DNA of 64,000 bases from Ruminococcaceae bacterium R-25. Lineage in GTDB: Bacteria; Bacillota; Clostridia; Saccharofermentanales; Saccharofermentanaceae. Under the pieces are notes generated by a model. It was given only the letters and a program-made list of their open reading frames with translations, searched no databases and was not told the origin of the DNA. The first letter of the stretch is position 1; each line of letters begins with the position of its first letter. Location of the stretch: assembly GCA_003149065.1 (NCBI GenBank), contig QGFZ01000001.1, positions 1,426,001 to 1,490,000 on the forward strand. Direction: 5' to 3'. The position numbers and the translations under genes are program-made. Below are positions 1 through 64,000 of this stretch, piece after piece.

Positions 1-31
1 ATCCAAGAACAGTGAGATCTTAGACCGTCTG

Positions 32-1918
32 TTACTTATCCATGTTGGCGATCATGTGCATCAGGATATGGGCAGCTCTGGCCAGTCCGCCTGAATAATC
101 CGCCTTATCCAAAGCATTATTGATCAGCATCGGATTGTCGGTTCCTATGACATCGACATCGCAGCTTACCAGGTACTGAACCGTATCATCGAGATCGACG
201 GTCCAGCAGAATACCTTGATTCCCTTTTCGTGCATGGCTCGTACAAGTTCCGGAGTAACATAAGATTCTTCGATCGTTATGTTGTCTGTATATTCGATGT
301 CATTGAGATCGCCTACAGCGATTACCATGCAGTAACCCTTTGTGATCGTCGGATCGATCTCCATTACGCGCTGAAGTCTTGAAGCATCCTGTGCGATTAT
401 CATTACATTGTCGTGCATGCCCGTCTCATTGATAACGGCAATAACATTCTCTTCGAAGTTCTTGTCAGCAGCATGGCCTTTAAGTTCGACCTGAACATTC
501 ATGTCGTTTTCTTTGGCAAGTTCCAACGCTTCCCTTAATGTGCAGATGTGGACATGCTCATATTCACCCGGCATCCAGGGACCGAGTTCGATCCTGGAGA
601 GTTCTTCATATGTGATGTCATGGATGGCAAGGTTTCTTCCCGTTACTCTCTTGATCGTCGAATCGTGATTGCAGACTATTACTCCGTCTGATGTCTGATG
701 GACATCAAGTTCGATCCACTTGAGATTCTCGCTCGCAGCGAGTTCAAATGCAGGCATCGTGTTTTCGGGCGCGTTGACATTATCTCCTCTGTGAGCACAG
801 ACGAGCGGCCTGTCGACGCTCTCGAAAAGGTACGAATACCTGTAAGTCATTGCGCCGATGATTATGAGCGAGAGCACAGCAAGCGATACAACAAAAGCGA
901 CTGTGCGTTTCAATGAATACTGCTTCAGCTGGTGGACTTCGTTTGATACAGTTTCTTTCTTTGTCTTGTCATCAAGGAACTTATAGAACAGGACCGTAAG
1001 GGCGGCATTGTTTATCGCAGGCGACAGGAAACTCTTAAGGATCTGTCTTAATGCATATGTATAAGTTCCGACCGCTTCCGATTTAGCGACGACATTTCCG
1101 GTTCTGCGCAGGAATGACATCAGCTCTTCACTGTTTACTACCAGGATCGAAGATACCGAATTGATCGCAAAATTGAGGATCAGCGTAAGGATGAACATGT
1201 TGAGCAACACTTCGATAACATGCCCTTTACAGAGCTTTCTTGATTTGGAGCAGCTCTTAAAGAAGGAATCCTTTTGCAGAACAAATCCGTTGACCGAGAA
1301 GATATAGACTGCAAGGAACAGGATCAATACCCAATATAAGACGATATAAAGGACGTTAAGCCACTTGGTATAGTCGATCGTCTGGTTAACGAATCCGGGC
1401 AGGATGATCTTAAAAGTCGAACCTGACAGAGGCAAAAGCTTTGTCAAAGGGAACAGGACAAGAATGAATATCATTATCGGCCAGTTTCGCGGATGAAGCG
1501 CCTTTTTGCATGCCCTGAAGCCTGCCATAAACATACATGTGAGATTTGTCTCGCACCCTGCCTGTGCGACAGAGAATGTATGAAGGAGTCCTGCTATCTC
1601 GAAAAGAGACATCAGCGTGACTATAACTGCAAAGATAAGCATCATCAGGATCGAAAGCGGATTAAAGAGCACCTGCTTTAAATTGACAGGAGCGATATAA
1701 GTCACTCCGCTGACGAGCATCATGGCCTTGACCAGAAGTTTTTTCAAGATCGATGTTGCAGATGCTGTGATTATCGTGCAGAAAAGGATAAAGAGCGCAG
1801 TCTCGACATAGTCCTGCGTAAACAAAAGCAGGACGCGCTTAAAAAAGTGTCCGAAGCCTTGAAAGTAATCAGCGACATGTCTTTTTAAGATCGCAAATAC
1901 CTTATCTATCTTTTCCAC
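32..1918 (-). CDS. Membrane-anchored glycerophosphodiester phosphodiesterase
   Basis: A 628-residue protein with two parts. Residues 1-350 hold several hydrophobic segments, as in the membrane domain found ahead of some Gram-positive GDPD enzymes. From about residue 370 there is a complete GDPD domain: CAHRGDN with the catalytic His, followed by APENTMPAFE, ELDVHQTSDGVIVCNHD and a C-terminal VFCWTVD. The family hydrolyses glycerophosphodiesters to glycerol-3-phosphate and an alcohol. The membrane anchor suggests action on lipid head groups or lipoteichoic acid at the cell surface; that substrate is an inference. It is transcribed away from the neighbouring lipoprotein gene and appears monocistronic within the window. 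Confidence 0.9.
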   Translation of the reverse strand: MEKIDKVFAILKRHVADYFQGFGHFFKRVLLLFTQDYVETALFILFCTIITASATSILKKLLVKAMMLVSGVTYIAPVNLKQVLFNPLSILMMLIFAVIVTLMSLFEIAGLLHTFSVAQAGCETNLTCMFMAGFRACKKALHPRNWPIMIFILVLFPLTKLLPLSGSTFKIILPGFVNQTIDYTKWLNVLYIVLYWVLILFLAVYIFSVNGFVLQKDSFFKSCSKSRKLCKGHVIEVLLNMFILTLILNFAINSVSSILVVNSEELMSFLRRTGNVVAKSEAVGTYTYALRQILKSFLSPAINNAALTVLFYKFLDDKTKKETVSNEVHQLKQYSLKRTVAFVVSLAVLSLIIIGAMTYRYSYLFESVDRPLVCAHRGDNVNAPENTMPAFELAASENLKWIELDVHQTSDGVIVCNHDSTIKRVTGRNLAIHDITYEELSRIELGPWMPGEYEHVHICTLREALELAKENDMNVQVELKGHAADKNFEENVIAVINETGMHDNVMIIAQDASRLQRVMEIDPTITKGYCMVIAVGDLNDIEYTDNITIEESYVTPELVRAMHEKGIKVFCWTVDLDDTVQYLVSCDVDVIGTDNPMLINNALDKADYSGGLARAAHILMHMIANMDK

Positions 1919-1990
1919 TCTTATCTGCCCTTTTCCCTTAATCTATAACAATGAATATACGCCTTTTCAGCAATAAATGAAATCTTTTGA

Positions 1991-1996
1991 TATAAT
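1991..1996 (+). promoter_or_regulatory. -10 element for the PEBP-like lipoprotein gene
   Basis: A perfect TATAAT lies about 35 bases before the chosen ATG at 2031. No good -35 is visible at 17 bases. Its position means an in-frame ATG at 1977 would lie upstream of the transcript start, which favours the ATG at 2031. Confidence 0.55.
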
Positions 1997-2030
1997 TTCA
2001 AAAGTCAGTCGGAAAAGGATATTAGAAATA

Positions 2031-2687
2031 ATGAAATCTGCCAAATTTGCTGCCTTACTTATAGCTTTATCTTTGCTTATAAGCATTCCGGGATGCCGGG
2101 AAAAGGAAGCCGTAACGTCTTCGGTTATGCCTTCAGAGAGCTCGGAAGATACGGTAAACCCATTGACAGACAATATGTGCGGCGGATATCTTGACGGATA
2201 TGAGACTTTCAAAGTCACTTCAACAAGTCTTTCAGACGGCGTCTGGGATGACATAATCTCAAATACGGATATCGGTGAGAACAGATCGCCCCAGTTATCC
2301 TGGGAACCCGTAGAGGGCGCCAAAGTATATGCCATATACATGTTCGACACCAACACCAACGGTTATCTTCATTGGAGATCTGGCGGGATCACTGAGACTT
2401 CCCTTCCCGAAGGTTGGGCATCACCGCTCGATTATAACGGCCCTCATATCGGCCACGGCTATACACATAATTTCGACATCTACGTAATAGCTCTTAAAGC
2501 ACCTGTCGAAAGGGTCAGGGGCACGGTAAACGGCCAGAACAAAAAGCTTGGCGAATTCATTAAAGAGCTCGACACTGATGCCGAAGGCAATACCGGCAAT
2601 ATTATCTCTTACGGCAAGATCTCAGGTCTTTACACCGACTCCAGATTCAGGGACGGCAAGACACCTGAATCCACGCCGGTAATGTAA
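2031..2687 (+). CDS. YbhB/YbcL (PEBP/Raf kinase inhibitor-like) lipoprotein
   Basis: A 218-residue protein. The N terminus is a lipoprotein signal peptide: MKSAKF, a hydrophobic core, then a lipobox ending IPGC at Cys22. A short Ser/Glu-rich linker follows. The rest matches the bacterial PEBP family: NRSPQLSW followed by a buried strand (VYAIYMFDTNT), a central HWRSGGI segment, YNGPHIGHGYTHNFDIYVIAL near the ligand pocket, and a conserved C-terminal helix. Bacterial members have no firmly established reaction. I chose the ATG at 2031 because it opens on a proper signal peptide, is preceded by AAAAGGA, and lies downstream of a TATAAT at 1991. It converges on metF with only three bases between stop codons. 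Confidence 0.85.
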   Translation: MKSAKFAALLIALSLLISIPGCREKEAVTSSVMPSESSEDTVNPLTDNMCGGYLDGYETFKVTSTSLSDGVWDDIISNTDIGENRSPQLSWEPVEGAKVYAIYMFDTNTNGYLHWRSGGITETSLPEGWASPLDYNGPHIGHGYTHNFDIYVIALKAPVERVRGTVNGQNKKLGEFIKELDTDAEGNTGNIISYGKISGLYTDSRFRDGKTPESTPVM

Positions 2688-2690
2688 ACA

Positions 2691-3548
2691 TCAGACGATA
2701 TTCTTGATACCTTCGCAGATCCTTCTTGCAACAAGAGGATTATTCATTGTGTAAAGATGTATTCCGCTGATATCGCTTACGAGAAGGTCGATTATCTGGC
2801 TTAAGCAGTAAGACATTCCCGCATCGAACAGCGCTTCCTTGTTATCTTCATATCTTGAGATGATCTTCTGAAATCTCGCCGGGAAAGAAGCGTGGCACAA
2901 GGATACCATCCTCTTGATCTGTGCGGCATTGATAACTGGCATTACACCCGGAATGACCGGAACGTCGATGTCAGCAATCTTGCACTCCTCGTGGAATCTG
3001 TAGAAGATCTCGTTATCGAAGAACAACTGCGAGAGCAAAACTTCCGCACCCGCATCGACCTTTTTCTTAAGGCTCTTTATCTCGCTTACGACACCTGAAG
3101 ACTCAGGATGGCACTCGGGATAACATGCGCCAAGGAAGCAGAAGTCGTCACTGCCTTTAAGATATGAGATAAGATCAGACGAGTGCCTGAAATCGTTTTT
3201 GGCGGGAACATTCGGATTCGGGTCACCCCTCAGGGCAAGAATGTTCTCAATTCCTTCGCCTTTAAGGACTCTGGCGAACTCGTCGATCTCTTCTCTGTCG
3301 TAATGCAGGCATGTAAGATGTACCACAGGTTCGATCTTGTAATCGTACTTGATCTTTTTCGCGAGCTCGATCGTGCGGTTGCAGTTAGAAGACCCGCCGG
3401 CACCGAAGGTAACGCTGATGAAGTCAGGCTCTAATTCAGCCAATACTTCAAGTGTCTCATCGATATTGTCGAGTTCGGCATCCTTTTTCGGAGGAAAGAT
3501 CTCAAAAGAGAGACTTCTTTTCTTCTTGTAAACCTGTGATACTTTCAT
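2691..3548 (-). CDS. metF: 5,10-methylenetetrahydrofolate reductase
   Basis: A 285-residue protein of normal MetF length and TIM-barrel pattern. Family signatures are visible: LSFEIFPPK near the start (Glu acting in catalysis), PDFISVTFGAGGS, HLTCLHYDREEI, NILALRGDPN, CYPECHPES and LLSQLFFDNEIFYRF. It reduces 5,10-methylene-THF to 5-methyl-THF with FAD, supplying the methyl donor for MetE, whose gene lies directly upstream with a three-base gap. A GAGG ribosome site precedes the ATG. The two genes almost certainly share the metE promoter. MetF ends in convergence with the PEBP lipoprotein gene. Confidence 0.96.
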   Translation of the reverse strand: MKVSQVYKKKRSLSFEIFPPKKDAELDNIDETLEVLAELEPDFISVTFGAGGSSNCNRTIELAKKIKYDYKIEPVVHLTCLHYDREEIDEFARVLKGEGIENILALRGDPNPNVPAKNDFRHSSDLISYLKGSDDFCFLGACYPECHPESSGVVSEIKSLKKKVDAGAEVLLSQLFFDNEIFYRFHEECKIADIDVPVIPGVMPVINAAQIKRMVSLCHASFPARFQKIISRYEDNKEALFDAGMSYCLSQIIDLLVSDISGIHLYTMNNPLVARRICEGIKNIV

Positions 3549-3551
3549 GTC

Positions 3552-5807
3552 TTAACCTCTGATCTGCTTTGCAGCGGCAACGAGGTTCTTAAGACTCTTA
3601 ACAGTCTCTTCGTTTCCTCTCGTCTTAAGGCCGCAGTCGGGATTTACCCAGAGCTTTTTATCTTCGATCTTTGCTCTCATCTTTGTGAGCGCTGTAACTA
3701 TCTCTTCAACAGAAGGAACACGGGGGCTGTGAATATCGTAAACACCCGGACCTACTTCAGTCTTGAAGTTATTCTCTTTCAGTGAATCAAGGATCTGGAG
3801 ATCTGATCTTGATGCCTCGAAAGTAATGACATCTGCATCCATTGCATCGATAGCGGGAATGATGTCAGTAAATTCGCTGTAGCACATATGTGTGTGGATC
3901 TGTGTTTCAGGCTTAACCTTGCTGTGAACGAGTCTGAATGCAGGGATAGCAAAATCAAGATACTCGCTGTACCAGTCAGACTTTCTCAAAGGGAGCTTCT
4001 CTCTTAAAGCTGCTTCGTCGATCTGGATGATGTTGATGCCGTTTGCTTCAAGGTCTAAAACCTCATCTCTGATCGCAAGAGCGATCTGGAGGATGCTCTC
4101 CTTGATGGAGATATCTTCTCTCGGAAATGACCAGTTAAGGATAGTTACAGGACCTGTGAGCATTCCCTTTACAGGCTTATCTGTGCAGGACTTTGCGAAC
4201 TTGGACCACTCAACTGTGATAGGTGCTTTTCTTGATACATCGCCCCAGATGATCGGCGGCTTAACATTTCTCGTACCGTAGGACTGAACCCATGCTTTCT
4301 CGGTAAATACATAACCGTTTAAGTTCTCACCGAAATACTCGACCATGTCGTTTCTCTCAAACTCGCCGTGTACAAGGACATCAAGACCGATTTCTTCCTG
4401 GAGCTTGATGCACTCTGCGATCTTCTGCTTGTTGAACTCAACATATTCTTCCCTGGACTTTAATCCCTTCTTAAATTCCTGTCTGTTCTTTCTGACATCA
4501 GATGTCTGAGGGAAAGAACCGATAGTTGTTGTCGGGAACAAAGGAAGGTTAAGGATATCTTTCTGGATCTTTTCGCGCTCTTCGAAAACAGGAAGTCTTA
4601 CATAGTCAGCATCAGTGATTGCTGCGACCTTAGCCTGGACATCCTTATCTTCACTGTCGATCCTGCCTTCGAAAAGGCTCTGGTTCTTCTTATAAATGTC
4701 GCTGTTTTCGAAATCTGTTCCAAAGAGTGAAGCAATCTCATTAAGCTCAACAAGCTTTTCTTCTGCGAATGCGAAATGCTTCTTATAGTCTTCAGAAAGC
4801 TTAGTCTCATTTGCGAGCGTGTAAGGAACGTGCAGGAGTGAGCATGATGTTCCGAGAACTACGTTTGCAACACCAAGATCATTAAGAACTGATAATGTCT
4901 TCTTATAATCGTTCTTCCAGATATTCTTACCGTTAACAAGACCTGCAACGAGGATCTTGTCAGACGGGAAACCATTCTCCTTAACGAGCTCCAATGTCTT
5001 TCTGCCTTCAACGAAATCAAGACCGATAAGATCGAAATCAAGTTCTGTTACTTCGTTATAGATATCCCTGATATCACCGAAATATGTCTGGAGTAAGATC
5101 TTAGCGCCGTTCTTGTTAGAAAGGATAAGAGAATAGATCTCTTTGAAAAGATCGATGTCATCGCTGTCTAAATCTCTTACGAGATAAGGCTCATCAAATT
5201 CAATTACCTTAGCGCCGGCAGCTGCAAGAAGTGATACGAGCTTAATGTATTCTGCAGTAAGAACAGAATAAACGTCAGCGATCTTCTTTGAACCTGTGAA
5301 CTTGGCAAGCTTTAAGAACGTGAAAGGTCCAATCAGAGCAACCTTTGTCTCCACACCGAATTCCTTTGCTTCGACGAATTCGTCGAGAGGCTTTGAACCT
5401 GTGAGTGCAATAATTGTATCGTCGCCGATCTCAGGTACGAGATAGTGGTAATTTGTGTTGAACCACTTCTTCATTGCAAGAGCCTTAACGTTGCCCTTTT
5501 CGCCCTGATAGCCTCTGGCAAGAGCAAAGTATGTCTCGAGCTCAGAAAGGCCCAGATCCTTATATCTCTGCGGAATAACGTTGAACAGGAATGCAGTGTC
5601 CAAAACGTTATCGTAGAAAGAAAAATCGTTACTGGAGATATATGTGATCCCTGCTTCTTTCTGCTTAAGAAGGTCTTCTTTCCTGATTGCCTTTGCAGCA
5701 GTAAGAAGTCCTGCTTCATCAAGTTCGCCATTGAAGAATTTCTCTGAAGCGAACTTCAATTCTCTGTCTTTACCGATTCTCGGATAGCCGATTACTGATG
5801 TATTCAT
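3552..5807 (-). CDS. metE: Cobalamin-independent methionine synthase
   Basis: A 751-residue enzyme that transfers the methyl group of 5-methyltetrahydropteroyl-polyglutamate to homocysteine. The N-terminal barrel starts [14 protein letters not shown]. The C-terminal barrel carries [41 protein letters not shown], the zinc ligands in HTHMCYSEF, and [11 protein letters not shown] with the last Cys ligand. The ATG at 5807 is used because GGAGG lies seven bases before it; an in-frame ATG at 5822 would overlap that ribosome site. It forms an operon with metF and is divergent from a LysR-type regulator. Having MetE lets the cell make methionine without vitamin B12. No SAM riboswitch or T-box fits in the short leader. 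Confidence 0.97.
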
Positions 5808-5847
5808 TTGTATTTCCTCCATATCTGCGGCTGATTTATTGCTTGCG

Positions 5848-5876
5848 AGTATAAGCCCACTAACTCAATAGGTAAA
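5848..5876 (-). promoter_or_regulatory. metEF promoter
   Basis: On the minus strand there is TTTACC (5871-5876), a 17-base spacer, and TATACT (5848-5853). The -35 is weak and overlaps an ATAGGTA half-site at 5868-5874, as expected for a promoter that needs a LysR-type activator. Confidence 0.6.
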
Positions 5877-5899
5877 ATACAAATAATTGTCGCTTGTGT

Positions 5900-5914
5900 A
5901 TAGATAAAATCTAT
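5900..5914. promoter_or_regulatory. LysR-type operator between metE and its regulator
   Basis: A perfect 15-base inverted repeat, ATAGAT-AAA-ATCTAT, fits the T-N11-A form of LysR boxes. It sits 24 bases upstream of the metE -35 and about 50 bases before the regulator start. A second pair, ATAGGTA at 5868-5874 and TACCTAT at 5938-5944, flanks it and could be activation or autoregulation sites. Confidence 0.65.
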
Positions 5915-5964
5915 GGTTGATGTTAAAATCGAGAAAATACCTATCTACTCAAGGAGGCGCCCTC

Positions 5965-6864
5965 ATGACACTTAAGCAGCTCCAATACATAGTTACAGTC
6001 GCAGACGAAGGCAATATCACCAATGCTGCCAAGAAGCTCTTCATCGCACAGCCGAGCCTCACCTCTGCCATCCATGAACTCGAGAACGAATACAACATCA
6101 CGATATTCACAAGATCGAACAAAGGAATAAAGCTCACACCCGAAGGCGAGGAATTCCTGGGATACGCCAGACAGGTATTGGACCAGACCGAGCTCATTGA
6201 AGAGCGCTATGCGGGAAAAGAATCCGGCAAGCTCAAGTTTTTCGTATCTTCACAGCACTATTCATTCGCAGTAGAAGCATTCGTGGAACTCCTTAAAGAG
6301 AGCGGCGCAGACAAGTATGAATTCCATATGAGAGAAACGCAGACGTTCAACATCATTGACGACGTTGCGCACTTAAGATCAGAGATAGGTATTCTCTATT
6401 TAAATAAATTCAATGAAGAAGTAATCAGAAAAACTCTGAAAGATAACAACTTATCCTTCACTCCCCTCTTCAAGGCTGAGCCGCATGTATTCATCGGCAA
6501 GAACTCACCTCTGGCCAAAAAGAAATATCTCACATTGGAAGACTTAAAGCCTTATCCAAGACTCTCTTACGAACAGGGCAGCCACAACTCTTTCTATTTC
6601 TCGGAAGAGATCCTGAGCACAGTAGACTGCGACAAGGAGCTGATCGTTCTTGACCGTGCGACACTCTTTAACATGCTGATCGGTCTTAACGGCTACACGA
6701 TCTGCAGCGGCGTAATCAATGAAGAATTAAACGGTCCAAACATCATTGCCAAGAAGCTTAAGGTTGATGACTATATGGAGATCGGATATATACTTCCGAT
6801 GTCCATAAGACCTTCTCACATGACGCTGAATTACATTGATATCTTAAAGTCGCTGACTAAGTGA
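5965..6864 (+). CDS. LysR-family transcriptional regulator of metEF
   Basis: A 299-residue LysR-type regulator. The winged helix-turn-helix is at residues 1-60 (MTLKQLQYIVTVADEG, then AKKLFIAQPSLTSAI and the wing FTRSNKGIKLTPEGEEFL). The effector domain covers about 90-295. The ATG at 5965 follows AAGGAGG by eight bases; an upstream in-frame ATG at 5917 has no such site and falls in the operator region. Being divergent from metE across a LysR-type operator, it most likely activates metEF in response to homocysteine or a sulfur metabolite, like MetR. The effector is inferred from position only. Its TGA stop abuts the TCA (reverse stop) of the next gene. Confidence 0.88.
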   Translation: MTLKQLQYIVTVADEGNITNAAKKLFIAQPSLTSAIHELENEYNITIFTRSNKGIKLTPEGEEFLGYARQVLDQTELIEERYAGKESGKLKFFVSSQHYSFAVEAFVELLKESGADKYEFHMRETQTFNIIDDVAHLRSEIGILYLNKFNEEVIRKTLKDNNLSFTPLFKAEPHVFIGKNSPLAKKKYLTLEDLKPYPRLSYEQGSHNSFYFSEEILSTVDCDKELIVLDRATLFNMLIGLNGYTICSGVINEELNGPNIIAKKLKVDDYMEIGYILPMSIRPSHMTLNYIDILKSLTK

Positions 6865-7911
6865 TCAGTCTACTATTGCGTTCTGACCGCTCCATAAGAG
6901 CTTACCGGTCTGGGCATCGACTTTAGCGCTGTAAGTAATCGCCTCGCCTGCTTTGGAATACCTGATCTCCCATATGAGCGTTGCATTCTCGCCATTGACG
7001 TCGATCATTAATTCTTCGCTAAATATCTTTTCATAATCGCCGATAGCAGCTATTGCGGCGTCTTTATCAACGGCAGGATCAGTAGAGATATCGATTGGAA
7101 CATAATAGTTTATGAAGCCGTTTGTATTCCCTTCCAGATCAGTTGTAAGAGTCAGCATTACTCCTTTAACAGGAACGGAATTATGGACCTGGTTAAAGAC
7201 GAAATAATAGCATGTATCATCCTTTATTATGTGATCGATCTTCAATTCTTCGAAAACATTTTCGCATCCTATGAGCTTATGAATTCCATGTATGGCGAGC
7301 AACGCGTCTTCTGGCGAATCGACCTTAAAATCTATGATGGATCCTATGACCCTGGTCACATAACCTTTCTTATTCACATAGATCGTGCAGTCTTCAATGA
7401 TGTCATTGTAGAAATATATCTGATCGGGTTCATCATTGATATAGATGTCATCAGGTGTGAGATGGTCGTTAGCTGTCTTTATTACCCTTACTTCGAAGAC
7501 CTTCTCCATTTCTTCACCATCAACAGTTAATGTTGCTGTAAGGGTTACAAGACAGGAGCGTTCAGCAGGTCTTATTACAGTTCCATCTGTCTTTACGACA
7601 CTCTCGTCACTGCTTTTCCAGGTTATGTCAGTTGAACCCATTTTAGTAGGGAGCTTCAGATCATGTCTGACACAGAGAGCCACGTCTCCTTCCGCAAAGC
7701 CTATCGCCAGATCACCATAAGGACTTCTTCCGGTATATTCCGGCTCCGTTTCCAATGTGGTCTCTTCCGTAGTCTCAGTTGTCGTTGTGACGATAGTAGT
7801 TTCAATAATCTCAGCAGATGCTTCGCTGCTTTCTTCATCGTCAGATTTACATCCGGAAATGCCTAGAATTAAAACAGCTGTCAGAACGCAGCTCAATAAT
7901 TTTTTAATCAT
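6865..7911 (-). CDS. Lipoprotein with Ig-like and PepSY/FTP-like regions
   Basis: A 348-residue predicted lipoprotein. The signal peptide ends in ISGC at Cys21. Residues 22-60 are a Ser/Glu/Thr-rich linker with runs such as TTTTETTEETT. Residues about 60-145 look like an atrophied bacterial Ig domain (ITWKSSDESVVKTDG, then VTLTATLTVDG). The C-terminal half resembles the propeptide-type PepSY/FTP fold, ending in LIWEIRYS and YSAKVDAQTGKLLWSG. Such proteins are exposed on the cell surface, and their exact function is unknown. GGGG about nine bases before the ATG serves as ribosome site. No operon partner is evident, and the gene converges end to end with the LysR gene. Confidence 0.75.
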   Translation of the reverse strand: MIKKLLSCVLTAVLILGISGCKSDDEESSEASAEIIETTIVTTTTETTEETTLETEPEYTGRSPYGDLAIGFAEGDVALCVRHDLKLPTKMGSTDITWKSSDESVVKTDGTVIRPAERSCLVTLTATLTVDGEEMEKVFEVRVIKTANDHLTPDDIYINDEPDQIYFYNDIIEDCTIYVNKKGYVTRVIGSIIDFKVDSPEDALLAIHGIHKLIGCENVFEELKIDHIIKDDTCYYFVFNQVHNSVPVKGVMLTLTTDLEGNTNGFINYYVPIDISTDPAVDKDAAIAAIGDYEKIFSEELMIDVNGENATLIWEIRYSKAGEAITYSAKVDAQTGKLLWSGQNAIVD

Positions 7912-8031
7912 CTTCAGTTACCCCATACCATCTGAAAGATCTTCGCTTACCACTTAAAGAGTAGCACGCGAAAACCTTCTTCAACAGGGGACAAACTCTT
8001 AGATGTTTACTGCTAAATTCTGCTTATCTGA

Positions 8032-8724
8032 TCACTTATTAAGCAGTCTGTGGTAGCTGCCTTCTTTTATGTGCCTTCCGTCATTGGCAAGTTCCATACA
8101 GGGTAAAGTGCAGGGACCTTTCTTTCTGTCCAATCTGAGTATCGTAATACCCGTAAATTCCATATGCAGCAAAGCGCAGACATAAGGGAATGGCAAGTTC
8201 ATGATGTGTGCGATTGCTGCGCTCGAAGAGCCGCCGTGACAGAAAAATGCGATAGTGCGGTGATGGTCTTCTTCGATAATGTGATCGTAGTAAAGGCCGT
8301 TTCTCGTGTAACCGAGATCAGCAAGCCATCCGTCTATTCCCTTTCCGATCTGATCAACGCATTGAACTGCCTTGTTATTTGCAAAGAACTGATTAGATCG
8401 CCAATCTGGATCATTAAGATCCATTCCCCTCCTGGCCATCTCATCAGCGATGTCCCAGGGATGGCCGCCAGCAAAGAGTTCCTCACCATTTGTGCTTCCC
8501 CATGTGATCTCACGGATAAAGTCAGCCGTCTTTATGGGAAGACCCAAAAGATCAGATGTGAACTTTGCAGTATTAACAGCTCTTCCATGTGTGGAAGACC
8601 ATATCTCCTCTATGCCTTCATCCTTAAGTCTTTGGGCGACCAACTGAGCCTGCTTAAAACCTGTTTCTGTCAGTGTATCGTTCTCGTAATCAGGTTCGCC
8701 ATGTCGAATAAATAAGATCCTCAT
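8032..8724 (-). CDS. Histidine phosphatase family protein
   Basis: A 230-residue member of the phosphoglycerate-mutase-like histidine phosphatases. The phosphate-binding RHGE motif is at residues 7-10, with the catalytic His8. A second conserved His lies in FFCHGGSSSA near residue 168, and SSTHGRAVNTA supplies the Arg. The substrate cannot be read from the sequence. Its ATG overlaps the stop of the permease-kinase fusion by four bases (ATGA), so it is the last gene of the TetR operon and is translationally coupled. A CTGCTTA/TAAGCAG inverted repeat (8020-8026 and 8040-8046) spans the stop codon and may help end the transcript. Confidence 0.88.
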   Translation of the reverse strand: MRILFIRHGEPDYENDTLTETGFKQAQLVAQRLKDEGIEEIWSSTHGRAVNTAKFTSDLLGLPIKTADFIREITWGSTNGEELFAGGHPWDIADEMARRGMDLNDPDWRSNQFFANNKAVQCVDQIGKGIDGWLADLGYTRNGLYYDHIIEEDHHRTIAFFCHGGSSSAAIAHIMNLPFPYVCALLHMEFTGITILRLDRKKGPCTLPCMELANDGRHIKEGSYHRLLNK

Positions 8725-10244
8725 CCGGCTCCTCCAAGAGTGTTTAATATAAGTAATACGGCTTCAATCACGACCGGAACTGTTACGGTATCAAACTCGC
8801 TTGGCGTAAACAACTCGGTCATAGTTCCAGCCACAGCGCCAATTAACGCTAACAATACAGCTTTGGGAATGTCAAGTTTCTGCGCAAACACAAGCACTAA
8901 GATTCCGCATATAAAAGATATTCCCAGCATCGCAAAACTGCCTTCCCATGACTTCTTTCCATCTGCAGGTTTAAATGTTACTTTGTGCTTTCCGAACGGG
9001 ATTCCGAAAAGAGCAGCAGCGCCATCACCTGCTCCCCACATAAGTATCGAAGCTGCTGCTAGATACGGCTCTCCGAATATGCCCCAGGCTACGGCTACGA
9101 GCACTGCAAACATTACAAGCAGCATTACCATGCTGAGCTTGATCTCGCCCTTTTTCTTCTGCACGAAAAACCTGTCGAACCACGGTTCTTTTTCGAGTAT
9201 CGTAAGAATCGGCCATAAGATAATTGCAAACACTAAAGAAGTAAGAACTATTGGCAGCCATTCCTTCGCGAAAATGACCATTAAGGAAATGCCCGTAAAA
9301 GCAACCAGGTGAAGAAGCTTTCTGAAAACATATTGAGGCGGTTTAAATATATACCTTATAGCGAGCAATATCACGACGCAGGGAACGATGAATAACACCA
9401 GCAATCCAAGGGAGCGCAGCGTCTCAACAAAAAGATTGATTTTTGAAAGCTTCTCCCAGAAATTAAGTATCAGCATTGAAGCGCCAAGCAAAGTTAAAAC
9501 AGCACCTGTAACAAGGCCTATCGTCCTGTTCTTTACGCGGTTTGCAAACTTTGCAGAAAGCAGTGAAGATATTGTCGCTACAGTGATGCAGACTAGCATA
9601 ATGTCCCACTTCTCGAGCACAATTGCAGGATGGATAAGTATGTGGCTCGTTGAAGCGATCAGAGCCGTAAATGTCATTATGAATGTACTGGTACCGACTG
9701 CCGTCTTAAGTTCCATTCCGAAAAATGCCGTAAAGATAATGAGCATCATCATGCCTCCGCCTGTTCCGACAAAACCTGTGCCAAATCCGACAGGAATACC
9801 GAACAGTATCGATATAAGCACTTCCTTAAGTCCAAGTTTCTCTCCTTTTCTGACCGGATTCTTACGGCTCGTATCAGGCTTTACAAGAAAACGGATTCCG
9901 ATGCAGAAAGTAAGGAATAACGTAAAGCTGCCAAGAACTACGTTTCCCGCGAGGAAAGCGACATAGCTGCCAACCGTGCACATGATCAATATTATGGTCA
10001 TAATCAGCCAGCCGCGCTTAAGATCGATATTCTTATGTTTTGCGTATGTATATGTCGTAACGGCAGAGCCTAAGATGTCTGAGGCAAGAGCTATCGCAGT
10101 AGCCTGATATGCCCCCGTCTCACCGGAGAACGAAGGACACAAAACAATAAGGATAGGAACCATGACAGTAGCAGCAGAAAGGCCTGCCAATCCCGTCCCT
10201 ATTCCTGCGCCCAAGGCTGCGATTATGCACCAAAACCATTCCAT
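8721..10244 (-). CDS. TauE/SafE-type permease fused to a dolichol/phytol kinase-like domain
   Basis: A 507-residue polytopic protein with two recognisable halves. Residues 5-265 follow the TSUP (sulfite/sulfonate exporter TauE/SafE) pattern: a Gly-rich first helix (GAGIGTGLAGLSAA) and a repeat of it at 150-165 (PVGFGTGFVGTGGG). Residues 300-507 match CTP-dependent dolichol/phytol kinases: RKLLH at 308-312, GAGDGAAALFG at 404-414, KKSWEGS at 430-436, and Glu477 with DTVTVP at 485-490. This kinase family phosphorylates polyprenols or phytol in the membrane. The ATG directly follows the stop of the glycosyltransferase gene (TAAATG) and the end overlaps the phosphatase gene. I infer a role in making or recycling a lipid-linked intermediate. 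A true frame fusion is seen, with no stop between the halves. Confidence 0.8.
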   Translation of the reverse strand: MEWFWCIIAALGAGIGTGLAGLSAATVMVPILIVLCPSFSGETGAYQATAIALASDILGSAVTTYTYAKHKNIDLKRGWLIMTIILIMCTVGSYVAFLAGNVVLGSFTLFLTFCIGIRFLVKPDTSRKNPVRKGEKLGLKEVLISILFGIPVGFGTGFVGTGGGMMMLIIFTAFFGMELKTAVGTSTFIMTFTALIASTSHILIHPAIVLEKWDIMLVCITVATISSLLSAKFANRVKNRTIGLVTGAVLTLLGASMLILNFWEKLSKINLFVETLRSLGLLVLFIVPCVVILLAIRYIFKPPQYVFRKLLHLVAFTGISLMVIFAKEWLPIVLTSLVFAIILWPILTILEKEPWFDRFFVQKKKGEIKLSMVMLLVMFAVLVAVAWGIFGEPYLAAASILMWGAGDGAAALFGIPFGKHKVTFKPADGKKSWEGSFAMLGISFICGILVLVFAQKLDIPKAVLLALIGAVAGTMTELFTPSEFDTVTVPVVIEAVLLILNTLGGAG

Positions 10245-11447
10245 TTAAGTCAGCACGCTCTCTATCAATCTGACGGCTTCAGCAATGCCGTGCTCTGTGC
10301 TTATCTTATCAGAAATTGCTTCGGCATTTCTCTTCTTCACGGCATATGTGCTGTTAAGTTCTTCAATGGCAGCTGTTATAGTCTGCTCTGAAAGTTTCTT
10401 CGCGTCGATATGCTTTGTCGCAACATCTTTTTTCTCCAATTGCATTGCAAAGCCCAGCTGGTCAAGAACGTGAGGCACGGGAATTGACGGAACACCATAT
10501 ATCATCGTAGCTGCCGTAGTTCCAAATCCGCAGTGGTGGATAACGCACTTTGCATTCTTAAAAAGCCAGCTGTGCGGAATGCCTCCGACAGCGATCATGG
10601 AATCAGGAAGCTCATAATCTTCAAGTGTTTTCGCAAAGCCCTGGATGACCGCCCTCTGCCCTGTTTTCTTAAATGCATTAACAAACATGTCGAGTCTTTT
10701 CCTGTCAGCCTCAGCTTCGAAAGACATCGCACCCAATGCAAGAACTATCGGCTTTTCACCACTCTCGATAAAAGCCTTGAGCTTCTCATCAGGAATGTAT
10801 TCTTCTTCCTCATCGTACCAGTAACCGGTGATGACATTCTTTGCTTCCCAGTAAGGGTTTCTGTCTATTACATACTTACTTATCGGAATGAGATTGAGCT
10901 TATCTGACATCTCCTCATCAGCTGATTTAACTGGCTTTAAACCGTATATCTTGCGGATCTTGTTAGTTGGTTTTGCAGCCTGCTTTGCGATGAATCCGCC
11001 GATAAGTTTTTCGGAAAACTTCTGCTTTCTGAGCTTCTCTCCGATCATCTCGGTCTGGAGAGTTACGTTGACTTTGGTGATACCCAAAACGCCTGCTTCA
11101 ACAGCACCCATCTGGCTGTGGGTAACGATTATGAGATCCTTGCCTTTGCAGATCTCATAGACCTCTTTTGAAGAGCCTTCGATTATCTTCATTATGAAGT
11201 TCATCGTCTTAAGAAGACTCATCATAGCGTTCGCGGACTTCCCGCGGATGATGGTCGTTTCTTTCTCGATATCGATATCAGGTCCTACGGGTTCGAAATG
11301 AACTCCAAAGCTTTCAACCAAACCGCGCCAGCAAGGGTGCGTTCCAAGAGTCACGTCATAACCCGCTTTCATCAGACCTTTGGAAAGATAAATGTACGGC
11401 TGGACATCACCTCTGGTGCCCATTGTAAACATCGCTATCTTCTTCAT
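10245..11447 (-). CDS. GT1-family glycosyltransferase (MGT/UGT type)
   Basis: A 400-residue GT-B glycosyltransferase. The N terminus MFTMGTRGDVQPYIYLSKGL and the donor-site region HHCGFGTTAATMIYGVPSIPVPHVLDQ (read from about residue 300) are typical of the family that includes macrolide glycosyltransferases and sterol or lipid glucosyltransferases. It should move a sugar from a nucleotide donor to a small hydrophobic acceptor. Its ATG overlaps the TetR stop by four bases, and the next gene begins right after its stop. Together with the downstream kinase-like membrane domain, a lipid or isoprenoid acceptor is plausible, but that is inference. Confidence 0.88.
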   Translation of the reverse strand: MKKIAMFTMGTRGDVQPYIYLSKGLMKAGYDVTLGTHPCWRGLVESFGVHFEPVGPDIDIEKETTIIRGKSANAMMSLLKTMNFIMKIIEGSSKEVYEICKGKDLIIVTHSQMGAVEAGVLGITKVNVTLQTEMIGEKLRKQKFSEKLIGGFIAKQAAKPTNKIRKIYGLKPVKSADEEMSDKLNLIPISKYVIDRNPYWEAKNVITGYWYDEEEEYIPDEKLKAFIESGEKPIVLALGAMSFEAEADRKRLDMFVNAFKKTGQRAVIQGFAKTLEDYELPDSMIAVGGIPHSWLFKNAKCVIHHCGFGTTAATMIYGVPSIPVPHVLDQLGFAMQLEKKDVATKHIDAKKLSEQTITAAIEELNSTYAVKKRNAEAISDKISTEHGIAEAVRLIESVLT

Positions 11448-12043
11448 GACATGAACCTTCTTTTCATGAGATCATGGACTTCCTTCTGGTAAGCCTTTTT
11501 GCGCTTTTCGGTAAGCTCTCCGTTAAGAAGATATTTGAATGTCAGCATCGTCATGTATGCATGGTATTCTTTCACGATCCATTCAACGTCTTTCTCAGGG
11601 AAGACACCTGTTGCTGCAAGCTTTTTAAATATATTCATCTGGATCTCAAGGGGATCGGTAAACAAGGTCTTCTCATAAAGAGCTCTGATCTCTTCGTTAT
11701 GGAACTGCTCGATCATCATGAGCCTTAACATCAGATTGCAGAACGGATCAAAAAGATAGCTGTCCATCATGTATGAATCCACCATCTGGTTTTCGATATT
11801 CTTGCCCTTTTTCTTGGCCGGCTTTTCCGTGATCTCATCAACATGTGTCAGAAGTCCGTCTATGTGAGTTCTGAACTTTTCCACGAGCGAATCCAGAATG
11901 TCTTTTTTATTCTTGAAGTGATAATAGAGCGTACTCTCCTTGATACCTACTTCGCCGCAGATATCCCTAATAGACACAGCCTCATATCCTCTCTCGGAGA
12001 ACATGTGAAGTGCAACATCCATTATCTTTTCTCTGGTATTCAT
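11444..12043 (-). CDS. TetR-family transcriptional repressor
   Basis: A 199-residue regulator with an N-terminal TetR helix-turn-helix (residues 1-50: MNTREKIMDVALHMFSERGY, then IKESTLYYHFKNKKDILD). The C-terminal half is helical and variable, as expected for ligand binding. GAGAGG precedes the ATG. Two near-identical palindromes lie in its own promoter, so it very likely represses itself and the three coupled downstream genes. Its ligand is probably a substrate or product of the glycosyltransferase/permease-kinase system, or a toxic compound they handle; neither can be decided here. Confidence 0.93.
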   Translation of the reverse strand: MNTREKIMDVALHMFSERGYEAVSIRDICGEVGIKESTLYYHFKNKKDILDSLVEKFRTHIDGLLTHVDEITEKPAKKKGKNIENQMVDSYMMDSYLFDPFCNLMLRLMMIEQFHNEEIRALYEKTLFTDPLEIQMNIFKKLAATGVFPEKDVEWIVKEYHAYMTMLTFKYLLNGELTEKRKKAYQKEVHDLMKRRFMS

Positions 12044-12054
12044 GGCAAGACCTC

Positions 12055-12102
12055 TCTAACGATTGTTAGAGAAAGTTTATCTAACGACTGTTAGATTGTC
12101 AA
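12055..12102 (-). promoter_or_regulatory. tetR operon promoter with two TetR operators
   Basis: On the minus strand, TTGACA (12097-12102) and TAAACT (12074-12079) are separated by exactly 17 bases. That spacer is filled by operator 1 (palindrome ATCTAAC-N4-GTTAGAT, 12079-12096). Operator 2 (TCTAAC-N4-GTTAGA, 12055-12070) covers the region just after the start point. The paired perfect palindromes are strong evidence for autorepression by the adjacent TetR protein. Confidence 0.88.
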
Positions 12103-12114
12103 CAGGAGATCTTG

Positions 12115-12987
12115 TTAGAGGTCGAAAATGCTGATCTGTCTATCGGGAAGATCGTTCATATACCTGAAGCACTCATCAGGATCAGACATCATCCCGTTCG
12201 CCTTACATATGCGTTTCATTATCCTCATGAGCTTTGCGCTGTCGGGGCTCTGAACATCATAAGCATTTCCGTATGTGCTCATGTATCTGTACTTAAGACC
12301 TGGGAAATTCTTTTCGAGAGCGGAATAGAAATACTCCCTGTCACCTTCTCTTAAAGTAACGCCCATGCCAAAACAGATTATGCCTTTAACGCCGACTCTG
12401 GCGCATTCATTTAAGATGGCGGTGATATTCTCTTCCGTATCATTAATAAACGGCAGGATCGGAGAAAGCCAGACAATGGTAGGAATACCGCGCTTCTGCA
12501 TTTCTTCCAGAACTTCTATCCTTCTTTTGGTATTGCAGACATTGGGTTCCAGGATACTGCAGAGATCATCATCGTAAGTAGTAAGCGTCATCTGAACAAC
12601 GCATTTTGCATCCTTATTAATCGCATCCAAAAGATCAATATCATCCAGGATCATGTCAGACTTTGTCTGGATCGCTAATCCGAATCTGTACTTGTGGATT
12701 ATCTCCAGGCACTTTCTGGTGAGCCTTAAATCCTTTTCGCAATGCATGTAGGGATCAGACATTGAACCCGTTCCTATCATGCACTTTTCTCTTTTAGACT
12801 TAAGCGAACGTTCCAAAAGTTCAGGCGCATTCTGCTTAACCTCAATGTCTTCAAACTGATGTTTGAACTGGTAGCAAAGGCTCCTGCTGTCACAATAAAT
12901 GCAGCCGTGGGTACAGCCACGGTAGATATTCATTCCGTGAAAACCGTCCTTGTTATGGATCAAACCCCTTGCTTCTACAAAATGCAT
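12115..12987 (-). CDS. Radical SAM protein, SPL-like family
   Basis: A 290-residue radical SAM protein. The 4Fe-4S motif C-x3-C-x2-C is at Cys25, Cys29 and Cys32 (YRGCTHGCIYCDSR), followed by GTGSMSDPYMHCE and IQTKSDMILDDIDLL. This layout matches the family annotated as SPL radical SAM (related to spore photoproduct lyase and to Rv2578c), whose substrates are mostly unknown. It starts one base after the Nudix gene stop and belongs to the minus-strand run of ABC exporter, HAD and Nudix genes. The three residues at the C terminus (FDL) are unremarkable. Confidence 0.85.
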   Translation of the reverse strand: MHFVEARGLIHNKDGFHGMNIYRGCTHGCIYCDSRSLCYQFKHQFEDIEVKQNAPELLERSLKSKREKCMIGTGSMSDPYMHCEKDLRLTRKCLEIIHKYRFGLAIQTKSDMILDDIDLLDAINKDAKCVVQMTLTTYDDDLCSILEPNVCNTKRRIEVLEEMQKRGIPTIVWLSPILPFINDTEENITAILNECARVGVKGIICFGMGVTLREGDREYFYSALEKNFPGLKYRYMSTYGNAYDVQSPDSAKLMRIMKRICKANGMMSDPDECFRYMNDLPDRQISIFDL

Positions 12988-12988
12988 C

Positions 12989-13477
12989 TTATGCCTGTTC
13001 TTTATAAGCTAAAAGCGCCAGGTTTTCGCGCCTGTAAAGACCGTAGTCGGCAATATTACTATCATGAAATCTCTCATAGTCTCCGAATATCTCAACAGCC
13101 TTATCCATAGGGATCCATGCGAGTTCATATCCTGCTTCGATCTCGCCGGCTGTGAGATGCTGAACGCCTGTATTTTCGATCAATTCACAGACAAAGTAGT
13201 GATTGATGTGACGCCAGTCTTCGAAAAGCTCTTCGATAACGAGATACTCTTCTGCTGCCTTTACCTTTATGCCTGTCTCTTCCAAGATCTCGCGCTCGCA
13301 GCAGTCAGCATAAGACTCGCCCTCTTCAACGCCGCCACCCGGAATCAGATACTTGTTGTTATTCGACTCAAAGCACAAAAGAACATTGCCGTCTTTTACG
13401 ACAATGCCACGGCATGCATGGCGGAGGTGTTTGACATAACCTAAATAGTCATCGTTGATTAGTTCTAACTTTTTCAT
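12989..13477 (-). CDS. Nudix hydrolase
   Basis: A 162-residue Nudix protein. The Nudix box occupies residues 47-69: GGGVEEGES, then REILEETG, giving the metal-binding G-x5-E-x7-RE-x2-EE-x-G pattern. Such enzymes hydrolyse nucleoside diphosphates linked to another group; the substrate is not predictable here. The ATG at 13477 is chosen because GGGGGA stands six bases before it; upstream in-frame starts would run into the HAD gene. It lies 13 bases after the HAD stop and one base before the radical SAM gene, so the three are probably one transcript. Confidence 0.9.
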   Translation of the reverse strand: MKKLELINDDYLGYVKHLRHACRGIVVKDGNVLLCFESNNNKYLIPGGGVEEGESYADCCEREILEETGIKVKAAEEYLVIEELFEDWRHINHYFVCELIENTGVQHLTAGEIEAGYELAWIPMDKAVEIFGDYERFHDSNIADYGLYRRENLALLAYKEQA

Positions 13478-13490
13478 AATGTCCCCCATA

Positions 13491-14135
13491 TCAGAACAGA
13501 TCCGGGACATCAGAAGGCTTGGCAAGAATATACTCAGCGCCTGCATTCCTCAATTCCTCATCTGATCCGTATCCCCATAAAACTCCGGCGCTCTTCAGAT
13601 CATTTGCCTTTGCGCCTTCTATATCGTGATAGCGGTCTCCCACCATCAGGATCTCAGATTTATCAGATGCTCCCATATCTTCCAACAGATGAGCGATAAC
13701 GTCTTCTTTCTTGCTGATCCTGCCATCCATTGTGGCAGCGCCGAAGTATGTAAAATACTTCTTCAGATCAAAATGCTCAAGGATCTTAAGAGAAAACTCG
13801 TAAGGTTTTGATGTTGCAAGAGCAATGACAACGCCCTTATTCTGGAGCTCTTCTAACATCTGGGGAATGCCGTCGTAGACTTTGTTTTCGAAAAGTCCCG
13901 TTACGCTGAAATATTCCCTGTAATACTTGATTGCCTGAATCGCCTGTTCTTCAGTAAAGCCATAGAAAGTCTTGAATGAATAATCCAACGGCGGACCGAT
14001 AAACGGATAGAGTTCAGATCTGTCCTCTACATGAATTTCGTATTTCTCTAAAGCATGCATGACGGAATTCGTGATTCCGATCGCAGGATCTGTCAGAGTG
14101 CCGTCAAGGTCAAACAAACAATACTTAAAACCCAT
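13491..14135 (-). CDS. HAD-family phosphatase (phosphoglycolate phosphatase-like)
   Basis: A 214-residue HAD hydrolase of subfamily IA. The nucleophile motif is FDLDGTLTD (Asp9 and Asp11). Motif II is ALATSKP, the conserved Lys lies in the RISKKEDVI region, and motif III is MVGDRYHDIEGAK. A helical cap sits between residues 15 and 85. Members dephosphorylate phosphoglycolate, pyrophosphate or sugar phosphates; the exact substrate is open. GGGAGG precedes the ATG, 14 bases after the ABC exporter gene. Confidence 0.9.
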   Translation of the reverse strand: MGFKYCLFDLDGTLTDPAIGITNSVMHALEKYEIHVEDRSELYPFIGPPLDYSFKTFYGFTEEQAIQAIKYYREYFSVTGLFENKVYDGIPQMLEELQNKGVVIALATSKPYEFSLKILEHFDLKKYFTYFGAATMDGRISKKEDVIAHLLEDMGASDKSEILMVGDRYHDIEGAKANDLKSAGVLWGYGSDEELRNAGAEYILAKPSDVPDLF

Positions 14136-14149
14136 TATCTAATCCTCCC

Positions 14150-15877
14150 TCATGCATTCCACTTATAGAGTCCTGCGTAGATACCGTCCTTAGCCATGAG
14201 CTCGTCATGAGTGCCGCTCTCTTCGATTCCGTTTTCTGTAAGAACTAGGATACGCTCAGCATTTCTAACCGTTGATAAACGGTGAGCGATGACTATCGTC
14301 GTTCTGTTCTTAGCGAGCTTTTCCAATGACTCTTTTACGATGTTTTCACTCTCGTTATCAAGAGCACTCGTAGCCTCATCAAAGATAAGAATAGGCGGGT
14401 TCTTCAAAAATACTCTCGCAATAGAAAGCCTCTGCTTCTGTCCGCCTGAGAGCTTAATGCCGCGCTGTCCGATATCGGTATCGTAACCGTTCGGAAGTTC
14501 CATTATGAAGTCATGCGCGTTAGCAAGCTTTGCTGCTGCGATTATCTCTTCCTTGGTTGAACCGGGCTTGCCGTAGCTTATGTTTTCAAGCACGGTTCCT
14601 GCAAAAAGATAAACATCCTGCTGCACTATTCCGATGTGATCTCTAAGGCTCTTAAGCTTGATATCACGGATGTCTTTTCCGTCGATCTTAATGTCGCCGT
14701 TGGTTACATCGTAGAATCTCGGAATGAGGCTGCAGAGCGTTGTCTTACCGCCGCCTGAAGAACCTACAAGAGCAACATAGGAACCGGCTTCGATATCAAG
14801 ATTGATATGACGCAATACTCTGTGCGCTCCGTCCTTATACTTGAACGATACGTCTTCAAATAAGATATCGCCTTTAACGTCAGTCAGCTCAACAGCGCCT
14901 TCACGGTCTTTGATATCAGGTTCGATATTAAGGATCTCAGTAAATCTCTCAAAGCCTGTATAGCCATTCTGGAACTGCTCCGTGAAATCGACAATGACTC
15001 TGATCGGTTCCGTGAAAGTATTAATGTACAAAAGGAACGCGATAAAGTCAGGTATCTCAACCAGGCCGTCTGAAATAAGAACAGCACCGGTAATGATGAC
15101 TACGATATTTACCAGAAGGATAAATGCAGTCATGCCGGACTGGAACAGGCCTAAATAAAGATAGCTGTTCTTCTTGGTCTTTAAGAAAGCATCATTGCCT
15201 TCTTTAAACTTGGCAATCTCGATATCTTCATTGGCAAATGACTTAACGACTCTGATGCCCGAGAGATTGTCTTCAGTTCTCGAATTGATATCTGCAACCT
15301 TTTTTCTGTTCTCTTTGAAAGTCTTTCTCATCTTCTTGTTTAGGAAGAAAACGTAGATGAACATAAACGGCAGGATAATGAACGATGCAGCAGTCAAATA
15401 CTTGCTTATGCCAAACAGGATGATGAATGCGCCGACGATCTTGATCAGGGATATTACGATGTTTTCAGGACCGTGATGCAGGAGTTCAGTAATATCAAAA
15501 AGGTCATTCGTGATCCTGCTCATCAGCTGTCCGACCTTCTGGTCGTCAAAGAATGAGAATGACAGTTTCTGATAGTGCTCGAAAATCTCGGCACGCATGT
15601 TATATTCCATCTTCGCGCCCATAACATGACCGATATTGGTTATATAGAAGTTAGATAAGAACTGGACCACCACAAGACCTATGAGAAGTATTCCGAGCTG
15701 GATTATCCTCTCTTTGGCGCCTTCTTCAAGATATATAACTTCAGAGGTTATATAACGGACTATAAGAGGAATGACCAGTGCTATTGCAGAAGCCACGACA
15801 GCAAAGAACATATCCAAAAGGAATGTTCCCATATATGGCTTATAGTAGCTAATGAGCTTTTTCAGATTCTTTAACAT
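14150..15877 (-). CDS. ABC exporter, fused permease and ATPase
   Basis: A 575-residue half-transporter. Residues 1-320 form a six-helix type IV (exporter) membrane domain. The nucleotide-binding domain follows, with Walker A GSSGGGKTT near residue 372, signature LSGGQKQR near 476, Walker B ILIFDEATSALD, and the H-loop IVIAHRLSTV. It should act as a dimer and export a lipid, peptide or drug. It stands alone without a partner half-transporter, so a homodimer is likely. The start is supported by GGGGAA before the ATG. It may be cotranscribed with the VOC and DUF5680-like genes 39 bases upstream and with the HAD gene downstream. Confidence 0.95.
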   Translation of the reverse strand: MLKNLKKLISYYKPYMGTFLLDMFFAVVASAIALVIPLIVRYITSEVIYLEEGAKERIIQLGILLIGLVVVQFLSNFYITNIGHVMGAKMEYNMRAEIFEHYQKLSFSFFDDQKVGQLMSRITNDLFDITELLHHGPENIVISLIKIVGAFIILFGISKYLTAASFIILPFMFIYVFFLNKKMRKTFKENRKKVADINSRTEDNLSGIRVVKSFANEDIEIAKFKEGNDAFLKTKKNSYLYLGLFQSGMTAFILLVNIVVIITGAVLISDGLVEIPDFIAFLLYINTFTEPIRVIVDFTEQFQNGYTGFERFTEILNIEPDIKDREGAVELTDVKGDILFEDVSFKYKDGAHRVLRHINLDIEAGSYVALVGSSGGGKTTLCSLIPRFYDVTNGDIKIDGKDIRDIKLKSLRDHIGIVQQDVYLFAGTVLENISYGKPGSTKEEIIAAAKLANAHDFIMELPNGYDTDIGQRGIKLSGGQKQRLSIARVFLKNPPILIFDEATSALDNESENIVKESLEKLAKNRTTIVIAHRLSTVRNAERILVLTENGIEESGTHDELMAKDGIYAGLYKWNA

Positions 15878-15916
15878 TCGATATTCCCCAAAAATGAATT
15901 TCCGAACATTATACTC

Positions 15917-16357
15917 TTATTCGATGATTCCGCCATGGAAATAACACTCGTAGATCTTATTTCCCTTATAACTTATGGTCTCATAGCCCTGAAACCATTC
16001 AAAATCCCCTGTAACATCACACTTAAACGTGTAATCGCCGTTCGTATATGTATCAGGTCCTCTGAAAGGCTTATCGTAAGGCACATTGAGCAAAGCTTCC
16101 TTTAGAAAATCTCCGCTGAAGTTATCACCAGTTACTCTTCCGGCGTAATTCATGCTCCAGTAAGGCTTATCTGCGATCCACAAAGCCTCTTCTCCGGCAA
16201 ACTTATTGCCGCCTAAATATGTATCGTAATACTTCAGATCATCTTCTTTATATACCAGATCGTGAGAACCTGTCCTTGAAGATGCCGTCTCAGCGCCTTT
16301 GCCTGCATAAGTTGCCTTCTTTGCCCTGATTAAAAACTCGATTATCCTGTTATCCAT
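15917..16357 (-). CDS. DUF5680-like protein
   Basis: A 146-residue soluble protein. The N terminus IIEFLIRAKKATYAGKGAE followed by SSRTGSHDLVYKEDDLKYYDTYLGG and a later LWIADKPYWSMNYAGRV is the pattern I associate with DUF5680 proteins, which have no known reaction. Its start overlaps the VOC gene end by eight bases, so the two are translationally coupled. In other Firmicutes this domain is sometimes joined to an HTH domain; no HTH is present here. Confidence 0.75.
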   Translation of the reverse strand: MDNRIIEFLIRAKKATYAGKGAETASSRTGSHDLVYKEDDLKYYDTYLGGNKFAGEEALWIADKPYWSMNYAGRVTGDNFSGDFLKEALLNVPYDKPFRGPDTYTNGDYTFKCDVTGDFEWFQGYETISYKGNKIYECYFHGGIIE

Positions 16358-16784
16358 TTTTCTCTTCCAATACGTATTTATCTTTTACTTCGTAAGGCTT
16401 GTTCCATGAACCGATCTCAATAATGTTTCCTTCAGGATCAGCTACATAACATGTCCTCTGCCCCCACGGTTCGTCTTCAGGTTCTAAGACAGATACAGCT
16501 CCGCCATCAATTGCTTTCTTATATGCAGCATCCACTTCTTCAAATGAGTCAACATAGAGAGCTATCTCATAGTGGCCGTTCAAGCCCTTAACATATTCAT
16601 ATCTGCGGCTGGTCATCTTTTCAAAATCATTTCTGCCATAAAACAGGAATAAAGTACCGTCCTTGACCAGATAGACATTGCCTGTATCTTCCGGTTCCTT
16701 TATCTCAAAGCCCAAAACGTCCCTGTAGAACCTGATCATCTTACCCATATCTTCTACAAAGATTCCGAATCCGTCTAATCTCAT
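16350..16784 (-). CDS. VOC family (glyoxalase/bleomycin-resistance-like) protein
   Basis: A 144-residue vicinal oxygen chelate protein. The two beta-alpha-beta-beta-beta units are clear: MRLDGFGIFVEDMGKMIRFY with FYRDVLGFE, and HYEIALYVDSFEEVDAAY with CYVADPEGNIIEIGSW at the end. Metal ligands would be a His/Glu set, with the terminal Glu in NIIEIG. Members include glyoxalases, dioxygenases and antibiotic-binding proteins. The ATG at 16784 has GGGGAGG eight bases before it; an in-frame ATG at 16823 has none. Confidence 0.88.
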   Translation of the reverse strand: MRLDGFGIFVEDMGKMIRFYRDVLGFEIKEPEDTGNVYLVKDGTLFLFYGRNDFEKMTSRRYEYVKGLNGHYEIALYVDSFEEVDAAYKKAIDGGAVSVLEPEDEPWGQRTCYVADPEGNIIEIGSWNKPYEVKDKYVLEEKNG

Positions 16785-16866
16785 ATCCTTATCCTCCCCT
16801 GCTTTATTGCCTAATACTAACATAAGTCCCGTTCTGTTTTGCGGCCAATTCTCACGCGGATAGAAT

Positions 16867-16897
16867 AATACCCTCTGCCTTGGTTACAGAGGGTATT
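16867..16897 (-). terminator. Hairpin terminator after the 174-residue unknown gene
   Basis: A perfect 11-base inverted repeat (AATACCCTCTG and CAGAGGGTATT) with a nine-base loop. It lies between the stop of the minus-strand gene at 16933 and the VOC gene. The T-rich tract after it is short, so termination may be partial. Confidence 0.6.
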
Positions 16898-16932
16898 ACC
16901 TGTTGTGCTAAATACTCTTAATAGGAGCTTAT

Positions 16933-17457
16933 TTAATCCCAAGTCTTATTGTCCCAGTTTGACTTCTCCCAGGTGTGGAAGCCGTCGAGAAGTGTCATCA
17001 TTATCATTTCGCGCATAGGCGTTGGGAAAACATTCAGTTCATTATTGATCTGTGCTTTAAAAGCGTTGAAGTCTTCCCGGAGAGCCCTTAACACCGCGCC
17101 TTCTCTTAATTTAGAGTCAGATATCTTAAAGTTGCTTATAGTCTTTCTAAGAAGTCTCGGGTCCGAATTATCGATTACCACCGGTTTTTCCATGATCTCT
17201 GATGCATCTGTCAATCCAAATCCCCAATCGGAGAGCACTGACTCTGCTACCATATTTATGACTCCGTAACTTGAATCCTCCGACGGATCCAGTTTCTTAA
17301 CAGTTATGTCTTTTGCTTTAACGCCCTTGAGAAGCAGATCCACCATATCGGATCTGATCTTGACGCCAAGAAGGAATAATTTCTGGTCATCTAACTTTTT
17401 TGTATCATCAAAATAAACAATCGGCTCATCAACATATCTTTCAAGATCAAAAACCAT
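16933..17457 (-). CDS. Unrecognised 174-residue protein
   Basis: I do not recognise this family. The protein is soluble, without signal peptide or membrane segment. It is acidic in its N-terminal half (MVFDLERYVDEPIVYFDDTKK) and has a helical C-terminal part ending in WEKSNWDNKTWD, rich in Trp and Asn. GGAGG lies before the ATG at 17457, making that start better than one five codons upstream. It has its own likely terminator hairpin downstream and appears monocistronic. Confidence 0.7.
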   Translation of the reverse strand: MVFDLERYVDEPIVYFDDTKKLDDQKLFLLGVKIRSDMVDLLLKGVKAKDITVKKLDPSEDSSYGVINMVAESVLSDWGFGLTDASEIMEKPVVIDNSDPRLLRKTISNFKISDSKLREGAVLRALREDFNAFKAQINNELNVFPTPMREMIMMTLLDGFHTWEKSNWDNKTWD

Positions 17458-17624
17458 ATTTACCACCTCCAATTCTTATATATTTAAACAGGCAATAAAT
17501 AACCTGAGCGAACCATCTGATTAAATGTTACGCCCTTATGGTTTCCTTGATGTTTTCACTCTGTGAATAAAAAGCAAAACAGTTTTTAATAAACCTTGTC
17601 TGTCACAGATTAATAACTTTTCTG

Positions 17625-18152
17625 TCAATATGTCGCCAATATATCGGCAAGAACCTTGGAATAGTCCTTATCTATCAGGATGATCTGCTCTCCTGCTGCA
17701 GAAAAAGCATCTATATACTTCTGATTTTCGGATTTAAGCCAGTCCTTTGAAAGATAAGAATCATCAAGCCTGTTCTCAACATCAGAAGCGTGGTCTTTTA
17801 TATTCTCAAAATGTGAATCTATATATTCATCTGTCAAAGCAAGACAGATAAACCTGATCTTGCTTAAATAATCTTCATCAAGATCCTTCCGCCAGGAAGA
17901 AGGAATATAACAGCCTTCGATTATGAGGTTCTGGTCATTTTCTATAGCGGTCTTTATCATCTCACGGACAACCGGCCACAGATAATCTGTAAGTTCATCA
18001 TCATCTTCAGGCGTAAGATCTGTATTACCGCTTCTTATAAGGCCCATCTTCACATGGTCCATAGACATATAAGGATATTTATATTTCTCGAGCATCTTCT
18101 GGGCCAGAACGGTCTTACCAGTATGGGATGCGCCGGTTATCAGGATAATCAT
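17625..18152 (-). CDS. P-loop nucleotide kinase-like protein
   Basis: A 175-residue small P-loop NTPase. Walker A is GASHTGKT at residues 7-14. The next conserved segment YMSMDHVKMGLIRSGN resembles the substrate lid region of small kinases, and NLIIEGCYIP resembles their second acidic motif. It probably phosphorylates a small molecule, but the substrate is unknown. AGAGGG precedes the ATG at 18152; a GTG five codons upstream would overlap that ribosome site. It is flanked by intergenic regions on both sides. Confidence 0.8.
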   Translation of the reverse strand: MIILITGASHTGKTVLAQKMLEKYKYPYMSMDHVKMGLIRSGNTDLTPEDDDELTDYLWPVVREMIKTAIENDQNLIIEGCYIPSSWRKDLDEDYLSKIRFICLALTDEYIDSHFENIKDHASDVENRLDDSYLSKDWLKSENQKYIDAFSAAGEQIILIDKDYSKVLADILATY

Positions 18153-18282
18153 CTTGTTCCCTCTCACGAGCTTTTGTTATGGTCATTCTAACACAAGATG
18201 GCCTTTGGATTTTGAGTGCTTAACACGAAATACAAAGAAATGAATATGTGCTAACATTAAGTCGTTAAGGGGAATAGGAGAC

Positions 18283-19047
18283 ATGAATATAAAACAGCTT
18301 GAGAACGAGATCGAGAATATGGGTATCGATCCGGAAAACATCAATATTGGTGTTCGCGGACGTTACGATGCCTGTTTTAATCTGATCCACAAAAAGAACG
18401 GAAAGTGGGAGATCTTCTACGGCGAGCAGGGGAAGAAATTCGATGCCCAGTTATTTAGCACTCAGGAAGAAGCCTGCGACGCTTTGGTCAAGCTCCTCCG
18501 CAATCGTCTGAACGACAAAGAACTCGAGGATAAACCCAAATACTGGCACGGATACAGAAGATATGCCGAACGTTATCAGATCAACACCATAACAGGCATT
18601 TTTATCTTCTCAATGCTGTGCGGCATCGCGGGTGCAGGCTATCAGATCTATCTGGGCGAGATAAACTATATGTTCTGGATCTGGATCGGCTGGATCGTAG
18701 TTTTCGGTATCTGCACATACTGTTCCAGAGGTGAAAGAGCGAATGAATTGTTCGAATATATCGGACAGATCTTAGTCCAGCTATTCTGCTTGCTGATTGG
18801 TGTAGCCATCATGATCGTAATGCCGATAGTAAATATACCTCAATACATCTCAGGCGAAACAGATCTGTTTTCTCTCATCGCCACGATCTGCTTAGAGCCG
18901 GTTATGGCTGTTTGGGTGTACTGGAATTACAGGGTCATACGCGATGATTATGGAGATGACTTCAAAGAATACTTTGAAGAGAAAAAGGCTAAAGTCAAAG
19001 AGCGCAAGGAAGCTAAGGCGGCTAACCGTTCAAAAGATAATCCCTGA
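18283..19047 (+). CDS. Membrane protein with an N-terminal immunity-protein-like domain
   Basis: A 254-residue protein. Residues 1-80 are soluble and have the pattern of a small domain common among polymorphic-toxin immunity proteins (GKWEIFYGEQGKK, then FSTQEEACDALVKLL). Residues about 100-215 hold four hydrophobic segments (starting TGIFIFSMLCG and FWIWIGWIVVFG). The C terminus is a charged coiled tail (EYFEEKKAKVKERKEAK). The link to immunity proteins is my recollection of a motif, not a search result. TAGGAG stands six bases before the ATG. The gene ends inside the 3' end of the convergent esterase gene, a 26-base overlap. Confidence 0.65.
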   Translation: MNIKQLENEIENMGIDPENINIGVRGRYDACFNLIHKKNGKWEIFYGEQGKKFDAQLFSTQEEACDALVKLLRNRLNDKELEDKPKYWHGYRRYAERYQINTITGIFIFSMLCGIAGAGYQIYLGEINYMFWIWIGWIVVFGICTYCSRGERANELFEYIGQILVQLFCLLIGVAIMIVMPIVNIPQYISGETDLFSLIATICLEPVMAVWVYWNYRVIRDDYGDDFKEYFEEKKAKVKERKEAKAANRSKDNP

Positions 19048-19891
19048 CCTTCTTTAAGACCGTTTGGTTTTCATCAGTATAAGGCTTGAAGATAATACCT
19101 GTGTGTCCGTCTTTTCCATATTCGAAAAGGCGGTGCTCCACAGACTTTTTCGTCAGCACATTATCGAAGTAATAAGTCATCTTCTTAAGAACATCTTTGG
19201 AATTAGTAAGAAGTGCTGCCTTAGGCAGTCTTGTGATGTATTCGTTATTCTCTGCCGTCAGATACTTATATCTCTTATCGTCCTTATAACCTTTTGGGAA
19301 TATCATCTTACGCATGCCCCAATAAGCAATGCTGCTCTTATAGAAATGCATAAGGCCGCAGTCCGTGATCAGGCCCTTATACTTGTAATCGCGCTCTTTA
19401 AGTCCGAAATCAGAAAGCATCTCTTGCGAACTGCTGAGCATGCACTCTGTAAACGCGAGAACGCCGCCTGAGGAGTGTCCGGCTATGTATAGCTGGTCAG
19501 TATCGCCTTCATACTCTCCCGCGCGTTCCAGCGCAAATCTGACGCCTTTATCGATATCTTCTACCTGATCGAAAACAGTCCATTCGGGATAAGCGAGTCT
19601 GACATTTAATTCGAAAACGACAAAGCCTAGTCTTGCCATATAGTTTCCGAAGAGCCTGTTCATCGCTTTGTCTTCGGAAATAAAACCGCCGCCGTGGATA
19701 TCAATGAGGACCGGCTTCTTTGTTCCGTCCTTTTTGACATAGATATCCATAGTGTGACCGGGATTGTTATCTTTGATATAACTTACATCTTTTATTTCAG
19801 AGACTTCTTTGGGCAGACACGACAGATCGAGCTTACCGACATCTGTCTTAAGCGCTATCTCTCCGGATTTTTTCATTATCCAGTTGATCAT
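19022..19891 (-). CDS. Alpha/beta hydrolase (HSL-type esterase)
   Basis: A 289-residue esterase/lipase. The oxyanion-hole motif HGGG is at residues 66-69 (IDIHGGGFIS) and the nucleophile elbow GHSSG at 138-142 (Ser140). The catalytic His should be in GKDGHTG near residue 262. There is no signal peptide, so it acts in the cytoplasm on short-chain esters or acylated small molecules. GGGAG precedes the ATG. It follows the metallo-beta-lactamase gene by 13 bases and probably shares its transcript. Confidence 0.88.
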   Translation of the reverse strand: MINWIMKKSGEIALKTDVGKLDLSCLPKEVSEIKDVSYIKDNNPGHTMDIYVKKDGTKKPVLIDIHGGGFISEDKAMNRLFGNYMARLGFVVFELNVRLAYPEWTVFDQVEDIDKGVRFALERAGEYEGDTDQLYIAGHSSGGVLAFTECMLSSSQEMLSDFGLKERDYKYKGLITDCGLMHFYKSSIAYWGMRKMIFPKGYKDDKRYKYLTAENNEYITRLPKAALLTNSKDVLKKMTYYFDNVLTKKSVEHRLFEYGKDGHTGIIFKPYTDENQTVLKKVRDYLLNG

Positions 19892-19904
19892 GAGATACTC
19901 CCAG

Positions 19905-20714
19905 TCACTCTTTCAAAGGGCAGATGACTTTCCAGTCTTTATGAGAATATTCTATTCCCCTGCCCGCATGGTTTTCGACTTCTGTACCTTCCAATTTTCC
20001 GGCAACTATTGCTTCCATAGCATCAACCATATCATCAAGTTCATTGATCGCGATTGGTTCATAACTGAAGTGTCCGTTATAAATCTTCTCGATACCGGCT
20101 TGGGTTAAGATATCGCGGTTCTTCTTAAGCGATTCAAGATATGTTTTAGGATCTTCAGATTCTTCCAGGAAGAGCCAGAGATTTTCTATGATCGAATCGC
20201 CCGAAAAGCATATCTTATCCGTACGATCGACAAGCACTATGCTGCCCTTTGTATGTCCCGGCATCTCATATACTTCAAGTGTCTTTCCGCCAAGATCGAT
20301 GACGTCACCTTCCGATATATTTTGAGGCTCCGGGAAATTCACTTCTTCGGCATCGATTTCTTTAACGAAATCCCCGTAGAAATCCTGAACCCATGGCTCG
20401 TTGATCATCATCGAAAACTCCATGATGATCTCATAATACATAAACTTGTCAGCAGAATTCAGATAGCAATTTTCGAACCAGTGATTTCCAAGCACATGAT
20501 CTATATGTCCGTGGGTATTAACGACAGTAACCGGAAGATCCGTATAGTGTTCAACAAGTTCCTTAAGATTTGTAAGGCCGTAAGCAGTATCTATAAGGCA
20601 TGCTTTCTTTTCGCCAAGAACCAGGTAAATAGATGCATTACGCTGCTCATAAAACTTATATATGCCTTTTGCTATTTCTTCTACAAAGTAGATTCCGTGT
20701 TCTGTCTCTGCCAT
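19905..20714 (-). CDS. Metallo-beta-lactamase fold hydrolase
   Basis: A 269-residue MBL-fold protein. The metal site is THGHIDH (His68, His70, Asp72, His73). The further ligands are the His in MPGHTKGSI and the Asp in CFSGDSI, with YNGHFS near the end. This is a generic thiolesterase/glyoxalase-II-like type whose substrate cannot be told from the sequence. It lies between the acyltransferase and the esterase genes with small gaps (11 and 13 bases), suggesting a three-gene unit dealing with acyl or ester chemistry. Confidence 0.9.
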   Translation of the reverse strand: MAETEHGIYFVEEIAKGIYKFYEQRNASIYLVLGEKKACLIDTAYGLTNLKELVEHYTDLPVTVVNTHGHIDHVLGNHWFENCYLNSADKFMYYEIIMEFSMMINEPWVQDFYGDFVKEIDAEEVNFPEPQNISEGDVIDLGGKTLEVYEMPGHTKGSIVLVDRTDKICFSGDSIIENLWLFLEESEDPKTYLESLKKNRDILTQAGIEKIYNGHFSYEPIAINELDDMVDAMEAIVAGKLEGTEVENHAGRGIEYSHKDWKVICPLKE

Positions 20715-20725
20715 AAAATTATCTG

Positions 20726-22006
20726 TTACTCTTCTTTCTCGGAAGAAGTCTTTCCTTTCGATAACTTATACAGTTCTTCTGCAGCAATCCTCGTCTTGGC
20801 TACTATATCGCCTTCTTTCGGGAAACAGAAATACAAACAGTCGTTGGTACCGATAGACACGATATCGCCGATCTCATACCAGAAGTAATCCGAATTGACG
20901 CTGTAAGATGCGCTCGGAGACTGCTCGTAATGGAGCTTGCCGTCACAGCCGTCAAGCACAAAGCCGTTTGCGTCGTGGTGGAGCGTTCCGGTTCCGACCA
21001 TATACAGCGCCTTGGAATCTTTAAGTATCGCTATGTCGCACGGAACATCAAGCTTATATGTTCCATTCTCAAGTTCTTCCTTAAACTGCTCGCGTTCCCA
21101 AGCAAACCAGTCAGGCACATGTGTAAACTTCGGTTCGACGTTAACACCCTTAAGTCTGCCCAATGTATCGAGTTCATATGTGGCACCGCACTTCTTGCAT
21201 TTCAGCGTGATACCGGAACCCTCGGTCTCACCTTCAGTCAAGCAGTGAGGACACTTATAAAGGATCCTGTTAAGGCCGTCAGCCCTGAACGGTTCATCTA
21301 TCTCAATCTTGTTATCCTGCTGCCATTTGAAGTAATCGAAAGTGAACGCTTTATCAAGCACTTCATCTATCTGCCTTACCTTCGTATTTGCGAGCTCATC
21401 AGAAGTAAAAAGGCACTTCATCTCGCATGATACTTTAACGTCTCTTTTCTGGAGATTGTTATACAAAGGATCTCTTGTGAAAGCACCGTAAGTTGTGATC
21501 ATAACAACGGGATATTTCAGCTTCTTAAGGAGTACACCCATTCTTCTGGGGATCCTTGTACCCGTGCCGTCCAGAGAATAACCTGCTTCAGGATACATGA
21601 GAACGCTTGCCTTATTAACGCTCATAGCGTAATCCATGTCGGAAATAAGAGACATGTCGGATACGAATTTTCTCGTGGGAATGCATCCCAAAGATCTCAT
21701 CAGACCCTCTTTGCCTACAAGAGCATCTGATGTGCAGACAATGCTGAAAGGACGTCCCTTAAGCACTTCGAAAGCAATTGCAAGATCCGTAAAGCTGCAA
21801 TGGTTCATCAGGATCATCCAGGGACCGTCGCCAGCTTTCTCCATATCGACTTTCCTGCATGTGAAATCAACCTGCTTGAGCTCGCCCTTAAGTCCGGTGC
21901 GCGCAACAAAAGCAAGGAGCTTGGAAGGCTTCTTCGGCTTCTTATGTTCCCAGGAAGGAAGGGACATTACTTCGTCATAAGTCAGGGTTTTGGTCTTGAT
22001 CTTCAT
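20726..22006 (-). CDS. 1-acylglycerol-3-phosphate acyltransferase-like protein with zinc ribbon
   Basis: A 426-residue protein. The acyltransferase motif H-x4-D is at His69-Asp74 (MNHCSFTD), and LMYPEAGYSLDGTG gives the acceptor-binding block. Around residues 250-275 there is a C-x2-C...C-x2-C zinc ribbon (CPHCLTEGE, then CKKCGATYE), followed by an acidic C-terminal domain of unknown role. The PlsC-like part would acylate a glycerolipid or similar acceptor. No clear ribosome site is seen before the ATG, which lies 41 bases after rfbG, so it may be cotranscribed with the polysaccharide operon or start separately. Confidence 0.82.
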   Translation of the reverse strand: MKIKTKTLTYDEVMSLPSWEHKKPKKPSKLLAFVARTGLKGELKQVDFTCRKVDMEKAGDGPWMILMNHCSFTDLAIAFEVLKGRPFSIVCTSDALVGKEGLMRSLGCIPTRKFVSDMSLISDMDYAMSVNKASVLMYPEAGYSLDGTGTRIPRRMGVLLKKLKYPVVMITTYGAFTRDPLYNNLQKRDVKVSCEMKCLFTSDELANTKVRQIDEVLDKAFTFDYFKWQQDNKIEIDEPFRADGLNRILYKCPHCLTEGETEGSGITLKCKKCGATYELDTLGRLKGVNVEPKFTHVPDWFAWEREQFKEELENGTYKLDVPCDIAILKDSKALYMVGTGTLHHDANGFVLDGCDGKLHYEQSPSASYSVNSDYFWYEIGDIVSIGTNDCLYFCFPKEGDIVAKTRIAAEELYKLSKGKTSSEKEE

Positions 22007-22047
22007 AAGTATTAATTGAACTTAAATCCGTAATTGCAAAAAGCCGA

Positions 22048-23160
22048 TCACTCAGGTTTAGTTGCCAGATATTCAACTATCTGTTCATCCATAACTTTAA
22101 GAGTATCATCGCCTGTAAGATATGCGATTGTCCACTCGATGATCTTATCCATCTCGGTATCAATATGCCATCTGTTGAAAAGATTCAATTCAGCCTTGAT
22201 CTTGGAACTGTCCAGCTTAAGGAATCCAGCCTCATGAGGACCACCATCAGATCTGTTTTCCCACGCTGCTCCATTAAGCCCTTTCAATCCGGCTTTTTCA
22301 TTCCACTTGCTGCAGAACAGTTCAACGAGAGTTCCGGTGGTAACACAGTCACCATCATCAGGTCCGATATTATAACTGTCTGCAATACTTATATCGTCAT
22401 ACTGCTCTGCTGCAACAGTAAGATAGCCTACAACAGGTTCTAATACATGCTGATACGGGCGTGTCGAATAGGGATTTCTTACTATGATCGTCTCGCCTTT
22501 TTGCACGGCACGGATGCAGTCAGGGATAATCCTGTCTGTCGCAAAATCGCCTCCGCCTAAAACATTTCCCGCACGGCAAGTTGAAATAGCAACTTTCCTG
22601 CCATCCTTCATAATGCCTGTCTCACCGCCGAAAAAGGAATTCTTATAGCTGCTTGTAACAAGTTCTGAACAGGACTTTGAATTTGAATAAGGATCAAATC
22701 CGTTGAGGATATCATCTTCCCTGTACCCTCTTTCCCACTCAAAGTTACGATAAACCTTATCAGTTGTTACGTTAACAAAAGACTTTACCGATCCGGTAAG
22801 GCGGACGCACTCCAATACGTTAACAGTACCCATTACATTAACATCATAGGTATATACAGGTTCCTTATATGATTCGCGGACAAGGGGCTGTGCCGCCATA
22901 TGGATGACGATCTCCGGCTGAACTTCCGAGAACACCTTCTTCAAATACTCAAGATTCCTTACATCACCTTCAAAAGAATGGATCCTGTTTGCCATATCAC
23001 AGATATCAAACAGGCTGGGATCCGTAGGAGGATTCAATGCATAGCCATATACATCTGCTCCAAGGTGAAGCAAAGTTTCACACATCCATGTACCTTTAAA
23101 ACCGGTGTGTCCTGTTATAAGAACCTTTTTACCGCTATAGAATTCCGATAGCTCGCGCAC
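22048..23160 (-). CDS. rfbG: CDP-glucose 4,6-dehydratase
   Basis: A 370-residue extended SDR. The NAD site is TGHTGFKG (16-23), the active-site segment is NVTTDKVY (130-137), and the catalytic pair is Tyr158 and Lys162 (PYSNSKSC). The N terminus and the later CRAGNVLGGGDFA and RPYQHVLEP segments are characteristic of RfbG. It converts CDP-glucose to CDP-4-keto-6-deoxyglucose, the branching intermediate for the 3,6-dideoxyhexoses. The start is GTG at 23160 with GGGGG seven bases before it. It is the last biosynthetic gene of the operon and is far from rfbF and rfbH (12 kb upstream), an unusual order. Confidence 0.95.
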   Translation of the reverse strand: MRELSEFYSGKKVLITGHTGFKGTWMCETLLHLGADVYGYALNPPTDPSLFDICDMANRIHSFEGDVRNLEYLKKVFSEVQPEIVIHMAAQPLVRESYKEPVYTYDVNVMGTVNVLECVRLTGSVKSFVNVTTDKVYRNFEWERGYREDDILNGFDPYSNSKSCSELVTSSYKNSFFGGETGIMKDGRKVAISTCRAGNVLGGGDFATDRIIPDCIRAVQKGETIIVRNPYSTRPYQHVLEPVVGYLTVAAEQYDDISIADSYNIGPDDGDCVTTGTLVELFCSKWNEKAGLKGLNGAAWENRSDGGPHEAGFLKLDSSKIKAELNLFNRWHIDTEMDKIIEWTIAYLTGDDTLKVMDEQIVEYLATKPE

Positions 23161-23189
23161 TTTATACCCCCTGAAAACTTGTCTAATTC

Positions 23190-24179
23190 TTAGGTTGTTT
23201 CTTCTTTATCTTTCTTTCCTGTTTCCGTAACCACATCATCATCGAAATTGAATCTTTTCTCCTCAACAACAAGCGGACGGTTAATAACACGTGTATTAAT
23301 ATTCAGTATGTATTCGCCGATAATACCTATGAAGAGCAGCTGGATTCCTCCGATAAAGAAAACACCGATAGTAACAGGTGCCATACCGGCATCAAATCCA
23401 TACCAATTAATCAACTTCAATACAAGATATACGATCGCCACAATAAAACTGATTGCAGATATGATCAAACCGATAAAGGTAGCTAGTCTCAATCCGACTT
23501 TTGTATACGAAGTAAAGGACAACATTGCCGCATCGTACAAAGAATAGAAATTGTTATGTGTCTTACCTGCACGGCGTTTCTGCTGCTCGTATTCAATCTC
23601 AATACGGTTAAACCCTTCTCCGTACTCAGCCACAATACCGCGCATAAACGGGATAGGATCATGAAGATTTCTCATAAGATCGATAAAGCTCTTGTCATAC
23701 AATCCGAAACCCGTAAAGTGCTCGATCATCTTTACATTGGACATTTTCTTGATCATCTTGTAATAGATGGAGCGCAGCATATAAATAAATGCGTTTTCTT
23801 TGCTTGAAGACTTTATGGCGCTGACGATCTTATGTCCCTTTTCCCATTCCTCAACAAAGCGCGGGATCAGTTCAATCGGATCCTGGAAATCACAGCATAC
23901 GGATATTGCGCAATCACCTGTACATTGGCACATAGCATGGAACGGGGAATTAAACTGACCGAAGTTAGTTACATTAAAGATCACCTTGACCTTTTTATTA
24001 CCTTCGCAAAGTTTTATCAGCTTGCCGCGTGTCCCGTCATTTGATGCATTATCAGCAAAAATAATCTCGTAATCATACTGGGGAAGGCTGGTGGTAAGCT
24101 CTTTGACAACCGCTTCACAAATCGGCTCCACATTATCTACTTCATTATAGCAAGGAATTATAATACTGATCTTTTTCAC
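23190..24179 (-). CDS. Polyprenyl-phosphate glycosyltransferase (GT2, DPM1/GtrB-like)
   Basis: A 329-residue GT2 enzyme. Its N-terminal catalytic domain has IIPCYNEVDNVE, IIFADNASNDGT and CCDFQDPIELIPRFVEEW, typical of the DPM1/GtrB/ArnC group. Two membrane helices lie at about 230-260 and 270-295. Such enzymes put one sugar on undecaprenyl phosphate, which is then flipped and used outside by a GT-C transferase. The start is GTG with AAGGAGC before it. The large membrane protein at the head of this operon (37024-38655) could be that partner. Confidence 0.88.
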   Translation of the reverse strand: MKKISIIIPCYNEVDNVEPICEAVVKELTTSLPQYDYEIIFADNASNDGTRGKLIKLCEGNKKVKVIFNVTNFGQFNSPFHAMCQCTGDCAISVCCDFQDPIELIPRFVEEWEKGHKIVSAIKSSSKENAFIYMLRSIYYKMIKKMSNVKMIEHFTGFGLYDKSFIDLMRNLHDPIPFMRGIVAEYGEGFNRIEIEYEQQKRRAGKTHNNFYSLYDAAMLSFTSYTKVGLRLATFIGLIISAISFIVAIVYLVLKLINWYGFDAGMAPVTIGVFFIGGIQLLFIGIIGEYILNINTRVINRPLVVEEKRFNFDDDVVTETGKKDKEETT

Positions 24180-24193
24180 CGAATTGCTCCTTA

Positions 24194-25135
24194 TTAATCA
24201 AATGATATTGATTCTATAATATCACGAATAGAATCTTTGAACGGTATCTCCCGATACTCAATTCCGTATTTTCCGATCCCGTTCAAGCTCGGAACAGAAG
24301 GAAAACCCTCGTTGTCTCCGAAAGACAGCTGAGAAGTGCTTGAACAGACATCATACATATCCATCACATATTCCTTCAGTGGACGCGATATGCTGTTTGC
24401 AATATTTATGATCTCTCCGGATTCTTCCGGATTCACATCCTCTCTGATCTTCTTATAGACAAGGATGACCAGCTCCGCTATATCTCTGACATCAAGATAA
24501 TTCCACATCTGGGTGCATGCGCCAAACTGCATCGGCTCATTTTTAAGGAATTTCTTGCAGGCAGTCATGATCAATGACCAGGGATGGTCTCCGGGACCCA
24601 TCGCACTGAACACCCTGAAATGAACATATCTCATGCCGTTCTCTTTGCAATACTCTTTCGCGAATTCGTAGAACTCCTTTTTCTTCGCGCCATAAGCACT
24701 AAGAGAAGAATCCGGCATTGTCTCTTCAATGATCCCGGCATCTCCCGGATATTCGGCGCGGCTTCCTAGATCTGCGAAAATGGAACACTTAAGGTCTGCT
24801 GCACATTTAAGGCACTGCTTCGAGAAAACGACATTCTCATCCTGTATATCGTAATCGTTAACCCCGTCCCTGTTTACTCCGCCCCACGCAAGATTGAACC
24901 ATGCATCATAAACCGGCTTTTCAAACTTATCTGCTGAAACATCCTTAAGATCAGAGATCACGAAAGAAAGATTGGAAATCTCCGTGCCGTTCTTCTCAAG
25001 GAAGTCGACCAGTTCCGTTTTCTTTCCTTCTGACCTTATTACGGCGCATAAGGAATAACCCTTTGATAAAAAGGCCGATATCAGGTGTTTACCTATAAAT
25101 CCGGATGCTCCGGTAATTACAATAGAACTGTTCAT
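24194..25135 (-). CDS. NAD-dependent epimerase/reductase (extended SDR) A
   Basis: A 313-residue SDR. The nucleotide site is TGASGFIGKH near the N terminus, and the catalytic Y-x3-K is in SAYGAKKKE. Segments FNLAWGGVNRDG and LGSRAEYPGD resemble 4-ketoreductases of branched-sugar pathways. It is clearly paralogous to the SDR at 26280-27209, which has DLAWEGSDQG and GSQAEYG at the same places. The pair brackets the C-methyltransferase gene, so I infer that both act on the C-methylated CDP-keto sugar, one perhaps as epimerase and one as reductase. The ATG at 25135 is preferred over an in-frame TTG two codons earlier. Confidence 0.82.
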   Translation of the reverse strand: MNSSIVITGASGFIGKHLISAFLSKGYSLCAVIRSEGKKTELVDFLEKNGTEISNLSFVISDLKDVSADKFEKPVYDAWFNLAWGGVNRDGVNDYDIQDENVVFSKQCLKCAADLKCSIFADLGSRAEYPGDAGIIEETMPDSSLSAYGAKKKEFYEFAKEYCKENGMRYVHFRVFSAMGPGDHPWSLIMTACKKFLKNEPMQFGACTQMWNYLDVRDIAELVILVYKKIREDVNPEESGEIINIANSISRPLKEYVMDMYDVCSSTSQLSFGDNEGFPSVPSLNGIGKYGIEYREIPFKDSIRDIIESISFD

Positions 25136-25146
25136 TCTCAAAGACC

Positions 25147-26271
25147 TTATAAAACTAAAACCTCATCATCCTTAACTGCCAGAATATATTTCATATCAGG
25201 AACATTATCGCGTATTTGCTTTGCGATTTCTTTTGAAAATGCAGGTGCCATGATAATGATCAGGTCAGGCTTATCCGCATATGCCCTTTTAGGATCGACA
25301 ATTGCCAGGTGAGATACGGTAGAATATGCATTCCACTTAAGAGGAGAAGAATCCACGATATACTGCGGTTCAAACTGCAGTTCCAGCGTTGCCATCATAG
25401 TCAGACCCTGATGGCTGGCTCCCCAAACAGCAATTTTCTCAATATCCTTATGTGACTCAACAAAAGAATTGAGTTTTTGTTCGATCTTTATTCTCTGGCC
25501 TTCAAAATCCGGAAGCACAACAGGAGTTCTCTTCCTGACAATAATCTGTGTTGTATCACCGTTGAATCTGCTGACCTCGCAGACATCAAAACCGTTCAGC
25601 AAAAACAGATTTTGCAGAGCACGCTCGGTATAGTATGCGATATGATCTCTCATAAACTCATAGTAACTGGCCTTTTCGATGAAATATTCAAAGCTGGGAA
25701 CAGTAAGAAGTCCGATTCCGCCTTCCTTCAGGTTATTGTAGATTCCCTCAACCATCGATACAGGATCTGGCTGGTGCTCAAGATAATTAAATGACACGAA
25801 TGCATCAAAAGGTCCGTTTGGATCTATATAATCACGGTCAACAAAACCTTTATTGACAGTTAAACCGTTCTTCTCTGCTTTTTGAATAAGATCGTCATTG
25901 TGTTCAACACCGGAAGCAGAAACACCCAGGCCATCCAACAGAGCAAGGAACTCTCCTCCTCCGCAGCCGACTTCCCATACTTTCTTGCCGGAGAGATCAT
26001 ATTTTTCGATCAGGTCCTTATATTGTTTGATACGCAATTTCTTTAATGTCTGAGACAGACCGACTGCACGGATCACATCTTTATAGTAATATACCGGAGA
26101 GCAGTCAAACTGAATCAATCCGCAATATTCACACTCATAGAGATTAAGCAACATTCCCTTATCATCATCAAGTTCATGTTCTGCAGGAAGAAACTGAACC
26201 CTTGAAGGCATATTATCCATTTGGAATATTTTTTTCTTAAGCAACCGTTTGCAGATAATACATTCACTCAT
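25147..26271 (-). CDS. NDP-sugar C-methyltransferase
   Basis: A 374-residue SAM-dependent methyltransferase of the TylC3-like type. It has an N-terminal zinc site (Cys4, Cys7, Cys47, Cys50), a SAM-binding motif WEVGCGGGEF at 99-108, and a C-terminal domain with IAVWGASHQG and ILAVKDDEV that closes over the sugar. These enzymes add a methyl group to carbon 3 of an NDP-4-keto sugar. In this operon the obvious substrate is CDP-4-keto-6-deoxyglucose from RfbG. GAGG before the ATG supports the start. It lies between two paralogous SDR genes with gaps of 8 and 11 bases. Confidence 0.88.
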   Translation of the reverse strand: MSECIICKRLLKKKIFQMDNMPSRVQFLPAEHELDDDKGMLLNLYECEYCGLIQFDCSPVYYYKDVIRAVGLSQTLKKLRIKQYKDLIEKYDLSGKKVWEVGCGGGEFLALLDGLGVSASGVEHNDDLIQKAEKNGLTVNKGFVDRDYIDPNGPFDAFVSFNYLEHQPDPVSMVEGIYNNLKEGGIGLLTVPSFEYFIEKASYYEFMRDHIAYYTERALQNLFLLNGFDVCEVSRFNGDTTQIIVRKRTPVVLPDFEGQRIKIEQKLNSFVESHKDIEKIAVWGASHQGLTMMATLELQFEPQYIVDSSPLKWNAYSTVSHLAIVDPKRAYADKPDLIIIMAPAFSKEIAKQIRDNVPDMKYILAVKDDEVLVL

Positions 26272-26279
26272 ACACTACC

Positions 26280-27209
26280 TCACTGAATCTCTGACTTCAT
26301 CCATTCAACCATTCTCTTGATTCCAACTTCAAAAGGAACGGAAGTCATAAATCCCGTTTCCCTCTTCAATTTCGAAATATCACCTGTTAATTCCATTATC
26401 TGGTTTTCCTGATAAGGAATCTCACCAAATCTCAATTCGACTTCAGGATTTGCCACGTCACGAATAATGGTCGTATATTCTTTGATGCTCTTTCCTTCAC
26501 CTCCGGAGATACAGTACACACCTTCTGCTGATTTGTTTACCGCCAGAAGATACAAGGCTAAAGCAGCATCATCCGCATACATAAAATCCCATATCTGCTC
26601 ACCTTTTGTCATCTTGGGCGAGTTACCCTTCATGATCTCTGAGATCGAATATGTGATCAACGAATCCATTCCCATACCAGGACCATATACACTGAATATC
26701 CTAGGCCAGACATAACGGATGCCTTTGGCTTTGCATATCTCACAGCTAAGATCCTCAACCTGCAGCTTAGCCTTGCCATACTCAGTTACAGGATTTAGAG
26801 GATGCTCTTCGTTGATCTTACCGCTGACACGGCCATATTCAGCCTGGGAACCTGCGCCTATGAATGATTTACAACCGTTTCTTTCTGCGAATCCTATTAT
26901 CGACGGTATGTATTCAATGTTCTTTTTCTGGATATCAGGATTTTGCCTTGAACCCTGATCAGATCCTTCCCATGCAAGATCGAAAATGACATCGTACTGA
27001 ACAGAACCATCCGTTACCACACTATCAAAACCGGAAATATCACACTCTAATATCTCAACATTAGGCAGGCCATCTATATATTTTCTCCTGGAAGAATTCT
27101 TCCGGATAACAGCCAGAACAGGAATATTCTTTTCTGACAACAGCTTGGACAAAGCAATACCTATTGCTCCTGTAGCTCCTGTTATTATGGCTCCTTGCAG
27201 TTCTTTCAC
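26280..27209 (-). CDS. NAD-dependent epimerase/reductase (extended SDR) B
   Basis: A 309-residue SDR with TGATGAIGIALSKLL at the nucleotide site and catalytic YGKAK (TEYGKAKLQ). FDLAWEG and GAGSQAEYG link it to the SDR encoded just beyond the methyltransferase. I place the start at GTG 27209, because AGAGG stands eight bases before it. An ATG at 27245, four bases after the flippase stop, would add 12 residues but has no ribosome site. The function is inferred to be reduction or epimerisation of the methylated keto sugar. Confidence 0.8.
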   Translation of the reverse strand: MKELQGAIITGATGAIGIALSKLLSEKNIPVLAVIRKNSSRRKYIDGLPNVEILECDISGFDSVVTDGSVQYDVIFDLAWEGSDQGSRQNPDIQKKNIEYIPSIIGFAERNGCKSFIGAGSQAEYGRVSGKINEEHPLNPVTEYGKAKLQVEDLSCEICKAKGIRYVWPRIFSVYGPGMGMDSLITYSISEIMKGNSPKMTKGEQIWDFMYADDAALALYLLAVNKSAEGVYCISGGEGKSIKEYTTIIRDVANPEVELRFGEIPYQENQIMELTGDISKLKRETGFMTSVPFEVGIKRMVEWMKSEIQ

Positions 27210-27248
27210 TCTATGTTCCTCTTTTTTCTTATCATAAGAATACATTTC

Positions 27249-28499
27249 TCATGATTTACTGTCATTATTACCAACTTTCGCGATCGACGTTTCAGTTTTG
27301 CATATCTTTAAGATCCAAATAATTTGGACAACAGCCGATACCGCATACGGGATTCCCAATGCAATAACAGCTCCCAAAATTCCCCATGGTTTAATTACGA
27401 TAAAAGACAGAATAACACACACAACCAAAGCTATTACTGTTGTTAATGTTAATCCCCAGCTCTTACGCAACGCTACAAGGACAGTGTTATTACACATAGT
27501 AATAATGTAAAACATCATGGCTGCCAAAATATAATACAGATAATGCACATAAGGAATTATTGCGTCAGTATAAACAAACGAGAGCACTATCTTTCCCAAG
27601 AAAAGCACACCAACTGCAGCCAGCAAAACAAAGGCTATGACACAAACTATTGTTTTAACCCAAAACTCCTTAACGCGCTTGAAATTATGATCCTTAATGA
27701 AATTACCATAACTTGGAAGTAATGCTAACAAAATTGTCGGAGCTACGGAAGTTAATAACAAAGCCGGAGCCGACACATTGCCATAATAACCAAGCGTCTC
27801 GTCTCCAAAGAAACGTTCAAGAACTATTCTTGGTAAAGCTGTTATTACCGAAGGAATCAAAAGTGTAATAAGCAACGGAAAACACTCTTTAATCAAATTG
27901 ATTATTATACTGCCAGATACAGTTCCACCTTTTTCAACTGTACGGTTATGCAATGGAAGATCAACAAGTAAAGATAATGCCAAACCGCCCAATACTACGA
28001 TCAACATAGAAGTATTTAATTCATTAGAAACTTTGACCCCTATGCTAAACAACACAACCAAAAGTACTCCTCTGATAAGCATGGAAAAACCGGCATACTC
28101 CAGATGTCCAAATCTTTGATCATTTCCGAAAAGAGCGTCAGAAAAAGACTCAGATGATTTCACAAGAATGAACAAAAGAATTGCAATTTGAACAGAAAGA
28201 GAATAATGGAGGATAACGCATGTAACAAAACCTATTAAGCAACCAAAGATAACAGAAATACATCTGAAGACTACATATGCTTTAGAAGAATAATTGAATG
28301 AGACATCTGAACTCTGATAACCCCTTGCTCCAAACACTTGAATTGTGGCTATGACATTTCCTATAGACATAGCCAACGTCAGTACACCTGTTGAAGAATA
28401 CCCAAGAATTCGTGTAGTAATAACGGTGAGAAACCATAAACCTAACAGGTAAACAGTATTTCCTAACGAATGAATTATAGTCTGTTTCTTTAGATCCAT
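27249..28499 (-). CDS. wzx: Polysaccharide flippase (Wzx/MurJ-like, MOP superfamily)
   Basis: A 416-residue membrane protein with about twelve hydrophobic helices and few charged residues between them. The N terminus KKQTIIHSLGNTVYLLGLWFLT and the later LLITLLIPSVITALPRI with YYGNVSAPALLL are typical of Wzx-type lipid-linked oligosaccharide flippases. It should move the undecaprenyl-linked repeat unit made by this operon across the membrane. An in-frame start at 28562 would overlap the GT8 gene. The ATG at 28499 leaves 16 bases but no clear ribosome site. No Wzz-type chain-length regulator is in the window. Confidence 0.85.
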   Translation of the reverse strand: MDLKKQTIIHSLGNTVYLLGLWFLTVITTRILGYSSTGVLTLAMSIGNVIATIQVFGARGYQSSDVSFNYSSKAYVVFRCISVIFGCLIGFVTCVILHYSLSVQIAILLFILVKSSESFSDALFGNDQRFGHLEYAGFSMLIRGVLLVVLFSIGVKVSNELNTSMLIVVLGGLALSLLVDLPLHNRTVEKGGTVSGSIIINLIKECFPLLITLLIPSVITALPRIVLERFFGDETLGYYGNVSAPALLLTSVAPTILLALLPSYGNFIKDHNFKRVKEFWVKTIVCVIAFVLLAAVGVLFLGKIVLSFVYTDAIIPYVHYLYYILAAMMFYIITMCNNTVLVALRKSWGLTLTTVIALVVCVILSFIVIKPWGILGAVIALGIPYAVSAVVQIIWILKICKTETSIAKVGNNDSKS

Positions 28500-28515
28500 A
28501 ATAATACAATCATGA

Positions 28516-29568
28516 TCAACTATTAGGACGGATCTTAAGAATCCGGCGCCAATACATATCATAAGCCATCTTATAAACTAATTTGAAAAGCGGTGAAGGA
28601 AGGATTTTATGCAACGTCTTTTCCTTTTTATGAAAACTTGTTGCATGGGATTTCATTTTTCCACTTTTACTCCAAGGGGAGATTGCTTTGTATTTATCCC
28701 ATAAACTGAAAATACTATAGTGATCACCTTCCTCCCATGGACGGCCAACCACTGTTCCACCCTCGAAATGATATACAGTTGCTTCTTTTTCAGCCGCTGC
28801 AAGCTCATCAACAGAATAGAAGTTATATAAATCATCCAGATCATAGAGCTTGTACATAGTTTTCAAATCAAATGACAGACAATCTTTCATAGCTGAAAAG
28901 ATAGTAAAGAAATTATAATTGATCGGGAGTTTCTTTATCTCCTTTTGCAAAGCTATACTAATTGCATCCTGGTCAGCATATAAGATTTTTTCATAATTCT
29001 CACTCAAAAAATCTTCAATCTGTTTTTGGCACTTATTTTCTGTCCATTTATGGATGTCATATAAAACAATTCCGGAATTGTAATACGTGTCTTTATCACT
29101 CATTCCTATTTTTTTCATGTAAGAATAAGGCATAAAATCTTGTATCATTCCTAATGTATAACCTTCAAGATCTAAAGAGTACAAGGGACTGATATCTTTA
29201 TTGATTATTGTATCAGCATCAACTGCCAGCAACCTGTTGATTGGTTCTTTAATCTGGTCTAAAGCATAAATCTTGTAAAACACAGCGTAAGATCCACGCC
29301 ATTTTTTTACGCCTTTTTTTTCGAGTAAGTCATCTATAACTTTACTGCTCAGAAAGTAGATCTCTCGTCCATATAGCGTGCCAAGTTTTAATATAGTCTG
29401 TTTGCTTTCATCGCTGATTCCGCCATCAACTATATAAACTCGAATCACACCTATATGCTTATTGTTCTCGAACAACGAAGTAAGAGATACACCCATTACC
29501 GGTGCATAGGCGTCACTGCTTTGATATAAGATATTAACCTCATCAAACCCTGTAGATCTATCACTCAT
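28516..29568 (-). CDS. GT8-family glycosyltransferase
   Basis: A 350-residue retaining glycosyltransferase of family GT8 (LgtC/GspA-like). The N terminus NILYQSSDAYAPVMGVSLTSLF and the DxD motif in LLAVDADT (Asp117 and Asp119) are diagnostic. AVFYKIYALDQI and the later YHFEGG contribute the sugar and metal sites. These enzymes usually add an alpha-linked galactose or glucose. Translation is coupled to the upstream rfbE gene by an ATGA overlap. Confidence 0.9.
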   Translation of the reverse strand: MSDRSTGFDEVNILYQSSDAYAPVMGVSLTSLFENNKHIGVIRVYIVDGGISDESKQTILKLGTLYGREIYFLSSKVIDDLLEKKGVKKWRGSYAVFYKIYALDQIKEPINRLLAVDADTIINKDISPLYSLDLEGYTLGMIQDFMPYSYMKKIGMSDKDTYYNSGIVLYDIHKWTENKCQKQIEDFLSENYEKILYADQDAISIALQKEIKKLPINYNFFTIFSAMKDCLSFDLKTMYKLYDLDDLYNFYSVDELAAAEKEATVYHFEGGTVVGRPWEEGDHYSIFSLWDKYKAISPWSKSGKMKSHATSFHKKEKTLHKILPSPLFKLVYKMAYDMYWRRILKIRPNS

Positions 29569-30584
29569 ATCTTTTTAACCCATTCAATCATTTTCGATAC
29601 ACCCTCAAGGGATGACACTTCAGGCTTCCATCCAATTAATCTGTTGATCTTTGAAATATCTGCGACAAATACTTTTTGATCACTTTGTCTTGGAGGTATT
29701 TGAACATAATCCATCTTTATACCCAATAATTCTTCCAACATTGCAAACAGTTCAAGGAGTGAAAGAGCATTAGACATGGTGCCGCCAATATTAAAAGCCT
29801 GTCCATAAATGTCATCTATGTGCTCATATGCTGTGAAGTACAACTTCACCATATCTTCAGCCTCAAGCAAATCTCTTACTTGCTTTCCGTTTCCGGAAAT
29901 CGTAAACGGATCGCATTGAGGGTTCTGATACTTTTCGATTGCTTTAGCAACAAACCAGCCAACCCAGCCCTGATCATATGTCGCAAATTGTCTGCTTCCA
30001 TACATTGATGAATGCCTGAAGACAACGGATTTAACACCAAATATTCTTGAATAATCAAGCATGTATTGATCTGCACAACCTTTGGAACATCCATAAGGTG
30101 ATCTGAAATCCAACGGAACCGATTCGTCAAATCCATTAGGAAATTCATCGCACATATATCTTGTGCTGGTTTCCGTATAAGTATACTGTTCCAAATCTCC
30201 ATAAACTTTATTTGTAGACGAGAAGAAAATTGCCGTTTGCGGGCTATACTTTCTTATAGCCTCCAATACATTCAACGCTCCGATTGCATTTGTCTGAAAA
30301 TCTCGATACGGATCTGAAATTGACTTTGTCATAGTGACCTGTCCGGCAAGGTGAAAAATAACATCAAATTGGCCTTCACGAATCACTTGTTCCACATCAT
30401 TCTTTACCCTTGTATCACCATGAATGAATGTGTAATTACCTAACGAATTAAGCCATTCACGATTCTTGTCAGAACCCAGTCGCGACATATTGTCAAACAC
30501 CGTGAGGTCATATTCCTTTTCAATTGCATAAGATGCCAGATTACTTCCTAGAAAGCCACAACCACCATTAATAAGAATCTTCAT
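29565..30584 (-). CDS. rfbE: CDP-paratose 2-epimerase (tyvelose epimerase)
   Basis: A 339-residue extended SDR strikingly like RfbE: NGGCGFLGSNLASYA at the N terminus, FHLAGQVTMTKSI, SSTNKVYGDLEQY (122-134), catalytic Tyr164 and Lys168 in SPYGCSKGCADQYM, and FATYDQGWVGWF with TISGNGKQVRD. RfbE inverts C2 of CDP-paratose to give CDP-tyvelose. GGAGGAG six bases before the ATG gives a strong start, overlapping the upstream reductase by four bases. It is best known from Gram-negative O-antigen loci, so its presence here is notable. The true substrate may be a branched derivative, given the carboligase nearby. Confidence 0.92.
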   Translation of the reverse strand: MKILINGGCGFLGSNLASYAIEKEYDLTVFDNMSRLGSDKNREWLNSLGNYTFIHGDTRVKNDVEQVIREGQFDVIFHLAGQVTMTKSISDPYRDFQTNAIGALNVLEAIRKYSPQTAIFFSSTNKVYGDLEQYTYTETSTRYMCDEFPNGFDESVPLDFRSPYGCSKGCADQYMLDYSRIFGVKSVVFRHSSMYGSRQFATYDQGWVGWFVAKAIEKYQNPQCDPFTISGNGKQVRDLLEAEDMVKLYFTAYEHIDDIYGQAFNIGGTMSNALSLLELFAMLEELLGIKMDYVQIPPRQSDQKVFVADISKINRLIGWKPEVSSLEGVSKMIEWVKKI

Positions 30585-31447
30585 AAATTCTCCTCCATTC
30601 TATTTATCATATTGCTTATACCGTTTTTCCAATAAACCGGATTCCAATCCATTATTTCTTTTAGTCTGCTTGTATCAGCAACGCAATCCGGCTCAAAATC
30701 TCTCATAGGGACAGCGCCTTTATTCACAATAGACTTTTTGCCTGTTTCCTCCCAAATATAGTCAACTAATTCAGAAATTGACGGAGCTATGCCTGTACCA
30801 ACTGGAATTTCAATATAACCATGAATATCTGAATGGAAAATTCCCATCAATGCACTAATGATATCTTCTACAGCAACAATATCTCTACGCTGAGTTCCTA
30901 CGGTAACATTGACTTCTTCTCCGTTAATCATCTTCATAATCAATTGAGGAATAAAACGGTCTTTCGGTTCATCAGCACCGTAGAACATTTGCAGTTTCAA
31001 ATCAACAAAATCTATATGGTGGTGTGATGCATAATAATTTCCAAATTCGCTAAACATCTTTTTGGAAAAGCTATACATGTTCATATCATCAGGCAACCCT
31101 GTACCAATCGTGTAAAAATGCTTGCATCCTTTTTCAACAACACAATTCAAGACCTGAAGAGGAAAATCGATATTCGCTTCAATAACATTATTATACAGAG
31201 TGCTTTTCTTTCCATAACTGCAAGCCATATTAAATACTGCATCAAACGAAGTATAAATTGAAGCAGTTTTAACAGCGTCGAGGCTTGCCGGAATGATAGA
31301 TAATCCTTGATCTGCATACTTCTTAATTCTTGATAAATCAGATGTAGATCTAACAGTGCATGTAATACTGTGCTTTCCTTCTGAAAGAAGGTTTTCAATT
31401 ACCTTGCTTCCTAAATAACCGTTTCCTCCAAGCACCAGAATATTCAT
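30581..31447 (-). CDS. CDP-paratose/abequose synthase-like reductase
   Basis: A 288-residue SDR. It has LVLGGNGYLGSKV at the NAD(P) site, catalytic YSFSK (MNMYSFSKKMFSEFG), and segments FVDLKLQMFYGADEPKDRFIP and QRRDIVAVEDII that match the RfbJ/RfbS family (ketoreductases acting on CDP-4-keto-3,6-dideoxyglucose). With RfbE next door, paratose synthase activity (RfbS) is the simplest reading. Alternatively it could reduce a product of the TPP carboligase, as in yersiniose formation. The ATG at 31447 has GAGAGG at good distance; a GTG three codons upstream overlaps that site. Confidence 0.82.
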   Translation of the reverse strand: MNILVLGGNGYLGSKVIENLLSEGKHSITCTVRSTSDLSRIKKYADQGLSIIPASLDAVKTASIYTSFDAVFNMACSYGKKSTLYNNVIEANIDFPLQVLNCVVEKGCKHFYTIGTGLPDDMNMYSFSKKMFSEFGNYYASHHHIDFVDLKLQMFYGADEPKDRFIPQLIMKMINGEEVNVTVGTQRRDIVAVEDIISALMGIFHSDIHGYIEIPVGTGIAPSISELVDYIWEETGKKSIVNKGAVPMRDFEPDCVADTSRLKEIMDWNPVYWKNGISNMINRMEENL

Positions 31448-31448
31448 C

Positions 31449-33230
31449 TTAATCACCTCTCAAAACATTCTCAAGCTCTTCCCGATCAAGAAGAGGCGCC
31501 ATATCTTCCAACGGGCGGCTTGCCATCTGGCCATCCGGTCTTACATAGTTGACTTGCTTAGGAAGGATCTTCTGTGTAATGTCAGCTTTTACCGTGCACA
31601 ATACAGGTCCGTCATATTCAAGAACAGAAGAAACTTTCTCTTTCAATTCAGATGTCGTTTCAATATGCTCTGAATGAACACCGAATGCTTCGGCTACCTT
31701 TGTCATATCAGGAAGCGTAAGACCGTTTTCTTCAGTACAACCGGTAAGATGTCCTTTGAAGTTTCCGTTCTGAGACTGGTAGATCATGCTGTAACCGCTG
31801 TTATCGACAACGAAGATCTTAACAGGTAGAGATAAGCGCTTTATAACTTCCAATTCCTGCATATTCATAGCAACACTGCCGTCACCGGTAATGCAGACTG
31901 TGCGTTTTCCACCGGAAGCAACACAACTCCCGATTGAAGCAGGCACATCATAACCCATAGCAGCTAAACCTTTGGTAAGAAAAGCTCTCTGACCCCACTT
32001 TATCTTAAAGACCTTCATGGTGATATCTACCGAAGTTCCTGAACTTGTGAACTGATAGATGTCTTCCGGCTTCATCTGAGATGAAACCTCCCCTGCAAGA
32101 TCATATGTGCTAACATAACCTTCACGCGGTTCCTGTTCAGGGATCAGTACCGGATACTTCTCTCTTAACTGATTGCAGTGAGTGATCCATTTTTCGCGTG
32201 ATACAGGCTTGATCTCATCTATACGTGCTAACAGTTTCTCGATAAACGATTTCGCATCACATACGACTTTGATCTTCGGATGAACGCTTTTCTTATTCAT
32301 CTCGTTTTCATCGATATCGACCATGATATGCACGCCGTTTTCGAGGAAACTGTCGAAGTTATATCCTGTGCTCAAAAGATTCAATCTGGTGCCAATTGTC
32401 AGCACCATATCTGCGCCCTGCTGGATAAGATTGGCGGCACGCTGGCCTACTGCACCGGGACGTCCGAAATACATAGGATGATCATCTTCAATAAGATCAA
32501 CGCCGTTCCATGAAGTTAAAGTCGGGAATCCGAGTTTGTTATAGAGTTCTCTTGCCTGGTCCACAGCGTGTCCCAAACGTATGCCATGGCCTAAAACAAG
32601 CACAGGTTTTTCCGACTTATTAATTGCATCAATAACTTTAGTGATATCCTCATCTTTTGCTTCGTAATCAGGAAGATCAGAAGCATCAAAGGAAGCAAGC
32701 GATTCAGGCTCCACATTAGATGCCTGTATATCAAGCGGTACATCGATCCAAACAGGTCCCGGTCTTCCGTTTACTGCAAGTGCAGCAGCCTTCTCAAGTT
32801 CATAACGGATATCTTCAGGCTCCTTGATCTGAACGGCATATTTGGCATACGAGTGAACCAGAGAGATAATATCAACCTCCTGAATACCGAATTGACGGAT
32901 CTTCTGGTCACCAACCAGATCAGCTCGTTTTGCCTGGCCGGAAATATAGAAGACCGGAATCGAATCGATATATGCACCAACTAAGCCCGTGATGGCATTT
33001 GTCGCACCTGGGCCGCTGGTTACAAGACAAGCTCCATAACCTTCATGAACACGCGCATAGCTTTCAGCAGCAATGGATGCACCCTGCTCATGAAGCATGA
33101 ATACGCCTTTGACCTTGTCACTCGAACCGAGTGAGTTGTTCATGTGCATAGCGCCGCCGCCGGTTACACAGAAGATATTCTTAACTCCAAGCGAAGCGAT
33201 AAATTCAATAATATAATCAGAAACTTTCAT
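31449..33230 (-). CDS. TPP-dependent carboligase (acetolactate synthase/YerE-like)
   Basis: A 593-residue thiamine diphosphate enzyme of the acetolactate synthase fold. Glu48 in MLHEQGAS is the catalytic Glu of the Pyr domain. The TPP/Mg motif is GDG at 449-451 running to Asn477. An FAD-binding middle domain occupies 190-340. The context argues against branched-chain amino acid synthesis: it lies between a DRE-TIM aldolase and CDP-sugar reductases, with no ilvN or ilvC. YerE, of the same fold, adds a two-carbon unit from pyruvate to CDP-4-keto-3,6-dideoxyglucose on the way to yersiniose. A similar carboligation is my inference. Its ATG overlaps the aldolase stop by one base (TAATG). Confidence 0.82.
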   Translation of the reverse strand: MKVSDYIIEFIASLGVKNIFCVTGGGAMHMNNSLGSSDKVKGVFMLHEQGASIAAESYARVHEGYGACLVTSGPGATNAITGLVGAYIDSIPVFYISGQAKRADLVGDQKIRQFGIQEVDIISLVHSYAKYAVQIKEPEDIRYELEKAAALAVNGRPGPVWIDVPLDIQASNVEPESLASFDASDLPDYEAKDEDITKVIDAINKSEKPVLVLGHGIRLGHAVDQARELYNKLGFPTLTSWNGVDLIEDDHPMYFGRPGAVGQRAANLIQQGADMVLTIGTRLNLLSTGYNFDSFLENGVHIMVDIDENEMNKKSVHPKIKVVCDAKSFIEKLLARIDEIKPVSREKWITHCNQLREKYPVLIPEQEPREGYVSTYDLAGEVSSQMKPEDIYQFTSSGTSVDITMKVFKIKWGQRAFLTKGLAAMGYDVPASIGSCVASGGKRTVCITGDGSVAMNMQELEVIKRLSLPVKIFVVDNSGYSMIYQSQNGNFKGHLTGCTEENGLTLPDMTKVAEAFGVHSEHIETTSELKEKVSSVLEYDGPVLCTVKADITQKILPKQVNYVRPDGQMASRPLEDMAPLLDREELENVLRGD

Positions 33231-34846
33231 TATTCGTATACGCTTTCTGTCAGGAATGTGATCTTCATATCCTGAGCATTTTTCTTTATATCGCGGAACA
33301 TGTCTTTGATCTCATCATTCAGTTCACTCCATGCCTTGCCGGGATTGACTGTCGGGAGCGAAGCATCAGCATAACTCTCGTTATAGGTTTCCTTAAAGCC
33401 GTCAAAACCGGAGATATATACGTCTTTTGCATCCAACTGTTTGAGGAGTCTCAGGCAGCAGATGACAGCATTGTCGAAATGATCCCAGCCTCTCTTGATG
33501 GCACGCTCAAATTCAACGATGTATTCATCAGCATCACCTTCATTTTTAATGCTGGACAGCAAAATCTTTTTCACGGCATTAAACTGTTCTGTGCGTGTTT
33601 CTTTCGCATACTCATAGCGGGCATTATTCGTAAGGAACAGATAATCGTATCCGTTGCCGTAATCTTCCAAGAGAGCATTTACGGCAATAACGACTGCATC
33701 GCTTCTGTTCTGAGAGATAAACTCATCAATACCCATCTTCTTGGTAATAGAGGACTTACCCGGCGCTACAAGAACGATCTTCTTTCCTGCTATAGCCTTC
33801 TTCAGTGTCTCTACAGCAGCTGTATCGTCGATCTTCCGGTTCTGGTTCTCAATGAACTTCGCCTCGAGAAGATCGTAATCGTATTTCTTTCTGTCTTCAG
33901 GAGAAAGCGATTCAATGATGTTTCTCATATCCTTTGCGGATGTTCTGTGGTTCTTAGTAAGATATGCAATGTTGTTTACATGGCAACAGTACATACCGGC
34001 AATACAATACTCTGTAGAATAACCCCAAGTGTACTTCTCTTCGAAATACTTCATATAAATGTCGATGGCATCCATTATCGCATTCATATTGTAACCGGTC
34101 TCATATTTCCTGTTCAGATAATTAACCATCAGTTCGGTTGTAGCATTACCAGCACCTCTGCCCATACCACAGAGTGATGAATCAACAACGACTGTACGCT
34201 CCGTTTTATCAAGAAGCTTGATAAAGTGGATCGCATTCGAGAAAGCGAGCTGCTGGTTATTATGCGAATGGAATCCAAGCGCTACACCGGGATCTAATTC
34301 CGCATTCAGGACATTGACGATCCTGTCGAGATCTTCTTCATACATTGCACCGAAAGTATCAACAACAGATAAACTCTTAGCACCAGAAGCGTTAACTTCT
34401 TTCGCAAGCTCTACAAGATCTTCATTAGAATAAGCAAGTGTGTTGGCAGCCTGGAAGAAAAGTGTATAGCCTTTTTCCAAAACCTGCTTACCGACTTTTA
34501 TTCCTTCTCTGAATTTGTTGTATGGAAATACTACTCTTATCGCATCTATCGAATTACCGTCGCACACAGGAAGATTTGAAAGTTCATATCTGTCCCAGTC
34601 GATCATTGCGACATACATGAAATTAGGCTTTCTTTCAGTAATGTACGGAACTACATCTGACGGGACATGGTAGAAAGATGTGCCCTTCACATGTTCTTTG
34701 TCTTTGAGCCAGCCGCATTCGATAATATCAATATCAGCATCCTGAAGCTTGCGGATAATTCCTTTTATTGCAGGCTCACCAAATTCTGCGTTTACGATAT
34801 ATGCACCATCTCGAAGTGTACAATCCAGCAACTTTATTCTTGACAT
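33230..34846 (-). CDS. DRE-TIM (HMGL-like) aldolase fused to an unidentified Rossmann-like domain
   Basis: A 538-residue protein. Residues 1-300 are a DRE-TIM barrel: DCTLRDGAY (8-16) with the metal-binding Asp and Arg, the GFHSHNN metal ligands His193 and His195, and DSSLCGMGRGAGN. This superfamily includes 4-hydroxy-2-oxovalerate aldolase, isopropylmalate synthase and HMG-CoA lyase. Residues about 345-538 form a second domain (VLVAPGKSS, AVVIAVNALLEDYG, YDYLFLTNNARY, VYISGFDGF) that looks Rossmann-like and recalls DUF115-type domains; I cannot assign it. Sitting before the TPP carboligase and coupled to it, it may supply or cleave the 2-oxo acid used to branch the CDP-sugar. GAGG precedes the ATG. 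Confidence 0.8.
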   Translation of the reverse strand: MSRIKLLDCTLRDGAYIVNAEFGEPAIKGIIRKLQDADIDIIECGWLKDKEHVKGTSFYHVPSDVVPYITERKPNFMYVAMIDWDRYELSNLPVCDGNSIDAIRVVFPYNKFREGIKVGKQVLEKGYTLFFQAANTLAYSNEDLVELAKEVNASGAKSLSVVDTFGAMYEEDLDRIVNVLNAELDPGVALGFHSHNNQQLAFSNAIHFIKLLDKTERTVVVDSSLCGMGRGAGNATTELMVNYLNRKYETGYNMNAIMDAIDIYMKYFEEKYTWGYSTEYCIAGMYCCHVNNIAYLTKNHRTSAKDMRNIIESLSPEDRKKYDYDLLEAKFIENQNRKIDDTAAVETLKKAIAGKKIVLVAPGKSSITKKMGIDEFISQNRSDAVVIAVNALLEDYGNGYDYLFLTNNARYEYAKETRTEQFNAVKKILLSSIKNEGDADEYIVEFERAIKRGWDHFDNAVICCLRLLKQLDAKDVYISGFDGFKETYNESYADASLPTVNPGKAWSELNDEIKDMFRDIKKNAQDMKITFLTESVYE

Positions 34847-34859
34847 ATTTGGTTCCTCA

Positions 34860-36203
34860 TCATTTGCAAATGCTTACAGCTTCCTTTATCGTTTCTGCCA
34901 TATAATCGATCATCTCATCTGTCATTCCGGGATATACTCCTACCCAGAACGAATTCTCCATGATGTAATCCGTGTTCTTAAGTTCACCGACAATTCGGTA
35001 ACCCTTCTTCTCAGCACGCATCTGATCAAAGCAGGGGTGCTTTGTAAGGTTTCCTGCAAAGAGCATTCTTGTCTGAACACCCTTAGATTCAATGAACGGA
35101 ACAATATTCTTACGGTCGATGCCTTCCTTGCATGTAATGAGGAAACCGAACCAGCTCGGATCTGAGTTCTCACATGCTTCAGGAAGAATGATTCCTTCCG
35201 TTCCCTTGAGACCTTCATATAATCTCTTGAAGTTCTGCTTTCTTCTCTCGACAAATGAAGGGAACTTCTTTATTTGGGCACACCCTATAGCAGCCTGCAT
35301 ATCAGTTGCTTTGAGGTTATATCCGAAATGAGAATAGACATATTTGTGATCGTAGCCTACAGGAAGCTCGCCAAACTGTCCGTCAAAACGGTGTCCGCAG
35401 AGATTATCTCTTCCTGAAGGACATGAACAGTCTCTTCCCCAGTCTCTGAAGGATCTAACAATCTTGTTGAGCAACGGATTGTCGGTATATACCGCACCTC
35501 CTTCACCCATCGTCATGTGATGCGGAGGATAGAACGAAGACGTTCCAATATCACCAACAGTACCGGTCAGATACTTCTTGCCGTCAAGAACATATTCGCT
35601 TCCTAATGCATCACAGTTGTCTTCGACAAGCCAGAGATTATGCTTATCACAGAAAGCCTTAACTGCTTTCAGATCAAAAGGATTGCCCAACGTATGAGCG
35701 ATCATTATTGCCTTTGTCTTATCGGAAAGTGCATCGTCGAGCTTAGTGACATCTATGTTGTACTGAGGGATAGTAACATCTACAAATACCGGAACTGCAC
35801 CATACTGGATGACAGGAGCAACAGTCGTAGGGAAACCTGCTGCGACCGTGATAATCTCATCACCGGGAAGAATCTGTCTCTCCTTAAGCAAGGGTGATGT
35901 CAATGCCATGAAAGCATTGAGATTTGCAGAAGAGCCGGAATTAACAAGACTTACAAAACGCACGCCGAGATACTTTGCAAATTCCTTCTCAAACTGTTCG
36001 GTATACCTGCCGCTCGTAAGCCAGAACTCCAATGCAGAATCGACAAGATTCGTCATCTCCTCGCTGTCGTAAACGCGTGATGCATAGTTAATGCGGTCAC
36101 CGGGAGTGAATTCTTTTTTCGGTTCCTTGAAGTCATGATAGTACTGCTCTACAAGGCCCAATATCTCTTCTCTTGCTTCTGCTTCATTATTCCAGTTGCT
36201 CAT
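34860..36203 (-). CDS. rfbH: CDP-4-keto-6-deoxyglucose 3-dehydrase (E1)
   Basis: A 447-residue member of the DegT/aminotransferase fold in which the usual PLP-binding Lys is replaced by His: His228 in SFYPPHHMTMGEGG, the hallmark of RfbH/E1. Fe-S ligand candidates are Cys197 (EDNCDALGS) and Cys259, Cys261 and Cys269 (RDCSC, then DNLCG). With PMP and a [2Fe-2S] cluster it removes the 3-hydroxyl from CDP-4-keto-6-deoxyglucose, together with reductase E3. No E3 (RfbI-type ferredoxin reductase) gene is in the window. The ATG at 36203 follows GGAAGG. It lies between rfbF and the aldolase gene. Confidence 0.94.
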   Translation of the reverse strand: MSNWNNEAEAREEILGLVEQYYHDFKEPKKEFTPGDRINYASRVYDSEEMTNLVDSALEFWLTSGRYTEQFEKEFAKYLGVRFVSLVNSGSSANLNAFMALTSPLLKERQILPGDEIITVAAGFPTTVAPVIQYGAVPVFVDVTIPQYNIDVTKLDDALSDKTKAIMIAHTLGNPFDLKAVKAFCDKHNLWLVEDNCDALGSEYVLDGKKYLTGTVGDIGTSSFYPPHHMTMGEGGAVYTDNPLLNKIVRSFRDWGRDCSCPSGRDNLCGHRFDGQFGELPVGYDHKYVYSHFGYNLKATDMQAAIGCAQIKKFPSFVERRKQNFKRLYEGLKGTEGIILPEACENSDPSWFGFLITCKEGIDRKNIVPFIESKGVQTRMLFAGNLTKHPCFDQMRAEKKGYRIVGELKNTDYIMENSFWVGVYPGMTDEMIDYMAETIKEAVSICK

Positions 36204-36235
36204 TTTAATACCTTCCAAATATATTCTCTATGTAT

Positions 36236-37018
36236 TTAGTCATCCCAACATTTCCACTGGGCTTTATTGGTATCCCAAAGTTTCTCGAGAATATCCTTCT
36301 CTCTTGCATTATCCATGCACTGCCAGAAACCTCTGTGTGTATAGGACATCAGCTCTCCCTGAGATGCAAGCGCTTCCAGAGGCTCTTTCTCGAATACTGT
36401 GTCATCACCTTCAATGTAATTGAAGATCTCCGGCTGGAGCACCATATATCCGGCATTGATCATGGCACCGTCGGATAAGCTCTTCTCACGGAAGGAACGT
36501 ACGGAATTGTTCTCCGCAATATCGAGGATGCCTTTTTGCTGCTCAATGACAACGGATGTAAGAGTAGCGATCTTTCCATGTGACTTATGGAATTCAACGA
36601 GTTTGTTGATGTCAACGTCGCAGACACCGTCACCGTATGTCAGCATGAACGGCTCATCTCCAATATATTTTTCGATCCTCTTAACACGGCCGCCAGTCAT
36701 CGTGCTGTAACCGGTATCACAGACGGTAACTTTCCACGGTTCGATCGACGTCTCATGAACGATCATATTATTGTTGCCTTCGGAATAATCGAAAGTAACG
36801 TCGCTGCAGCGCAGGAAGTAGTCTGCAAACCACTGCTTGATCATGTGCTGCTTGTAACCGGCACAGATAACGAATTCGTTGAATCCGTAATGTGAGTATT
36901 CCTTCATGATGTGCCATATGATAGGCTTTCCGCCGATCTCGATCATCGGCTTGGGACGGAACTGGCTTTCTTCGGTTATACGTGTTCCATAACCACCTGC
37001 AAGGATTACAACTTTCAT
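36236..37018 (-). CDS. rfbF: Glucose-1-phosphate cytidylyltransferase
   Basis: A 260-residue nucleotidyltransferase. The signature LAGGYGTRITEES with RPKPMIEIGGKPIIWHIMK at the N terminus, TYGDGVCDVDI in the middle, and FWQCMDNAREKDILEKLW at the end are nearly those of RfbF. It makes CDP-glucose from CTP and glucose-1-phosphate, the entry step of the CDP-sugar pathway run by rfbG and rfbH. It lies six bases after the membrane-protein gene and 33 bases before rfbH. Confidence 0.96.
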   Translation of the reverse strand: MKVVILAGGYGTRITEESQFRPKPMIEIGGKPIIWHIMKEYSHYGFNEFVICAGYKQHMIKQWFADYFLRCSDVTFDYSEGNNNMIVHETSIEPWKVTVCDTGYSTMTGGRVKRIEKYIGDEPFMLTYGDGVCDVDINKLVEFHKSHGKIATLTSVVIEQQKGILDIAENNSVRSFREKSLSDGAMINAGYMVLQPEIFNYIEGDDTVFEKEPLEALASQGELMSYTHRGFWQCMDNAREKDILEKLWDTNKAQWKCWDD

Positions 37019-37023
37019 AATAC

Positions 37024-38655
37024 TTATTTCACCCCGATTCTTGAAAAATATTTAAAGAACAAATTAGTGTCATAATCAAAAGCTACAAAAGCATCCGGAT
37101 TCCATTCTCTGCCAAACGGATCTTCAGTTCTGTTAAGTGTAACTATATAATCTGTGCGAACATCGTCTATGCCTCTGTTTTTAACCTGTATGCTGCCTCT
37201 TGCTAATTCCACGCAAGGAGTTACTGCCCCGATGATCAAACAAAAAACCAGAACCGCATAGAAAACATTCAGCCTTGAAGAATTTCCAAAAAGCTTACTT
37301 TTCTCTTTTTCACTTTTTGAGTCAGCCGGACGAATGAGCTTCTCATCAAATAAATACTTGTAGACCATGATAAACATCATAAAAAGAGGAGGAATAGAAG
37401 CTCTCATCGTTAAATCTGAATTTATTCCTAAATTAAAAAGAGGATAAATACAAAGTTGAACAACCGTAACGTAAAACAAGACATTCTTTTTGTTCGCTAG
37501 AGCAATCAGCATAGCATATATGCCAAATTCTATCAGCAAAAAGAATATGTACCAGACGAAGTCCGATATTCCCCATATAGAAGCGAGGAAAAAAACAGAA
37601 TCGGTATCAGCGCCTGTGTTGTCTGCCATATAATTATTCGCCAGCAAAAATGCGCTAATAAACGGAAAGATCAAAAAAGCAGCGGAAATATTCGATATTG
37701 AAATAACTTCTTTGATAAACGTTTTGCCTTTCTTCTCTTTTACCATCGATATACAACGCGTAACTCCAACAGCCATACAAAGAATGAAGAAACCAATAAA
37801 CGGGAAGGGACCGTTAAATAAACATGCCATTCCAATAAATACCAGATTAGACACAGTTTTCTCATGTAATAACAAGGTCGTGCAAATCCATGGAACTAAA
37901 GTCTGATTAAAAACCCAGCACATACAGGTTGTTAATGAGGAATACTGAAAAGTTCCGGCCCACCACTCTATATGAAGGCCTTCATTTATTTTAAGACCTG
38001 AACCGATAATATCCATTCCGGAAAACAGGATCAGGCCAAAAACCAACATAAACACGTGCTTGGCATCGGTCTTCTGCAAATAAACGAGGAGCAATAAAAA
38101 GAGAATGGTAAAACCAATAGTAAAATACAGCAAAAGTGACATATTTCCGACAAAGAAAGCGACTTTATAGTCTCCCCCGATTAAATAAACAATTTTCCCG
38201 GGAATAGCTGCCGGCAACCACATTCCGATATAATAGCAAAGCGCACCCTGACATTTGTCATAAAAAACCGGCCAATCTCTCATAATAAGATCCCTGAATA
38301 TGGCATTTCTCCAGGTATAGTCAAGGCTCTGTCCCCAAAGTCTCCCTATTCCACAAAAAATACAATAAGCACAAGAGATCAAAGCTATTGCCGGTATTAC
38401 CCACTTTGACAAAGATATCGTTTTTTCATTGATTGGGGCTTTTGTGTCCGTATTGTACTTTGTTTTAGAAAACAGCTTTTTCAAGAGGTTTTTGTCCTCA
38501 GCAGCCACTAAACAAACAAACAAAGCTATACAAGACAGGATTATCCAGTACCATTTTAGCCAACCGATGAAAAAACAAAGCAACGGCAAAGATATATAAA
38601 TAAGGGCAAAACGTCGTATTGTCGAATAAGATATCTGGATCTTTCCTGTATTCAT
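37024..38655 (-). CDS. Polytopic membrane protein, possible GT-C glycosyltransferase or polymerase
   Basis: A 543-residue protein with about 11-13 hydrophobic helices. After the second helix there is an outer loop rich in acidic and aromatic residues (LDYTWRNAIFRDLIMRDW, then PVFYDKCQGALCYYIGMW), as expected near the active site of a GT-C enzyme. Another distinctive segment is HIEWWAGTFQYSSLT with VFNQTLVPW. The C-terminal 60 residues are outside the membrane. I do not recognise a named family. As first gene of the operon, next to CDP-sugar genes and with a GtrB-like GT2 and a flippase downstream, it is likely either the repeat-unit polymerase (Wzy-type) or the GT-C that uses the polyprenyl-linked sugar. 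GGAAGG and AAGG lie before the ATG. Confidence 0.7.
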   Translation of the reverse strand: MNTGKIQISYSTIRRFALIYISLPLLCFFIGWLKWYWIILSCIALFVCLVAAEDKNLLKKLFSKTKYNTDTKAPINEKTISLSKWVIPAIALISCAYCIFCGIGRLWGQSLDYTWRNAIFRDLIMRDWPVFYDKCQGALCYYIGMWLPAAIPGKIVYLIGGDYKVAFFVGNMSLLLYFTIGFTILFLLLLVYLQKTDAKHVFMLVFGLILFSGMDIIGSGLKINEGLHIEWWAGTFQYSSLTTCMCWVFNQTLVPWICTTLLLHEKTVSNLVFIGMACLFNGPFPFIGFFILCMAVGVTRCISMVKEKKGKTFIKEVISISNISAAFLIFPFISAFLLANNYMADNTGADTDSVFFLASIWGISDFVWYIFFLLIEFGIYAMLIALANKKNVLFYVTVVQLCIYPLFNLGINSDLTMRASIPPLFMMFIMVYKYLFDEKLIRPADSKSEKEKSKLFGNSSRLNVFYAVLVFCLIIGAVTPCVELARGSIQVKNRGIDDVRTDYIVTLNRTEDPFGREWNPDAFVAFDYDTNLFFKYFSRIGVK

Positions 38656-38742
38656 CCTTGATTATTCCTTCCATTAGTACGACCGGTCTTGCAAAAGGCT
38701 ATTTTTTCACAAATAGGCATAGTACTAAAGCATATTTTATAT

Positions 38743-38751
38743 ATTATAGCA
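38743..38751 (-). promoter_or_regulatory. Extended -10 promoter of the polysaccharide operon
   Basis: On the minus strand TGCTATAAT forms an extended -10, about 90 bases before the first operon gene. No consensus -35 is seen at 17 bases, which extended -10 promoters can tolerate. The whole AT-rich stretch 38700-38780 contains a second TATAAT-like site. Confidence 0.5.
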
Positions 38752-38761
38752 TTTTTATATT

Positions 38762-38803
38762 ATAAAAGAAAAAGAAATCAAAAGATGCCGTCAATGACGG
38801 ATC
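38762..38803 (-). terminator. Terminator after the metallophosphoesterase gene
   Basis: A short hairpin with CCGTC/GACGG arms and a three-base loop overlaps the stop codon region (38784-38803) and is followed on the minus strand by a T-rich run (CTTTTGATTTCTTTTTC). It separates the phosphoesterase from the polysaccharide operon. Confidence 0.55.
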
Positions 38804-39938
38804 AGACGGGAACCACGTCAATAATGCAGTACTCGCAGATGGTTCCGCTCTTAAACTCGATTGCCCAGTTGGCCATGCCTGAAGTTACGATAAAGACAGT
38901 ATTTTCGCGCTTTTCGTACCCGTATGTCGCATCGTTTATATCGAAATATTCAGCGATCTGGGCGATCGGGAACATGTGACCACCGTGAGTATGTCCAGCA
39001 AGGACCAGATCACATTTCGCCATAGTCTCCGCCTGATAGTCATTGGGCTGGTGATCCAGAACAATCGTGTAATAAGACGGATCAGCAGATGCCATGAGCG
39101 TCGTTATGGGGCACCGTTCCATGCTCTTATCTTTACGGCCGATGATATAGAAATTGTCGCCTGCAAGAAGTGCCTGGTCCTGCAAAACTGTTACACCGCT
39201 TTTCGTAAGTTCTGAAACCAGGTCATCGTATGTAAAGTCCCTGAAAAGGCCGTAATATCCGGCATCGTGGTTTCCGGGAACATAAAAGATTCCGTAAGTG
39301 GTCTTCACCTGGCTTAAAGCTTCGCAGCAGCGGAGCATATCCTTTTTCCTGGTCTCATCATCGACAAAATCCCCGGCGATCACGAGCATATCCGGGTTCT
39401 GTTCTTCAATCTGTTTTAATATCTCGGCAAAGCCGTCCCCGTTAAAATTTGACCCTATATGAGTGTCTGCGATGAGGGCGATCCTGACAGGCGGAACATC
39501 CTTGTCGGTTGTTATCTGATACTTAGTCTCGAAAACGTTATGAGCAAGATAGTAAGAGATGCACATATAAACGAGAGCAAGCGTGAAAGCTATAGCGCCC
39601 GTAACCCAATAAAGCTTACTTTCCTTCTTTTTGGCAGGCCCGTTTTTCTTCTTAGGTATAAGCTTTATTACCACAAAAGCGATTCCATAGATGATAGCCC
39701 AGAACAGGAACCAATGGATGAACGGAACGATCCAGAAAAAGGGGCGGATCACACAGAGCAGAGCCAGTATAAGAACCGGTATGGCTGCTTTAAAAAATAC
39801 TGCCCTCTGTTCCTTCTTTTCGAGAGATTTAAAGTCCTTACCCTTCAAAAGAAGATCTCTTATGTGGGTGTAAAGGAGCCTCATGCCCAGAACCAAAACG
39901 CAGAAAATGCCGGCAAAAAGAAACGGTATCAGATACAT
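38802..39938 (-). CDS. Membrane-anchored metallophosphoesterase
   Basis: A 378-residue protein. The first 130 residues hold several membrane helices (IPFLFAGIFCVLVLG, then IPVLILALLCVI and others). The calcineurin-like catalytic domain follows: ADTHIGSN, VIAGDFVDDE, VPGNHDAGYYG, LDHQPND and LAGHTHGGHMFP, covering all metal-binding motifs. This matches the YkuE-like group of membrane phosphoesterases, some of which act on lipid pyrophosphates such as UDP-diacylglucosamine. The substrate here is unknown. It has its own terminator and does not appear to belong to either neighbouring operon. Confidence 0.9.
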   Translation of the reverse strand: MYLIPFLFAGIFCVLVLGMRLLYTHIRDLLLKGKDFKSLEKKEQRAVFFKAAIPVLILALLCVIRPFFWIVPFIHWFLFWAIIYGIAFVVIKLIPKKKNGPAKKKESKLYWVTGAIAFTLALVYMCISYYLAHNVFETKYQITTDKDVPPVRIALIADTHIGSNFNGDGFAEILKQIEEQNPDMLVIAGDFVDDETRKKDMLRCCEALSQVKTTYGIFYVPGNHDAGYYGLFRDFTYDDLVSELTKSGVTVLQDQALLAGDNFYIIGRKDKSMERCPITTLMASADPSYYTIVLDHQPNDYQAETMAKCDLVLAGHTHGGHMFPIAQIAEYFDINDATYGYEKRENTVFIVTSGMANWAIEFKSGTICEYCIIDVVPV

Positions 39939-40050
39939 ACTTCACCGTCCTGAAGCAAATATGCAACTCTATTCTTCATCTAAGGGACCTTCTCTCAAAA
40001 AACTCAAAGCCAATTATACACCGAGTATTTATTCTTCCAAAACCGTCATT

Positions 40051-40074
40051 AAAAACGGCCGGTTTTACCCGGCC
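40051..40074 (-). terminator. Rho-independent terminator of the methyltransferase/XRE operon
   Basis: Arms GGCCGG and CCGGCC with a six-base loop (40057-40074), followed on the minus strand by GTTTTT. It ends the two-gene operon 40104-41453. Confidence 0.85.
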
Positions 40075-40103
40075 ATCCTAAGTTTCAGCTAATCCTATGC
40101 ATG

Positions 40104-40736
40104 TTATTTTTCAAACAAAATAAATCTGCCGCGTTCAAGGCTTTCAAAGGTAACTCCCCCTTTTTGTTGATAATAAGGGCTGTACACTTTCTCAAAATGA
40201 ATCCCCTGCAGATCCTTATCTATATATTTGAAGCCGTATTCACTGATCTCATCTATCAGCTTTTTATATGTATACTTACACTTCTGTTTATTCTTATCCC
40301 TGAAGTTCGACAGGTGGAACGGCAGCACCGCGAGGATGCCGCCTTCCTTCAATGTTCTTTTCGCTTCTTCAACCATCACGAAACGGTGAAGCCCATCATA
40401 TGGCTTACCTTCGCCATGAAACATATCTGCATAAAGCACCAGATCGAAAGTATTGCCGTCAAATTCATGGCGGCAGTCTTCTCTGCCCATGACTGTGTTA
40501 ATGCATTTTATATTCTCATTCTTTGCCTTCTCATTGATGTAATCCAGGCACTGCTTGTTAATATCTGCAGCGTAGATCGTGCATTTCTGTTCAAATGCAT
40601 ATGCCGCTGCAAAAGAATAAGTTCCGGCACCGCACCCGTAATCAAGAATGACCGGATCAGGCACATCAAGGATTGACGAAAAGAGCTCTGCACCCTCAGT
40701 TTTCTGCCAGTTATCTACATCTTCGAAAATGCTCAT
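40104..40736 (-). CDS. SAM-dependent methyltransferase
   Basis: A 210-residue class I methyltransferase. Motif I is VILDYGCGAGTYSFAAAYAF near residue 30, motif II is CTIYAADINKQCLDYI, and the post-motif FDLVLYADMFHGEGK follows. No family-specific domain tells the substrate. GGAG precedes the ATG. It sits 12 bases after the XRE/GyrI-like regulator gene and before a strong terminator, so these two genes form an operon. Confidence 0.88.
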   Translation of the reverse strand: MSIFEDVDNWQKTEGAELFSSILDVPDPVILDYGCGAGTYSFAAAYAFEQKCTIYAADINKQCLDYINEKAKNENIKCINTVMGREDCRHEFDGNTFDLVLYADMFHGEGKPYDGLHRFVMVEEAKRTLKEGGILAVLPFHLSNFRDKNKQKCKYTYKKLIDEISEYGFKYIDKDLQGIHFEKVYSPYYQQKGGVTFESLERGRFILFEK

Positions 40737-40748
40737 ATAAAACTCCGA

Positions 40749-41453
40749 TCAATCCTCTATGCAAATATAGATATCCATATACCAGACACCGTCTTTTTCA
40801 TATTCATGCTCAAAACAACCGATAACATCATCAGTACGTCTCATGCCGATATTGTTATCCTGCAGATAGTCCATGATGATCTTATATCCAGCAGGTATCC
40901 TCTCGAAAGGCTGGATCTGCGGATCTTTAACGGTTATCACGGCATATCGGGCCTCACTGTTCTGACAATACTCCACGCCGGAACAATTCGTCTGGAACCC
41001 TTCCGGAAGAACGTAAGCTGCCATATATCCGTGAAGTCCGAATCTCATCTGCTGTTCCTGGGAAACACAAGGGAAATCCCACCCCAAGAGCTTTGCGTCA
41101 GGATCGGCTGCCAGTAGGCCGCTCTTCTTTCCCCATTCCTTCATGTAGTTCAGCACATCAGCTTCCGGATTCGGTGACACCATCACATAACGGGCCATCC
41201 TGAAAGCAGGCACTTTTCGGATCGTTACCTCAGAATAGATCTCATCCTTTAAAGTAATATCTCCTCTGACAAGCGTATCCAGATTGCACGAAAACAGCGT
41301 ACACATATCAACAAGCTTAGTAAGCTCCGGCGTTACCTCATTAGATTCCCATCTGGATACAGTCTGTCTGCTGACATTCATCTTCTCTGCAAACTGTTCC
41401 TGATTCAGCCTGTTTATCTTACGCAAATATTGAATATTACTGCCTAAACTCAT
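40749..41453 (-). CDS. XRE-type HTH regulator with GyrI-like effector domain
   Basis: A 234-residue protein. Residues 1-65 are an XRE HTH (IQYLRKINRLNQEQFAEKM, then VSRQTVSRWESNEVTPE). Residues about 75-234 look like a GyrI-like/effector-binding domain (VTIRKVPAFRMARYVMVSPN, a YVLPEGF segment, IPAGYKIIMDYL). Such domains bind small molecules, often cationic drugs. A perfect palindrome 43-55 bases upstream of the start is a candidate autoregulatory site. TAGGAG stands before the ATG. It probably controls the coupled methyltransferase gene. Confidence 0.87.
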   Translation of the reverse strand: MSLGSNIQYLRKINRLNQEQFAEKMNVSRQTVSRWESNEVTPELTKLVDMCTLFSCNLDTLVRGDITLKDEIYSEVTIRKVPAFRMARYVMVSPNPEADVLNYMKEWGKKSGLLAADPDAKLLGWDFPCVSQEQQMRFGLHGYMAAYVLPEGFQTNCSGVEYCQNSEARYAVITVKDPQIQPFERIPAGYKIIMDYLQDNNIGMRRTDDVIGCFEHEYEKDGVWYMDIYICIED

Positions 41454-41498
41454 ATTTGATCTCCTATCTCTTAGAATATTTCCGGCCGAATCGCTGAA

Positions 41499-41511
41499 AG
41501 GATACTATCCT
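41499..41511. promoter_or_regulatory. Palindrome upstream of the XRE/GyrI-like regulator
   Basis: AGGATA-C-TATCCT is a perfect 13-base inverted repeat, 46 bases before the regulator start. It is a plausible autoregulatory operator. Confidence 0.5.
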
Positions 41512-41660
41512 GTTCAACAGCTCGATTATGACACACGGCAATTTACAAGTACACCACTTGCCATGTGCTTTTCGATGAGATTATGACGCACAGGCTTTAC
41601 ATTGCTATTATAAAACTTGAGGCCACAAATCTAGACCTCCAGAATCTCTATCAGGTTTTC

Positions 41661-41695
41661 AAATAAAAAACGACCGGACATATATCCGATCGTTT
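41661..41695 (-). terminator. Rho-independent terminator of brnTA
   Basis: Arms AAACGACCGGA and TCCGATCGTTT pair with one G-U, with a six-base loop (41668-41695). On the minus strand the hairpin is followed by TTTTTTATTT. It lies about 70 bases after the antitoxin stop. Confidence 0.85.
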
Positions 41696-41764
41696 ATTCT
41701 AAATTTAATAAAAAATAGTTGGAAATATGCCTTGCGTTAAGACACCACAAAACCACAAAAAGAT

Positions 41765-41989
41765 TTATGCCGGTTTTTGCCATTTTATGTCTGGCTTTAT
41801 TCCCTTTTTCACACAATCATCGAGATACAGGTCTATCAGATTCTGGTAAGGAATACCTGTCTCCTCAGCAAGCTTCTTAAAGTAATCTACAGTTGTTGAT
41901 TTAAGATTAATAGTTACCTGACGCTTTAGCTTTTCTGCATATGGATTCTTTCTGGGATTGAGTTTGGAAATATCATAATTATCTCTCAT
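41765..41989 (-). CDS. brnA: BrnA-family antitoxin
   Basis: A 74-residue protein of the BrnA/CopG type. LKRQVTINLKSTTVDYFKKLAEETGIPYQNLIDLYL holds the ribbon-helix-helix that binds the operator and forms the dimer, and the tail (GIKPDIKW) should wrap the toxin. It neutralises BrnT and represses the operon. The gene follows brnT with a four-base overlap (ATGA), the usual toxin-first order of this system. Confidence 0.9.
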   Translation of the reverse strand: MRDNYDISKLNPRKNPYAEKLKRQVTINLKSTTVDYFKKLAEETGIPYQNLIDLYLDDCVKKGIKPDIKWQKPA

Positions 41990-42276
41990 AATTCTCCACC
42001 GCCTTGAACATAGTAATCAGCCTCAGATTTTGTTGCCTTTCGCGCTGAAATGATTCTAATCACTTCTCCCTTGCTTCTATAACAATGACTTACTGTCAGC
42101 ACTTGAGTTCTTATACTCATTCCAATAATGAGAAACCTTTCTTCATCTTTAGAATGATCCGGATCGTCAAACAAGATAGCATTTTCATCGTAAAAAACAG
42201 AACTTGCTTCAGCAAACCCAATTCCGTGCTTTTTAATATTTACTTTGTTTTTGTTTTCATCCCATTCAAATAACAT
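41986..42276 (-). CDS. brnT: BrnT-family ribonuclease toxin
   Basis: A 96-residue BrnT toxin, a RelE-like RNase that stops translation. The signatures FEWDENKNKVNIKKHGIGFAEA near the start and ERFLIIGMSIRTQVLTVSH with IRIISARKATKSE at the end match the family, including the catalytic His/Arg/Glu region. The full length looks intact. It forms a complete operon with brnA, its own promoter with direct repeats, and a terminator. Confidence 0.94.
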   Translation of the reverse strand: MLFEWDENKNKVNIKKHGIGFAEASSVFYDENAILFDDPDHSKDEERFLIIGMSIRTQVLTVSHCYRSKGEVIRIISARKATKSEADYYVQGGGEL

Positions 42277-42296
42277 TATACGAGATTTTCCACATC

Positions 42297-42328
42297 ATAA
42301 TTATATTGTAATTATATTCCATTATCAA
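42297..42328 (-). promoter_or_regulatory. brnTA promoter with direct repeats
   Basis: On the minus strand TTGATA (42323-42328), a 17-base spacer, and TATAAT (42300-42305). Two 10-base direct repeats of TAATTATATT (42298-42307 and 42309-42318) cover the -10 and spacer, a likely BrnA binding site. Confidence 0.75.
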
Positions 42329-42375
42329 GACGTAACTTAACCGAAATATTGTCTTTACAATCGATACAACATAAT

Positions 42376-42795
42376 TTAGTTATCTTCAGTATCAGTTGCT
42401 TGTTCGCTTACTTTGATATCGTCATCATCTAAAAACCGCTGTTCGAGAATTGGCCTGTCGTCATATCTAGCGATAATTCTCTCAAACTCTAAATGTCTGA
42501 CATCAATGTCAACATCCATTTCTGATACAATCTTAGGGTCACCTATCAATTGAAATCCCCGCTTTTCCAAGAATTTCTTTATATGGAAATACCATATCTC
42601 AGGCTCGCCCATTTTCCCTCCAAGAGATACCAGCTTATTATCCTTATCAAAGAACCAAGGATTACGTCCGACATTATCAGCTCTATATTCAGGCGGGCAA
42701 AAATATTCGCTGAACAACAAATAATCCTTCATGAGCTCTTTTGTCGGCTCTGGTGAAACTGTGAGTTTTTCTAATGCGATCCATAAAACTCCCAT
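42376..42795 (-). CDS. Unrecognised 139-residue protein divergent from an XRE regulator
   Basis: I do not recognise this family. The protein is soluble and acidic, with a Trp-rich middle (NPWFFDKDN and EPEIWYFHIKKFLEKRGF) and a very acidic end (LDDDDIKVSEQATDTEDN). The ATG at 42795 is chosen because AAAGGAAGTG lies before it; an in-frame ATG at 42879 would cross both operator palindromes and has no ribosome site. It is divergent from the XRE regulator at 42907 across two identical-type operators, so that protein probably controls it. The lower GC and position beside BrnTA suggest an accessory gene. Confidence 0.7.
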   Translation of the reverse strand: MGVLWIALEKLTVSPEPTKELMKDYLLFSEYFCPPEYRADNVGRNPWFFDKDNKLVSLGGKMGEPEIWYFHIKKFLEKRGFQLIGDPKIVSEMDVDIDVRHLEFERIIARYDDRPILEQRFLDDDDIKVSEQATDTEDN

Positions 42796-42819
42796 AAAAA
42801 CACTTCCTTTCTTTTTGTT

Positions 42820-42860
42820 ATACCAATGGTATATCGAAGTATACTGTATACCATTGGTAT
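42820..42860. promoter_or_regulatory. Twin palindromic operators between the XRE gene and its divergent partner
   Basis: Two perfect 13-base palindromes, ATACCA-A-TGGTAT (42820-42832) and ATACCA-T-TGGTAT (42848-42860), with centres 28 bases apart, i.e. nearly on the same face of the helix. They sit in the divergent promoter region and are very probably bound by the adjacent XRE protein. Confidence 0.85.
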
Positions 42861-42906
42861 TTTCAATGATATAATCCAAATTAATTCACAAGATCGGAGC
42901 ATTTTT

Positions 42907-43251
42907 ATGAAGCAGACAATCTTACCTGACAGACTTTTATCCTGCCGCAACAATCTTGGACTGACGCAATCAGAAGCAGCAAAGATTATTGGTATTACAC
43001 AGCCTGCGTATCAGAGATACGAGGCAGGCGTAAGAGTCCCTTCTTTGCAAGTTGTTAAAGAAATAGCTAAAGCATTCAATGTTTCCACAGCATACTTATA
43101 CGGGGAAAGCGATCAGGCACTTCCTGATTATTTTGTAATCGACAAGAAAGACAATCAATTACTATTCTCAATAATTGAACAATGCAAAGGCCTTAGCAAT
43201 AATCAGCTTGAGGAGATATTAAAGAACATCGCCAAAAATAAAAACCCGTAA
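42907..43251 (+). CDS. XRE-family HTH regulator
   Basis: A 114-residue regulator. Residues 5-62 are the HTH (LLSCRNNLGLTQSEAAKII, then ITQPAYQRYEAGVRVPSLQ and VSTAYLYGES). The C-terminal 45 residues are helical and may mediate dimerisation. The ATG at 42907 has GGAG nine bases before it. It is divergent from the 139-residue unknown protein gene and should bind the twin palindromes. The stop codon lies inside the stem of its own terminator. Confidence 0.9.
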   Translation: MKQTILPDRLLSCRNNLGLTQSEAAKIIGITQPAYQRYEAGVRVPSLQVVKEIAKAFNVSTAYLYGESDQALPDYFVIDKKDNQLLFSIIEQCKGLSNNQLEEILKNIAKNKNP

Positions 43252-43270
43252 ACGTTATCGTCTACGGGTT
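43243..43270 (+). terminator. Terminator of the XRE gene
   Basis: AACCCGTA and TACGGGTT arms, extended by ACG/CGT after one mismatch, followed by a short CCTTTT. The stop codon (43249-43251) is inside the left arm. It separates this gene from the tRNA on the other strand. Confidence 0.65.
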
Positions 43271-43278
43271 GATCCTTT

Positions 43279-43369
43279 TGGCGGAGACGGAGGGATTCGA
43301 ACCCTCGTGCCAGTTGCCCAGCAAACGCATTTCGAGTGCGCCCCGTTATGACCACTTCGATACGTCTCC
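43279..43369 (-). tRNA. tRNA-Ser (anticodon CGA)
   Basis: A complete tRNA on the minus strand. The acceptor stem GGAGACG/CGTCTCC, a D arm closing TCG/CGG, the anticodon loop CTCGAAA (anticodon CGA, reading UCG), a long variable arm as in all serine tRNAs, the T arm GAGGG-TTCGAAT-CCCTC, discriminator G, and an encoded CCA end (43279-43281) are all visible. Confidence 0.96.
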
Positions 43370-43421
43370 AAACGCGCCTTATTGTAATAGATTAGCTCTG
43401 ATTATTCAACCAAATATGTAG

Positions 43422-43436
43422 TGTAACAATGTTACA
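43422..43436. promoter_or_regulatory. Palindrome TGTAAC-AAT-GTTACA at the DJ-1 gene end
   Basis: A perfect 15-base inverted repeat overlapping the DJ-1 stop codon. The same 15 bases recur at 57229-57243 beside the nrdR stop and the response regulator gene. It may be a protein site or a 3' end hairpin without a T tract. Confidence 0.55.
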
Positions 43437-43995
43437 GTGCGCCAAATCTAATGTTTTTCCTTAATTCTTCCTTGGCATCCTCACCTGCAAGATAGCCTAC
43501 GAGAGCAAGCCCGAAATCAACTGATGTACCCATAGCCTGGCTAGTGATTATGTTGCCGTTGACTACCACTTTGGAGTCTTCGATGACATTGGCGCCGCCT
43601 TCTCTCAATGCTTCCCAGAAACCCGGATTACATGTGGAATCCTTACCGTTAAGAAGTCCGAGACCTGCAAAAACAGTAGGCGCTGCGCAGATAGCAGCGA
43701 TGCCCTTGCCCTGTTCGTTGAACTTTCCGATCTGTTCTTTCAAGAGCTCACAGGAATTGAGGTTATTTGTTCCCTTAACACCGCCAGGAAGCATTAGGAG
43801 GTCGTATTCATCGAAGTTGATATCACCGATAAGCTTGTCAGCCGTGATCTTAACGTTTCTGGAAGCTGTAATTTCGAGTGAATCCATAATGGAAACGACA
43901 TCAACATCAACCTTGGCTCTTCTCAAAAGGTCAACGGGCGTAATAGCCTCAACCTCTTCACTGCCGTCTGCGATAAATACTGCAACCTTTGCCAT
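43432..43995 (-). CDS. DJ-1/PfpI family protein
   Basis: A 187-residue DJ-1-type protein. The nucleophilic Cys103 is in the elbow IAAICAAPT, with Glu15 of GSEEVEAITP positioned to tune it. The C-terminal GTSVDFGLALVGYLAG completes the fold. Bacterial members act as glyoxalase III, as deglycases (disputed) or as redox sensors, so no reaction is assigned. GGAGG precedes the ATG. It lies 15 bases after mntP and may be cotranscribed with it under manganese control. Confidence 0.93.
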   Translation of the reverse strand: MAKVAVFIADGSEEVEAITPVDLLRRAKVDVDVVSIMDSLEITASRNVKITADKLIGDINFDEYDLLMLPGGVKGTNNLNSCELLKEQIGKFNEQGKGIAAICAAPTVFAGLGLLNGKDSTCNPGFWEALREGGANVIEDSKVVVNGNIITSQAMGTSVDFGLALVGYLAGEDAKEELRKNIRFGAL

Positions 43996-44010
43996 ATCTT
44001 CCTCCGATCC

Positions 44011-44616
44011 TTAAAGGCCGAAAATGCCCTTAACAAATATCTCGATACCAATGAATATCAGGATGCAACCGCCGATAATAGTGGCGATGCTCGATATCTT
44101 GCTGCCGATCTTCTTGCCGAAGATCAACCCTATTAAGCATATCACAAGCGTAACAACGCCGATAATAAAAGATGCGGCAAATGCTCTTAAAACAGAGTAA
44201 TCGGAGATCGTAAAGCCTACTGAAAGAGCATCTATCGATGTTGCGATACCCTGGACGATAAGTGCTCCCCATGTAAGTTTTACGGGCTTATCCTCCTTGA
44301 TCTCCTCATCTTTCTTCTTGCCCTTGTGTTCCATTATCCCTTCGATCACCATCTTGCCGCCGATAAAAAGCAGCAGGATAAGCGCGATCCACGGGATAAA
44401 CTTGCTAAATGAAGTAAAAATGCCCTCGAGAGTCGTTACCAGGAACCAACCGATAAGGGGCATAAGAAACTGCGCTACCGCATAAACGCCCGCAATCTTC
44501 AGCATCCTGGTCTTTCTCATGTTGGGCTCTAAGATACCGTTTGCTATGGAAATGGAGAATGCGTCCATTGCAAGGCCTATGCCCAAAAGCACCGAATTGA
44601 TAATTAACTGAATCAC
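44011..44616 (-). CDS. mntP: Manganese efflux pump MntP
   Basis: A 201-residue membrane protein with six helices in two repeats. The conserved acidic motif occurs in each: LGIGLAMDAFSISIANG near the start and GIATSIDALSVGF in the second half, the Asp residues that carry manganese. A charged loop (KGKKKDEEIKEDK) separates the repeats. It exports Mn(II). The GTG at 44616 is the start, because GGAGAGG lies ten bases before it; earlier in-frame codons fall in the leader terminator. The upstream yybP-ykoY manganese riboswitch independently supports the function. Confidence 0.92.
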   Translation of the reverse strand: MIQLIINSVLLGIGLAMDAFSISIANGILEPNMRKTRMLKIAGVYAVAQFLMPLIGWFLVTTLEGIFTSFSKFIPWIALILLLFIGGKMVIEGIMEHKGKKKDEEIKEDKPVKLTWGALIVQGIATSIDALSVGFTISDYSVLRAFAASFIIGVVTLVICLIGLIFGKKIGSKISSIATIIGGCILIFIGIEIFVKGIFGL

Positions 44617-44641
44617 TTTGTTCTGTCCTCTCCGCCCGGGC

Positions 44642-44675
44642 AAAAAAATAACCCAAGGCCCTTAATGCCTTGAGT
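44642..44675 (-). terminator. Expression-platform terminator of the manganese riboswitch
   Basis: Arms ACTCAAGGC and GCCTTGGGT (minus strand) form a nine-base stem followed by a run of seven T. The left arm shares CTCAA with the riboswitch closing stem P1, so the two structures exclude each other: Mn(II) should favour P1 and let transcription reach mntP. Confidence 0.82.
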
Positions 44676-44755
44676 CTCGCAATGGAAAGATTAAGCCAGG
44701 TGGAACCAGTATGTTGACTTAAACAACGCCAATATAGCGTTTGCTACTCCCTCAA
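44670..44755 (-). ncRNA. yybP-ykoY manganese riboswitch
   Basis: On the minus strand the aptamer runs from P1 TTGAG (44751-44755) to its partner CTCAA (44670-44674). Conserved elements are GAGGGAGTAGC (44743-44753), GTCAACATAC (44709-44718) and GCGAGAC (44674-44680), matching the L1/L3 consensus of this class. It is followed directly by a competing terminator and then mntP, the classic target. Confidence 0.88.
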
Positions 44756-44956
44756 TGAAAACGATACTATCAACACAGCGCCGAGTTAGTCAACACTAAT
44801 ATTTATGGGCACATATATCTCAAACGCATTATTTTTCGCGAAAAAAGACAGAAAACCGAGGGTTTTCTATCTCAAACCACAAAAAATCGCCTGTTTAAGA
44901 CAGAAAAGTCTGTTTATCGTTTATATTATAAATAAGCACATGCGCAAAAAATGTTG

Positions 44957-44962
44957 TATAAT
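44957..44962 (+). promoter_or_regulatory. -10 element for the XRE-cupin/acyl-CoA synthetase operon
   Basis: A perfect TATAAT 49 bases before the regulator start. The -35 region is poor, so the promoter may depend on a regulator. Confidence 0.5.
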
Positions 44963-45010
44963 AATCAACCGCACGAAAAGAAACGCTACTTGAAACATCA
45001 GGAGGCCAAT

Positions 45011-45556
45011 ATGAACGAATACATTAAGCAGATTTCTGACAGAATCAGAGAGCTTAGAGACATCCTTGACTTAACTGCCGAAGAAGTTGCAGCAAACATC
45101 GGCGTGAGCACGGAAGAGTATTTAGCATATGAAAATGGCGAAAAGGAGATCCCAATCAGCCTTCTATACAAGGTGGCAAGCGTTTTCAAGGTGGACCCGA
45201 CTGTCCTTATGACAGGCGACGTTCCGAGAATGGACGACTATACAGTGGTAAGAGGCGGCAACGGAATCAAGGTCGAGCGTTATCCCGGCTATTCCTTCAG
45301 TGCCCTTGCATTTAACTACAAGAACAGACAGATGGATCCTATGATCGTTACCCTGTCCAAGTCTGAGACAGCTGAGCTCGTACGCCACGGTGGCCAGGAG
45401 TTCAACTATGTGATCGAAGGCGCGATTAAGGTAGTCGTAGGAGACAGAGAATTTACTTTAGAGGCAGGAGATTCCATTTACTTCAATCCTGAAAAGCCTC
45501 ACGGACAGAGAGCCGTGACGGAGACTGCTAAGTTCCTCACAATTATCAACGAGTGA
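45011..45556 (+). CDS. XRE-family regulator with cupin domain
   Basis: A 181-residue protein. Residues 8-62 are an XRE HTH (IRELRDILDLTAEEVAANI, then VSTEEYLAYENGEKEIP). A cupin domain fills about 100-180 (HGGQEFNYVIEGAIKVVVG, then LEAGDSIYFNPEKPHGQRAV) with His/Glu ligands. In anaerobic Firmicutes this architecture commonly precedes an acyl-CoA synthetase gene, as here, and is thought to sense a small acid or its CoA ester. GGAGG precedes the ATG at 45011; an ATG at 44951 lies ahead of the -10 element. The next gene starts 56 bases later. Confidence 0.92.
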   Translation: MNEYIKQISDRIRELRDILDLTAEEVAANIGVSTEEYLAYENGEKEIPISLLYKVASVFKVDPTVLMTGDVPRMDDYTVVRGGNGIKVERYPGYSFSALAFNYKNRQMDPMIVTLSKSETAELVRHGGQEFNYVIEGAIKVVVGDREFTLEAGDSIYFNPEKPHGQRAVTETAKFLTIINE

Positions 45557-45612
45557 TTTAGCAGTACTACCCCAAGGCAAACTAAATTGAAGTAGAAAAG
45601 GAATGTATACCC

Positions 45613-47322
45613 ATGGACTTATTAAACAGATTTGTAAACAGAATTGATTTTGACAGTTATCAGGACTTTAAAGAGAATTTCAAGATAAATGTTCCGGAGG
45701 ATTTCAACTTCGGATTTGACGTTGTTGATGTATATGCCAAAGAGGACCCTGAGAAGGAAGCACTCATCTGGTGTGATGACGACGGCAACGAGAGACATTT
45801 TACATTCAAGGATATAAGCGAGAAGAGCAACCGTGTTGCAAACATGTTCAAGGACTTAGGCATCAAGAAGGGCGACAGAGTCCTCATGATGCTCCGTCAG
45901 CGTCCTGAAGTATGGTTCACAATGGTAGGTCTTCATAAGCTCGGCGCTCTGGTAATCCCTGCAACATTCCAGCTTCTTTACCACGACATCGTTTACCGCT
46001 GCAATGCGGCAGACGTTAAGATGATCGTATGCGCTGACGACCCGCAGATCATCGAGCACGTTAATAAAGCACGCCCTGACTGCAAGACTGTTCAGTACTG
46101 CAGCGTTATCGGCGAGGCACCTGAAGGCTGGAGATCTCTGACAGATGATATCGATAATGCATCTCCTGTTTTCGAGCGCCCCACAGGTGATGAAGCAACA
46201 CATGCATACGATCCGATGCTGATCTACTTCTCATCCGGTACAACTGGTGAGCCTAAGATGATCCTGCACGACTACACACTGCCTCTTGGCCACATCGTAA
46301 CAGCCAAGTACTGGCAGCAGGTTTACGACGGATGCAGACACTTAACACAGGCTGACTCCGGCTGGGCAAAGTTTGCTTGGGGCAAGATCTACGGACAGTG
46401 GATCTGCGGTGCAGTTAACGTTACTTACGATACACAGAAGTTCAAGGCTGCAAGAATGCTCGAGATTATGGAAAAGCTCAAGCTCAACTCTTTCTGCGGA
46501 CCTTCCACTATCTACAGATATCTCATTCAGGAAGACCTTACTAAATATGATTTTTCTTCCATCAAACACTGCTCAATGGCAGGCGAGCCTTTGAATCCTG
46601 AAGTTTTCTACAAGTGGCAGAAATACACTGGCCTTGAGATCCGCGAAGGATTCGGCCAGACAGAAGGAAGCGTTCTTTTCGCAAACTTCCCCTGGATCGA
46701 TGTAAAGCCCGGTTCAACAGGTATGCCTACACCTATCTACGACATCCAGCTTCTTGACGACAACGGTGTACCGGTAGAAGACGGTATCGTAGGCAATATC
46801 GTTATCAAGAACGCATCTGCAAAGCCTATCGGACTCTTCCGTGAGTACTACAAGAACCCTGAGGCTATGGCTGAACAGTGGCCAGGTGCAGACTACAGCA
46901 CAGGCGATACAGCATGGAGAGATCCTGAGGGCTACATCTGGTTCGTAGGAAGAAACGATGACGTTATCAAGTGCTCCGGTTACCGTATCGGACCTTTCGA
47001 AGTTGAGAGTGCCCTCATGACACACGATGCAGTCCTCGAGTGCGCAGTTACAGCTGTTCCTGATCCTATGAGAGGCCAGGTTGTTAAGGCAACTATCGTC
47101 CTCACAAAGGCTTACAAGGAGAAGGCTTCACCCGAGCTCGTAAAAGAACTCCAGAATCATGTAAAGAACGCTACAGCTCCTTACAAGTATCCGAGAGTAA
47201 TAGAGTTCGTTGATGAGCTTCCCAAGACTACAAGCGGAAAGATCATGCGTACCGCAATAAGAAAGGCTGATGAGGCCAAGTACAGAGAAGCCCAGGCAGC
47301 TGCAGCACAACAGCAGGGCTGA
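45613..47322 (+). CDS. AMP-forming acyl-CoA synthetase (acetyl-CoA synthetase-like)
   Basis: A 569-residue ANL-superfamily enzyme. The P-loop YFSSGTTGEPK near residue 210, the A5 motif REGFGQTEGSV, STGDTAWRDPEGY with the conserved Asp, and the catalytic Lys in KTTSGKIMR near the C terminus are present. It activates a carboxylic acid with ATP to an acyl-adenylate and then to acyl-CoA. The architecture fits the medium-chain or short-chain acyl-CoA synthetases that pair with XRE-cupin regulators in Clostridia. The exact acid is unknown. AAAAGG precedes the ATG. It converges with hemW, with no gap between stop codons. Confidence 0.92.
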   Translation: MDLLNRFVNRIDFDSYQDFKENFKINVPEDFNFGFDVVDVYAKEDPEKEALIWCDDDGNERHFTFKDISEKSNRVANMFKDLGIKKGDRVLMMLRQRPEVWFTMVGLHKLGALVIPATFQLLYHDIVYRCNAADVKMIVCADDPQIIEHVNKARPDCKTVQYCSVIGEAPEGWRSLTDDIDNASPVFERPTGDEATHAYDPMLIYFSSGTTGEPKMILHDYTLPLGHIVTAKYWQQVYDGCRHLTQADSGWAKFAWGKIYGQWICGAVNVTYDTQKFKAARMLEIMEKLKLNSFCGPSTIYRYLIQEDLTKYDFSSIKHCSMAGEPLNPEVFYKWQKYTGLEIREGFGQTEGSVLFANFPWIDVKPGSTGMPTPIYDIQLLDDNGVPVEDGIVGNIVIKNASAKPIGLFREYYKNPEAMAEQWPGADYSTGDTAWRDPEGYIWFVGRNDDVIKCSGYRIGPFEVESALMTHDAVLECAVTAVPDPMRGQVVKATIVLTKAYKEKASPELVKELQNHVKNATAPYKYPRVIEFVDELPKTTSGKIMRTAIRKADEAKYREAQAAAAQQQG

Positions 47323-48525
47323 TCAGAGGAAATCCTCAATAACTATATTTGCAATATCAAGTCCGCTCCGTGTTAACCGGAGCGTTCTTTCTTTGCGCTC
47401 TAATAATCCCTTTTCGATATTGCTCCTTACGGCCTGCTCGAAAACATTCTCGAACTCTTTACCGAAGACTTTTTTGAATTCATGCAAAAGGATTCCTTCC
47501 GTCGTTCTGAGTCTTAAAAAAGCAACTTCGCGCATCTTATCTTCCGTTGAAAGTTTCTCTTCAACATAGAGTGATTTCAGATTGCTCTCATTGCCCTCTA
47601 AAAACGCTTTATAACCTTCAGACGTAATCGTATTTATTTCGTCTATGTAAGCTCTCACATCGTCTCTGTGACCGTATCTGAGATCACCTAAAAAACCATG
47701 TGCACCCGCGCCTATCGCAAAGTATTCACATGAATTCCAATAAGATGAATTATGGATGCTCTTAAAGCCCTTTAAAGCGCTGTTGGAAATCTCGTAAGTC
47801 TCATAGCCCAATTCATTTAAAAACGCACGCGTACCATGGTACATTTCGCGCTCGAGATCAGGCGAAATATATTCTTCAATTGTTTTGTTATATCTGTCGT
47901 AAAAAGCAGTTCCTTCTTCTAACATCAGAGAGTAGGTGCTGATGTGTTTTACGCCAAGTTCACGAAAAGTCTTAATGTCTTTTTTAATGCCATCCATAGT
48001 CTCTCCGGGAACACCTGTAATGAGATCAGCAGAGATGTTTGTAAAGCCTGCTGTTCTTATCTTTTCAATCGCTTCTACAGCGCCTTTTGAATCGTGAAGT
48101 CTGCCCAATGTTTTGAGCACTTCATCATCTAAAGACTGCACGCCTAACGATATGCGGTTAAAACCCGCCTGAAGGTACTCTGTGAGCTTTCCGGAAGTTA
48201 CTGAAGACGGATTAACCTCTATCGTTATCTCGGCGTCAGAGGCGATATTAAAGGCCTCTTTTATCACCTTTAAAAGATCTGTTATAAACCTGCTGTCAGG
48301 AACGGACGGAGTGCCGCCTCCGAAATACACCGTATCCCTGTTATCGATATCCGTAACAGGATTAGTTCCTGTGGTCTCATCAATGACAGAAGATAACAGC
48401 TGAACCTCTTTTACAGCAGCCTTATAGAACGCTTCTGTGCATGAAATATCGGTGACTGAATAGAAATCACAGTAAGGACATTTTCTCGCGCAAAAAGGAT
48501 TGTGGACGTAGATGTGTCTTGCCAT
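47323..48525 (-). CDS. hemW: Heme chaperone HemW (radical SAM)
   Basis: A 400-residue radical SAM protein. The N-terminal HNPFCARKCPYCDFYS carries Cys12, Cys16 and Cys19 in the C-x3-C-x2-C form of HemW, together with VYFGGGTPSVP and a C-terminal HemN-like winged domain. HemW inserts heme into target proteins and is not a coproporphyrinogen dehydrogenase. Its ATG overlaps the stop of the TOPRIM-like gene by one base (TGATG) and has no strong ribosome site, so its translation is coupled to that gene. In most Clostridia hemW follows lepA; here it is in an AAA/TOPRIM operon. Confidence 0.92.
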   Translation of the reverse strand: MARHIYVHNPFCARKCPYCDFYSVTDISCTEAFYKAAVKEVQLLSSVIDETTGTNPVTDIDNRDTVYFGGGTPSVPDSRFITDLLKVIKEAFNIASDAEITIEVNPSSVTSGKLTEYLQAGFNRISLGVQSLDDEVLKTLGRLHDSKGAVEAIEKIRTAGFTNISADLITGVPGETMDGIKKDIKTFRELGVKHISTYSLMLEEGTAFYDRYNKTIEEYISPDLEREMYHGTRAFLNELGYETYEISNSALKGFKSIHNSSYWNSCEYFAIGAGAHGFLGDLRYGHRDDVRAYIDEINTITSEGYKAFLEGNESNLKSLYVEEKLSTEDKMREVAFLRLRTTEGILLHEFKKVFGKEFENVFEQAVRSNIEKGLLERKERTLRLTRSGLDIANIVIEDFL

Positions 48526-49205
48526 CAGAACTCACGCCTGCGGTAGATCGGAACAGGATTCTTTAATGCCGTAATTAGAGCCATCTTAAATGTATTAAAG
48601 CTCGGCGAAACGTTTCTTTGAGGCAGCATATATTTCGAGATGTTCTCAGTCCACAAAGCCTTATAGTGACCGATAGCCGGATATCCGATATCGATAAGTT
48701 CTTCCGCGTTTTCGCTTACAGCCCTGCACAGGATCTCCCATGTGCCGCAGACTGAATCCTGCACATAAGAATCGAGTACATCCTTGTTGGTGTCAGGATA
48801 AGCTTCGATGATCGCACTCTTATCGCCCAGCACCCATGCTTCTATCTCTTCTGTGCTGATACCTACAACGCTCCTGATGTCAGGCGCGAACTTTGAAGCA
48901 ACGCTGTATATCTCCTGCCTTAATGCCTGCGGATCCTTATCGTCAGAATCCATAGCGATTATCAAGATGATATCCTTGCCGGCATAGATCTTGTTATAAG
49001 CACGGAGCTCAGACGGCAGGAGATCCAAAAGTGAATTTGCAAACTTGGGAGGCTTGGCCGTCATGTCTTTGGGCAGGCTTCCGCAGCCTCTGTGCGGATG
49101 AACGTTGACCTGCGCTTTTATTCCTTCGCTCTCTGTAATCCGTTCTGAAAGACGCTCGACTACGATCGCACCGGATTTATCTTCTGAAAGTATCTCGATC
49201 AGCAT
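48525..49205 (-). CDS. TOPRIM-like protein (DUF4276-like)
   Basis: A 226-residue protein. The fold markers of a TOPRIM nuclease are visible: Glu8 in ILSEDKSG, the acidic run AMDSDDKD (86-91), and a STEEIEAWVLGD segment (117-128) typical of DUF4276 proteins. Members of that group often pair with an AAA ATPase in OLD-like or defence systems. The pairing is present here: it lies 12 bases after the AAA gene. AAGGAAA precedes the ATG. Nuclease activity is a prediction. Confidence 0.72.
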   Translation of the reverse strand: MLIEILSEDKSGAIVVERLSERITESEGIKAQVNVHPHRGCGSLPKDMTAKPPKFANSLLDLLPSELRAYNKIYAGKDIILIIAMDSDDKDPQALRQEIYSVASKFAPDIRSVVGISTEEIEAWVLGDKSAIIEAYPDTNKDVLDSYVQDSVCGTWEILCRAVSENAEELIDIGYPAIGHYKALWTENISKYMLPQRNVSPSFNTFKMALITALKNPVPIYRRREF

Positions 49206-49217
49206 ATATTTTCCTTA

Positions 49218-50411
49218 TCACTTATTATCTTCAGGTTTTATATCAAGATATCCGCCATACCAGATAGCGCCCATTCCGACACCCTGACGGAACATCTCCA
49301 TAACGATCGGATCAGCGCCTGCGCAGCGGATCGTAACATCACCCGAATCTTTTTCAAAGGAACGCTCGAAGATCCATATTTCCTTAGGTGACAGAGTCTC
49401 AATTATGTACGGATTATGCGTCGAAAACATGATCTGGCAGTAGCGGTTTTTCATAGTGTACTCGCGCATCTCATCGCTTAAGACATCTACCATGTCGTGA
49501 TAGAGATCCTTATCCGGAGTCTCGATAAAGATAGTCGATCTGGGATGGTTGTCGCGCAGAAGGAGCAGGTACAAAAAGAGCTTATCAGGGCTCTCTTTCA
49601 AAGCCTGCGGAAGATTCTTGCTGCGCTTCATGTTAGGGATCTTTTCCTTGATCTCAGTAGTGATGCGCTCGTATTCTTCTTCGTTCTCCATCTTTATATA
49701 TTCAAGAACGTTGCCGACGTTGGAACCGGTGCTGTTAAGATGCTTATGTCCGCCCGGCGCGCCACCTTCGTAGTAGTAAGTGCTCTGTTCTTCAGAAGAG
49801 AAACTGCAGAAGAACCACTGATAGATCTCTCTATAAAGCAGCACGTAATCTCTGTATCCTGTGATCTTGCCATAAAGACTGAGTGCCGTTAAGTGTTCAT
49901 CTTCAACACCTATTGTGCTTCCGGAAGAACCGTCTTCGAGATTTACGATAGTGCCTTTTCCCTGCTTAACATCCAATATTGTAAGAGGTTTCTTTTCGCC
50001 TTCGATCTCGGCTACTGCGATTACCTTTTCGCTGTCTATAACAGGGCTCTTAAACCTTGATGTGGAAATGGCAAGTTCATACTGGAGAAACTTCGGTTTG
50101 CCGGTCTTTATGTCTTCGAGCTTAAAGAAAACCCTGAATACGGAAGGAGAAGTTATATCAGGAGTCATGTTCGCAAAGCCCGGTCTTCCGTAGATAATGG
50201 AAGCTACAGCGCAGCCCTGGGTTACCGTATCTTTCAGGAAAGCCATGCATCCCATGAAAGAAGTCTTACCGGTGCTGTTTCTGCCGATAAGCGCATTAAG
50301 GCCGCGGAGAGCATTCCCGCTCTCTTTTCCGGAAACATAATCATCTATCAGTATTCCGGCTTTATCCTTATCGAAAACATCGAAGTTTTCTATCTCGATT
50401 CCAAGGATCAT
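49218..50411 (-). CDS. AAA15/21-type ATPase (OLD/SMC-like) with altered Walker B
   Basis: A 397-residue ATPase of the RecF/OLD-like kind. Walker A is GRNSTGKT (43-50) and the H-loop is FSTHNPYI (329-336), as in AAA15/AAA21 proteins. The Walker B region reads TIFIETPDKDLYH (293-305), so the usual DE pair is replaced by Glu297-Thr298. The signature area (ALKESPDKLFLYLLLL) lacks the normal SxG. Hydrolysis may therefore be weak. It is the first gene of the AAA-TOPRIM-hemW run, starting 18 bases after a strong terminator. TAGGAGG precedes the ATG. Confidence 0.8.
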   Translation of the reverse strand: MILGIEIENFDVFDKDKAGILIDDYVSGKESGNALRGLNALIGRNSTGKTSFMGCMAFLKDTVTQGCAVASIIYGRPGFANMTPDITSPSVFRVFFKLEDIKTGKPKFLQYELAISTSRFKSPVIDSEKVIAVAEIEGEKKPLTILDVKQGKGTIVNLEDGSSGSTIGVEDEHLTALSLYGKITGYRDYVLLYREIYQWFFCSFSSEEQSTYYYEGGAPGGHKHLNSTGSNVGNVLEYIKMENEEEYERITTEIKEKIPNMKRSKNLPQALKESPDKLFLYLLLLRDNHPRSTIFIETPDKDLYHDMVDVLSDEMREYTMKNRYCQIMFSTHNPYIIETLSPKEIWIFERSFEKDSGDVTIRCAGADPIVMEMFRQGVGMGAIWYGGYLDIKPEDNK

Positions 50412-50428
50412 TGGCTGTTACCTCCTAT

Positions 50429-50460
50429 AAAAAAGCGGCCGCGAAAATCTAACGCGGCCG
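50429..50460 (-). terminator. Strong terminator between the division-region operon and the AAA gene
   Basis: Arms CGGCCGCG and CGCGGCCG with a nine-base loop, followed on the minus strand by six T. It ends the transcript carrying coaD and the coiled-coil protein. Only 18 bases separate it from the AAA start, so it lies in or just ahead of that leader. Confidence 0.88.
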
Positions 50461-50506
50461 TCGGTGCTTTCTTAACTTAAAATCTCAAACGTTACCTGAA
50501 AAGCAA

Positions 50507-51001
50507 TCACTCGGTCTCGTCAAGAGTGGAGTTGATCTCAGTAAGATTTGTCTGGATCTTGGCGATGTTTTCTGAGAGTGTCTCGTTAACGTTCTCGAGC
50601 AAGGACTTAACGTAGATGTGAGCATTTCTTCTTAATTCTTCAGCCTGAGCTTCAGCATTAGCGATGATCTGGGCAGCTTCTTCACGTGCGCCTCTTGTGA
50701 TCTCGTGATCGTTGACCTTCATGGCATACATACGGTTGGCGTCGTCGATGATCTTCTTATTCTTCTCTCTTGCTGTGCTGATAATATCCTGAGCTCTTGC
50801 TACGATATCGTTGGACTGTGCAACTGAAGCAGGAAGATTATTCTTAAGGATCTGAAGTGAATTGATCGTCTCTGTTCTCTCGATAGAGCACTTATCGGAG
50901 AAAGGAACGCTCGAAGCATCCTTGACCATATCGATAAGATAGTCGATGTGCTTGATAGCGTCATAGCGCTGTCCGCCCTGATTGAAATTGCTGTTCTCCA
51001 T
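50507..51001 (-). CDS. Coiled-coil protein of unknown function downstream of coaD
   Basis: A 164-residue soluble protein that is almost all helix, with long heptad-like stretches (IVARAQDIISTAREKNKKI, then EEAAQIIANAEAQAEELRR). It resembles the ATP synthase-subunit-like or DivIVA-like small proteins that often follow coaD in Clostridia; no function is known to me. GGAAGG precedes the ATG, two bases after the coaD stop. It is the last gene before a strong terminator. Confidence 0.78.
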   Translation of the reverse strand: MENSNFNQGGQRYDAIKHIDYLIDMVKDASSVPFSDKCSIERTETINSLQILKNNLPASVAQSNDIVARAQDIISTAREKNKKIIDDANRMYAMKVNDHEITRGAREEAAQIIANAEAQAEELRRNAHIYVKSLLENVNETLSENIAKIQTNLTEINSTLDETE

Positions 51002-51003
51002 TA

Positions 51004-51504
51004 TTAATTCCTTCCTTTCAAAAGTTTTTCCTTAACTTGATCTAAAATCTCGGCAGGCACCATTTTCGAGATGTCGCCGCCATATGAACCGACTTCCTTA
51101 ACCATCGAAGAACTGATAAGAGACAAGTCGTCCCTGCATGGCAGGAGCACTGCGTCGTAGCCTGAATAAAGCAGGCGGTTTGCAAGTGCGTGCTCTGACT
51201 CATATCTGAAGTCAGACTCAGACCTGATTCCTCTTACTGAAGCACAGCATCCGAGCTGCTGGTAAAGATCGACCAAAAGACCGCCCCACGCCATAACTTC
51301 AACATTTTCCAGGTTATCATTCTTGAGCGACAGCTTGATGAGTTCAACCCGTTCTTCAGGAGTAAACATCGGAGTTTTCGCAGCATTCTCCATGACTGCA
51401 ATTACAAGTTTATCACAGAGCCTTGAAGCTCTTCTAGCAATGTCTCTATGTCCTCTTGTAAAGGGATCGAATGTTCCCGGGAAGAGCATTACCTTCAAAA
51501 CCAT
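51004..51504 (-). CDS. coaD: Phosphopantetheine adenylyltransferase
   Basis: A 166-residue nucleotidyltransferase. The T/HxGH motif is FTRGH with His19 (PGTFDPFTRGHRDIARRA), and RGIRSESDFRYESEHA and ISSSMVKEVGSYGGD close the active site. It makes dephospho-CoA from phosphopantetheine and ATP. The start ATG overlaps the rsmD stop (TAATG); a TTG two codons on is a weaker alternative. The rsmD-coaD order is usual in Bacillota. Confidence 0.96.
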   Translation of the reverse strand: MVLKVMLFPGTFDPFTRGHRDIARRASRLCDKLVIAVMENAAKTPMFTPEERVELIKLSLKNDNLENVEVMAWGGLLVDLYQQLGCCASVRGIRSESDFRYESEHALANRLLYSGYDAVLLPCRDDLSLISSSMVKEVGSYGGDISKMVPAEILDQVKEKLLKGRN

Positions 51505-52082
51505 TATCCTCCGATATTAATATCCTTAAAAAATGTTAACACTGTAAGCCCATAACTACAAGAACGAACATGCTTTAAACCATTAAGTTCCTCAGGAATC
51601 TCACAATCTTTGTCATGCTCTACTATCAGCATACCGTCTTCTTTGAGCATGCCGAAGGTGCTTATGAGCTTTGTAGCCTCGTCAAGCCTTAAAGGCACGT
51701 CCTTATAGGGAGGGTCCATGAATATGATATCAAATTTCTCGCCCTCCTGCCCTAAGAGCTCTAATGCCTGGGCTACACTCTTTTTATGGAACCTGATCTC
51801 GTCAGAATCTTCCATCCTTATCTTGCTTATATTCTTGGAGATAATGGATGCAGCCTGGCCGCTCCGTTCAACGAGCGTAACGCGCTTTGCGCCGCGGCTT
51901 AGTGCCTCAATACCTATCTGTCCGGAACCTGCGAAAAGATCTAAGAATTCCGAATCAGGAACATAAGACTGTATGATCGAGAACAGGGCCTCCTTTACCT
52001 TATCGGTCGTAGGCCTTGTCTTATTTCCTTCAGGCGCCTGCAAAATAGCGCCCCTGAATCTTCCCGTAACTACTCTAGGCAT
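51504..52082 (-). CDS. rsmD: 16S rRNA (guanine966-N2)-methyltransferase
   Basis: A 192-residue methyltransferase. It has the RNA-recognition start RVVTGRFRGAILQAPEGN with RPTTDKVKEALFSII, the SAM motif FLDLFAGSGQIGIEAL, and the catalytic DPPY in FIMDPPYKDV. It modifies G966 of 16S rRNA. Its start overlaps recG by one base and its end overlaps coaD, so the three are tightly coupled. Confidence 0.95.
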   Translation of the reverse strand: MPRVVTGRFRGAILQAPEGNKTRPTTDKVKEALFSIIQSYVPDSEFLDLFAGSGQIGIEALSRGAKRVTLVERSGQAASIISKNISKIRMEDSDEIRFHKKSVAQALELLGQEGEKFDIIFMDPPYKDVPLRLDEATKLISTFGMLKEDGMLIVEHDKDCEIPEELNGLKHVRSCSYGLTVLTFFKDINIGG

Positions 52083-54259
52083 TATAACTGCTCCATCTTC
52101 CTTGCAAATCTTAATTCGAACATCTTCTTTATCGATTCGTTCAGGCGTTCTGCTTCTTCGCCGCCGGCTTCGATTATCCTGTTTACCGCTTCAGTGGCTT
52201 CTGTCGCTATCTTCATATCAGTATAAAGGTTTGCGGCGCGAAGTGTAGGGATACCGTGCTGTCTTGTTCCGTAGAAATCGCCGGGACCTCTGAGATCTAA
52301 ATCTTTTTCGGCAAGCTCGAAACCGTCTGACGATTCGCACATCATCTTCATTCTCGAAAGAGCAAGTTCAGATCTTGATTCGGAAACCAAAAGACAATAA
52401 GACTTCTTGTCGCCTCTGCCGATGCGTCCTCTTAACTGGTGCAGGGTTGAAAGTCCGAACCTGTCAGCATCCATTATTATCATGACATTTGCATTCGGGT
52501 TATCTACGCCAACCTCGATAACAGTAGTAGATATAAGTATCTTAATATCTCCTGCGATGAATCTTTCCATCGTCTCGAGCTTATCCTTTTCCTTCATGGA
52601 ACCGTAAAGGACAGCGCTCTTATACTGCGAAAGATTGCTCATCGAATTTATCTGTTTCTTCATGTCGAAAACGCTGGTTACGCTGTCATCTCCTCCTACC
52701 GGTTCTCCAACGAGATAATCAGAACCTGCTTCGGTCTCATCCTTATCGATCTTTGCACAGACGATATATACCTGCTCGCCTGCAGCGAGTTTTACGCTCA
52801 TCATTTCCTCGATCGCCTTACTCTTTTTGGAGTTAACGAACCACGTTGTGATCTCCTGGCGTCCCTTCGGTTTTTCCCTGATAACGGATGTTGCCATATC
52901 GCCGTAGATAACCATGGCAAGGGTTCTCGGAATAGGCGTTGCAGTCATTACGAGGTTATGGACGCTCTTTATTGTGCCGTCAGGTCCTTCATCTTTGAAA
53001 AGAAGTTTTTCTCTCTGTTTAACGCCAAAACGGTGCTGTTCGTCTGCTATTACGAGCGCGAGATCATTAAAGCTTATGTCATCTGTCAAAAGAGCGTGCG
53101 TTCCGATAATTACCCTAGCTTCGCCGCTTCTGATCTTATCCTTTATCTCAGTCTTCTCCGAAGCCTTGGTCTTACCGAGTAAAAGGACGGGTTCCATTCC
53201 GCTTCCCTGCATGAGTTTGGATATGGTTTTATAGTGCTGTGTCGCAAGAACTGATGTAGGTGCCAAAAGCACTGCCTGCTTGCCCATAAGAGCCGTTATC
53301 ATCATCGACAAAGCTGCTACCATTGTCTTTCCTGAACCTACGTCTCCCTGGATAAGCCTGTTCATGGGAGTCGTGGACATAAGGTCTGTTTGTACGTCTC
53401 TAAAAGCAGCTGTCTGGTCTGCTGTTAATGCAAAACCAAGGTTGCTCTTTATCTGATTCCACTTAGCTGCAAGATCACGGCTGATAGCGTTAGGCCCTGA
53501 CGGTATTACCTGCTCTGCGACTTCCTTTATACCATGGCCTGAACTGTATAGCTTCATGCCGATTCCAAGGAGGATCAATTCTTCGTATGCCAACTGTTCT
53601 CTGGCTCTTCTCGCATCCTCTAACGATGCCGGGAAGTGCGCCATCATGTAAGCTTCTTTGGGTGATACGAACCCTTTTTGTTCAGCAATGCTTTTAGGAA
53701 TGCAGGATAACAGTTCATCACCGCAGAGCTTGATCGCGGTAGCGACCCACTTGGAAATATTGTTGGAAGTAAGTCCTGCAGTCAGGTGATATACAGGCCT
53801 TACGAGCGCATCATCAGTTATCTTTTCAGCTTTTTCAATATAAGGATTTACCATCTGCATTTGGCCTTTAAATATAGTGACCTGGCCATGGATAAAACAC
53901 TCATCGCCTGCTGAGAATTTACCTGACAGATATGGTGAGTTAAAGAATGTGAGCTTGATCCTTCCCGTGCCGTCACTTACGAAGAAAGTCAATGGCTTCT
54001 TCCTGCTCGTGATGTTTACGGAAGGATTGGTCATAATAGTTCCTCTGAAGGATAAGTCATAACCGGTATTATCATCTATACGGTCTGTCATATCGAAGGA
54101 ACCTATAGTGCCAACCTTGGACCAGTCGTCATAACGCCATGGGATAAAAGCTATAAGATCGTAGATCGTGTAGATATCTAATTTAGCGAGCTTTTCTTCA
54201 GCAGAAGGACCGACACCGTAAAGATCAGTTACTGGATTGGACAAGTGGACGGCAGTCAT
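52082..54259 (-). CDS. recG: ATP-dependent DNA helicase RecG
   Basis: A 725-residue helicase of normal RecG length. The wedge/OB domain covers about 1-190, Walker A is GDVGSGKT near residue 304, Walker B is DEQHRFG near 405, and motif VI is QLRGRIGR. FYGTRQHG and the C-terminal TRG region are present. RecG remodels stalled replication forks and Holliday junctions. It lies between nth and rsmD with tiny gaps in one operon. Confidence 0.97.
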   Translation of the reverse strand: MTAVHLSNPVTDLYGVGPSAEEKLAKLDIYTIYDLIAFIPWRYDDWSKVGTIGSFDMTDRIDDNTGYDLSFRGTIMTNPSVNITSRKKPLTFFVSDGTGRIKLTFFNSPYLSGKFSAGDECFIHGQVTIFKGQMQMVNPYIEKAEKITDDALVRPVYHLTAGLTSNNISKWVATAIKLCGDELLSCIPKSIAEQKGFVSPKEAYMMAHFPASLEDARRAREQLAYEELILLGIGMKLYSSGHGIKEVAEQVIPSGPNAISRDLAAKWNQIKSNLGFALTADQTAAFRDVQTDLMSTTPMNRLIQGDVGSGKTMVAALSMMITALMGKQAVLLAPTSVLATQHYKTISKLMQGSGMEPVLLLGKTKASEKTEIKDKIRSGEARVIIGTHALLTDDISFNDLALVIADEQHRFGVKQREKLLFKDEGPDGTIKSVHNLVMTATPIPRTLAMVIYGDMATSVIREKPKGRQEITTWFVNSKKSKAIEEMMSVKLAAGEQVYIVCAKIDKDETEAGSDYLVGEPVGGDDSVTSVFDMKKQINSMSNLSQYKSAVLYGSMKEKDKLETMERFIAGDIKILISTTVIEVGVDNPNANVMIIMDADRFGLSTLHQLRGRIGRGDKKSYCLLVSESRSELALSRMKMMCESSDGFELAEKDLDLRGPGDFYGTRQHGIPTLRAANLYTDMKIATEATEAVNRIIEAGGEEAERLNESIKKMFELRFARKMEQL

Positions 54260-54262
54260 AAC

Positions 54263-54904
54263 TTATATCCTCCTCTTGCAGAAAGAAGCACAAGGGCACA
54301 CGTCACACTTGGGAGACTGGGCCGTGCAGTATTTTCTGCCGAGATCTACTGACAAATGTCCTATGCTGATCCACTGTTCCTTCGGGAATACCTTCATTAT
54401 GTCCTTTTCAACCTTTGCAGGGTCTGTGCTCTCAGTTATTCCTATTCTCTTCATTACGCGCTTGCAGTGCGTATCAACGACTACTGCGGGCGTACCGTAG
54501 ATCTCTCCTACAATGAGGTTTGCGATCTTCCTGCCGATGCCGGGAACCTCCATTAAAAGGTCAACATCATTAGGAACTTTGCCGTCCCATTCACCGGTCA
54601 TCTTTTTCGCAAAAGCCATAACGGATTTTGTCTTGGAAGCCGTAAGGCCACAAGGTTTGATAATTGCTGCTATCACTTCCGGATCTTCATTTGCGACAGA
54701 TTCCATGTCCGGATATTTTTCGAAAAGATCTTTTGCAGTTATATTAACCCTTTTGTCGGTGCATTGGGCGGACAATATGCCTCTGATGGCTAAGTTTTGC
54801 GGACAATCGTAGTCCAAAGAGCATGTACTGTCAGGAAATTCTGTTGACAGCGCTTCATAAGTCTGTTTAGCAAGAGCTTTGTTCTTTGAATTGTTACCGG
54901 CCAA
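54263..54904 (-). CDS. nth: Endonuclease III
   Basis: A 213-residue DNA glycosylase/AP lyase. The helix-hairpin-helix is LMEVPGIGRKIANLIVG with the catalytic Lys following in the family position, and the catalytic Asp is in VVDTHCKRV. The 4Fe-4S site C-x6-C-x2-C-x5-C is intact at the C terminus (YCTAQSPKCDVCPCASFC). It removes oxidised pyrimidines. Three bases separate it from recG, and it ends a two-base gap after the histidine kinase gene. Confidence 0.96.
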   Translation of the reverse strand: MAGNNSKNKALAKQTYEALSTEFPDSTCSLDYDCPQNLAIRGILSAQCTDKRVNITAKDLFEKYPDMESVANEDPEVIAAIIKPCGLTASKTKSVMAFAKKMTGEWDGKVPNDVDLLMEVPGIGRKIANLIVGEIYGTPAVVVDTHCKRVMKRIGITESTDPAKVEKDIMKVFPKEQWISIGHLSVDLGRKYCTAQSPKCDVCPCASFCKRRI

Positions 54905-54906
54905 GA

Positions 54907-56460
54907 TTATTGCTCCTGCTCTTCAGGCGGATAAGGGAAAGAGAAAACAAATCTTGCGCCGCCTAATTCTCTTCCTTCTTCACAAACTATCGTCTGGCCG
55001 TGACCTGCAAGGATCTGCTTGCAGATATAAAGACCAAGACCGAAGCCTTCGGATTTTCTGGATGCATCTGCCTGATAAAAGCTCTCAAAGATCCTCTGTC
55101 TCTTTGATTCTTCAACGCCGGCACCGGAGTCTTCAACGGAGATGATTATCTTTCTTGCCTTGGGATTAGTCTCGGTCGAGATCTTGATATCGCCGTTCTG
55201 AGGAGTGAACTTAATCGCATTGGTAATGATGTTGATTATTACTCTGCAAAGCTGCTGAGCTTCACCATATGCCATGATCCCGGGACCGGGATCTAAAGAC
55301 TTGATAACCCTTATCTGCTTATCTGTAAGCTGTGCTTCGAGGTTATCGACGATGTCATTTATCATGTCATTGATATTGAATTCTTCCATCATGTCAGGGT
55401 CAGGGTGAGAAAGCGAAGATGCTTCTGTCATCTGCGTTACGAGTATCCTGATCCTGTCCGTCTGCTGCTTGATGAGATCTAAATAGTGATCCTGTTTGTC
55501 TTCCGGGATCGTGCCATCGAGAATGGCAGTTACAAATCCGTTTATCGAAGTAAGAGGTGTTCTTATATCATGAGCGATAGACGAGATAAACATCTCTCTG
55601 TCGTGCTCCTGGTTTTCGAGTGATTCGATCATTTTATTGACCGTGCTTCCCATCTCGGTGAACTCAGAAGATACGGAAAGCGTAGTATAGTCATTGGGAT
55701 CTGAATATTTCGGGTTTACTCTTACGGAATAATCACCTTCTGCAACCCTTGAGATTACAGCAGAGATATCCTTGATAGGCATAAGGCTCAAGTATACGAA
55801 AACGGCATAAAGAACAATGGCGATAACCATCGCGACGACCGCAGGAATGAGAATGATCTTAATATATTCAGCTCTGGTCTGCTCTGTACCTTCACTGTTG
55901 CAGACGATAACAAAATAGGATGTGCCCGAGACCTTAACGCAGCTTATTGAAACTATCCTTCCTGTATCACTTGAAGTGTTCCTGTCATTTCCTGCAGAAT
56001 CAGCATTCTTAAGCATATCCAGAACGTCAGTCTGGGTAATCCTTAAAGGTCCCTCATCTGATGTGGCAAGATTATCCTGCACATCGAAAACAAAGTTGTT
56101 GCGGCAGCAGATCTTTCCGTCTTTGTCAGTAACATAGACCGATCCGCTGGAACGGTATGTTTGGGAGTTTACGAACTTATCGATGATCCTGGAATTCTTG
56201 AAATTATCCGAACCGTCATCATTGAGTGTATATATGAATTCTTCGGACTGGAGCGATGTGAGTGATGTAATATCGGACGCCAAGTCTTTACAGGCATTAT
56301 CAGTGCCTGCGGATACCTCGATAATAAGGTTGTTATACATATTCTCATACGAAAGGAACAACAAGACTGCAAATACAATCAAAGTCGTCAATACAAGGAA
56401 GGATATGAGAAAAACGGCAAATCCCGCCGATACCCGCTTACCGTCAGCTCTCGGCGTCAT
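54907..56460 (-). CDS. Sensor histidine kinase (OmpR-type partner)
   Basis: A 517-residue kinase. TM1 is about 14-37, an extracellular domain runs 38-200 (Cache-like), TM2 about 201-225, then HAMP. The phospho-acceptor is His297 in SSIAHDIRTPLTS. The HATPase domain has the N box (IINIITNAIKFT), the G1 box VEDSGAGVEESKRQ and GFGLGLYICKQI. It lies 7 bases after the response regulator gene, with which it must pair. The signal is not known. Both sit inside a DNA-repair/cell-division operon. Confidence 0.94.
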   Translation of the reverse strand: MTPRADGKRVSAGFAVFLISFLVLTTLIVFAVLLFLSYENMYNNLIIEVSAGTDNACKDLASDITSLTSLQSEEFIYTLNDDGSDNFKNSRIIDKFVNSQTYRSSGSVYVTDKDGKICCRNNFVFDVQDNLATSDEGPLRITQTDVLDMLKNADSAGNDRNTSSDTGRIVSISCVKVSGTSYFVIVCNSEGTEQTRAEYIKIILIPAVVAMVIAIVLYAVFVYLSLMPIKDISAVISRVAEGDYSVRVNPKYSDPNDYTTLSVSSEFTEMGSTVNKMIESLENQEHDREMFISSIAHDIRTPLTSINGFVTAILDGTIPEDKQDHYLDLIKQQTDRIRILVTQMTEASSLSHPDPDMMEEFNINDMINDIVDNLEAQLTDKQIRVIKSLDPGPGIMAYGEAQQLCRVIINIITNAIKFTPQNGDIKISTETNPKARKIIISVEDSGAGVEESKRQRIFESFYQADASRKSEGFGLGLYICKQILAGHGQTIVCEEGRELGGARFVFSFPYPPEEQEQ

Positions 56461-56467
56461 CGATTAA

Positions 56468-57187
56468 TTACCTCGTCTCGAATTTATAACCCTTGCTCCA
56501 AACGGTCTTAATACTCCAGTTTTGCTCTCTGTCGGGATTCTCGATCTTCTCTCTGATACGCTTGATGTGAACATCGACTGTACGGGATTCTCCGTAGAAG
56601 TCATATCCCCAAACGTTCTCTAAGAGCTGTTCTCTTGTGAAAACCCTGTTGGGATTGGATGCAAGGAAGAATAAGAGCTCAAGCTCCTTGGGCGGCATGT
56701 AGATCTCATTGCCGTCAACACTTACTACATAACGGATCTTATCAACAGAAAAACCGGGATAGGTAATGATGTCAGGAGATCCTTCACTCTTTTCAGCGGC
56801 TGCCGGAGCGGCATCGCGCTTATCTGTTCTTCTCAATACTGCCTTTACTCTGGCAAGTACTTCTTTAGGTTCGAACGGCTTCGGGATATAGTCATCAGCT
56901 CCAAGCTCAAGACCGACGATCTTATCGAGAGTATCGGTTCTTGCTGTCAGCATGATGATAGGACATTCGGATGTCTTGCGAATTTCGCGGCAGATATCAT
57001 TGCCGTCCATACCGGGAAGCATAAGATCCAAGATCACGATATCAGGACCGAAGGCGTTAAAAGCAGCAATCGCTTTGTCACCCTGCATACATGTGGATAC
57101 CTGGTATCCCTCTTTCTCAAAGTAAAGCTTAAGTACTTCAATGATGCCCGGATCGTCGTCAACGAGCAAAACCTTGTTAGCTGCCAT
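56468..57187 (-). CDS. OmpR/PhoB-family response regulator
   Basis: A 239-residue regulator. The receiver domain has the acidic pocket at 10-12 (LLVDDDPG), the phosphorylated Asp54 in VILDLMLPGMDG, and Lys near 104 (PKPFEP). A linker with AAPAAAEKSEG leads to a winged helix (FTREQLLENVWGYDFYGESRTVDVHIKRI). It partners with the kinase encoded just after it. A 19-base palindrome 40-58 bases before its start may be its own binding site. Confidence 0.95.
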   Translation of the reverse strand: MAANKVLLVDDDPGIIEVLKLYFEKEGYQVSTCMQGDKAIAAFNAFGPDIVILDLMLPGMDGNDICREIRKTSECPIIMLTARTDTLDKIVGLELGADDYIPKPFEPKEVLARVKAVLRRTDKRDAAPAAAEKSEGSPDIITYPGFSVDKIRYVVSVDGNEIYMPPKELELLFFLASNPNRVFTREQLLENVWGYDFYGESRTVDVHIKRIREKIENPDREQNWSIKTVWSKGYKFETR

Positions 57188-57226
57188 AAGATCACCCCTG
57201 CTCTACAACTTCTTAGGTTTCCTCTG

Positions 57227-57245
57227 TTTGTAACAATGTTACAAA
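57227..57245. promoter_or_regulatory. Nineteen-base palindrome between nrdR and the response regulator
   Basis: TTTGTAAC-AAT-GTTACAAA is a perfect inverted repeat, three bases past the nrdR stop and 40 bases before the response regulator. Its 15-base core occurs again at 43422-43436. Candidate operator for the response regulator or a 3' end hairpin. Confidence 0.6.
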
Positions 57246-57248
57246 CCT

Positions 57249-57722
57249 TTACTCTGCGTCAGAAGCAGTGCTTCCCACGTCAAAATTGTTAATCTCGGCT
57301 GTATAAGAATCCAGATCAGTGAAGTTCTTATAAACCGATGCGAAGCGGACATAAGACACACGGTCTATATCCATAAGCCTCGACATAATAAACTCTCCGA
57401 TTTCGGATGAGGTTATCTCTTTATTGAATCGCTCTTCCACAAGATGCGTAATATCGGAGCAGATATTTTCTTTTACCTGTTGAGATACTCCGCGCTTCTG
57501 GCAAGCAACATCCAAACTTCTTAAGATCTTGTCCGGATCGTAAAGCTGCTTGGTTCCGTCCTTCTTGACGACCATCGGCTTTAAGCCTTCGATCTTTTCG
57601 ATAGTCGAAAACCTGGCGCCGCAGACAAGGCATACACGTCTTCTTCTGACGGCAAAACCATCATCGGTAGGTCTTGAATCAAGGACCTTATCGTCGTTTG
57701 CGCCGCACTTGGGACAGATCAC
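57249..57722 (-). CDS. nrdR: Transcriptional repressor NrdR
   Basis: A 157-residue NrdR. The N-terminal zinc ribbon has CPKCGANDDKVLDSR and RRRRVCLVCGARFST (four Cys), followed by an ATP-cone domain (VVKKDGTKQLYDPDKILRSL onwards). It represses ribonucleotide reductase genes according to the dATP/ATP ratio. No nrd gene or clear NrdR box is in the window. It lies 16 bases after ftsZ and is cotranscribed with it. Confidence 0.96.
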   Translation of the reverse strand: MICPKCGANDDKVLDSRPTDDGFAVRRRRVCLVCGARFSTIEKIEGLKPMVVKKDGTKQLYDPDKILRSLDVACQKRGVSQQVKENICSDITHLVEERFNKEITSSEIGEFIMSRLMDIDRVSYVRFASVYKNFTDLDSYTAEINNFDVGSTASDAE

Positions 57723-57738
57723 GGATCAGCTCCCTATA

Positions 57739-59127
57739 TTACTGTCCGTCCTTACCGAACATGAACCAGGGCTTTGCTGACTTCTGAGCCTTCTCGTCAA
57801 CTGCAGGAGCTACGTTAGCCTGCGGTCTGCCGCCCATCTGAGGCTGCTGGATAGGAGAAGGTGCGGGAGCTGCCTGCTGAGGCATAGGCTGAACAGGAAC
57901 CTGCTGTACGGGTGCCTGAACGGGAACCTGCTGAACTACCTGAGGAGCGGGTGCCGGTACAGGTGCAACTGACTCATCACCGAATCTGAAGCCGGGCTGA
58001 GCTCTCTGAACCGGAACGGGTGCCGGAGCGGGCTCGGGCTGTCTGGGTGTATAGTCTGTTCTCGGCTGAGGAGCAACGGGCTGTCTAGCTGAGATCAATG
58101 TAGGATTCTCTCTGGAAAGAACTGAAGTGCTTGCTCTGTGGCCTGCGGAAGCATTAACTGTTCCGTCGAAACCGGAAGCGATAACTGTGATCATGAGCTC
58201 ATCCTCGAGCGAATCGTCAACGACTGCACCAACGATGATCTCTGCTTCAGGAGCAGCTGCCTGACGGACGATGGATGAAGCTGCATCGATCTCGGAAAGA
58301 CGCATTCCTCTTCCGCCTGTGAAGTTAAGGATAACACCTGTAGCTCCGTCGATCGTTGTGTCGAGGAGAGGTGAATTGATAGCCTGCTTGATAGCAACGG
58401 TAGCTCTGTCCTCACCGGAAGCACGGCCGATACCCATGTGGCATACGCCTGCATCCTTCATGACACGTGTAACGTCTGCCAAGTCGAGGTTGATGAGTCC
58501 GGGGATAGCAACGAGGTCTGAAATGCCGGCAACACCGAACTTCAATACCTGGTCAGCCATGTTGAATGCTTCTTCGAAGCTTGTATTGTCATCGACTACA
58601 TCGAGGAGCTTGTCGTTGGAAACGATGATGAGGGAGTCAACTGACTTCTGGAGCTCACGGATACCGCGTTCTGCGTTAGCTGCTCTCTTTGCACCTTCAA
58701 ATGTGAAAGGGCTTGTAACTACTGCAACTGTGAGGATTCCGAGGTCTCTTGCGATCTGAGCAACAACGGGAGCAGCACCTGTTCCAGTTCCGCCGCCCAT
58801 ACCTGCTGTGATGAAGAGCATGTCTGTATTGGAGATAGCTTCAGCGATCTCGTCTCTGGACTCTTCTGCTGCCTTCTCACCAACGCTGGGATCAGCGCCG
58901 CAGCCCAAACCTCTGGTGACCTTCTCACCAATCTGTATCTTGATCTCTGCCTTATTGCGGGCAAGAGCCTGATTATCTGTATTGATAGCGATGAACGTGA
59001 CGCCCTGGACACCACTCTCGACCATGCGGTTTACGGCATTGCTTCCGCCGCCACCTACGCCGATTACCTTAATGCTCGCGACATTAGATTCGTCCATTGA
59101 ATAGCTGTGCTTGCTCTCAGACATCAT
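57739..59127 (-). CDS. ftsZ: Cell division GTPase FtsZ
   Basis: A 462-residue FtsZ. The GTP-binding core is complete: [13 protein letters not shown] (23-35), the tubulin signature [10 protein letters not shown] (111-120), and the T7 loop region [11 protein letters not shown]. After about residue 335 comes a long linker rich in Pro, Gln and Val (repeated VPVQ and PAPAP units). The last residues [11 protein letters not shown] lack the usual acidic-IPxFLRR peptide that binds FtsA or SepF in most bacteria. GGAGG lies seven bases before the first of two ATG codons. A promoter upstream (59205-59233) may allow expression apart from the mur genes. Confidence 0.96.
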
Positions 59128-59204
59128 ATTGTTCCTCCGTACTCTTTATAGTTGCAACTGAATTTAATATTTCTTGATTAAATAAATATTATTAACCATT
59201 CAGA

Positions 59205-59233
59205 ATTTTAACCCAAACACAAGTTTCAATCAA
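59205..59233 (-). promoter_or_regulatory. ftsZ promoter
   Basis: On the minus strand, TTGATT (59228-59233), a 17-base spacer, and TAAAAT (59205-59210), 78 bases before the ftsZ start. It would start a transcript for ftsZ and the long downstream operon. Confidence 0.65.
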
Positions 59234-59316
59234 TACAAACAGTAGGGATAACTGCGTGAATGTAAAGAAAACTTCATATTTATATTAACATTAAAAAGCG
59301 AAAAACAAGCACCTTT

Positions 59317-60555
59317 TTAGTATTCTCTCAAAGTCGGGTCGTCGCCGGTCATATCAAGGAAGCCTTTTGTCTTGGTCTTGTCCAAAGCCTCTGAATTAAA
59401 AGCATACAAAAGCCAGGCCATGTTGTCGCTTATCTTTTCTAAGCTGTTGAGTTTGACCTGAACGAGTTTTCCTGCAGGAGAATAGACAGTAAGGAACATG
59501 TAGCCGCTCGGCAGGATCCTTAATTCCGAGGTATTTTCGAACATTGAATAGGTATCGCCGACGCTGGCATTATCGGCAGCAAGTATTGCTCCCAATACGA
59601 TTATCGCCTTCTTATAGTCATTCGTGTTGCCGAGTTTTACGGGTTTTCCAAGTTCAGCACCCTTTACCGTAAGGCCGCTTATTACGGGTCTTACCCTCTT
59701 GTTTGCATCAAAGGAAGAGAGCTCTAAGACAATACCGTCCTTATCGAGCGCCGCATAACCGTCAGGTGTCCTGATGTAACACACCTTTCTTCTCTCCCTT
59801 ACCGTAACGTCAACTGTTGACGGCAGTTTTACGGATACCCTTATGTCTTCGATATAAGGATTCTCTCTCTTGATACGCTCTTCGGTCTTACCGTAATCGA
59901 GCCTTATGACATCAAGTATGTTGCCGCTTACACCACCCATGAGATGGTCATTATATTCGAGCTTTAATTCTCTCAGTATCTGCTGGTCTGTAAGGGATAT
60001 ATTGCCTTCAACATGAACATTCCTGACACGGAACGCCGGGAGGAAATATATAAGCGCTGCAAAACCGATGATCACGAGCAGCAGGGCAATTATGGTTATG
60101 CTTCTCTTACTTAACGTGAAAGACTCAAGGAGCAGCCGCTTTTCAGCCTTCTTTTTTGCAGGTTTCTTAGGAGCAGGTTTTTCAGAAGCTTCAGATTCCT
60201 CTTCTTCGTCTTCTGACTCTTCTCCGTCCTCTGCTTCTTCGGATTCTTCTGATTCTTCTTCGGATTCTTCGATGTCTTCAGATTCTAAGTCAGACTCATC
60301 TTCCGTTTCTTCATCATCAGAGGTCTTGTCGTCTTCTGAATCGTCATTCTCAACTTCATCTTCATCTGATCCGGCATCATCTTCGTAATTTTTTACGATG
60401 AAACCGTTTTCCCTTAACTCCTCAGCAGAAGACGCGGAATCAGGATCTTCTTTTTTAGAAGACTCTTTTTCCGAATCACCGGAAGTCTCTTTCGCTGGCT
60501 TTGAAGCAGCCTCAGATACCTCTCCGAATAATTTGTCTAACTCGTTATCATCCAT
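59317..60555 (-). CDS. ftsQ: Cell division protein FtsQ/DivIB with long acidic N terminus
   Basis: A 412-residue bitopic protein. TM is 152-172, followed by a POTRA domain (about 174-245, FRVRNVHVEGNISLTDQQI) and the beta domain (VTVRERRKVCYIRTPDGYAALDKDG). The cytoplasmic N terminus is very long: residues 57-125 are almost all Asp, Glu and Ser, followed by a basic KPAPKKPAKKKAEKR stretch before the membrane. DivIB proteins usually have shorter tails. It connects FtsB/FtsL to the division synthase. It lies 17 bases after murG, with a 190-base gap before ftsZ. Confidence 0.9.
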   Translation of the reverse strand: MDDNELDKLFGEVSEAASKPAKETSGDSEKESSKKEDPDSASSAEELRENGFIVKNYEDDAGSDEDEVENDDSEDDKTSDDEETEDESDLESEDIEESEEESEESEEAEDGEESEDEEEESEASEKPAPKKPAKKKAEKRLLLESFTLSKRSITIIALLLVIIGFAALIYFLPAFRVRNVHVEGNISLTDQQILRELKLEYNDHLMGGVSGNILDVIRLDYGKTEERIKRENPYIEDIRVSVKLPSTVDVTVRERRKVCYIRTPDGYAALDKDGIVLELSSFDANKRVRPVISGLTVKGAELGKPVKLGNTNDYKKAIIVLGAILAADNASVGDTYSMFENTSELRILPSGYMFLTVYSPAGKLVQVKLNSLEKISDNMAWLLYAFNSEALDKTKTKGFLDMTGDDPTLREY

Positions 60556-60572
60556 ATTGCTATTCTATCAGT

Positions 60573-61682
60573 TTACGGATTATTCCCAAGTGCTGTCTTG
60601 ATAGCTTCAGTTATTCTCTTGCCGGTGTCTTTGATAGCGAGGCTTAAACTTGCTTTCCTGATCTCTTCCTGCCTTGCAGGATCGTTTAAAAGATCGAGCA
60701 GGACTTTTTCGAGTTTTCCTGCCTTTACGTCATTGTCACTTACGACCAGACCTGCTCCTTTGTCAGCGAGTGAATGCGCATTATATGTCTGGTGATCGTG
60801 GGCAGCATAAGGATAAGGTACCATTATCGCGCATGCTCCAGTGGCTGTGATCTCGGCACAGGTAACGGCACCGGCGCGGAGGATCGAACAGTCAGCCGCA
60901 GACATATAGAGGTCAGGCCTGTCGATATATTCCCTTATCTCAAGATTGGGAAGCGCCTTTACTTCAGGAGTGATCTCAACGGAATTGTGCTTGCCTACAG
61001 AGATCACGAAGTGTACATCCTTAAACTCAGGCTTTTTTGCAGCACCGAAAATGAAATTAGTAAGTGTCGCAGAACCTAAAGAACCGCCCATGGTAAAGAC
61101 GAGTTTCCGGTCAGATGCTATGCCAAGTTCTTTTCTAGAACCTTCCTTGGTCCTGCCGAACATGTTGTTTCTTACGGGATTGCCTGTATAAACGACTTTG
61201 GAAGCTTTCGAAAAGATGGATTCCTGGTTGGGAAAACCTGTCATTACCAAAGCATCTTTTGCAAATAACTTATTGGCTCTGCCGGGGAAAGCGTTTGCCT
61301 CATGGATCATTACGGGGATGTTTTTCTTTTTCGCAGCGAAGATCAAGGGAGCGCTTACATAGCCGCCTGTTGTGATAACACAGTCAGGCTTAAATTCATC
61401 TATCAGGGACAGACACTGTTTCTTACCCCTGTTATTGGCACTCATGACCTTAAAGATCTTAAAAGAAGGCTTATAAGGCAGCGGCTGTGCTTCGACATCT
61501 TTGAAATCATAACCTGCTTTGGGAACAAGTTCACCCTCAAGACCCTCTTTTCTTCCTGTAAAAAGGATCTTGCAGGTATCACCGTTTAAGGCAGCATCTT
61601 CTGTAAGAAGTTCTGCTATCGCGAGCGCCGGATTTATGTGGCCCGACGTTCCGCCACCGGTGATTATATAGCGTCTTTCCAT
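60573..61682 (-). CDS. murG: UDP-GlcNAc:lipid I N-acetylglucosaminyltransferase
   Basis: A 369-residue GT28 enzyme. GGGTSGH (9-15) marks the lipid-binding loop, and ITTGGYVSAPL, HEANAFPGRANK, GGSLGSATLTN and a C-terminal donor site (RAGAVTCAEITATGACAIMVPYPYAAHDHQ) match MurG. It makes lipid II. I use the ATG at 61682 with GGGAG at a good distance; the in-frame GTG three codons upstream overlaps that site and the ftsW stop. Confidence 0.97.
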   Translation of the reverse strand: MERRYIITGGGTSGHINPALAIAELLTEDAALNGDTCKILFTGRKEGLEGELVPKAGYDFKDVEAQPLPYKPSFKIFKVMSANNRGKKQCLSLIDEFKPDCVITTGGYVSAPLIFAAKKKNIPVMIHEANAFPGRANKLFAKDALVMTGFPNQESIFSKASKVVYTGNPVRNNMFGRTKEGSRKELGIASDRKLVFTMGGSLGSATLTNFIFGAAKKPEFKDVHFVISVGKHNSVEITPEVKALPNLEIREYIDRPDLYMSAADCSILRAGAVTCAEITATGACAIMVPYPYAAHDHQTYNAHSLADKGAGLVVSDNDVKAGKLEKVLLDLLNDPARQEEIRKASLSLAIKDTGKRITEAIKTALGNNP

Positions 61683-61687
61683 CCGGA

Positions 61688-63217
61688 TCACGCTCCCATG
61701 TCCATAGATCTCTTAGCCTGGAGGCGTTTCTTCTTTTCGAGGACCAGAGTTCCGCTCCTTGAAACCGATAAGATAAGTCCGTATGCAATAAGAAGACAGA
61801 TCTGCGCCGTTCCGCCGTAACTGATAAACGGCAGCGTAACGCCTGTAGCAGGGATGACCTGCAGCTCAACCGAGAAGTTCATCAGAACTTCGACAAATAT
61901 CAGGGCCGTACACCCGGTCGCTATTACCCTGGAGAACACGTCCTTCGCTCGCCAGCACACGCCCACGCACATAAAGAACATTATCAGATACAGAAGCATC
62001 AGCAGAACGCCGCCGACAAAGCCCGTCTCCTCTATGTAGATTGAGAAGATATAGTCGTTCTGCGCCTCTGATACATAATTATATTTGGATCTGGAATTTC
62101 CGAGGCCGACACCCCACATTCCGCCTGAACCCAGAGCGTTATGGGCATTATCAACCTGACGGGTATCGTCCTTTGTAAGTCCGCCTTCCTCTTCCTCATC
62201 CCTTTCTTCATCAGCATTGAAGATCTGGATTCGCTTGAAAACGTGTGCGTAGTTTCTCTCAATGCTTTTCTTCTTCTCAGCAGGCATTATGATAAATGCG
62301 ACCGCACCGCCCACAATTCCGAATGCGAGCAAGACCGCCATGCCGTAAAGCCACGATTTGCCCGGGATCTCAGATACGAGAGCGCACATGAAGATTACAA
62401 GACCAACAATGATGAAGCACGAAACGTGAGGCTGGATAACGATTACTATGTCGACCAGAACGCACATTCCGATAGGAAGGATAAAGTCGAACATCGCAGT
62501 GAAAAGATTCTTGCCGAGCTTTGTCTTCGGCGTTTTGAACCTGCCCTCATTACGAAGGTTTGCGATTACCGAACGGTAGCCTGCAAAAGCAACGATCAGG
62601 GCAACTTTGATGATCTCCGAACTCTGGAGCTGGATAGGACCGATGTTGATCCATCTGGCGGCACCGTGCTCACGTCCTACGCCTAAGGCGATCGTCGCAA
62701 ACGCGAGGCCGAGGCTCACAAAATAAGCAATGAGCGCAACCCATTTCTGGTTAAAGAAATCGATCGGAATAAAAGAGATAACAAACATCACCACGATTCC
62801 GACAACCGTGAATCTTATCTGTCTTGCAAGAAACCAGGATGAATTCTGGAACTGACCGTAAGCATCAGGTCCTGATACCGAATAGAGTACAACAAGACCG
62901 AAAACGATCATGACGAATATCATCAGGATCATAGGGATATTTGAAGTTCTTACCGCCTGCTCGATCTTAGCCGCATTAAGGCCTTCGCGCTCTGCCTTCG
63001 GCGGAGGTTCGATAAGGCTGTCGATGTCGGTGATCTTACCGGTCTTGGGATCTGCAAAAGGCTTCTTTATAAAAGACTTTTTTGCAGGAGCATGGTTCTT
63101 CGAAGGCGCCTTTTTAACAGGTGCCTTATTACTTGGGGCACCGGTCTTAGCCGCTGTATTGGGATTACCATACAACGGTACATCAGGTATTATCGACTTT
63201 ACCTTCTTTTCAGCCAT
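61688..63217 (-). CDS. ftsW: SEDS peptidoglycan glycosyltransferase FtsW
   Basis: A 509-residue SEDS protein with about ten helices starting near residue 95. Hallmarks are GREHGAARWINIGPIQLQSSEI in the first half and LGNSRSKYNYVSEAQNDYIFSIYIEETGF with the C-terminal GVTLPFISYGGTAQ. The first 90 residues are a cytoplasmic tail rich in Lys, Ala and Pro (KKAPSKNHAPAKKSFIKKP). A large acidic insert (DEERDEEEEGGLTKDD) lies in the extracellular loop ahead of the conserved motif. It polymerises lipid II at the septum. Position beside murG and ftsQ favours FtsW over RodA. Confidence 0.93.
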   Translation of the reverse strand: MAEKKVKSIIPDVPLYGNPNTAAKTGAPSNKAPVKKAPSKNHAPAKKSFIKKPFADPKTGKITDIDSLIEPPPKAEREGLNAAKIEQAVRTSNIPMILMIFVMIVFGLVVLYSVSGPDAYGQFQNSSWFLARQIRFTVVGIVVMFVISFIPIDFFNQKWVALIAYFVSLGLAFATIALGVGREHGAARWINIGPIQLQSSEIIKVALIVAFAGYRSVIANLRNEGRFKTPKTKLGKNLFTAMFDFILPIGMCVLVDIVIVIQPHVSCFIIVGLVIFMCALVSEIPGKSWLYGMAVLLAFGIVGGAVAFIIMPAEKKKSIERNYAHVFKRIQIFNADEERDEEEEGGLTKDDTRQVDNAHNALGSGGMWGVGLGNSRSKYNYVSEAQNDYIFSIYIEETGFVGGVLLMLLYLIMFFMCVGVCWRAKDVFSRVIATGCTALIFVEVLMNFSVELQVIPATGVTLPFISYGGTAQICLLIAYGLILSVSRSGTLVLEKKKRLQAKRSMDMGA

Positions 63218-63220
63218 TTA

Positions 63221-64000
63221 TCAGGCATTCCCCTTCTCGATAAAACTCTTTGCCACTTTCTCGAAGCCGAAGCTGTGCGATGCCTTGAAAAGGATCGCGT
63301 CTCCGTCTCTTACATAATCTTCAAGACGTCTTTGAACGTCTTCAGTGTCTTTGCATTTTACTATTTCGAGCTTCATATTTACCATATGAGCGCCCTTTAT
63401 GAATTCATCGGCGTTTTCGCCTGTGACAAATACTCTGTCAAAGTCATAAGAAGCACACGCCTTGCCTGTCAGCTCATGAAGGCCGGGCGCAAATTTTCCG
63501 AGTTCCAGCATGCCTCCCAATGCAAGGACCTTGCGGTGTCCTTTTGCTTTCTTATAGAAGTTCAGGAAAGCATTTTCCATGGACTCGGGAGATGCATTAT
63601 AAGCATCGTTCATTATGAAATACCTGGCTGTTTCCGTGATAGCGCCTCTGCCGTCAACAGCGCTCTTTGTGCTGATCACTTCAGCAATCTTTTTCTGGTT
63701 TTCAGGTGTCTTTGTAATGCCCATCATATAGGCACAGAAGATTGCAAAAAGAGCATTTCTGATTGCAGGCTCACCATACATTCCGACACTGAGAGGAACC
63801 GAGAATTCAGAATCCTCACCCATTCTCTTAAGCTTCGCACCAAATGACATTCCCGTCTCAGTCTCCTTAACATCTGTTGCGGAAATGATGATCGGGCAAG
63901 GAAGATCGTCATCTGAACTTACCTGAATGCCTGCAATGAAATTATTTATTGTGAGCACCTTAACGCAGTGGTCAAAGAGCTTTCTGTCATCACTGTTGAT
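63221..64000 (-). CDS. murF: UDP-MurNAc-tripeptide D-Ala-D-Ala ligase MurF (partial)
   Basis: The C-terminal 259 residues of MurF; the reading frame continues past the window edge, so the N terminus is missing. NDAYNASPESMENA, LALGGMLELGKFAPGLHELTG and FKASHSFGFEKV are the family's C-terminal domain motifs. It adds D-Ala-D-Ala to the UDP-MurNAc peptide. It is followed at four bases by ftsW, skipping the usual mraY and murD. Confidence 0.92.
   Translation of the reverse strand: MNSDDRKLFDHCVKVLTINNFIAGIQVSSDDDLPCPIIISATDVKETETGMSFGAKLKRMGEDSEFSVPLSVGMYGEPAIRNALFAIFCAYMMGITKTPENQKKIAEVISTKSAVDGRGAITETARYFIMNDAYNASPESMENAFLNFYKKAKGHRKVLALGGMLELGKFAPGLHELTGKACASYDFDRVFVTGENADEFIKGAHMVNMKLEIVKCKDTEDVQRRLEDYVRDGDAILFKASHSFGFEKVAKSFIEKGNA

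Follow-up and report, generated by a model that had tools for sequence, protein, structure and literature searches.

A two-domain DRE-TIM aldolase and a YerE-like ThDP-dependent enzyme, encoded by overlapping genes within a CDP-sugar operon, probably work together at the heart of a pathway to a long-branched sugar of the erwiniose/caryophyllose kind, the first making the donor and the second using it. In the proposed pathway, RfbF, RfbG, and RfbH would supply a CDP-4-keto-3,6-dideoxyhexose, and the aldolase would join pyruvate to a small aldehyde (probably a phosphorylated one in relatives with a phosphatase gene) to give a 4-hydroxy-2-oxo acid. The YerE-like enzyme would decarboxylate this acid and add the hydroxyacyl anion so formed to the sugar at its C4 ketone, yielding a tertiary alcohol whose branch exceeds two carbons. 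The branch ketone may then be reduced by a short-chain reductase, for which the protein at 26280-27245 is a candidate, after which a glycosyltransferase would use the product. The donor role of the aldolase is proposed from its gene neighborhood together with gene-swap evidence, and its likely substrate, product, and direction are modeled on published ErwE chemistry and the structure of caryophyllose.

A candidate sugar-branching operon

The window (the whole 64-kb stretch of DNA analyzed) carries an operon of 13 ORFs on the same strand, running from RfbF (36236) through RfbG (22048) with intergenic gaps of -47 to +29 bases. The features discussed here are as follows.

22048-23160, minus strand: RfbG, CDP-glucose 4,6-dehydratase (TIGR02622, 417.9 bits vs cut-off 278.45)
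23190-24179, minus strand: family 2 glycosyltransferase (PF00535)
24194-25141, minus strand: SDR-family ORF of the operon (Pfam families)
25147-26271, minus strand: methyltransferase with a C-methyltransferase C-terminal domain, operon member (PF13489, PF08484)
26280-27245, minus strand: SDR-family protein (Epimerase family), candidate for the YerF role, putatively branch ketone reduction
29565-30584, minus strand: SDR-family (dehydratase/epimerase-like) ORF of the operon (Pfam families)
30581-31456, minus strand: SDR-family ORF overlapping the 3' end of the ThDP gene (Pfam families; junction read)
31449-33230, minus strand: predicted YerE-like ThDP-dependent decarboxylase/carboligase, 593 aa (TPP_enzyme_N/M/C; start inside the aldolase stop)
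33230-34846, minus strand: two-domain DRE-TIM (HMGL-type) aldolase, proposed donor (hydroxylated 2-oxo acid) synthase, 538 aa (PF00682, 73.6 bits)
33233-33823, minus strand: C-terminal domain of the aldolase, residues 342-538, modeled with a sialyltransferase (GT42/GT29)/Maf/MptE-HPPK/SteA-type fold (AlphaFold2)
34860-36218, minus strand: RfbH (NF011936 "RfbH," 718.4 bits vs cut-off 423)
36236-37018, minus strand: RfbF, glucose-1-phosphate cytidylyltransferase (TIGR02623, 376.1 bits vs cut-off 300.25)

RfbF, RfbH, and RfbG all passed NCBIfam equivalog cut-offs, and RfbH is presumably the CDP-4-keto-6-deoxyglucose 3-dehydrase. The ThDP gene shares its operon with these CDP-3,6-dideoxyhexose genes, as expected of a YerE-like lyase. 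The aldolase and ThDP ORFs overlap by one base at TAATG, with TAA and ATG sharing that base; the junction reads GAATAATGAAAG. A first-pass annotation had described a translationally coupled pair inside a CDP-sugar operon, a description borne out by the ORFs, the junction, the Pfam families, and the RfbF/H/G equivalog scores. No phosphatase gene adjoins the pair in the operon. The window has a single HADc6 homologue (13494-14135), which was rejected as part of the module: its neighbors encode ABC transporter, NUDIX, and radical-SAM proteins, and an opposite-strand ORF (18283-19047) separates it from the operon.

Identity of the ThDP enzyme

Judged by sequence, the ThDP enzyme resembles YerE-like enzymes more closely than it does acetolactate synthase. 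Its closest PDB entry was JanthE (8rph; 409.8 bits, E = 1.8e-121), termed YerE-like in a passage of PMC12188165; acetolactate synthases in the PDB scored lower, at 256.4 bits or less. Family resemblance and a TIGR00118 score of 364.8 bits might suggest a role as acetolactate synthase in branched-chain amino acid synthesis, yet this reading was rejected as extremely improbable: the score falls below the cut-off of 538.35, the ThDP gene is flanked by sugar genes, and the genome's own acetolactate synthase, only 30% identical and ~61 kb away, has its own ALS_ss_C gene alongside, the sole ALS_ss_C match in the genome. Close similarity to a characterized acetolactate synthase with ilvN elsewhere, which the first-pass annotation had named as counting against its proposal, is thus not what we found; JanthE is nearest. 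Aligned residues include a GDG motif (CDG in JanthE itself), which we take to bind ThDP, and the Glu of HEQ, presumably the activating Glu.

The two-domain aldolase

Both by sequence and by fold, the closest solved relative of the aldolase was 3dxi, a "putative aldolase," followed by DmpG-type 4-hydroxy-2-oxovalerate aldolases, with which it shares the DRE-TIM barrel and the LRDG and HxH motifs. Residues R12, D13, H193, and H195 were invariant in 56 aligned rows and align with 1nvm; we take R12/D13 (LRD) and H193/H195 (HxH) to be metal/enolate residues. The aldolase is nevertheless not DmpG proper: it reads LRDGAY where 1nvm reads LRDGSH, placing Tyr16 where DmpG presumably has its catalytic His, and its scores lie under the NCBIfam DmpG-type cut-offs (TIGR03217, 91.5 vs 286 bits; NF006049, 103 vs 229 bits). 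The C-terminal communication domain of the DmpG type, which presumably serves a dehydrogenase partner, was not found either, as HMGL-like was the sole Pfam match at a threshold of E 0.001 and the modeled C-terminal domain has another fold.

No Pfam family was found in the last 197 residues, so the first-pass annotation was fair in calling this domain unassigned; the structure prediction it proposed points to a sialyltransferase/Maf/MptE/SteA-type fold, shared by the model over most of its length. The AlphaFold2 model (pLDDT 94.4, pTM 0.91) gave VIA-align Z scores of 13.3 to Maf (5mu5), 12.1 to CstII (1ro8), 11.6 to HPPK (8sd5), and 11.2 to SteA (9hmz), with 153 to 176 of the 197 residues aligning at Z 11-13 to Maf, CstII/CstI, HPPK, and SteA. 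Rows 1 to 4 and 6 of the Foldseek search were HPPK and SteA, and a profile match to SteA (9hmz) covered 42 positions (E = 0.0035). Pfam searches of 56 C-domain rows gave weak MptE-like matches in two and D-lyxose isomerase in four, the window row giving neither; among viral models, the named Foldseek rows were MptE-like, DUF115, and sialyltransferase proteins, which added no function. Six residues invariant across the 56 rows (P362, G363, N390, S431, G480, and D482) suggest a putative site.

Conservation of the pair and wider aldolase relatives

Within the host's order, 60 of the 69 matches besides the window were fetched, and aldolases were classed as two-domain when the ORF exceeded 450 aa. 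A ThDP gene lay within six ORFs of a two-domain aldolase in 38 of 42 classed loci and of a short aldolase in 0 of 16. Two loci (L054 and L086) were left unclassed, as a longer antisense ORF masks an aldolase that tblastn finds there; such masking also hid a phosphatase gene in L045 and L049, a CTP gene in L073, and the aldolase in L152 and L153. The first-pass annotation had reckoned that a pair mostly occurring without CDP-sugar genes would speak against it; at least two of RfbF/G/H were present in the fetched stretch of 27 of the 38 paired loci. An RfbF/G/H match was absent from the stretch in 9 of the 38, and seven of the eight genomes concerned have RfbH elsewhere. Homologues of the SDR protein at 26280-27245 and of the glycosyltransferase at 23190-24179 (the latter at least 55% identical) each occurred in 28 of the 38. 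One locus (L060) encodes a natural aldolase-phosphatase fusion.

A wider sample of named loci comprised the best 80 of at least 575 aldolase relatives and so favors close relatives of the query; six of the 80, including L152 and L153, came without context. A CMP-sugar synthetase-like gene lay near the aldolase relative in 49 of the 80, 22 of these also having a KdsC-like gene, which fits an aldolase family that makes 3-deoxy-2-oxo acids. ThDP genes were present in 22 of the 80, at least two of RfbF/G/H accompanying 10 of those 22, many on short contigs. These relatives thereby recall Kdo/sialic-acid-type pathways (KdsA/NeuB, KdsC, and CMP-synthetase) in adjoining CTP_transf_3-type and KdsC/HAD-type genes. 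In contrast, tblastn with three references found no CMP-sugar synthetase-like or KdsC-like match in the 64-kb window, where the aldolase product would instead reach the ThDP enzyme. On plasmids, 183 records matched the aldolase, none covering 80% of it, and the annotated ones among the 20 ThDP enzyme matches listed were acetolactate synthases.

A possible donor-synthase slot in YerE-like loci

We lean slightly toward a broader reading in which YerE-like clusters have a plug-in slot filled by at least four, perhaps five, nonhomologous makers of 4-hydroxy-2-oxo acids (HMGL, HpcH/HpaI, DAHP-synthase-like, NeuB-like, and KDPG/KHG). Together, these clusters would specify a large set of C4-branched octoses to decoses, most of them undescribed, in bacteria that include Gram-positive gut species. 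On this view, the two-domain aldolase, sialyltransferase-fold domain included, would be a shared 3-deoxy-2-oxo acid maker whose links to ThDP carboligation and CMP activation are independent of each other. The window's own host is a gut-type bacterium.

Thirty-six YerE-like loci were drawn from phylum and class samples, "near" meaning within three ORFs of the ThDP gene; L191 was retrieved through its aldolase rather than a ThDP gene. A donor-synthase candidate was near in 13 loci: HpcH/HpaI (5), HMGL (4), DAHP-synthase-like (2), and NeuB-like (2), the last two types in L178, L184, L183, and L211. By the tests used, 21 of the 36 had no donor-synthase gene, nor was one found in L206, which had been dropped from the set because an antisense ORF masks its ThDP gene. 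Donor-synthase genes made up 14 of 193 near ORFs vs 2 of 279 far ORFs. The references had been picked from loci L178-L185 after inspection, and six of the counted loci supplied them; we therefore recounted without those six, obtaining 9 of 157 vs 0 of 226 (p 0.0003, a Fisher value that, like the others here, overstates significance because the loci are related). By BLAST, 8 of the 13 donor-synthase loci had an HAD/KdsC-type gene no more than four ORFs away, vs 1 of the 23 others; without the six reference loci the counts were 4 of 8 vs 0 of 22 (p 0.003). Among class-sample loci added once the references had been fixed, this phosphatase link was weak (2 of 6 vs 0 of 17, p 0.06). BLAST scored HAD-SIS fusions (L192) as SIS and missed an HAD gene that, by Pfam, adjoins the ThDP gene of L197, a locus without a donor synthase.

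Apparent gene swaps occur: L182 and L185 match L042 and L056 in gene content except that an HpcH aldolase stands in for the HMGL one. In L214 an aldolase domain without a recognizable C-domain sits beside the ThDP gene, and a KDPG/KHG aldolase lies near the ThDP gene of one locus that lacks CDP-sugar genes. Of the 13 other phylum-sample genomes encoding a YerE-like enzyme, only one (G548) had a two-domain aldolase match near it at E 1e-20; this type of aldolase therefore does not normally accompany the ThDP enzyme. The trees were built with FastTree only, that of the aldolase without an outgroup.

Alternative explanations

The pair might instead carry out plain yersiniose-type synthesis, the ThDP enzyme using pyruvate and the aldolase, merely co-located, making a keto acid for another polysaccharide residue. 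Such an arrangement would suit an aldolase family that is also found next to CMP-sugar synthetase-like genes where no ThDP enzyme is encoded, and L193, L195, and L213, whose clusters lack a donor synthase and resemble RfbG-RfbH-ThDP-SDR. We consider it unlikely: aldolase and ThDP genes lie close together in 38 of 42 loci, other 4-hydroxy-2-oxo acid makers fill the slot in some clusters, and the window gave no CMP-sugar synthetase-like or KdsC-like match.

Two further readings accept the aldolase as part of the pathway. DRE-TIM aldolases are reversible, and DmpG cleaves in catabolism, so the enzyme could supply pyruvate or remove a by-product. DAHP synthases and NeuB, however, run in the synthetic direction, and the occurrence of their relatives near the ThDP gene in four loci makes a cleaving role quite improbable. 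A Claisen-type acyl-CoA condensing enzyme (citramalate- or homocitrate-synthase-like) extending a 2-oxo acid for the ThDP enzyme would belong to the same superfamily, and the aldolase does give weak matches to isopropylmalate and homocitrate synthases; we rate it a shade lower again, the nearest solved sequences and folds being aldolases and HpcH/HpaI aldolases replacing the HMGL one in similar gene sets. We return, then, to the aldolase as donor synthase. Of the roles floated in the first-pass annotation, making a different 2-oxo acid donor is favored over recycling the leaving product, because ErwE is described in PMC12247030 as coupling 4-hydroxy-2-oxo acids and unrelated makers of such acids occupy the slot in some YerE-like clusters.

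Relation to known branched-sugar pathways

YerE itself acts on CDP-4-keto-3,6-dideoxyglucose in yersiniose synthesis in Yersinia, according to passages of a 2025 review (PMC12247030); that pathway shares a YerE-like ThDP enzyme with the one proposed here but uses pyruvate, makes a two-carbon branch, and needs no donor synthase. In the same review, the donors that ErwE (erwiniose, Pectobacterium atrosepticum) joins to CDP-4-keto-3,6-dideoxyglucose are 4-hydroxy-2-oxo acids instead of pyruvate. The enzyme class, acceptor, and donors are those proposed here, a likeness drawn from published chemistry; unlike the window host, the ErwE host is Gram-negative. Donors beyond pyruvate are therefore already known for YerE-like ThDP enzymes, as is the principle of hydroxylated-donor branching. 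MMAR_2332 (caryophyllose, Mycobacterium marinum) is described there as a ThDP enzyme preferring hydroxy-2-oxo acids, its ketone-acceptor activity pending, and is likened to ours by this description. The caryophyllose branch is given in a passage of PMC5706390 as 1,3,4,5-tetrahydroxyhexyl, with no oxygen at carbon 2, which we infer is how a pyruvate aldol would leave it. The passages of these two papers name no donor-making gene for caryophyllose.

Among the matches listed, no literature describing the aldolase/ThDP pair was found, and a prior description in Steitz 2022, Krug 2024, or Lanza 2024 is possible. The proposal offers a candidate gene for hydroxylated-donor supply in long-branch sugar pathways, whose ThDP step has already been studied in vitro. 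Swapped donor genes could allow branch chemistry to be predicted from sequence, and natural aldolase/ThDP pairs could serve as biocatalysts for chiral tertiary alcohols. The two-domain aldolase family, which carried no specific annotation here, is tied to two sugar pathways and occurs in Bacillota and six other phyla (phyla taken from record titles, mostly of MAGs).

The gene pair and its operon

The aldolase and ThDP genes lie in a one-strand run of 13 ORFs, from RfbF (36236-37018) to RfbG (22048-23160), in which adjacent ORFs are spaced by -47 to +29 bases.

33230-34846, minus strand: two-domain DRE-TIM (HMGL-type) aldolase, 538 aa
31449-33230, minus strand: YerE-like ThDP enzyme, 593 aa
27249-28562, minus strand: further operon ORF

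The first-pass annotation had described the pair as overlapping within a CDP-sugar operon, and both points held at the coordinates it gave: at the junction, GAATAATGAAAG, the stop codon of the aldolase gene shares one base with the start codon of the ThDP gene, and RfbF, RfbH, and RfbG of the same run exceed their NCBIfam cut-offs. The run also encodes SDR-family proteins, family 8 and family 2 glycosyltransferases, and a methyltransferase that carries a C-methyltransferase domain. Immediately upstream of RfbF, a 543-aa ORF (37024-38655) looks by eye like a membrane protein; Pfam returned no family for it.

The YerE-like identity of the ThDP enzyme was borne out. All three TPP-enzyme domains are present, as are a GDG motif and the HEQ glutamate, and among solved proteins 8rph scores highest (409.8 bits, E 1.8e-121), ahead of the top acetolactate synthase (256.4 bits). 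PMC12188165 identifies 8rph as JanthE, which is YerE-like and whose own motif reads CDG. Close likeness to acetolactate synthase with ilvN elsewhere, the objection anticipated earlier, was not seen: the acetolactate synthase that this genome encodes at C1:1519794-1521386 shares 30% identity with the window enzyme, and the sole ALS_ss_C match in the genome adjoins that other enzyme.

In the aldolase, Pfam placed an HMGL-like match at residues 134-260. Both sequence comparison and Foldseek on its model (mean pLDDT 91.5) placed it nearest, among solved proteins, to DmpG-type aldolases and to 3dxi, titled "N-terminal domain of a putative aldolase". Arg12, Asp13, His193, and His195 are invariant across 56 rows. 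DmpG proper was considered and rejected: Tyr16 (LRDGAY, versus LRDGSH in 1nvm) stands where DmpG has its catalytic histidine, and scores fall far under the 4-hydroxy-2-oxovalerate aldolase cut-offs. For these reasons the protein is, as judged from its sequence, aldolase-like yet distinct from DmpG itself.

The C-terminal domain had been called unassigned, and Pfam indeed gives no family for residues 342-538; among 56 rows of the domain it returned a weak MptE-like match in 2 and a D-lyxose isomerase match in 4. A profile of these rows matched SteA (9hmz) at E 0.0035 over 42 positions. Structure prediction, which the first-pass annotation had proposed, gave a confident model of the separate domain (pLDDT 94.4, pTM 0.91) nearest to Maf, CstII, HPPK, and SteA folds. 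By VIA-align, the model scored Z 13.3 against Maf glycosyltransferase (172 residues, 3.4 A) and Z 12.1 against cytidine-ligand-bound CstII (1ro8; 168 residues, 3.2 A); HPPK/MptE (11.6), CstI (11.5), SteA (11.2), and mammalian sialyltransferases (7.9-10.0) also matched. Thiamin pyrophosphokinase came next at 6.5, with other folds at 4.5 or below. The invariant residues Pro362, Gly363, Asn390, Ser431, Gly480, and Asp482 (56 rows) suggest a putative binding site.

Conservation of the pair in Saccharofermentanales

An aldolase match was found in 59 of 188 genomes of the order. Sixty stretches were fetched out of 69 matches besides the window, and the 58 aldolase ORFs classed were either two-domain (>450 aa, n = 42) or short (n = 16). 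The proposed neighborhood search favored the pairing: a ThDP gene lay within 6 ORFs of 38/42 two-domain aldolases and 0/16 short ones, and in 27 of those 38 loci the fetched stretch contained two or more of RfbF/G/H. Two of the other 11 had one such gene and nine had none in the fetched stretch; seven of the eight genomes holding these nine carry RfbH elsewhere (71-78% identical).

A recurrent order was RfbF-RfbG-RfbH-aldolase-phosphatase-ThDP-SDR-glycosyltransferase. The phosphatase, an HAD_2 protein, was called in 22/38 loci, and at least two further loci have one that an antisense ORF masked; in one locus (L060:9234-11492) aldolase and HAD phosphatase are naturally fused in a 752-aa ORF. 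By tblastn, no phosphatase was found beside the pair in the window or in the fetched stretches of its nearest relatives, L035 and L036, and the aldehyde used by the window aldolase may therefore be unphosphorylated. Elsewhere in the window, an HAD_2 phosphatase (13494-14135), 36% identical to the sister-module one, sits in ABC/NUDIX/radical-SAM surroundings.

Candidate alternative donor synthases beside YerE-like enzymes

In wider samples (398 phylum and 391 class genomes; threshold E up to 1e-85), the ThDP enzyme occurred, besides the window genome, in 13 and 33 genomes, respectively. Only one of the 13 phylum-sample genomes (G548) had a two-domain aldolase match nearby at E 1e-20, so outside the order the ThDP enzyme does not usually have this aldolase as its partner. 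After removal of genus members already covered, 37 loci were fetched and a ThDP ORF was called in 36, of which 27 had at least one and 19 at least two of RfbF/G/H. A candidate 4-hydroxy-2-oxo acid maker lay within 3 ORFs of the ThDP gene in 13/36 loci: an HMGL aldolase in 4, HpcH/HpaI aldolase in 5, and DAHP-synthase-like and NeuB-like proteins in 2 each (Pfam was run for the makers of L178, L180, L182, L183, and L185 and for L214; others were assigned by BLAST). In 21/36 loci no candidate maker was found by the tests applied. L179 has a NeuB-like gene at five ORFs, and in L203, where CDP-sugar genes were not found, a KDPG/KHG-type aldolase (11081-11698) directly follows the ThDP gene, downstream of a Jag/R3H gene.

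Candidate maker genes made up 14/193 near versus 2/279 far ORFs. Because reference sequences were chosen from L178-L185, counts were repeated without the six source loci (9/157 versus 0/226, p 0.0003) and for the 23 class loci alone (7/120 versus 0/160, p 0.002), Fisher values here and below being overstated by relatedness among loci. An HAD/KdsC-type gene lay within 4 ORFs in 8/13 maker loci versus 1/23 others (without source loci, 4/8 versus 0/22, p 0.003; class loci alone, 2/6 versus 0/17, p 0.06); L197 has an HAD gene by Pfam yet no donor synthase. One apparent exchange involves L182 and L185, which share RfbF, RfbG, RfbH, ThDP, HAD, SDR26-like, and GT23-like genes with L042 and L056 of the order, in somewhat different order and with one extra glycosyltransferase ORF in L185, and have an HpcH aldolase where the latter have HMGL; in the tree, a single starred group (29 rows, 97) contains the ThDP enzymes of all four loci.

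The maker families have as their common product type a 2-oxo acid in which a CH2 adjoins the keto group and a hydroxyl lies farther along. They are alike in little else, which favors a donor role. The first-pass annotation had offered either a different 2-oxo acid donor or recycling of the leaving product; the latter is argued against by the DAHP-synthase-like and NeuB-like stand-ins, since these families run in the synthetic direction, whereas comparison supports the former well, as a predicted role. Overall, a donor-making aldolase serving a donor-using ThDP enzyme seems to us the probable reading from sequence and analogy, although what the phylum sample showed and the looser association with a phosphatase lower our confidence slightly. 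Such a donor would predict the oxygen-free carbon 2 of the caryophyllose branch, a 1,3,4,5-tetrahydroxyhexyl group (PMC5706390). The principle of a non-pyruvate donor is already known for ErwE, which is described as using 4-hydroxy-2-oxo acids (PMC12247030); within the literature searched, the novelty lies in the gene that probably makes the donor, the swaps of this gene, its second context beside CMP-sugar genes, and the odd-domain fold.

Several fusions and neighbors were also observed. Adjoining a ThDP gene and RfbF/G/H, a 1066-aa ORF (L214:5869-9066) begins with an HMGL aldolase region (1-342, by BLAST) and matches a family 2 glycosyltransferase at 722-772. Ribonuclease-family (PF00545) ORFs (L200:8000-9022 and L202:10998-11675) adjoin YerE-like ThDP genes next to RfbF. 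One YerE-like cluster, in which no NeuB match was found, joins KdsC-like HAD and SIS (sugar isomerase) domains in a single ORF (L192:13606-14811).

A second context beside CMP-sugar genes

All four two-domain aldolases of the order without a ThDP neighbor (L058, L063, L073, and L074) adjoin a CTP_transf_3-type gene (identified by tblastn in L073), and three (L063, L073, and L074) have an HAD gene that we name KdsC-like. A GTDB contig scan gave at least 575 aldolase relatives, and the best 80 were kept; by their sequence records these span Bacillota, Spirochaetota, Synergistota, Bacteroidota, Pseudomonadota, Campylobacterota, and Melainabacteria. Among these best 80, a ThDP gene lay within 5 ORFs in 22 (10 with at least two of RfbF/G/H), a CTP_transf_3-type gene was present in 49 (within L095-L174), and a KdsC-like gene in 24, of which 22 had the CTP gene as well. 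The combination of aldolase, CMP-sugar synthetase-like CTP_transf_3, and frequent KdsC-like phosphatase makes a pyruvate-aldolase route to CMP-activated ulosonic acids possible. KdsA and NeuB are PEP-dependent, whereas the candidate route in the four loci of the order and these 49 would be pyruvate-based. On a tree of 120 two-domain aldolases (ThDP context, 59; CTP context, 53; other, 8), at least four changes between ThDP and CTP contexts are needed, and two large ThDP groups each have CTP rows beside them; this tree, which is unrooted and carries no direction, suggests at least two independent wirings of the aldolase to these contexts.
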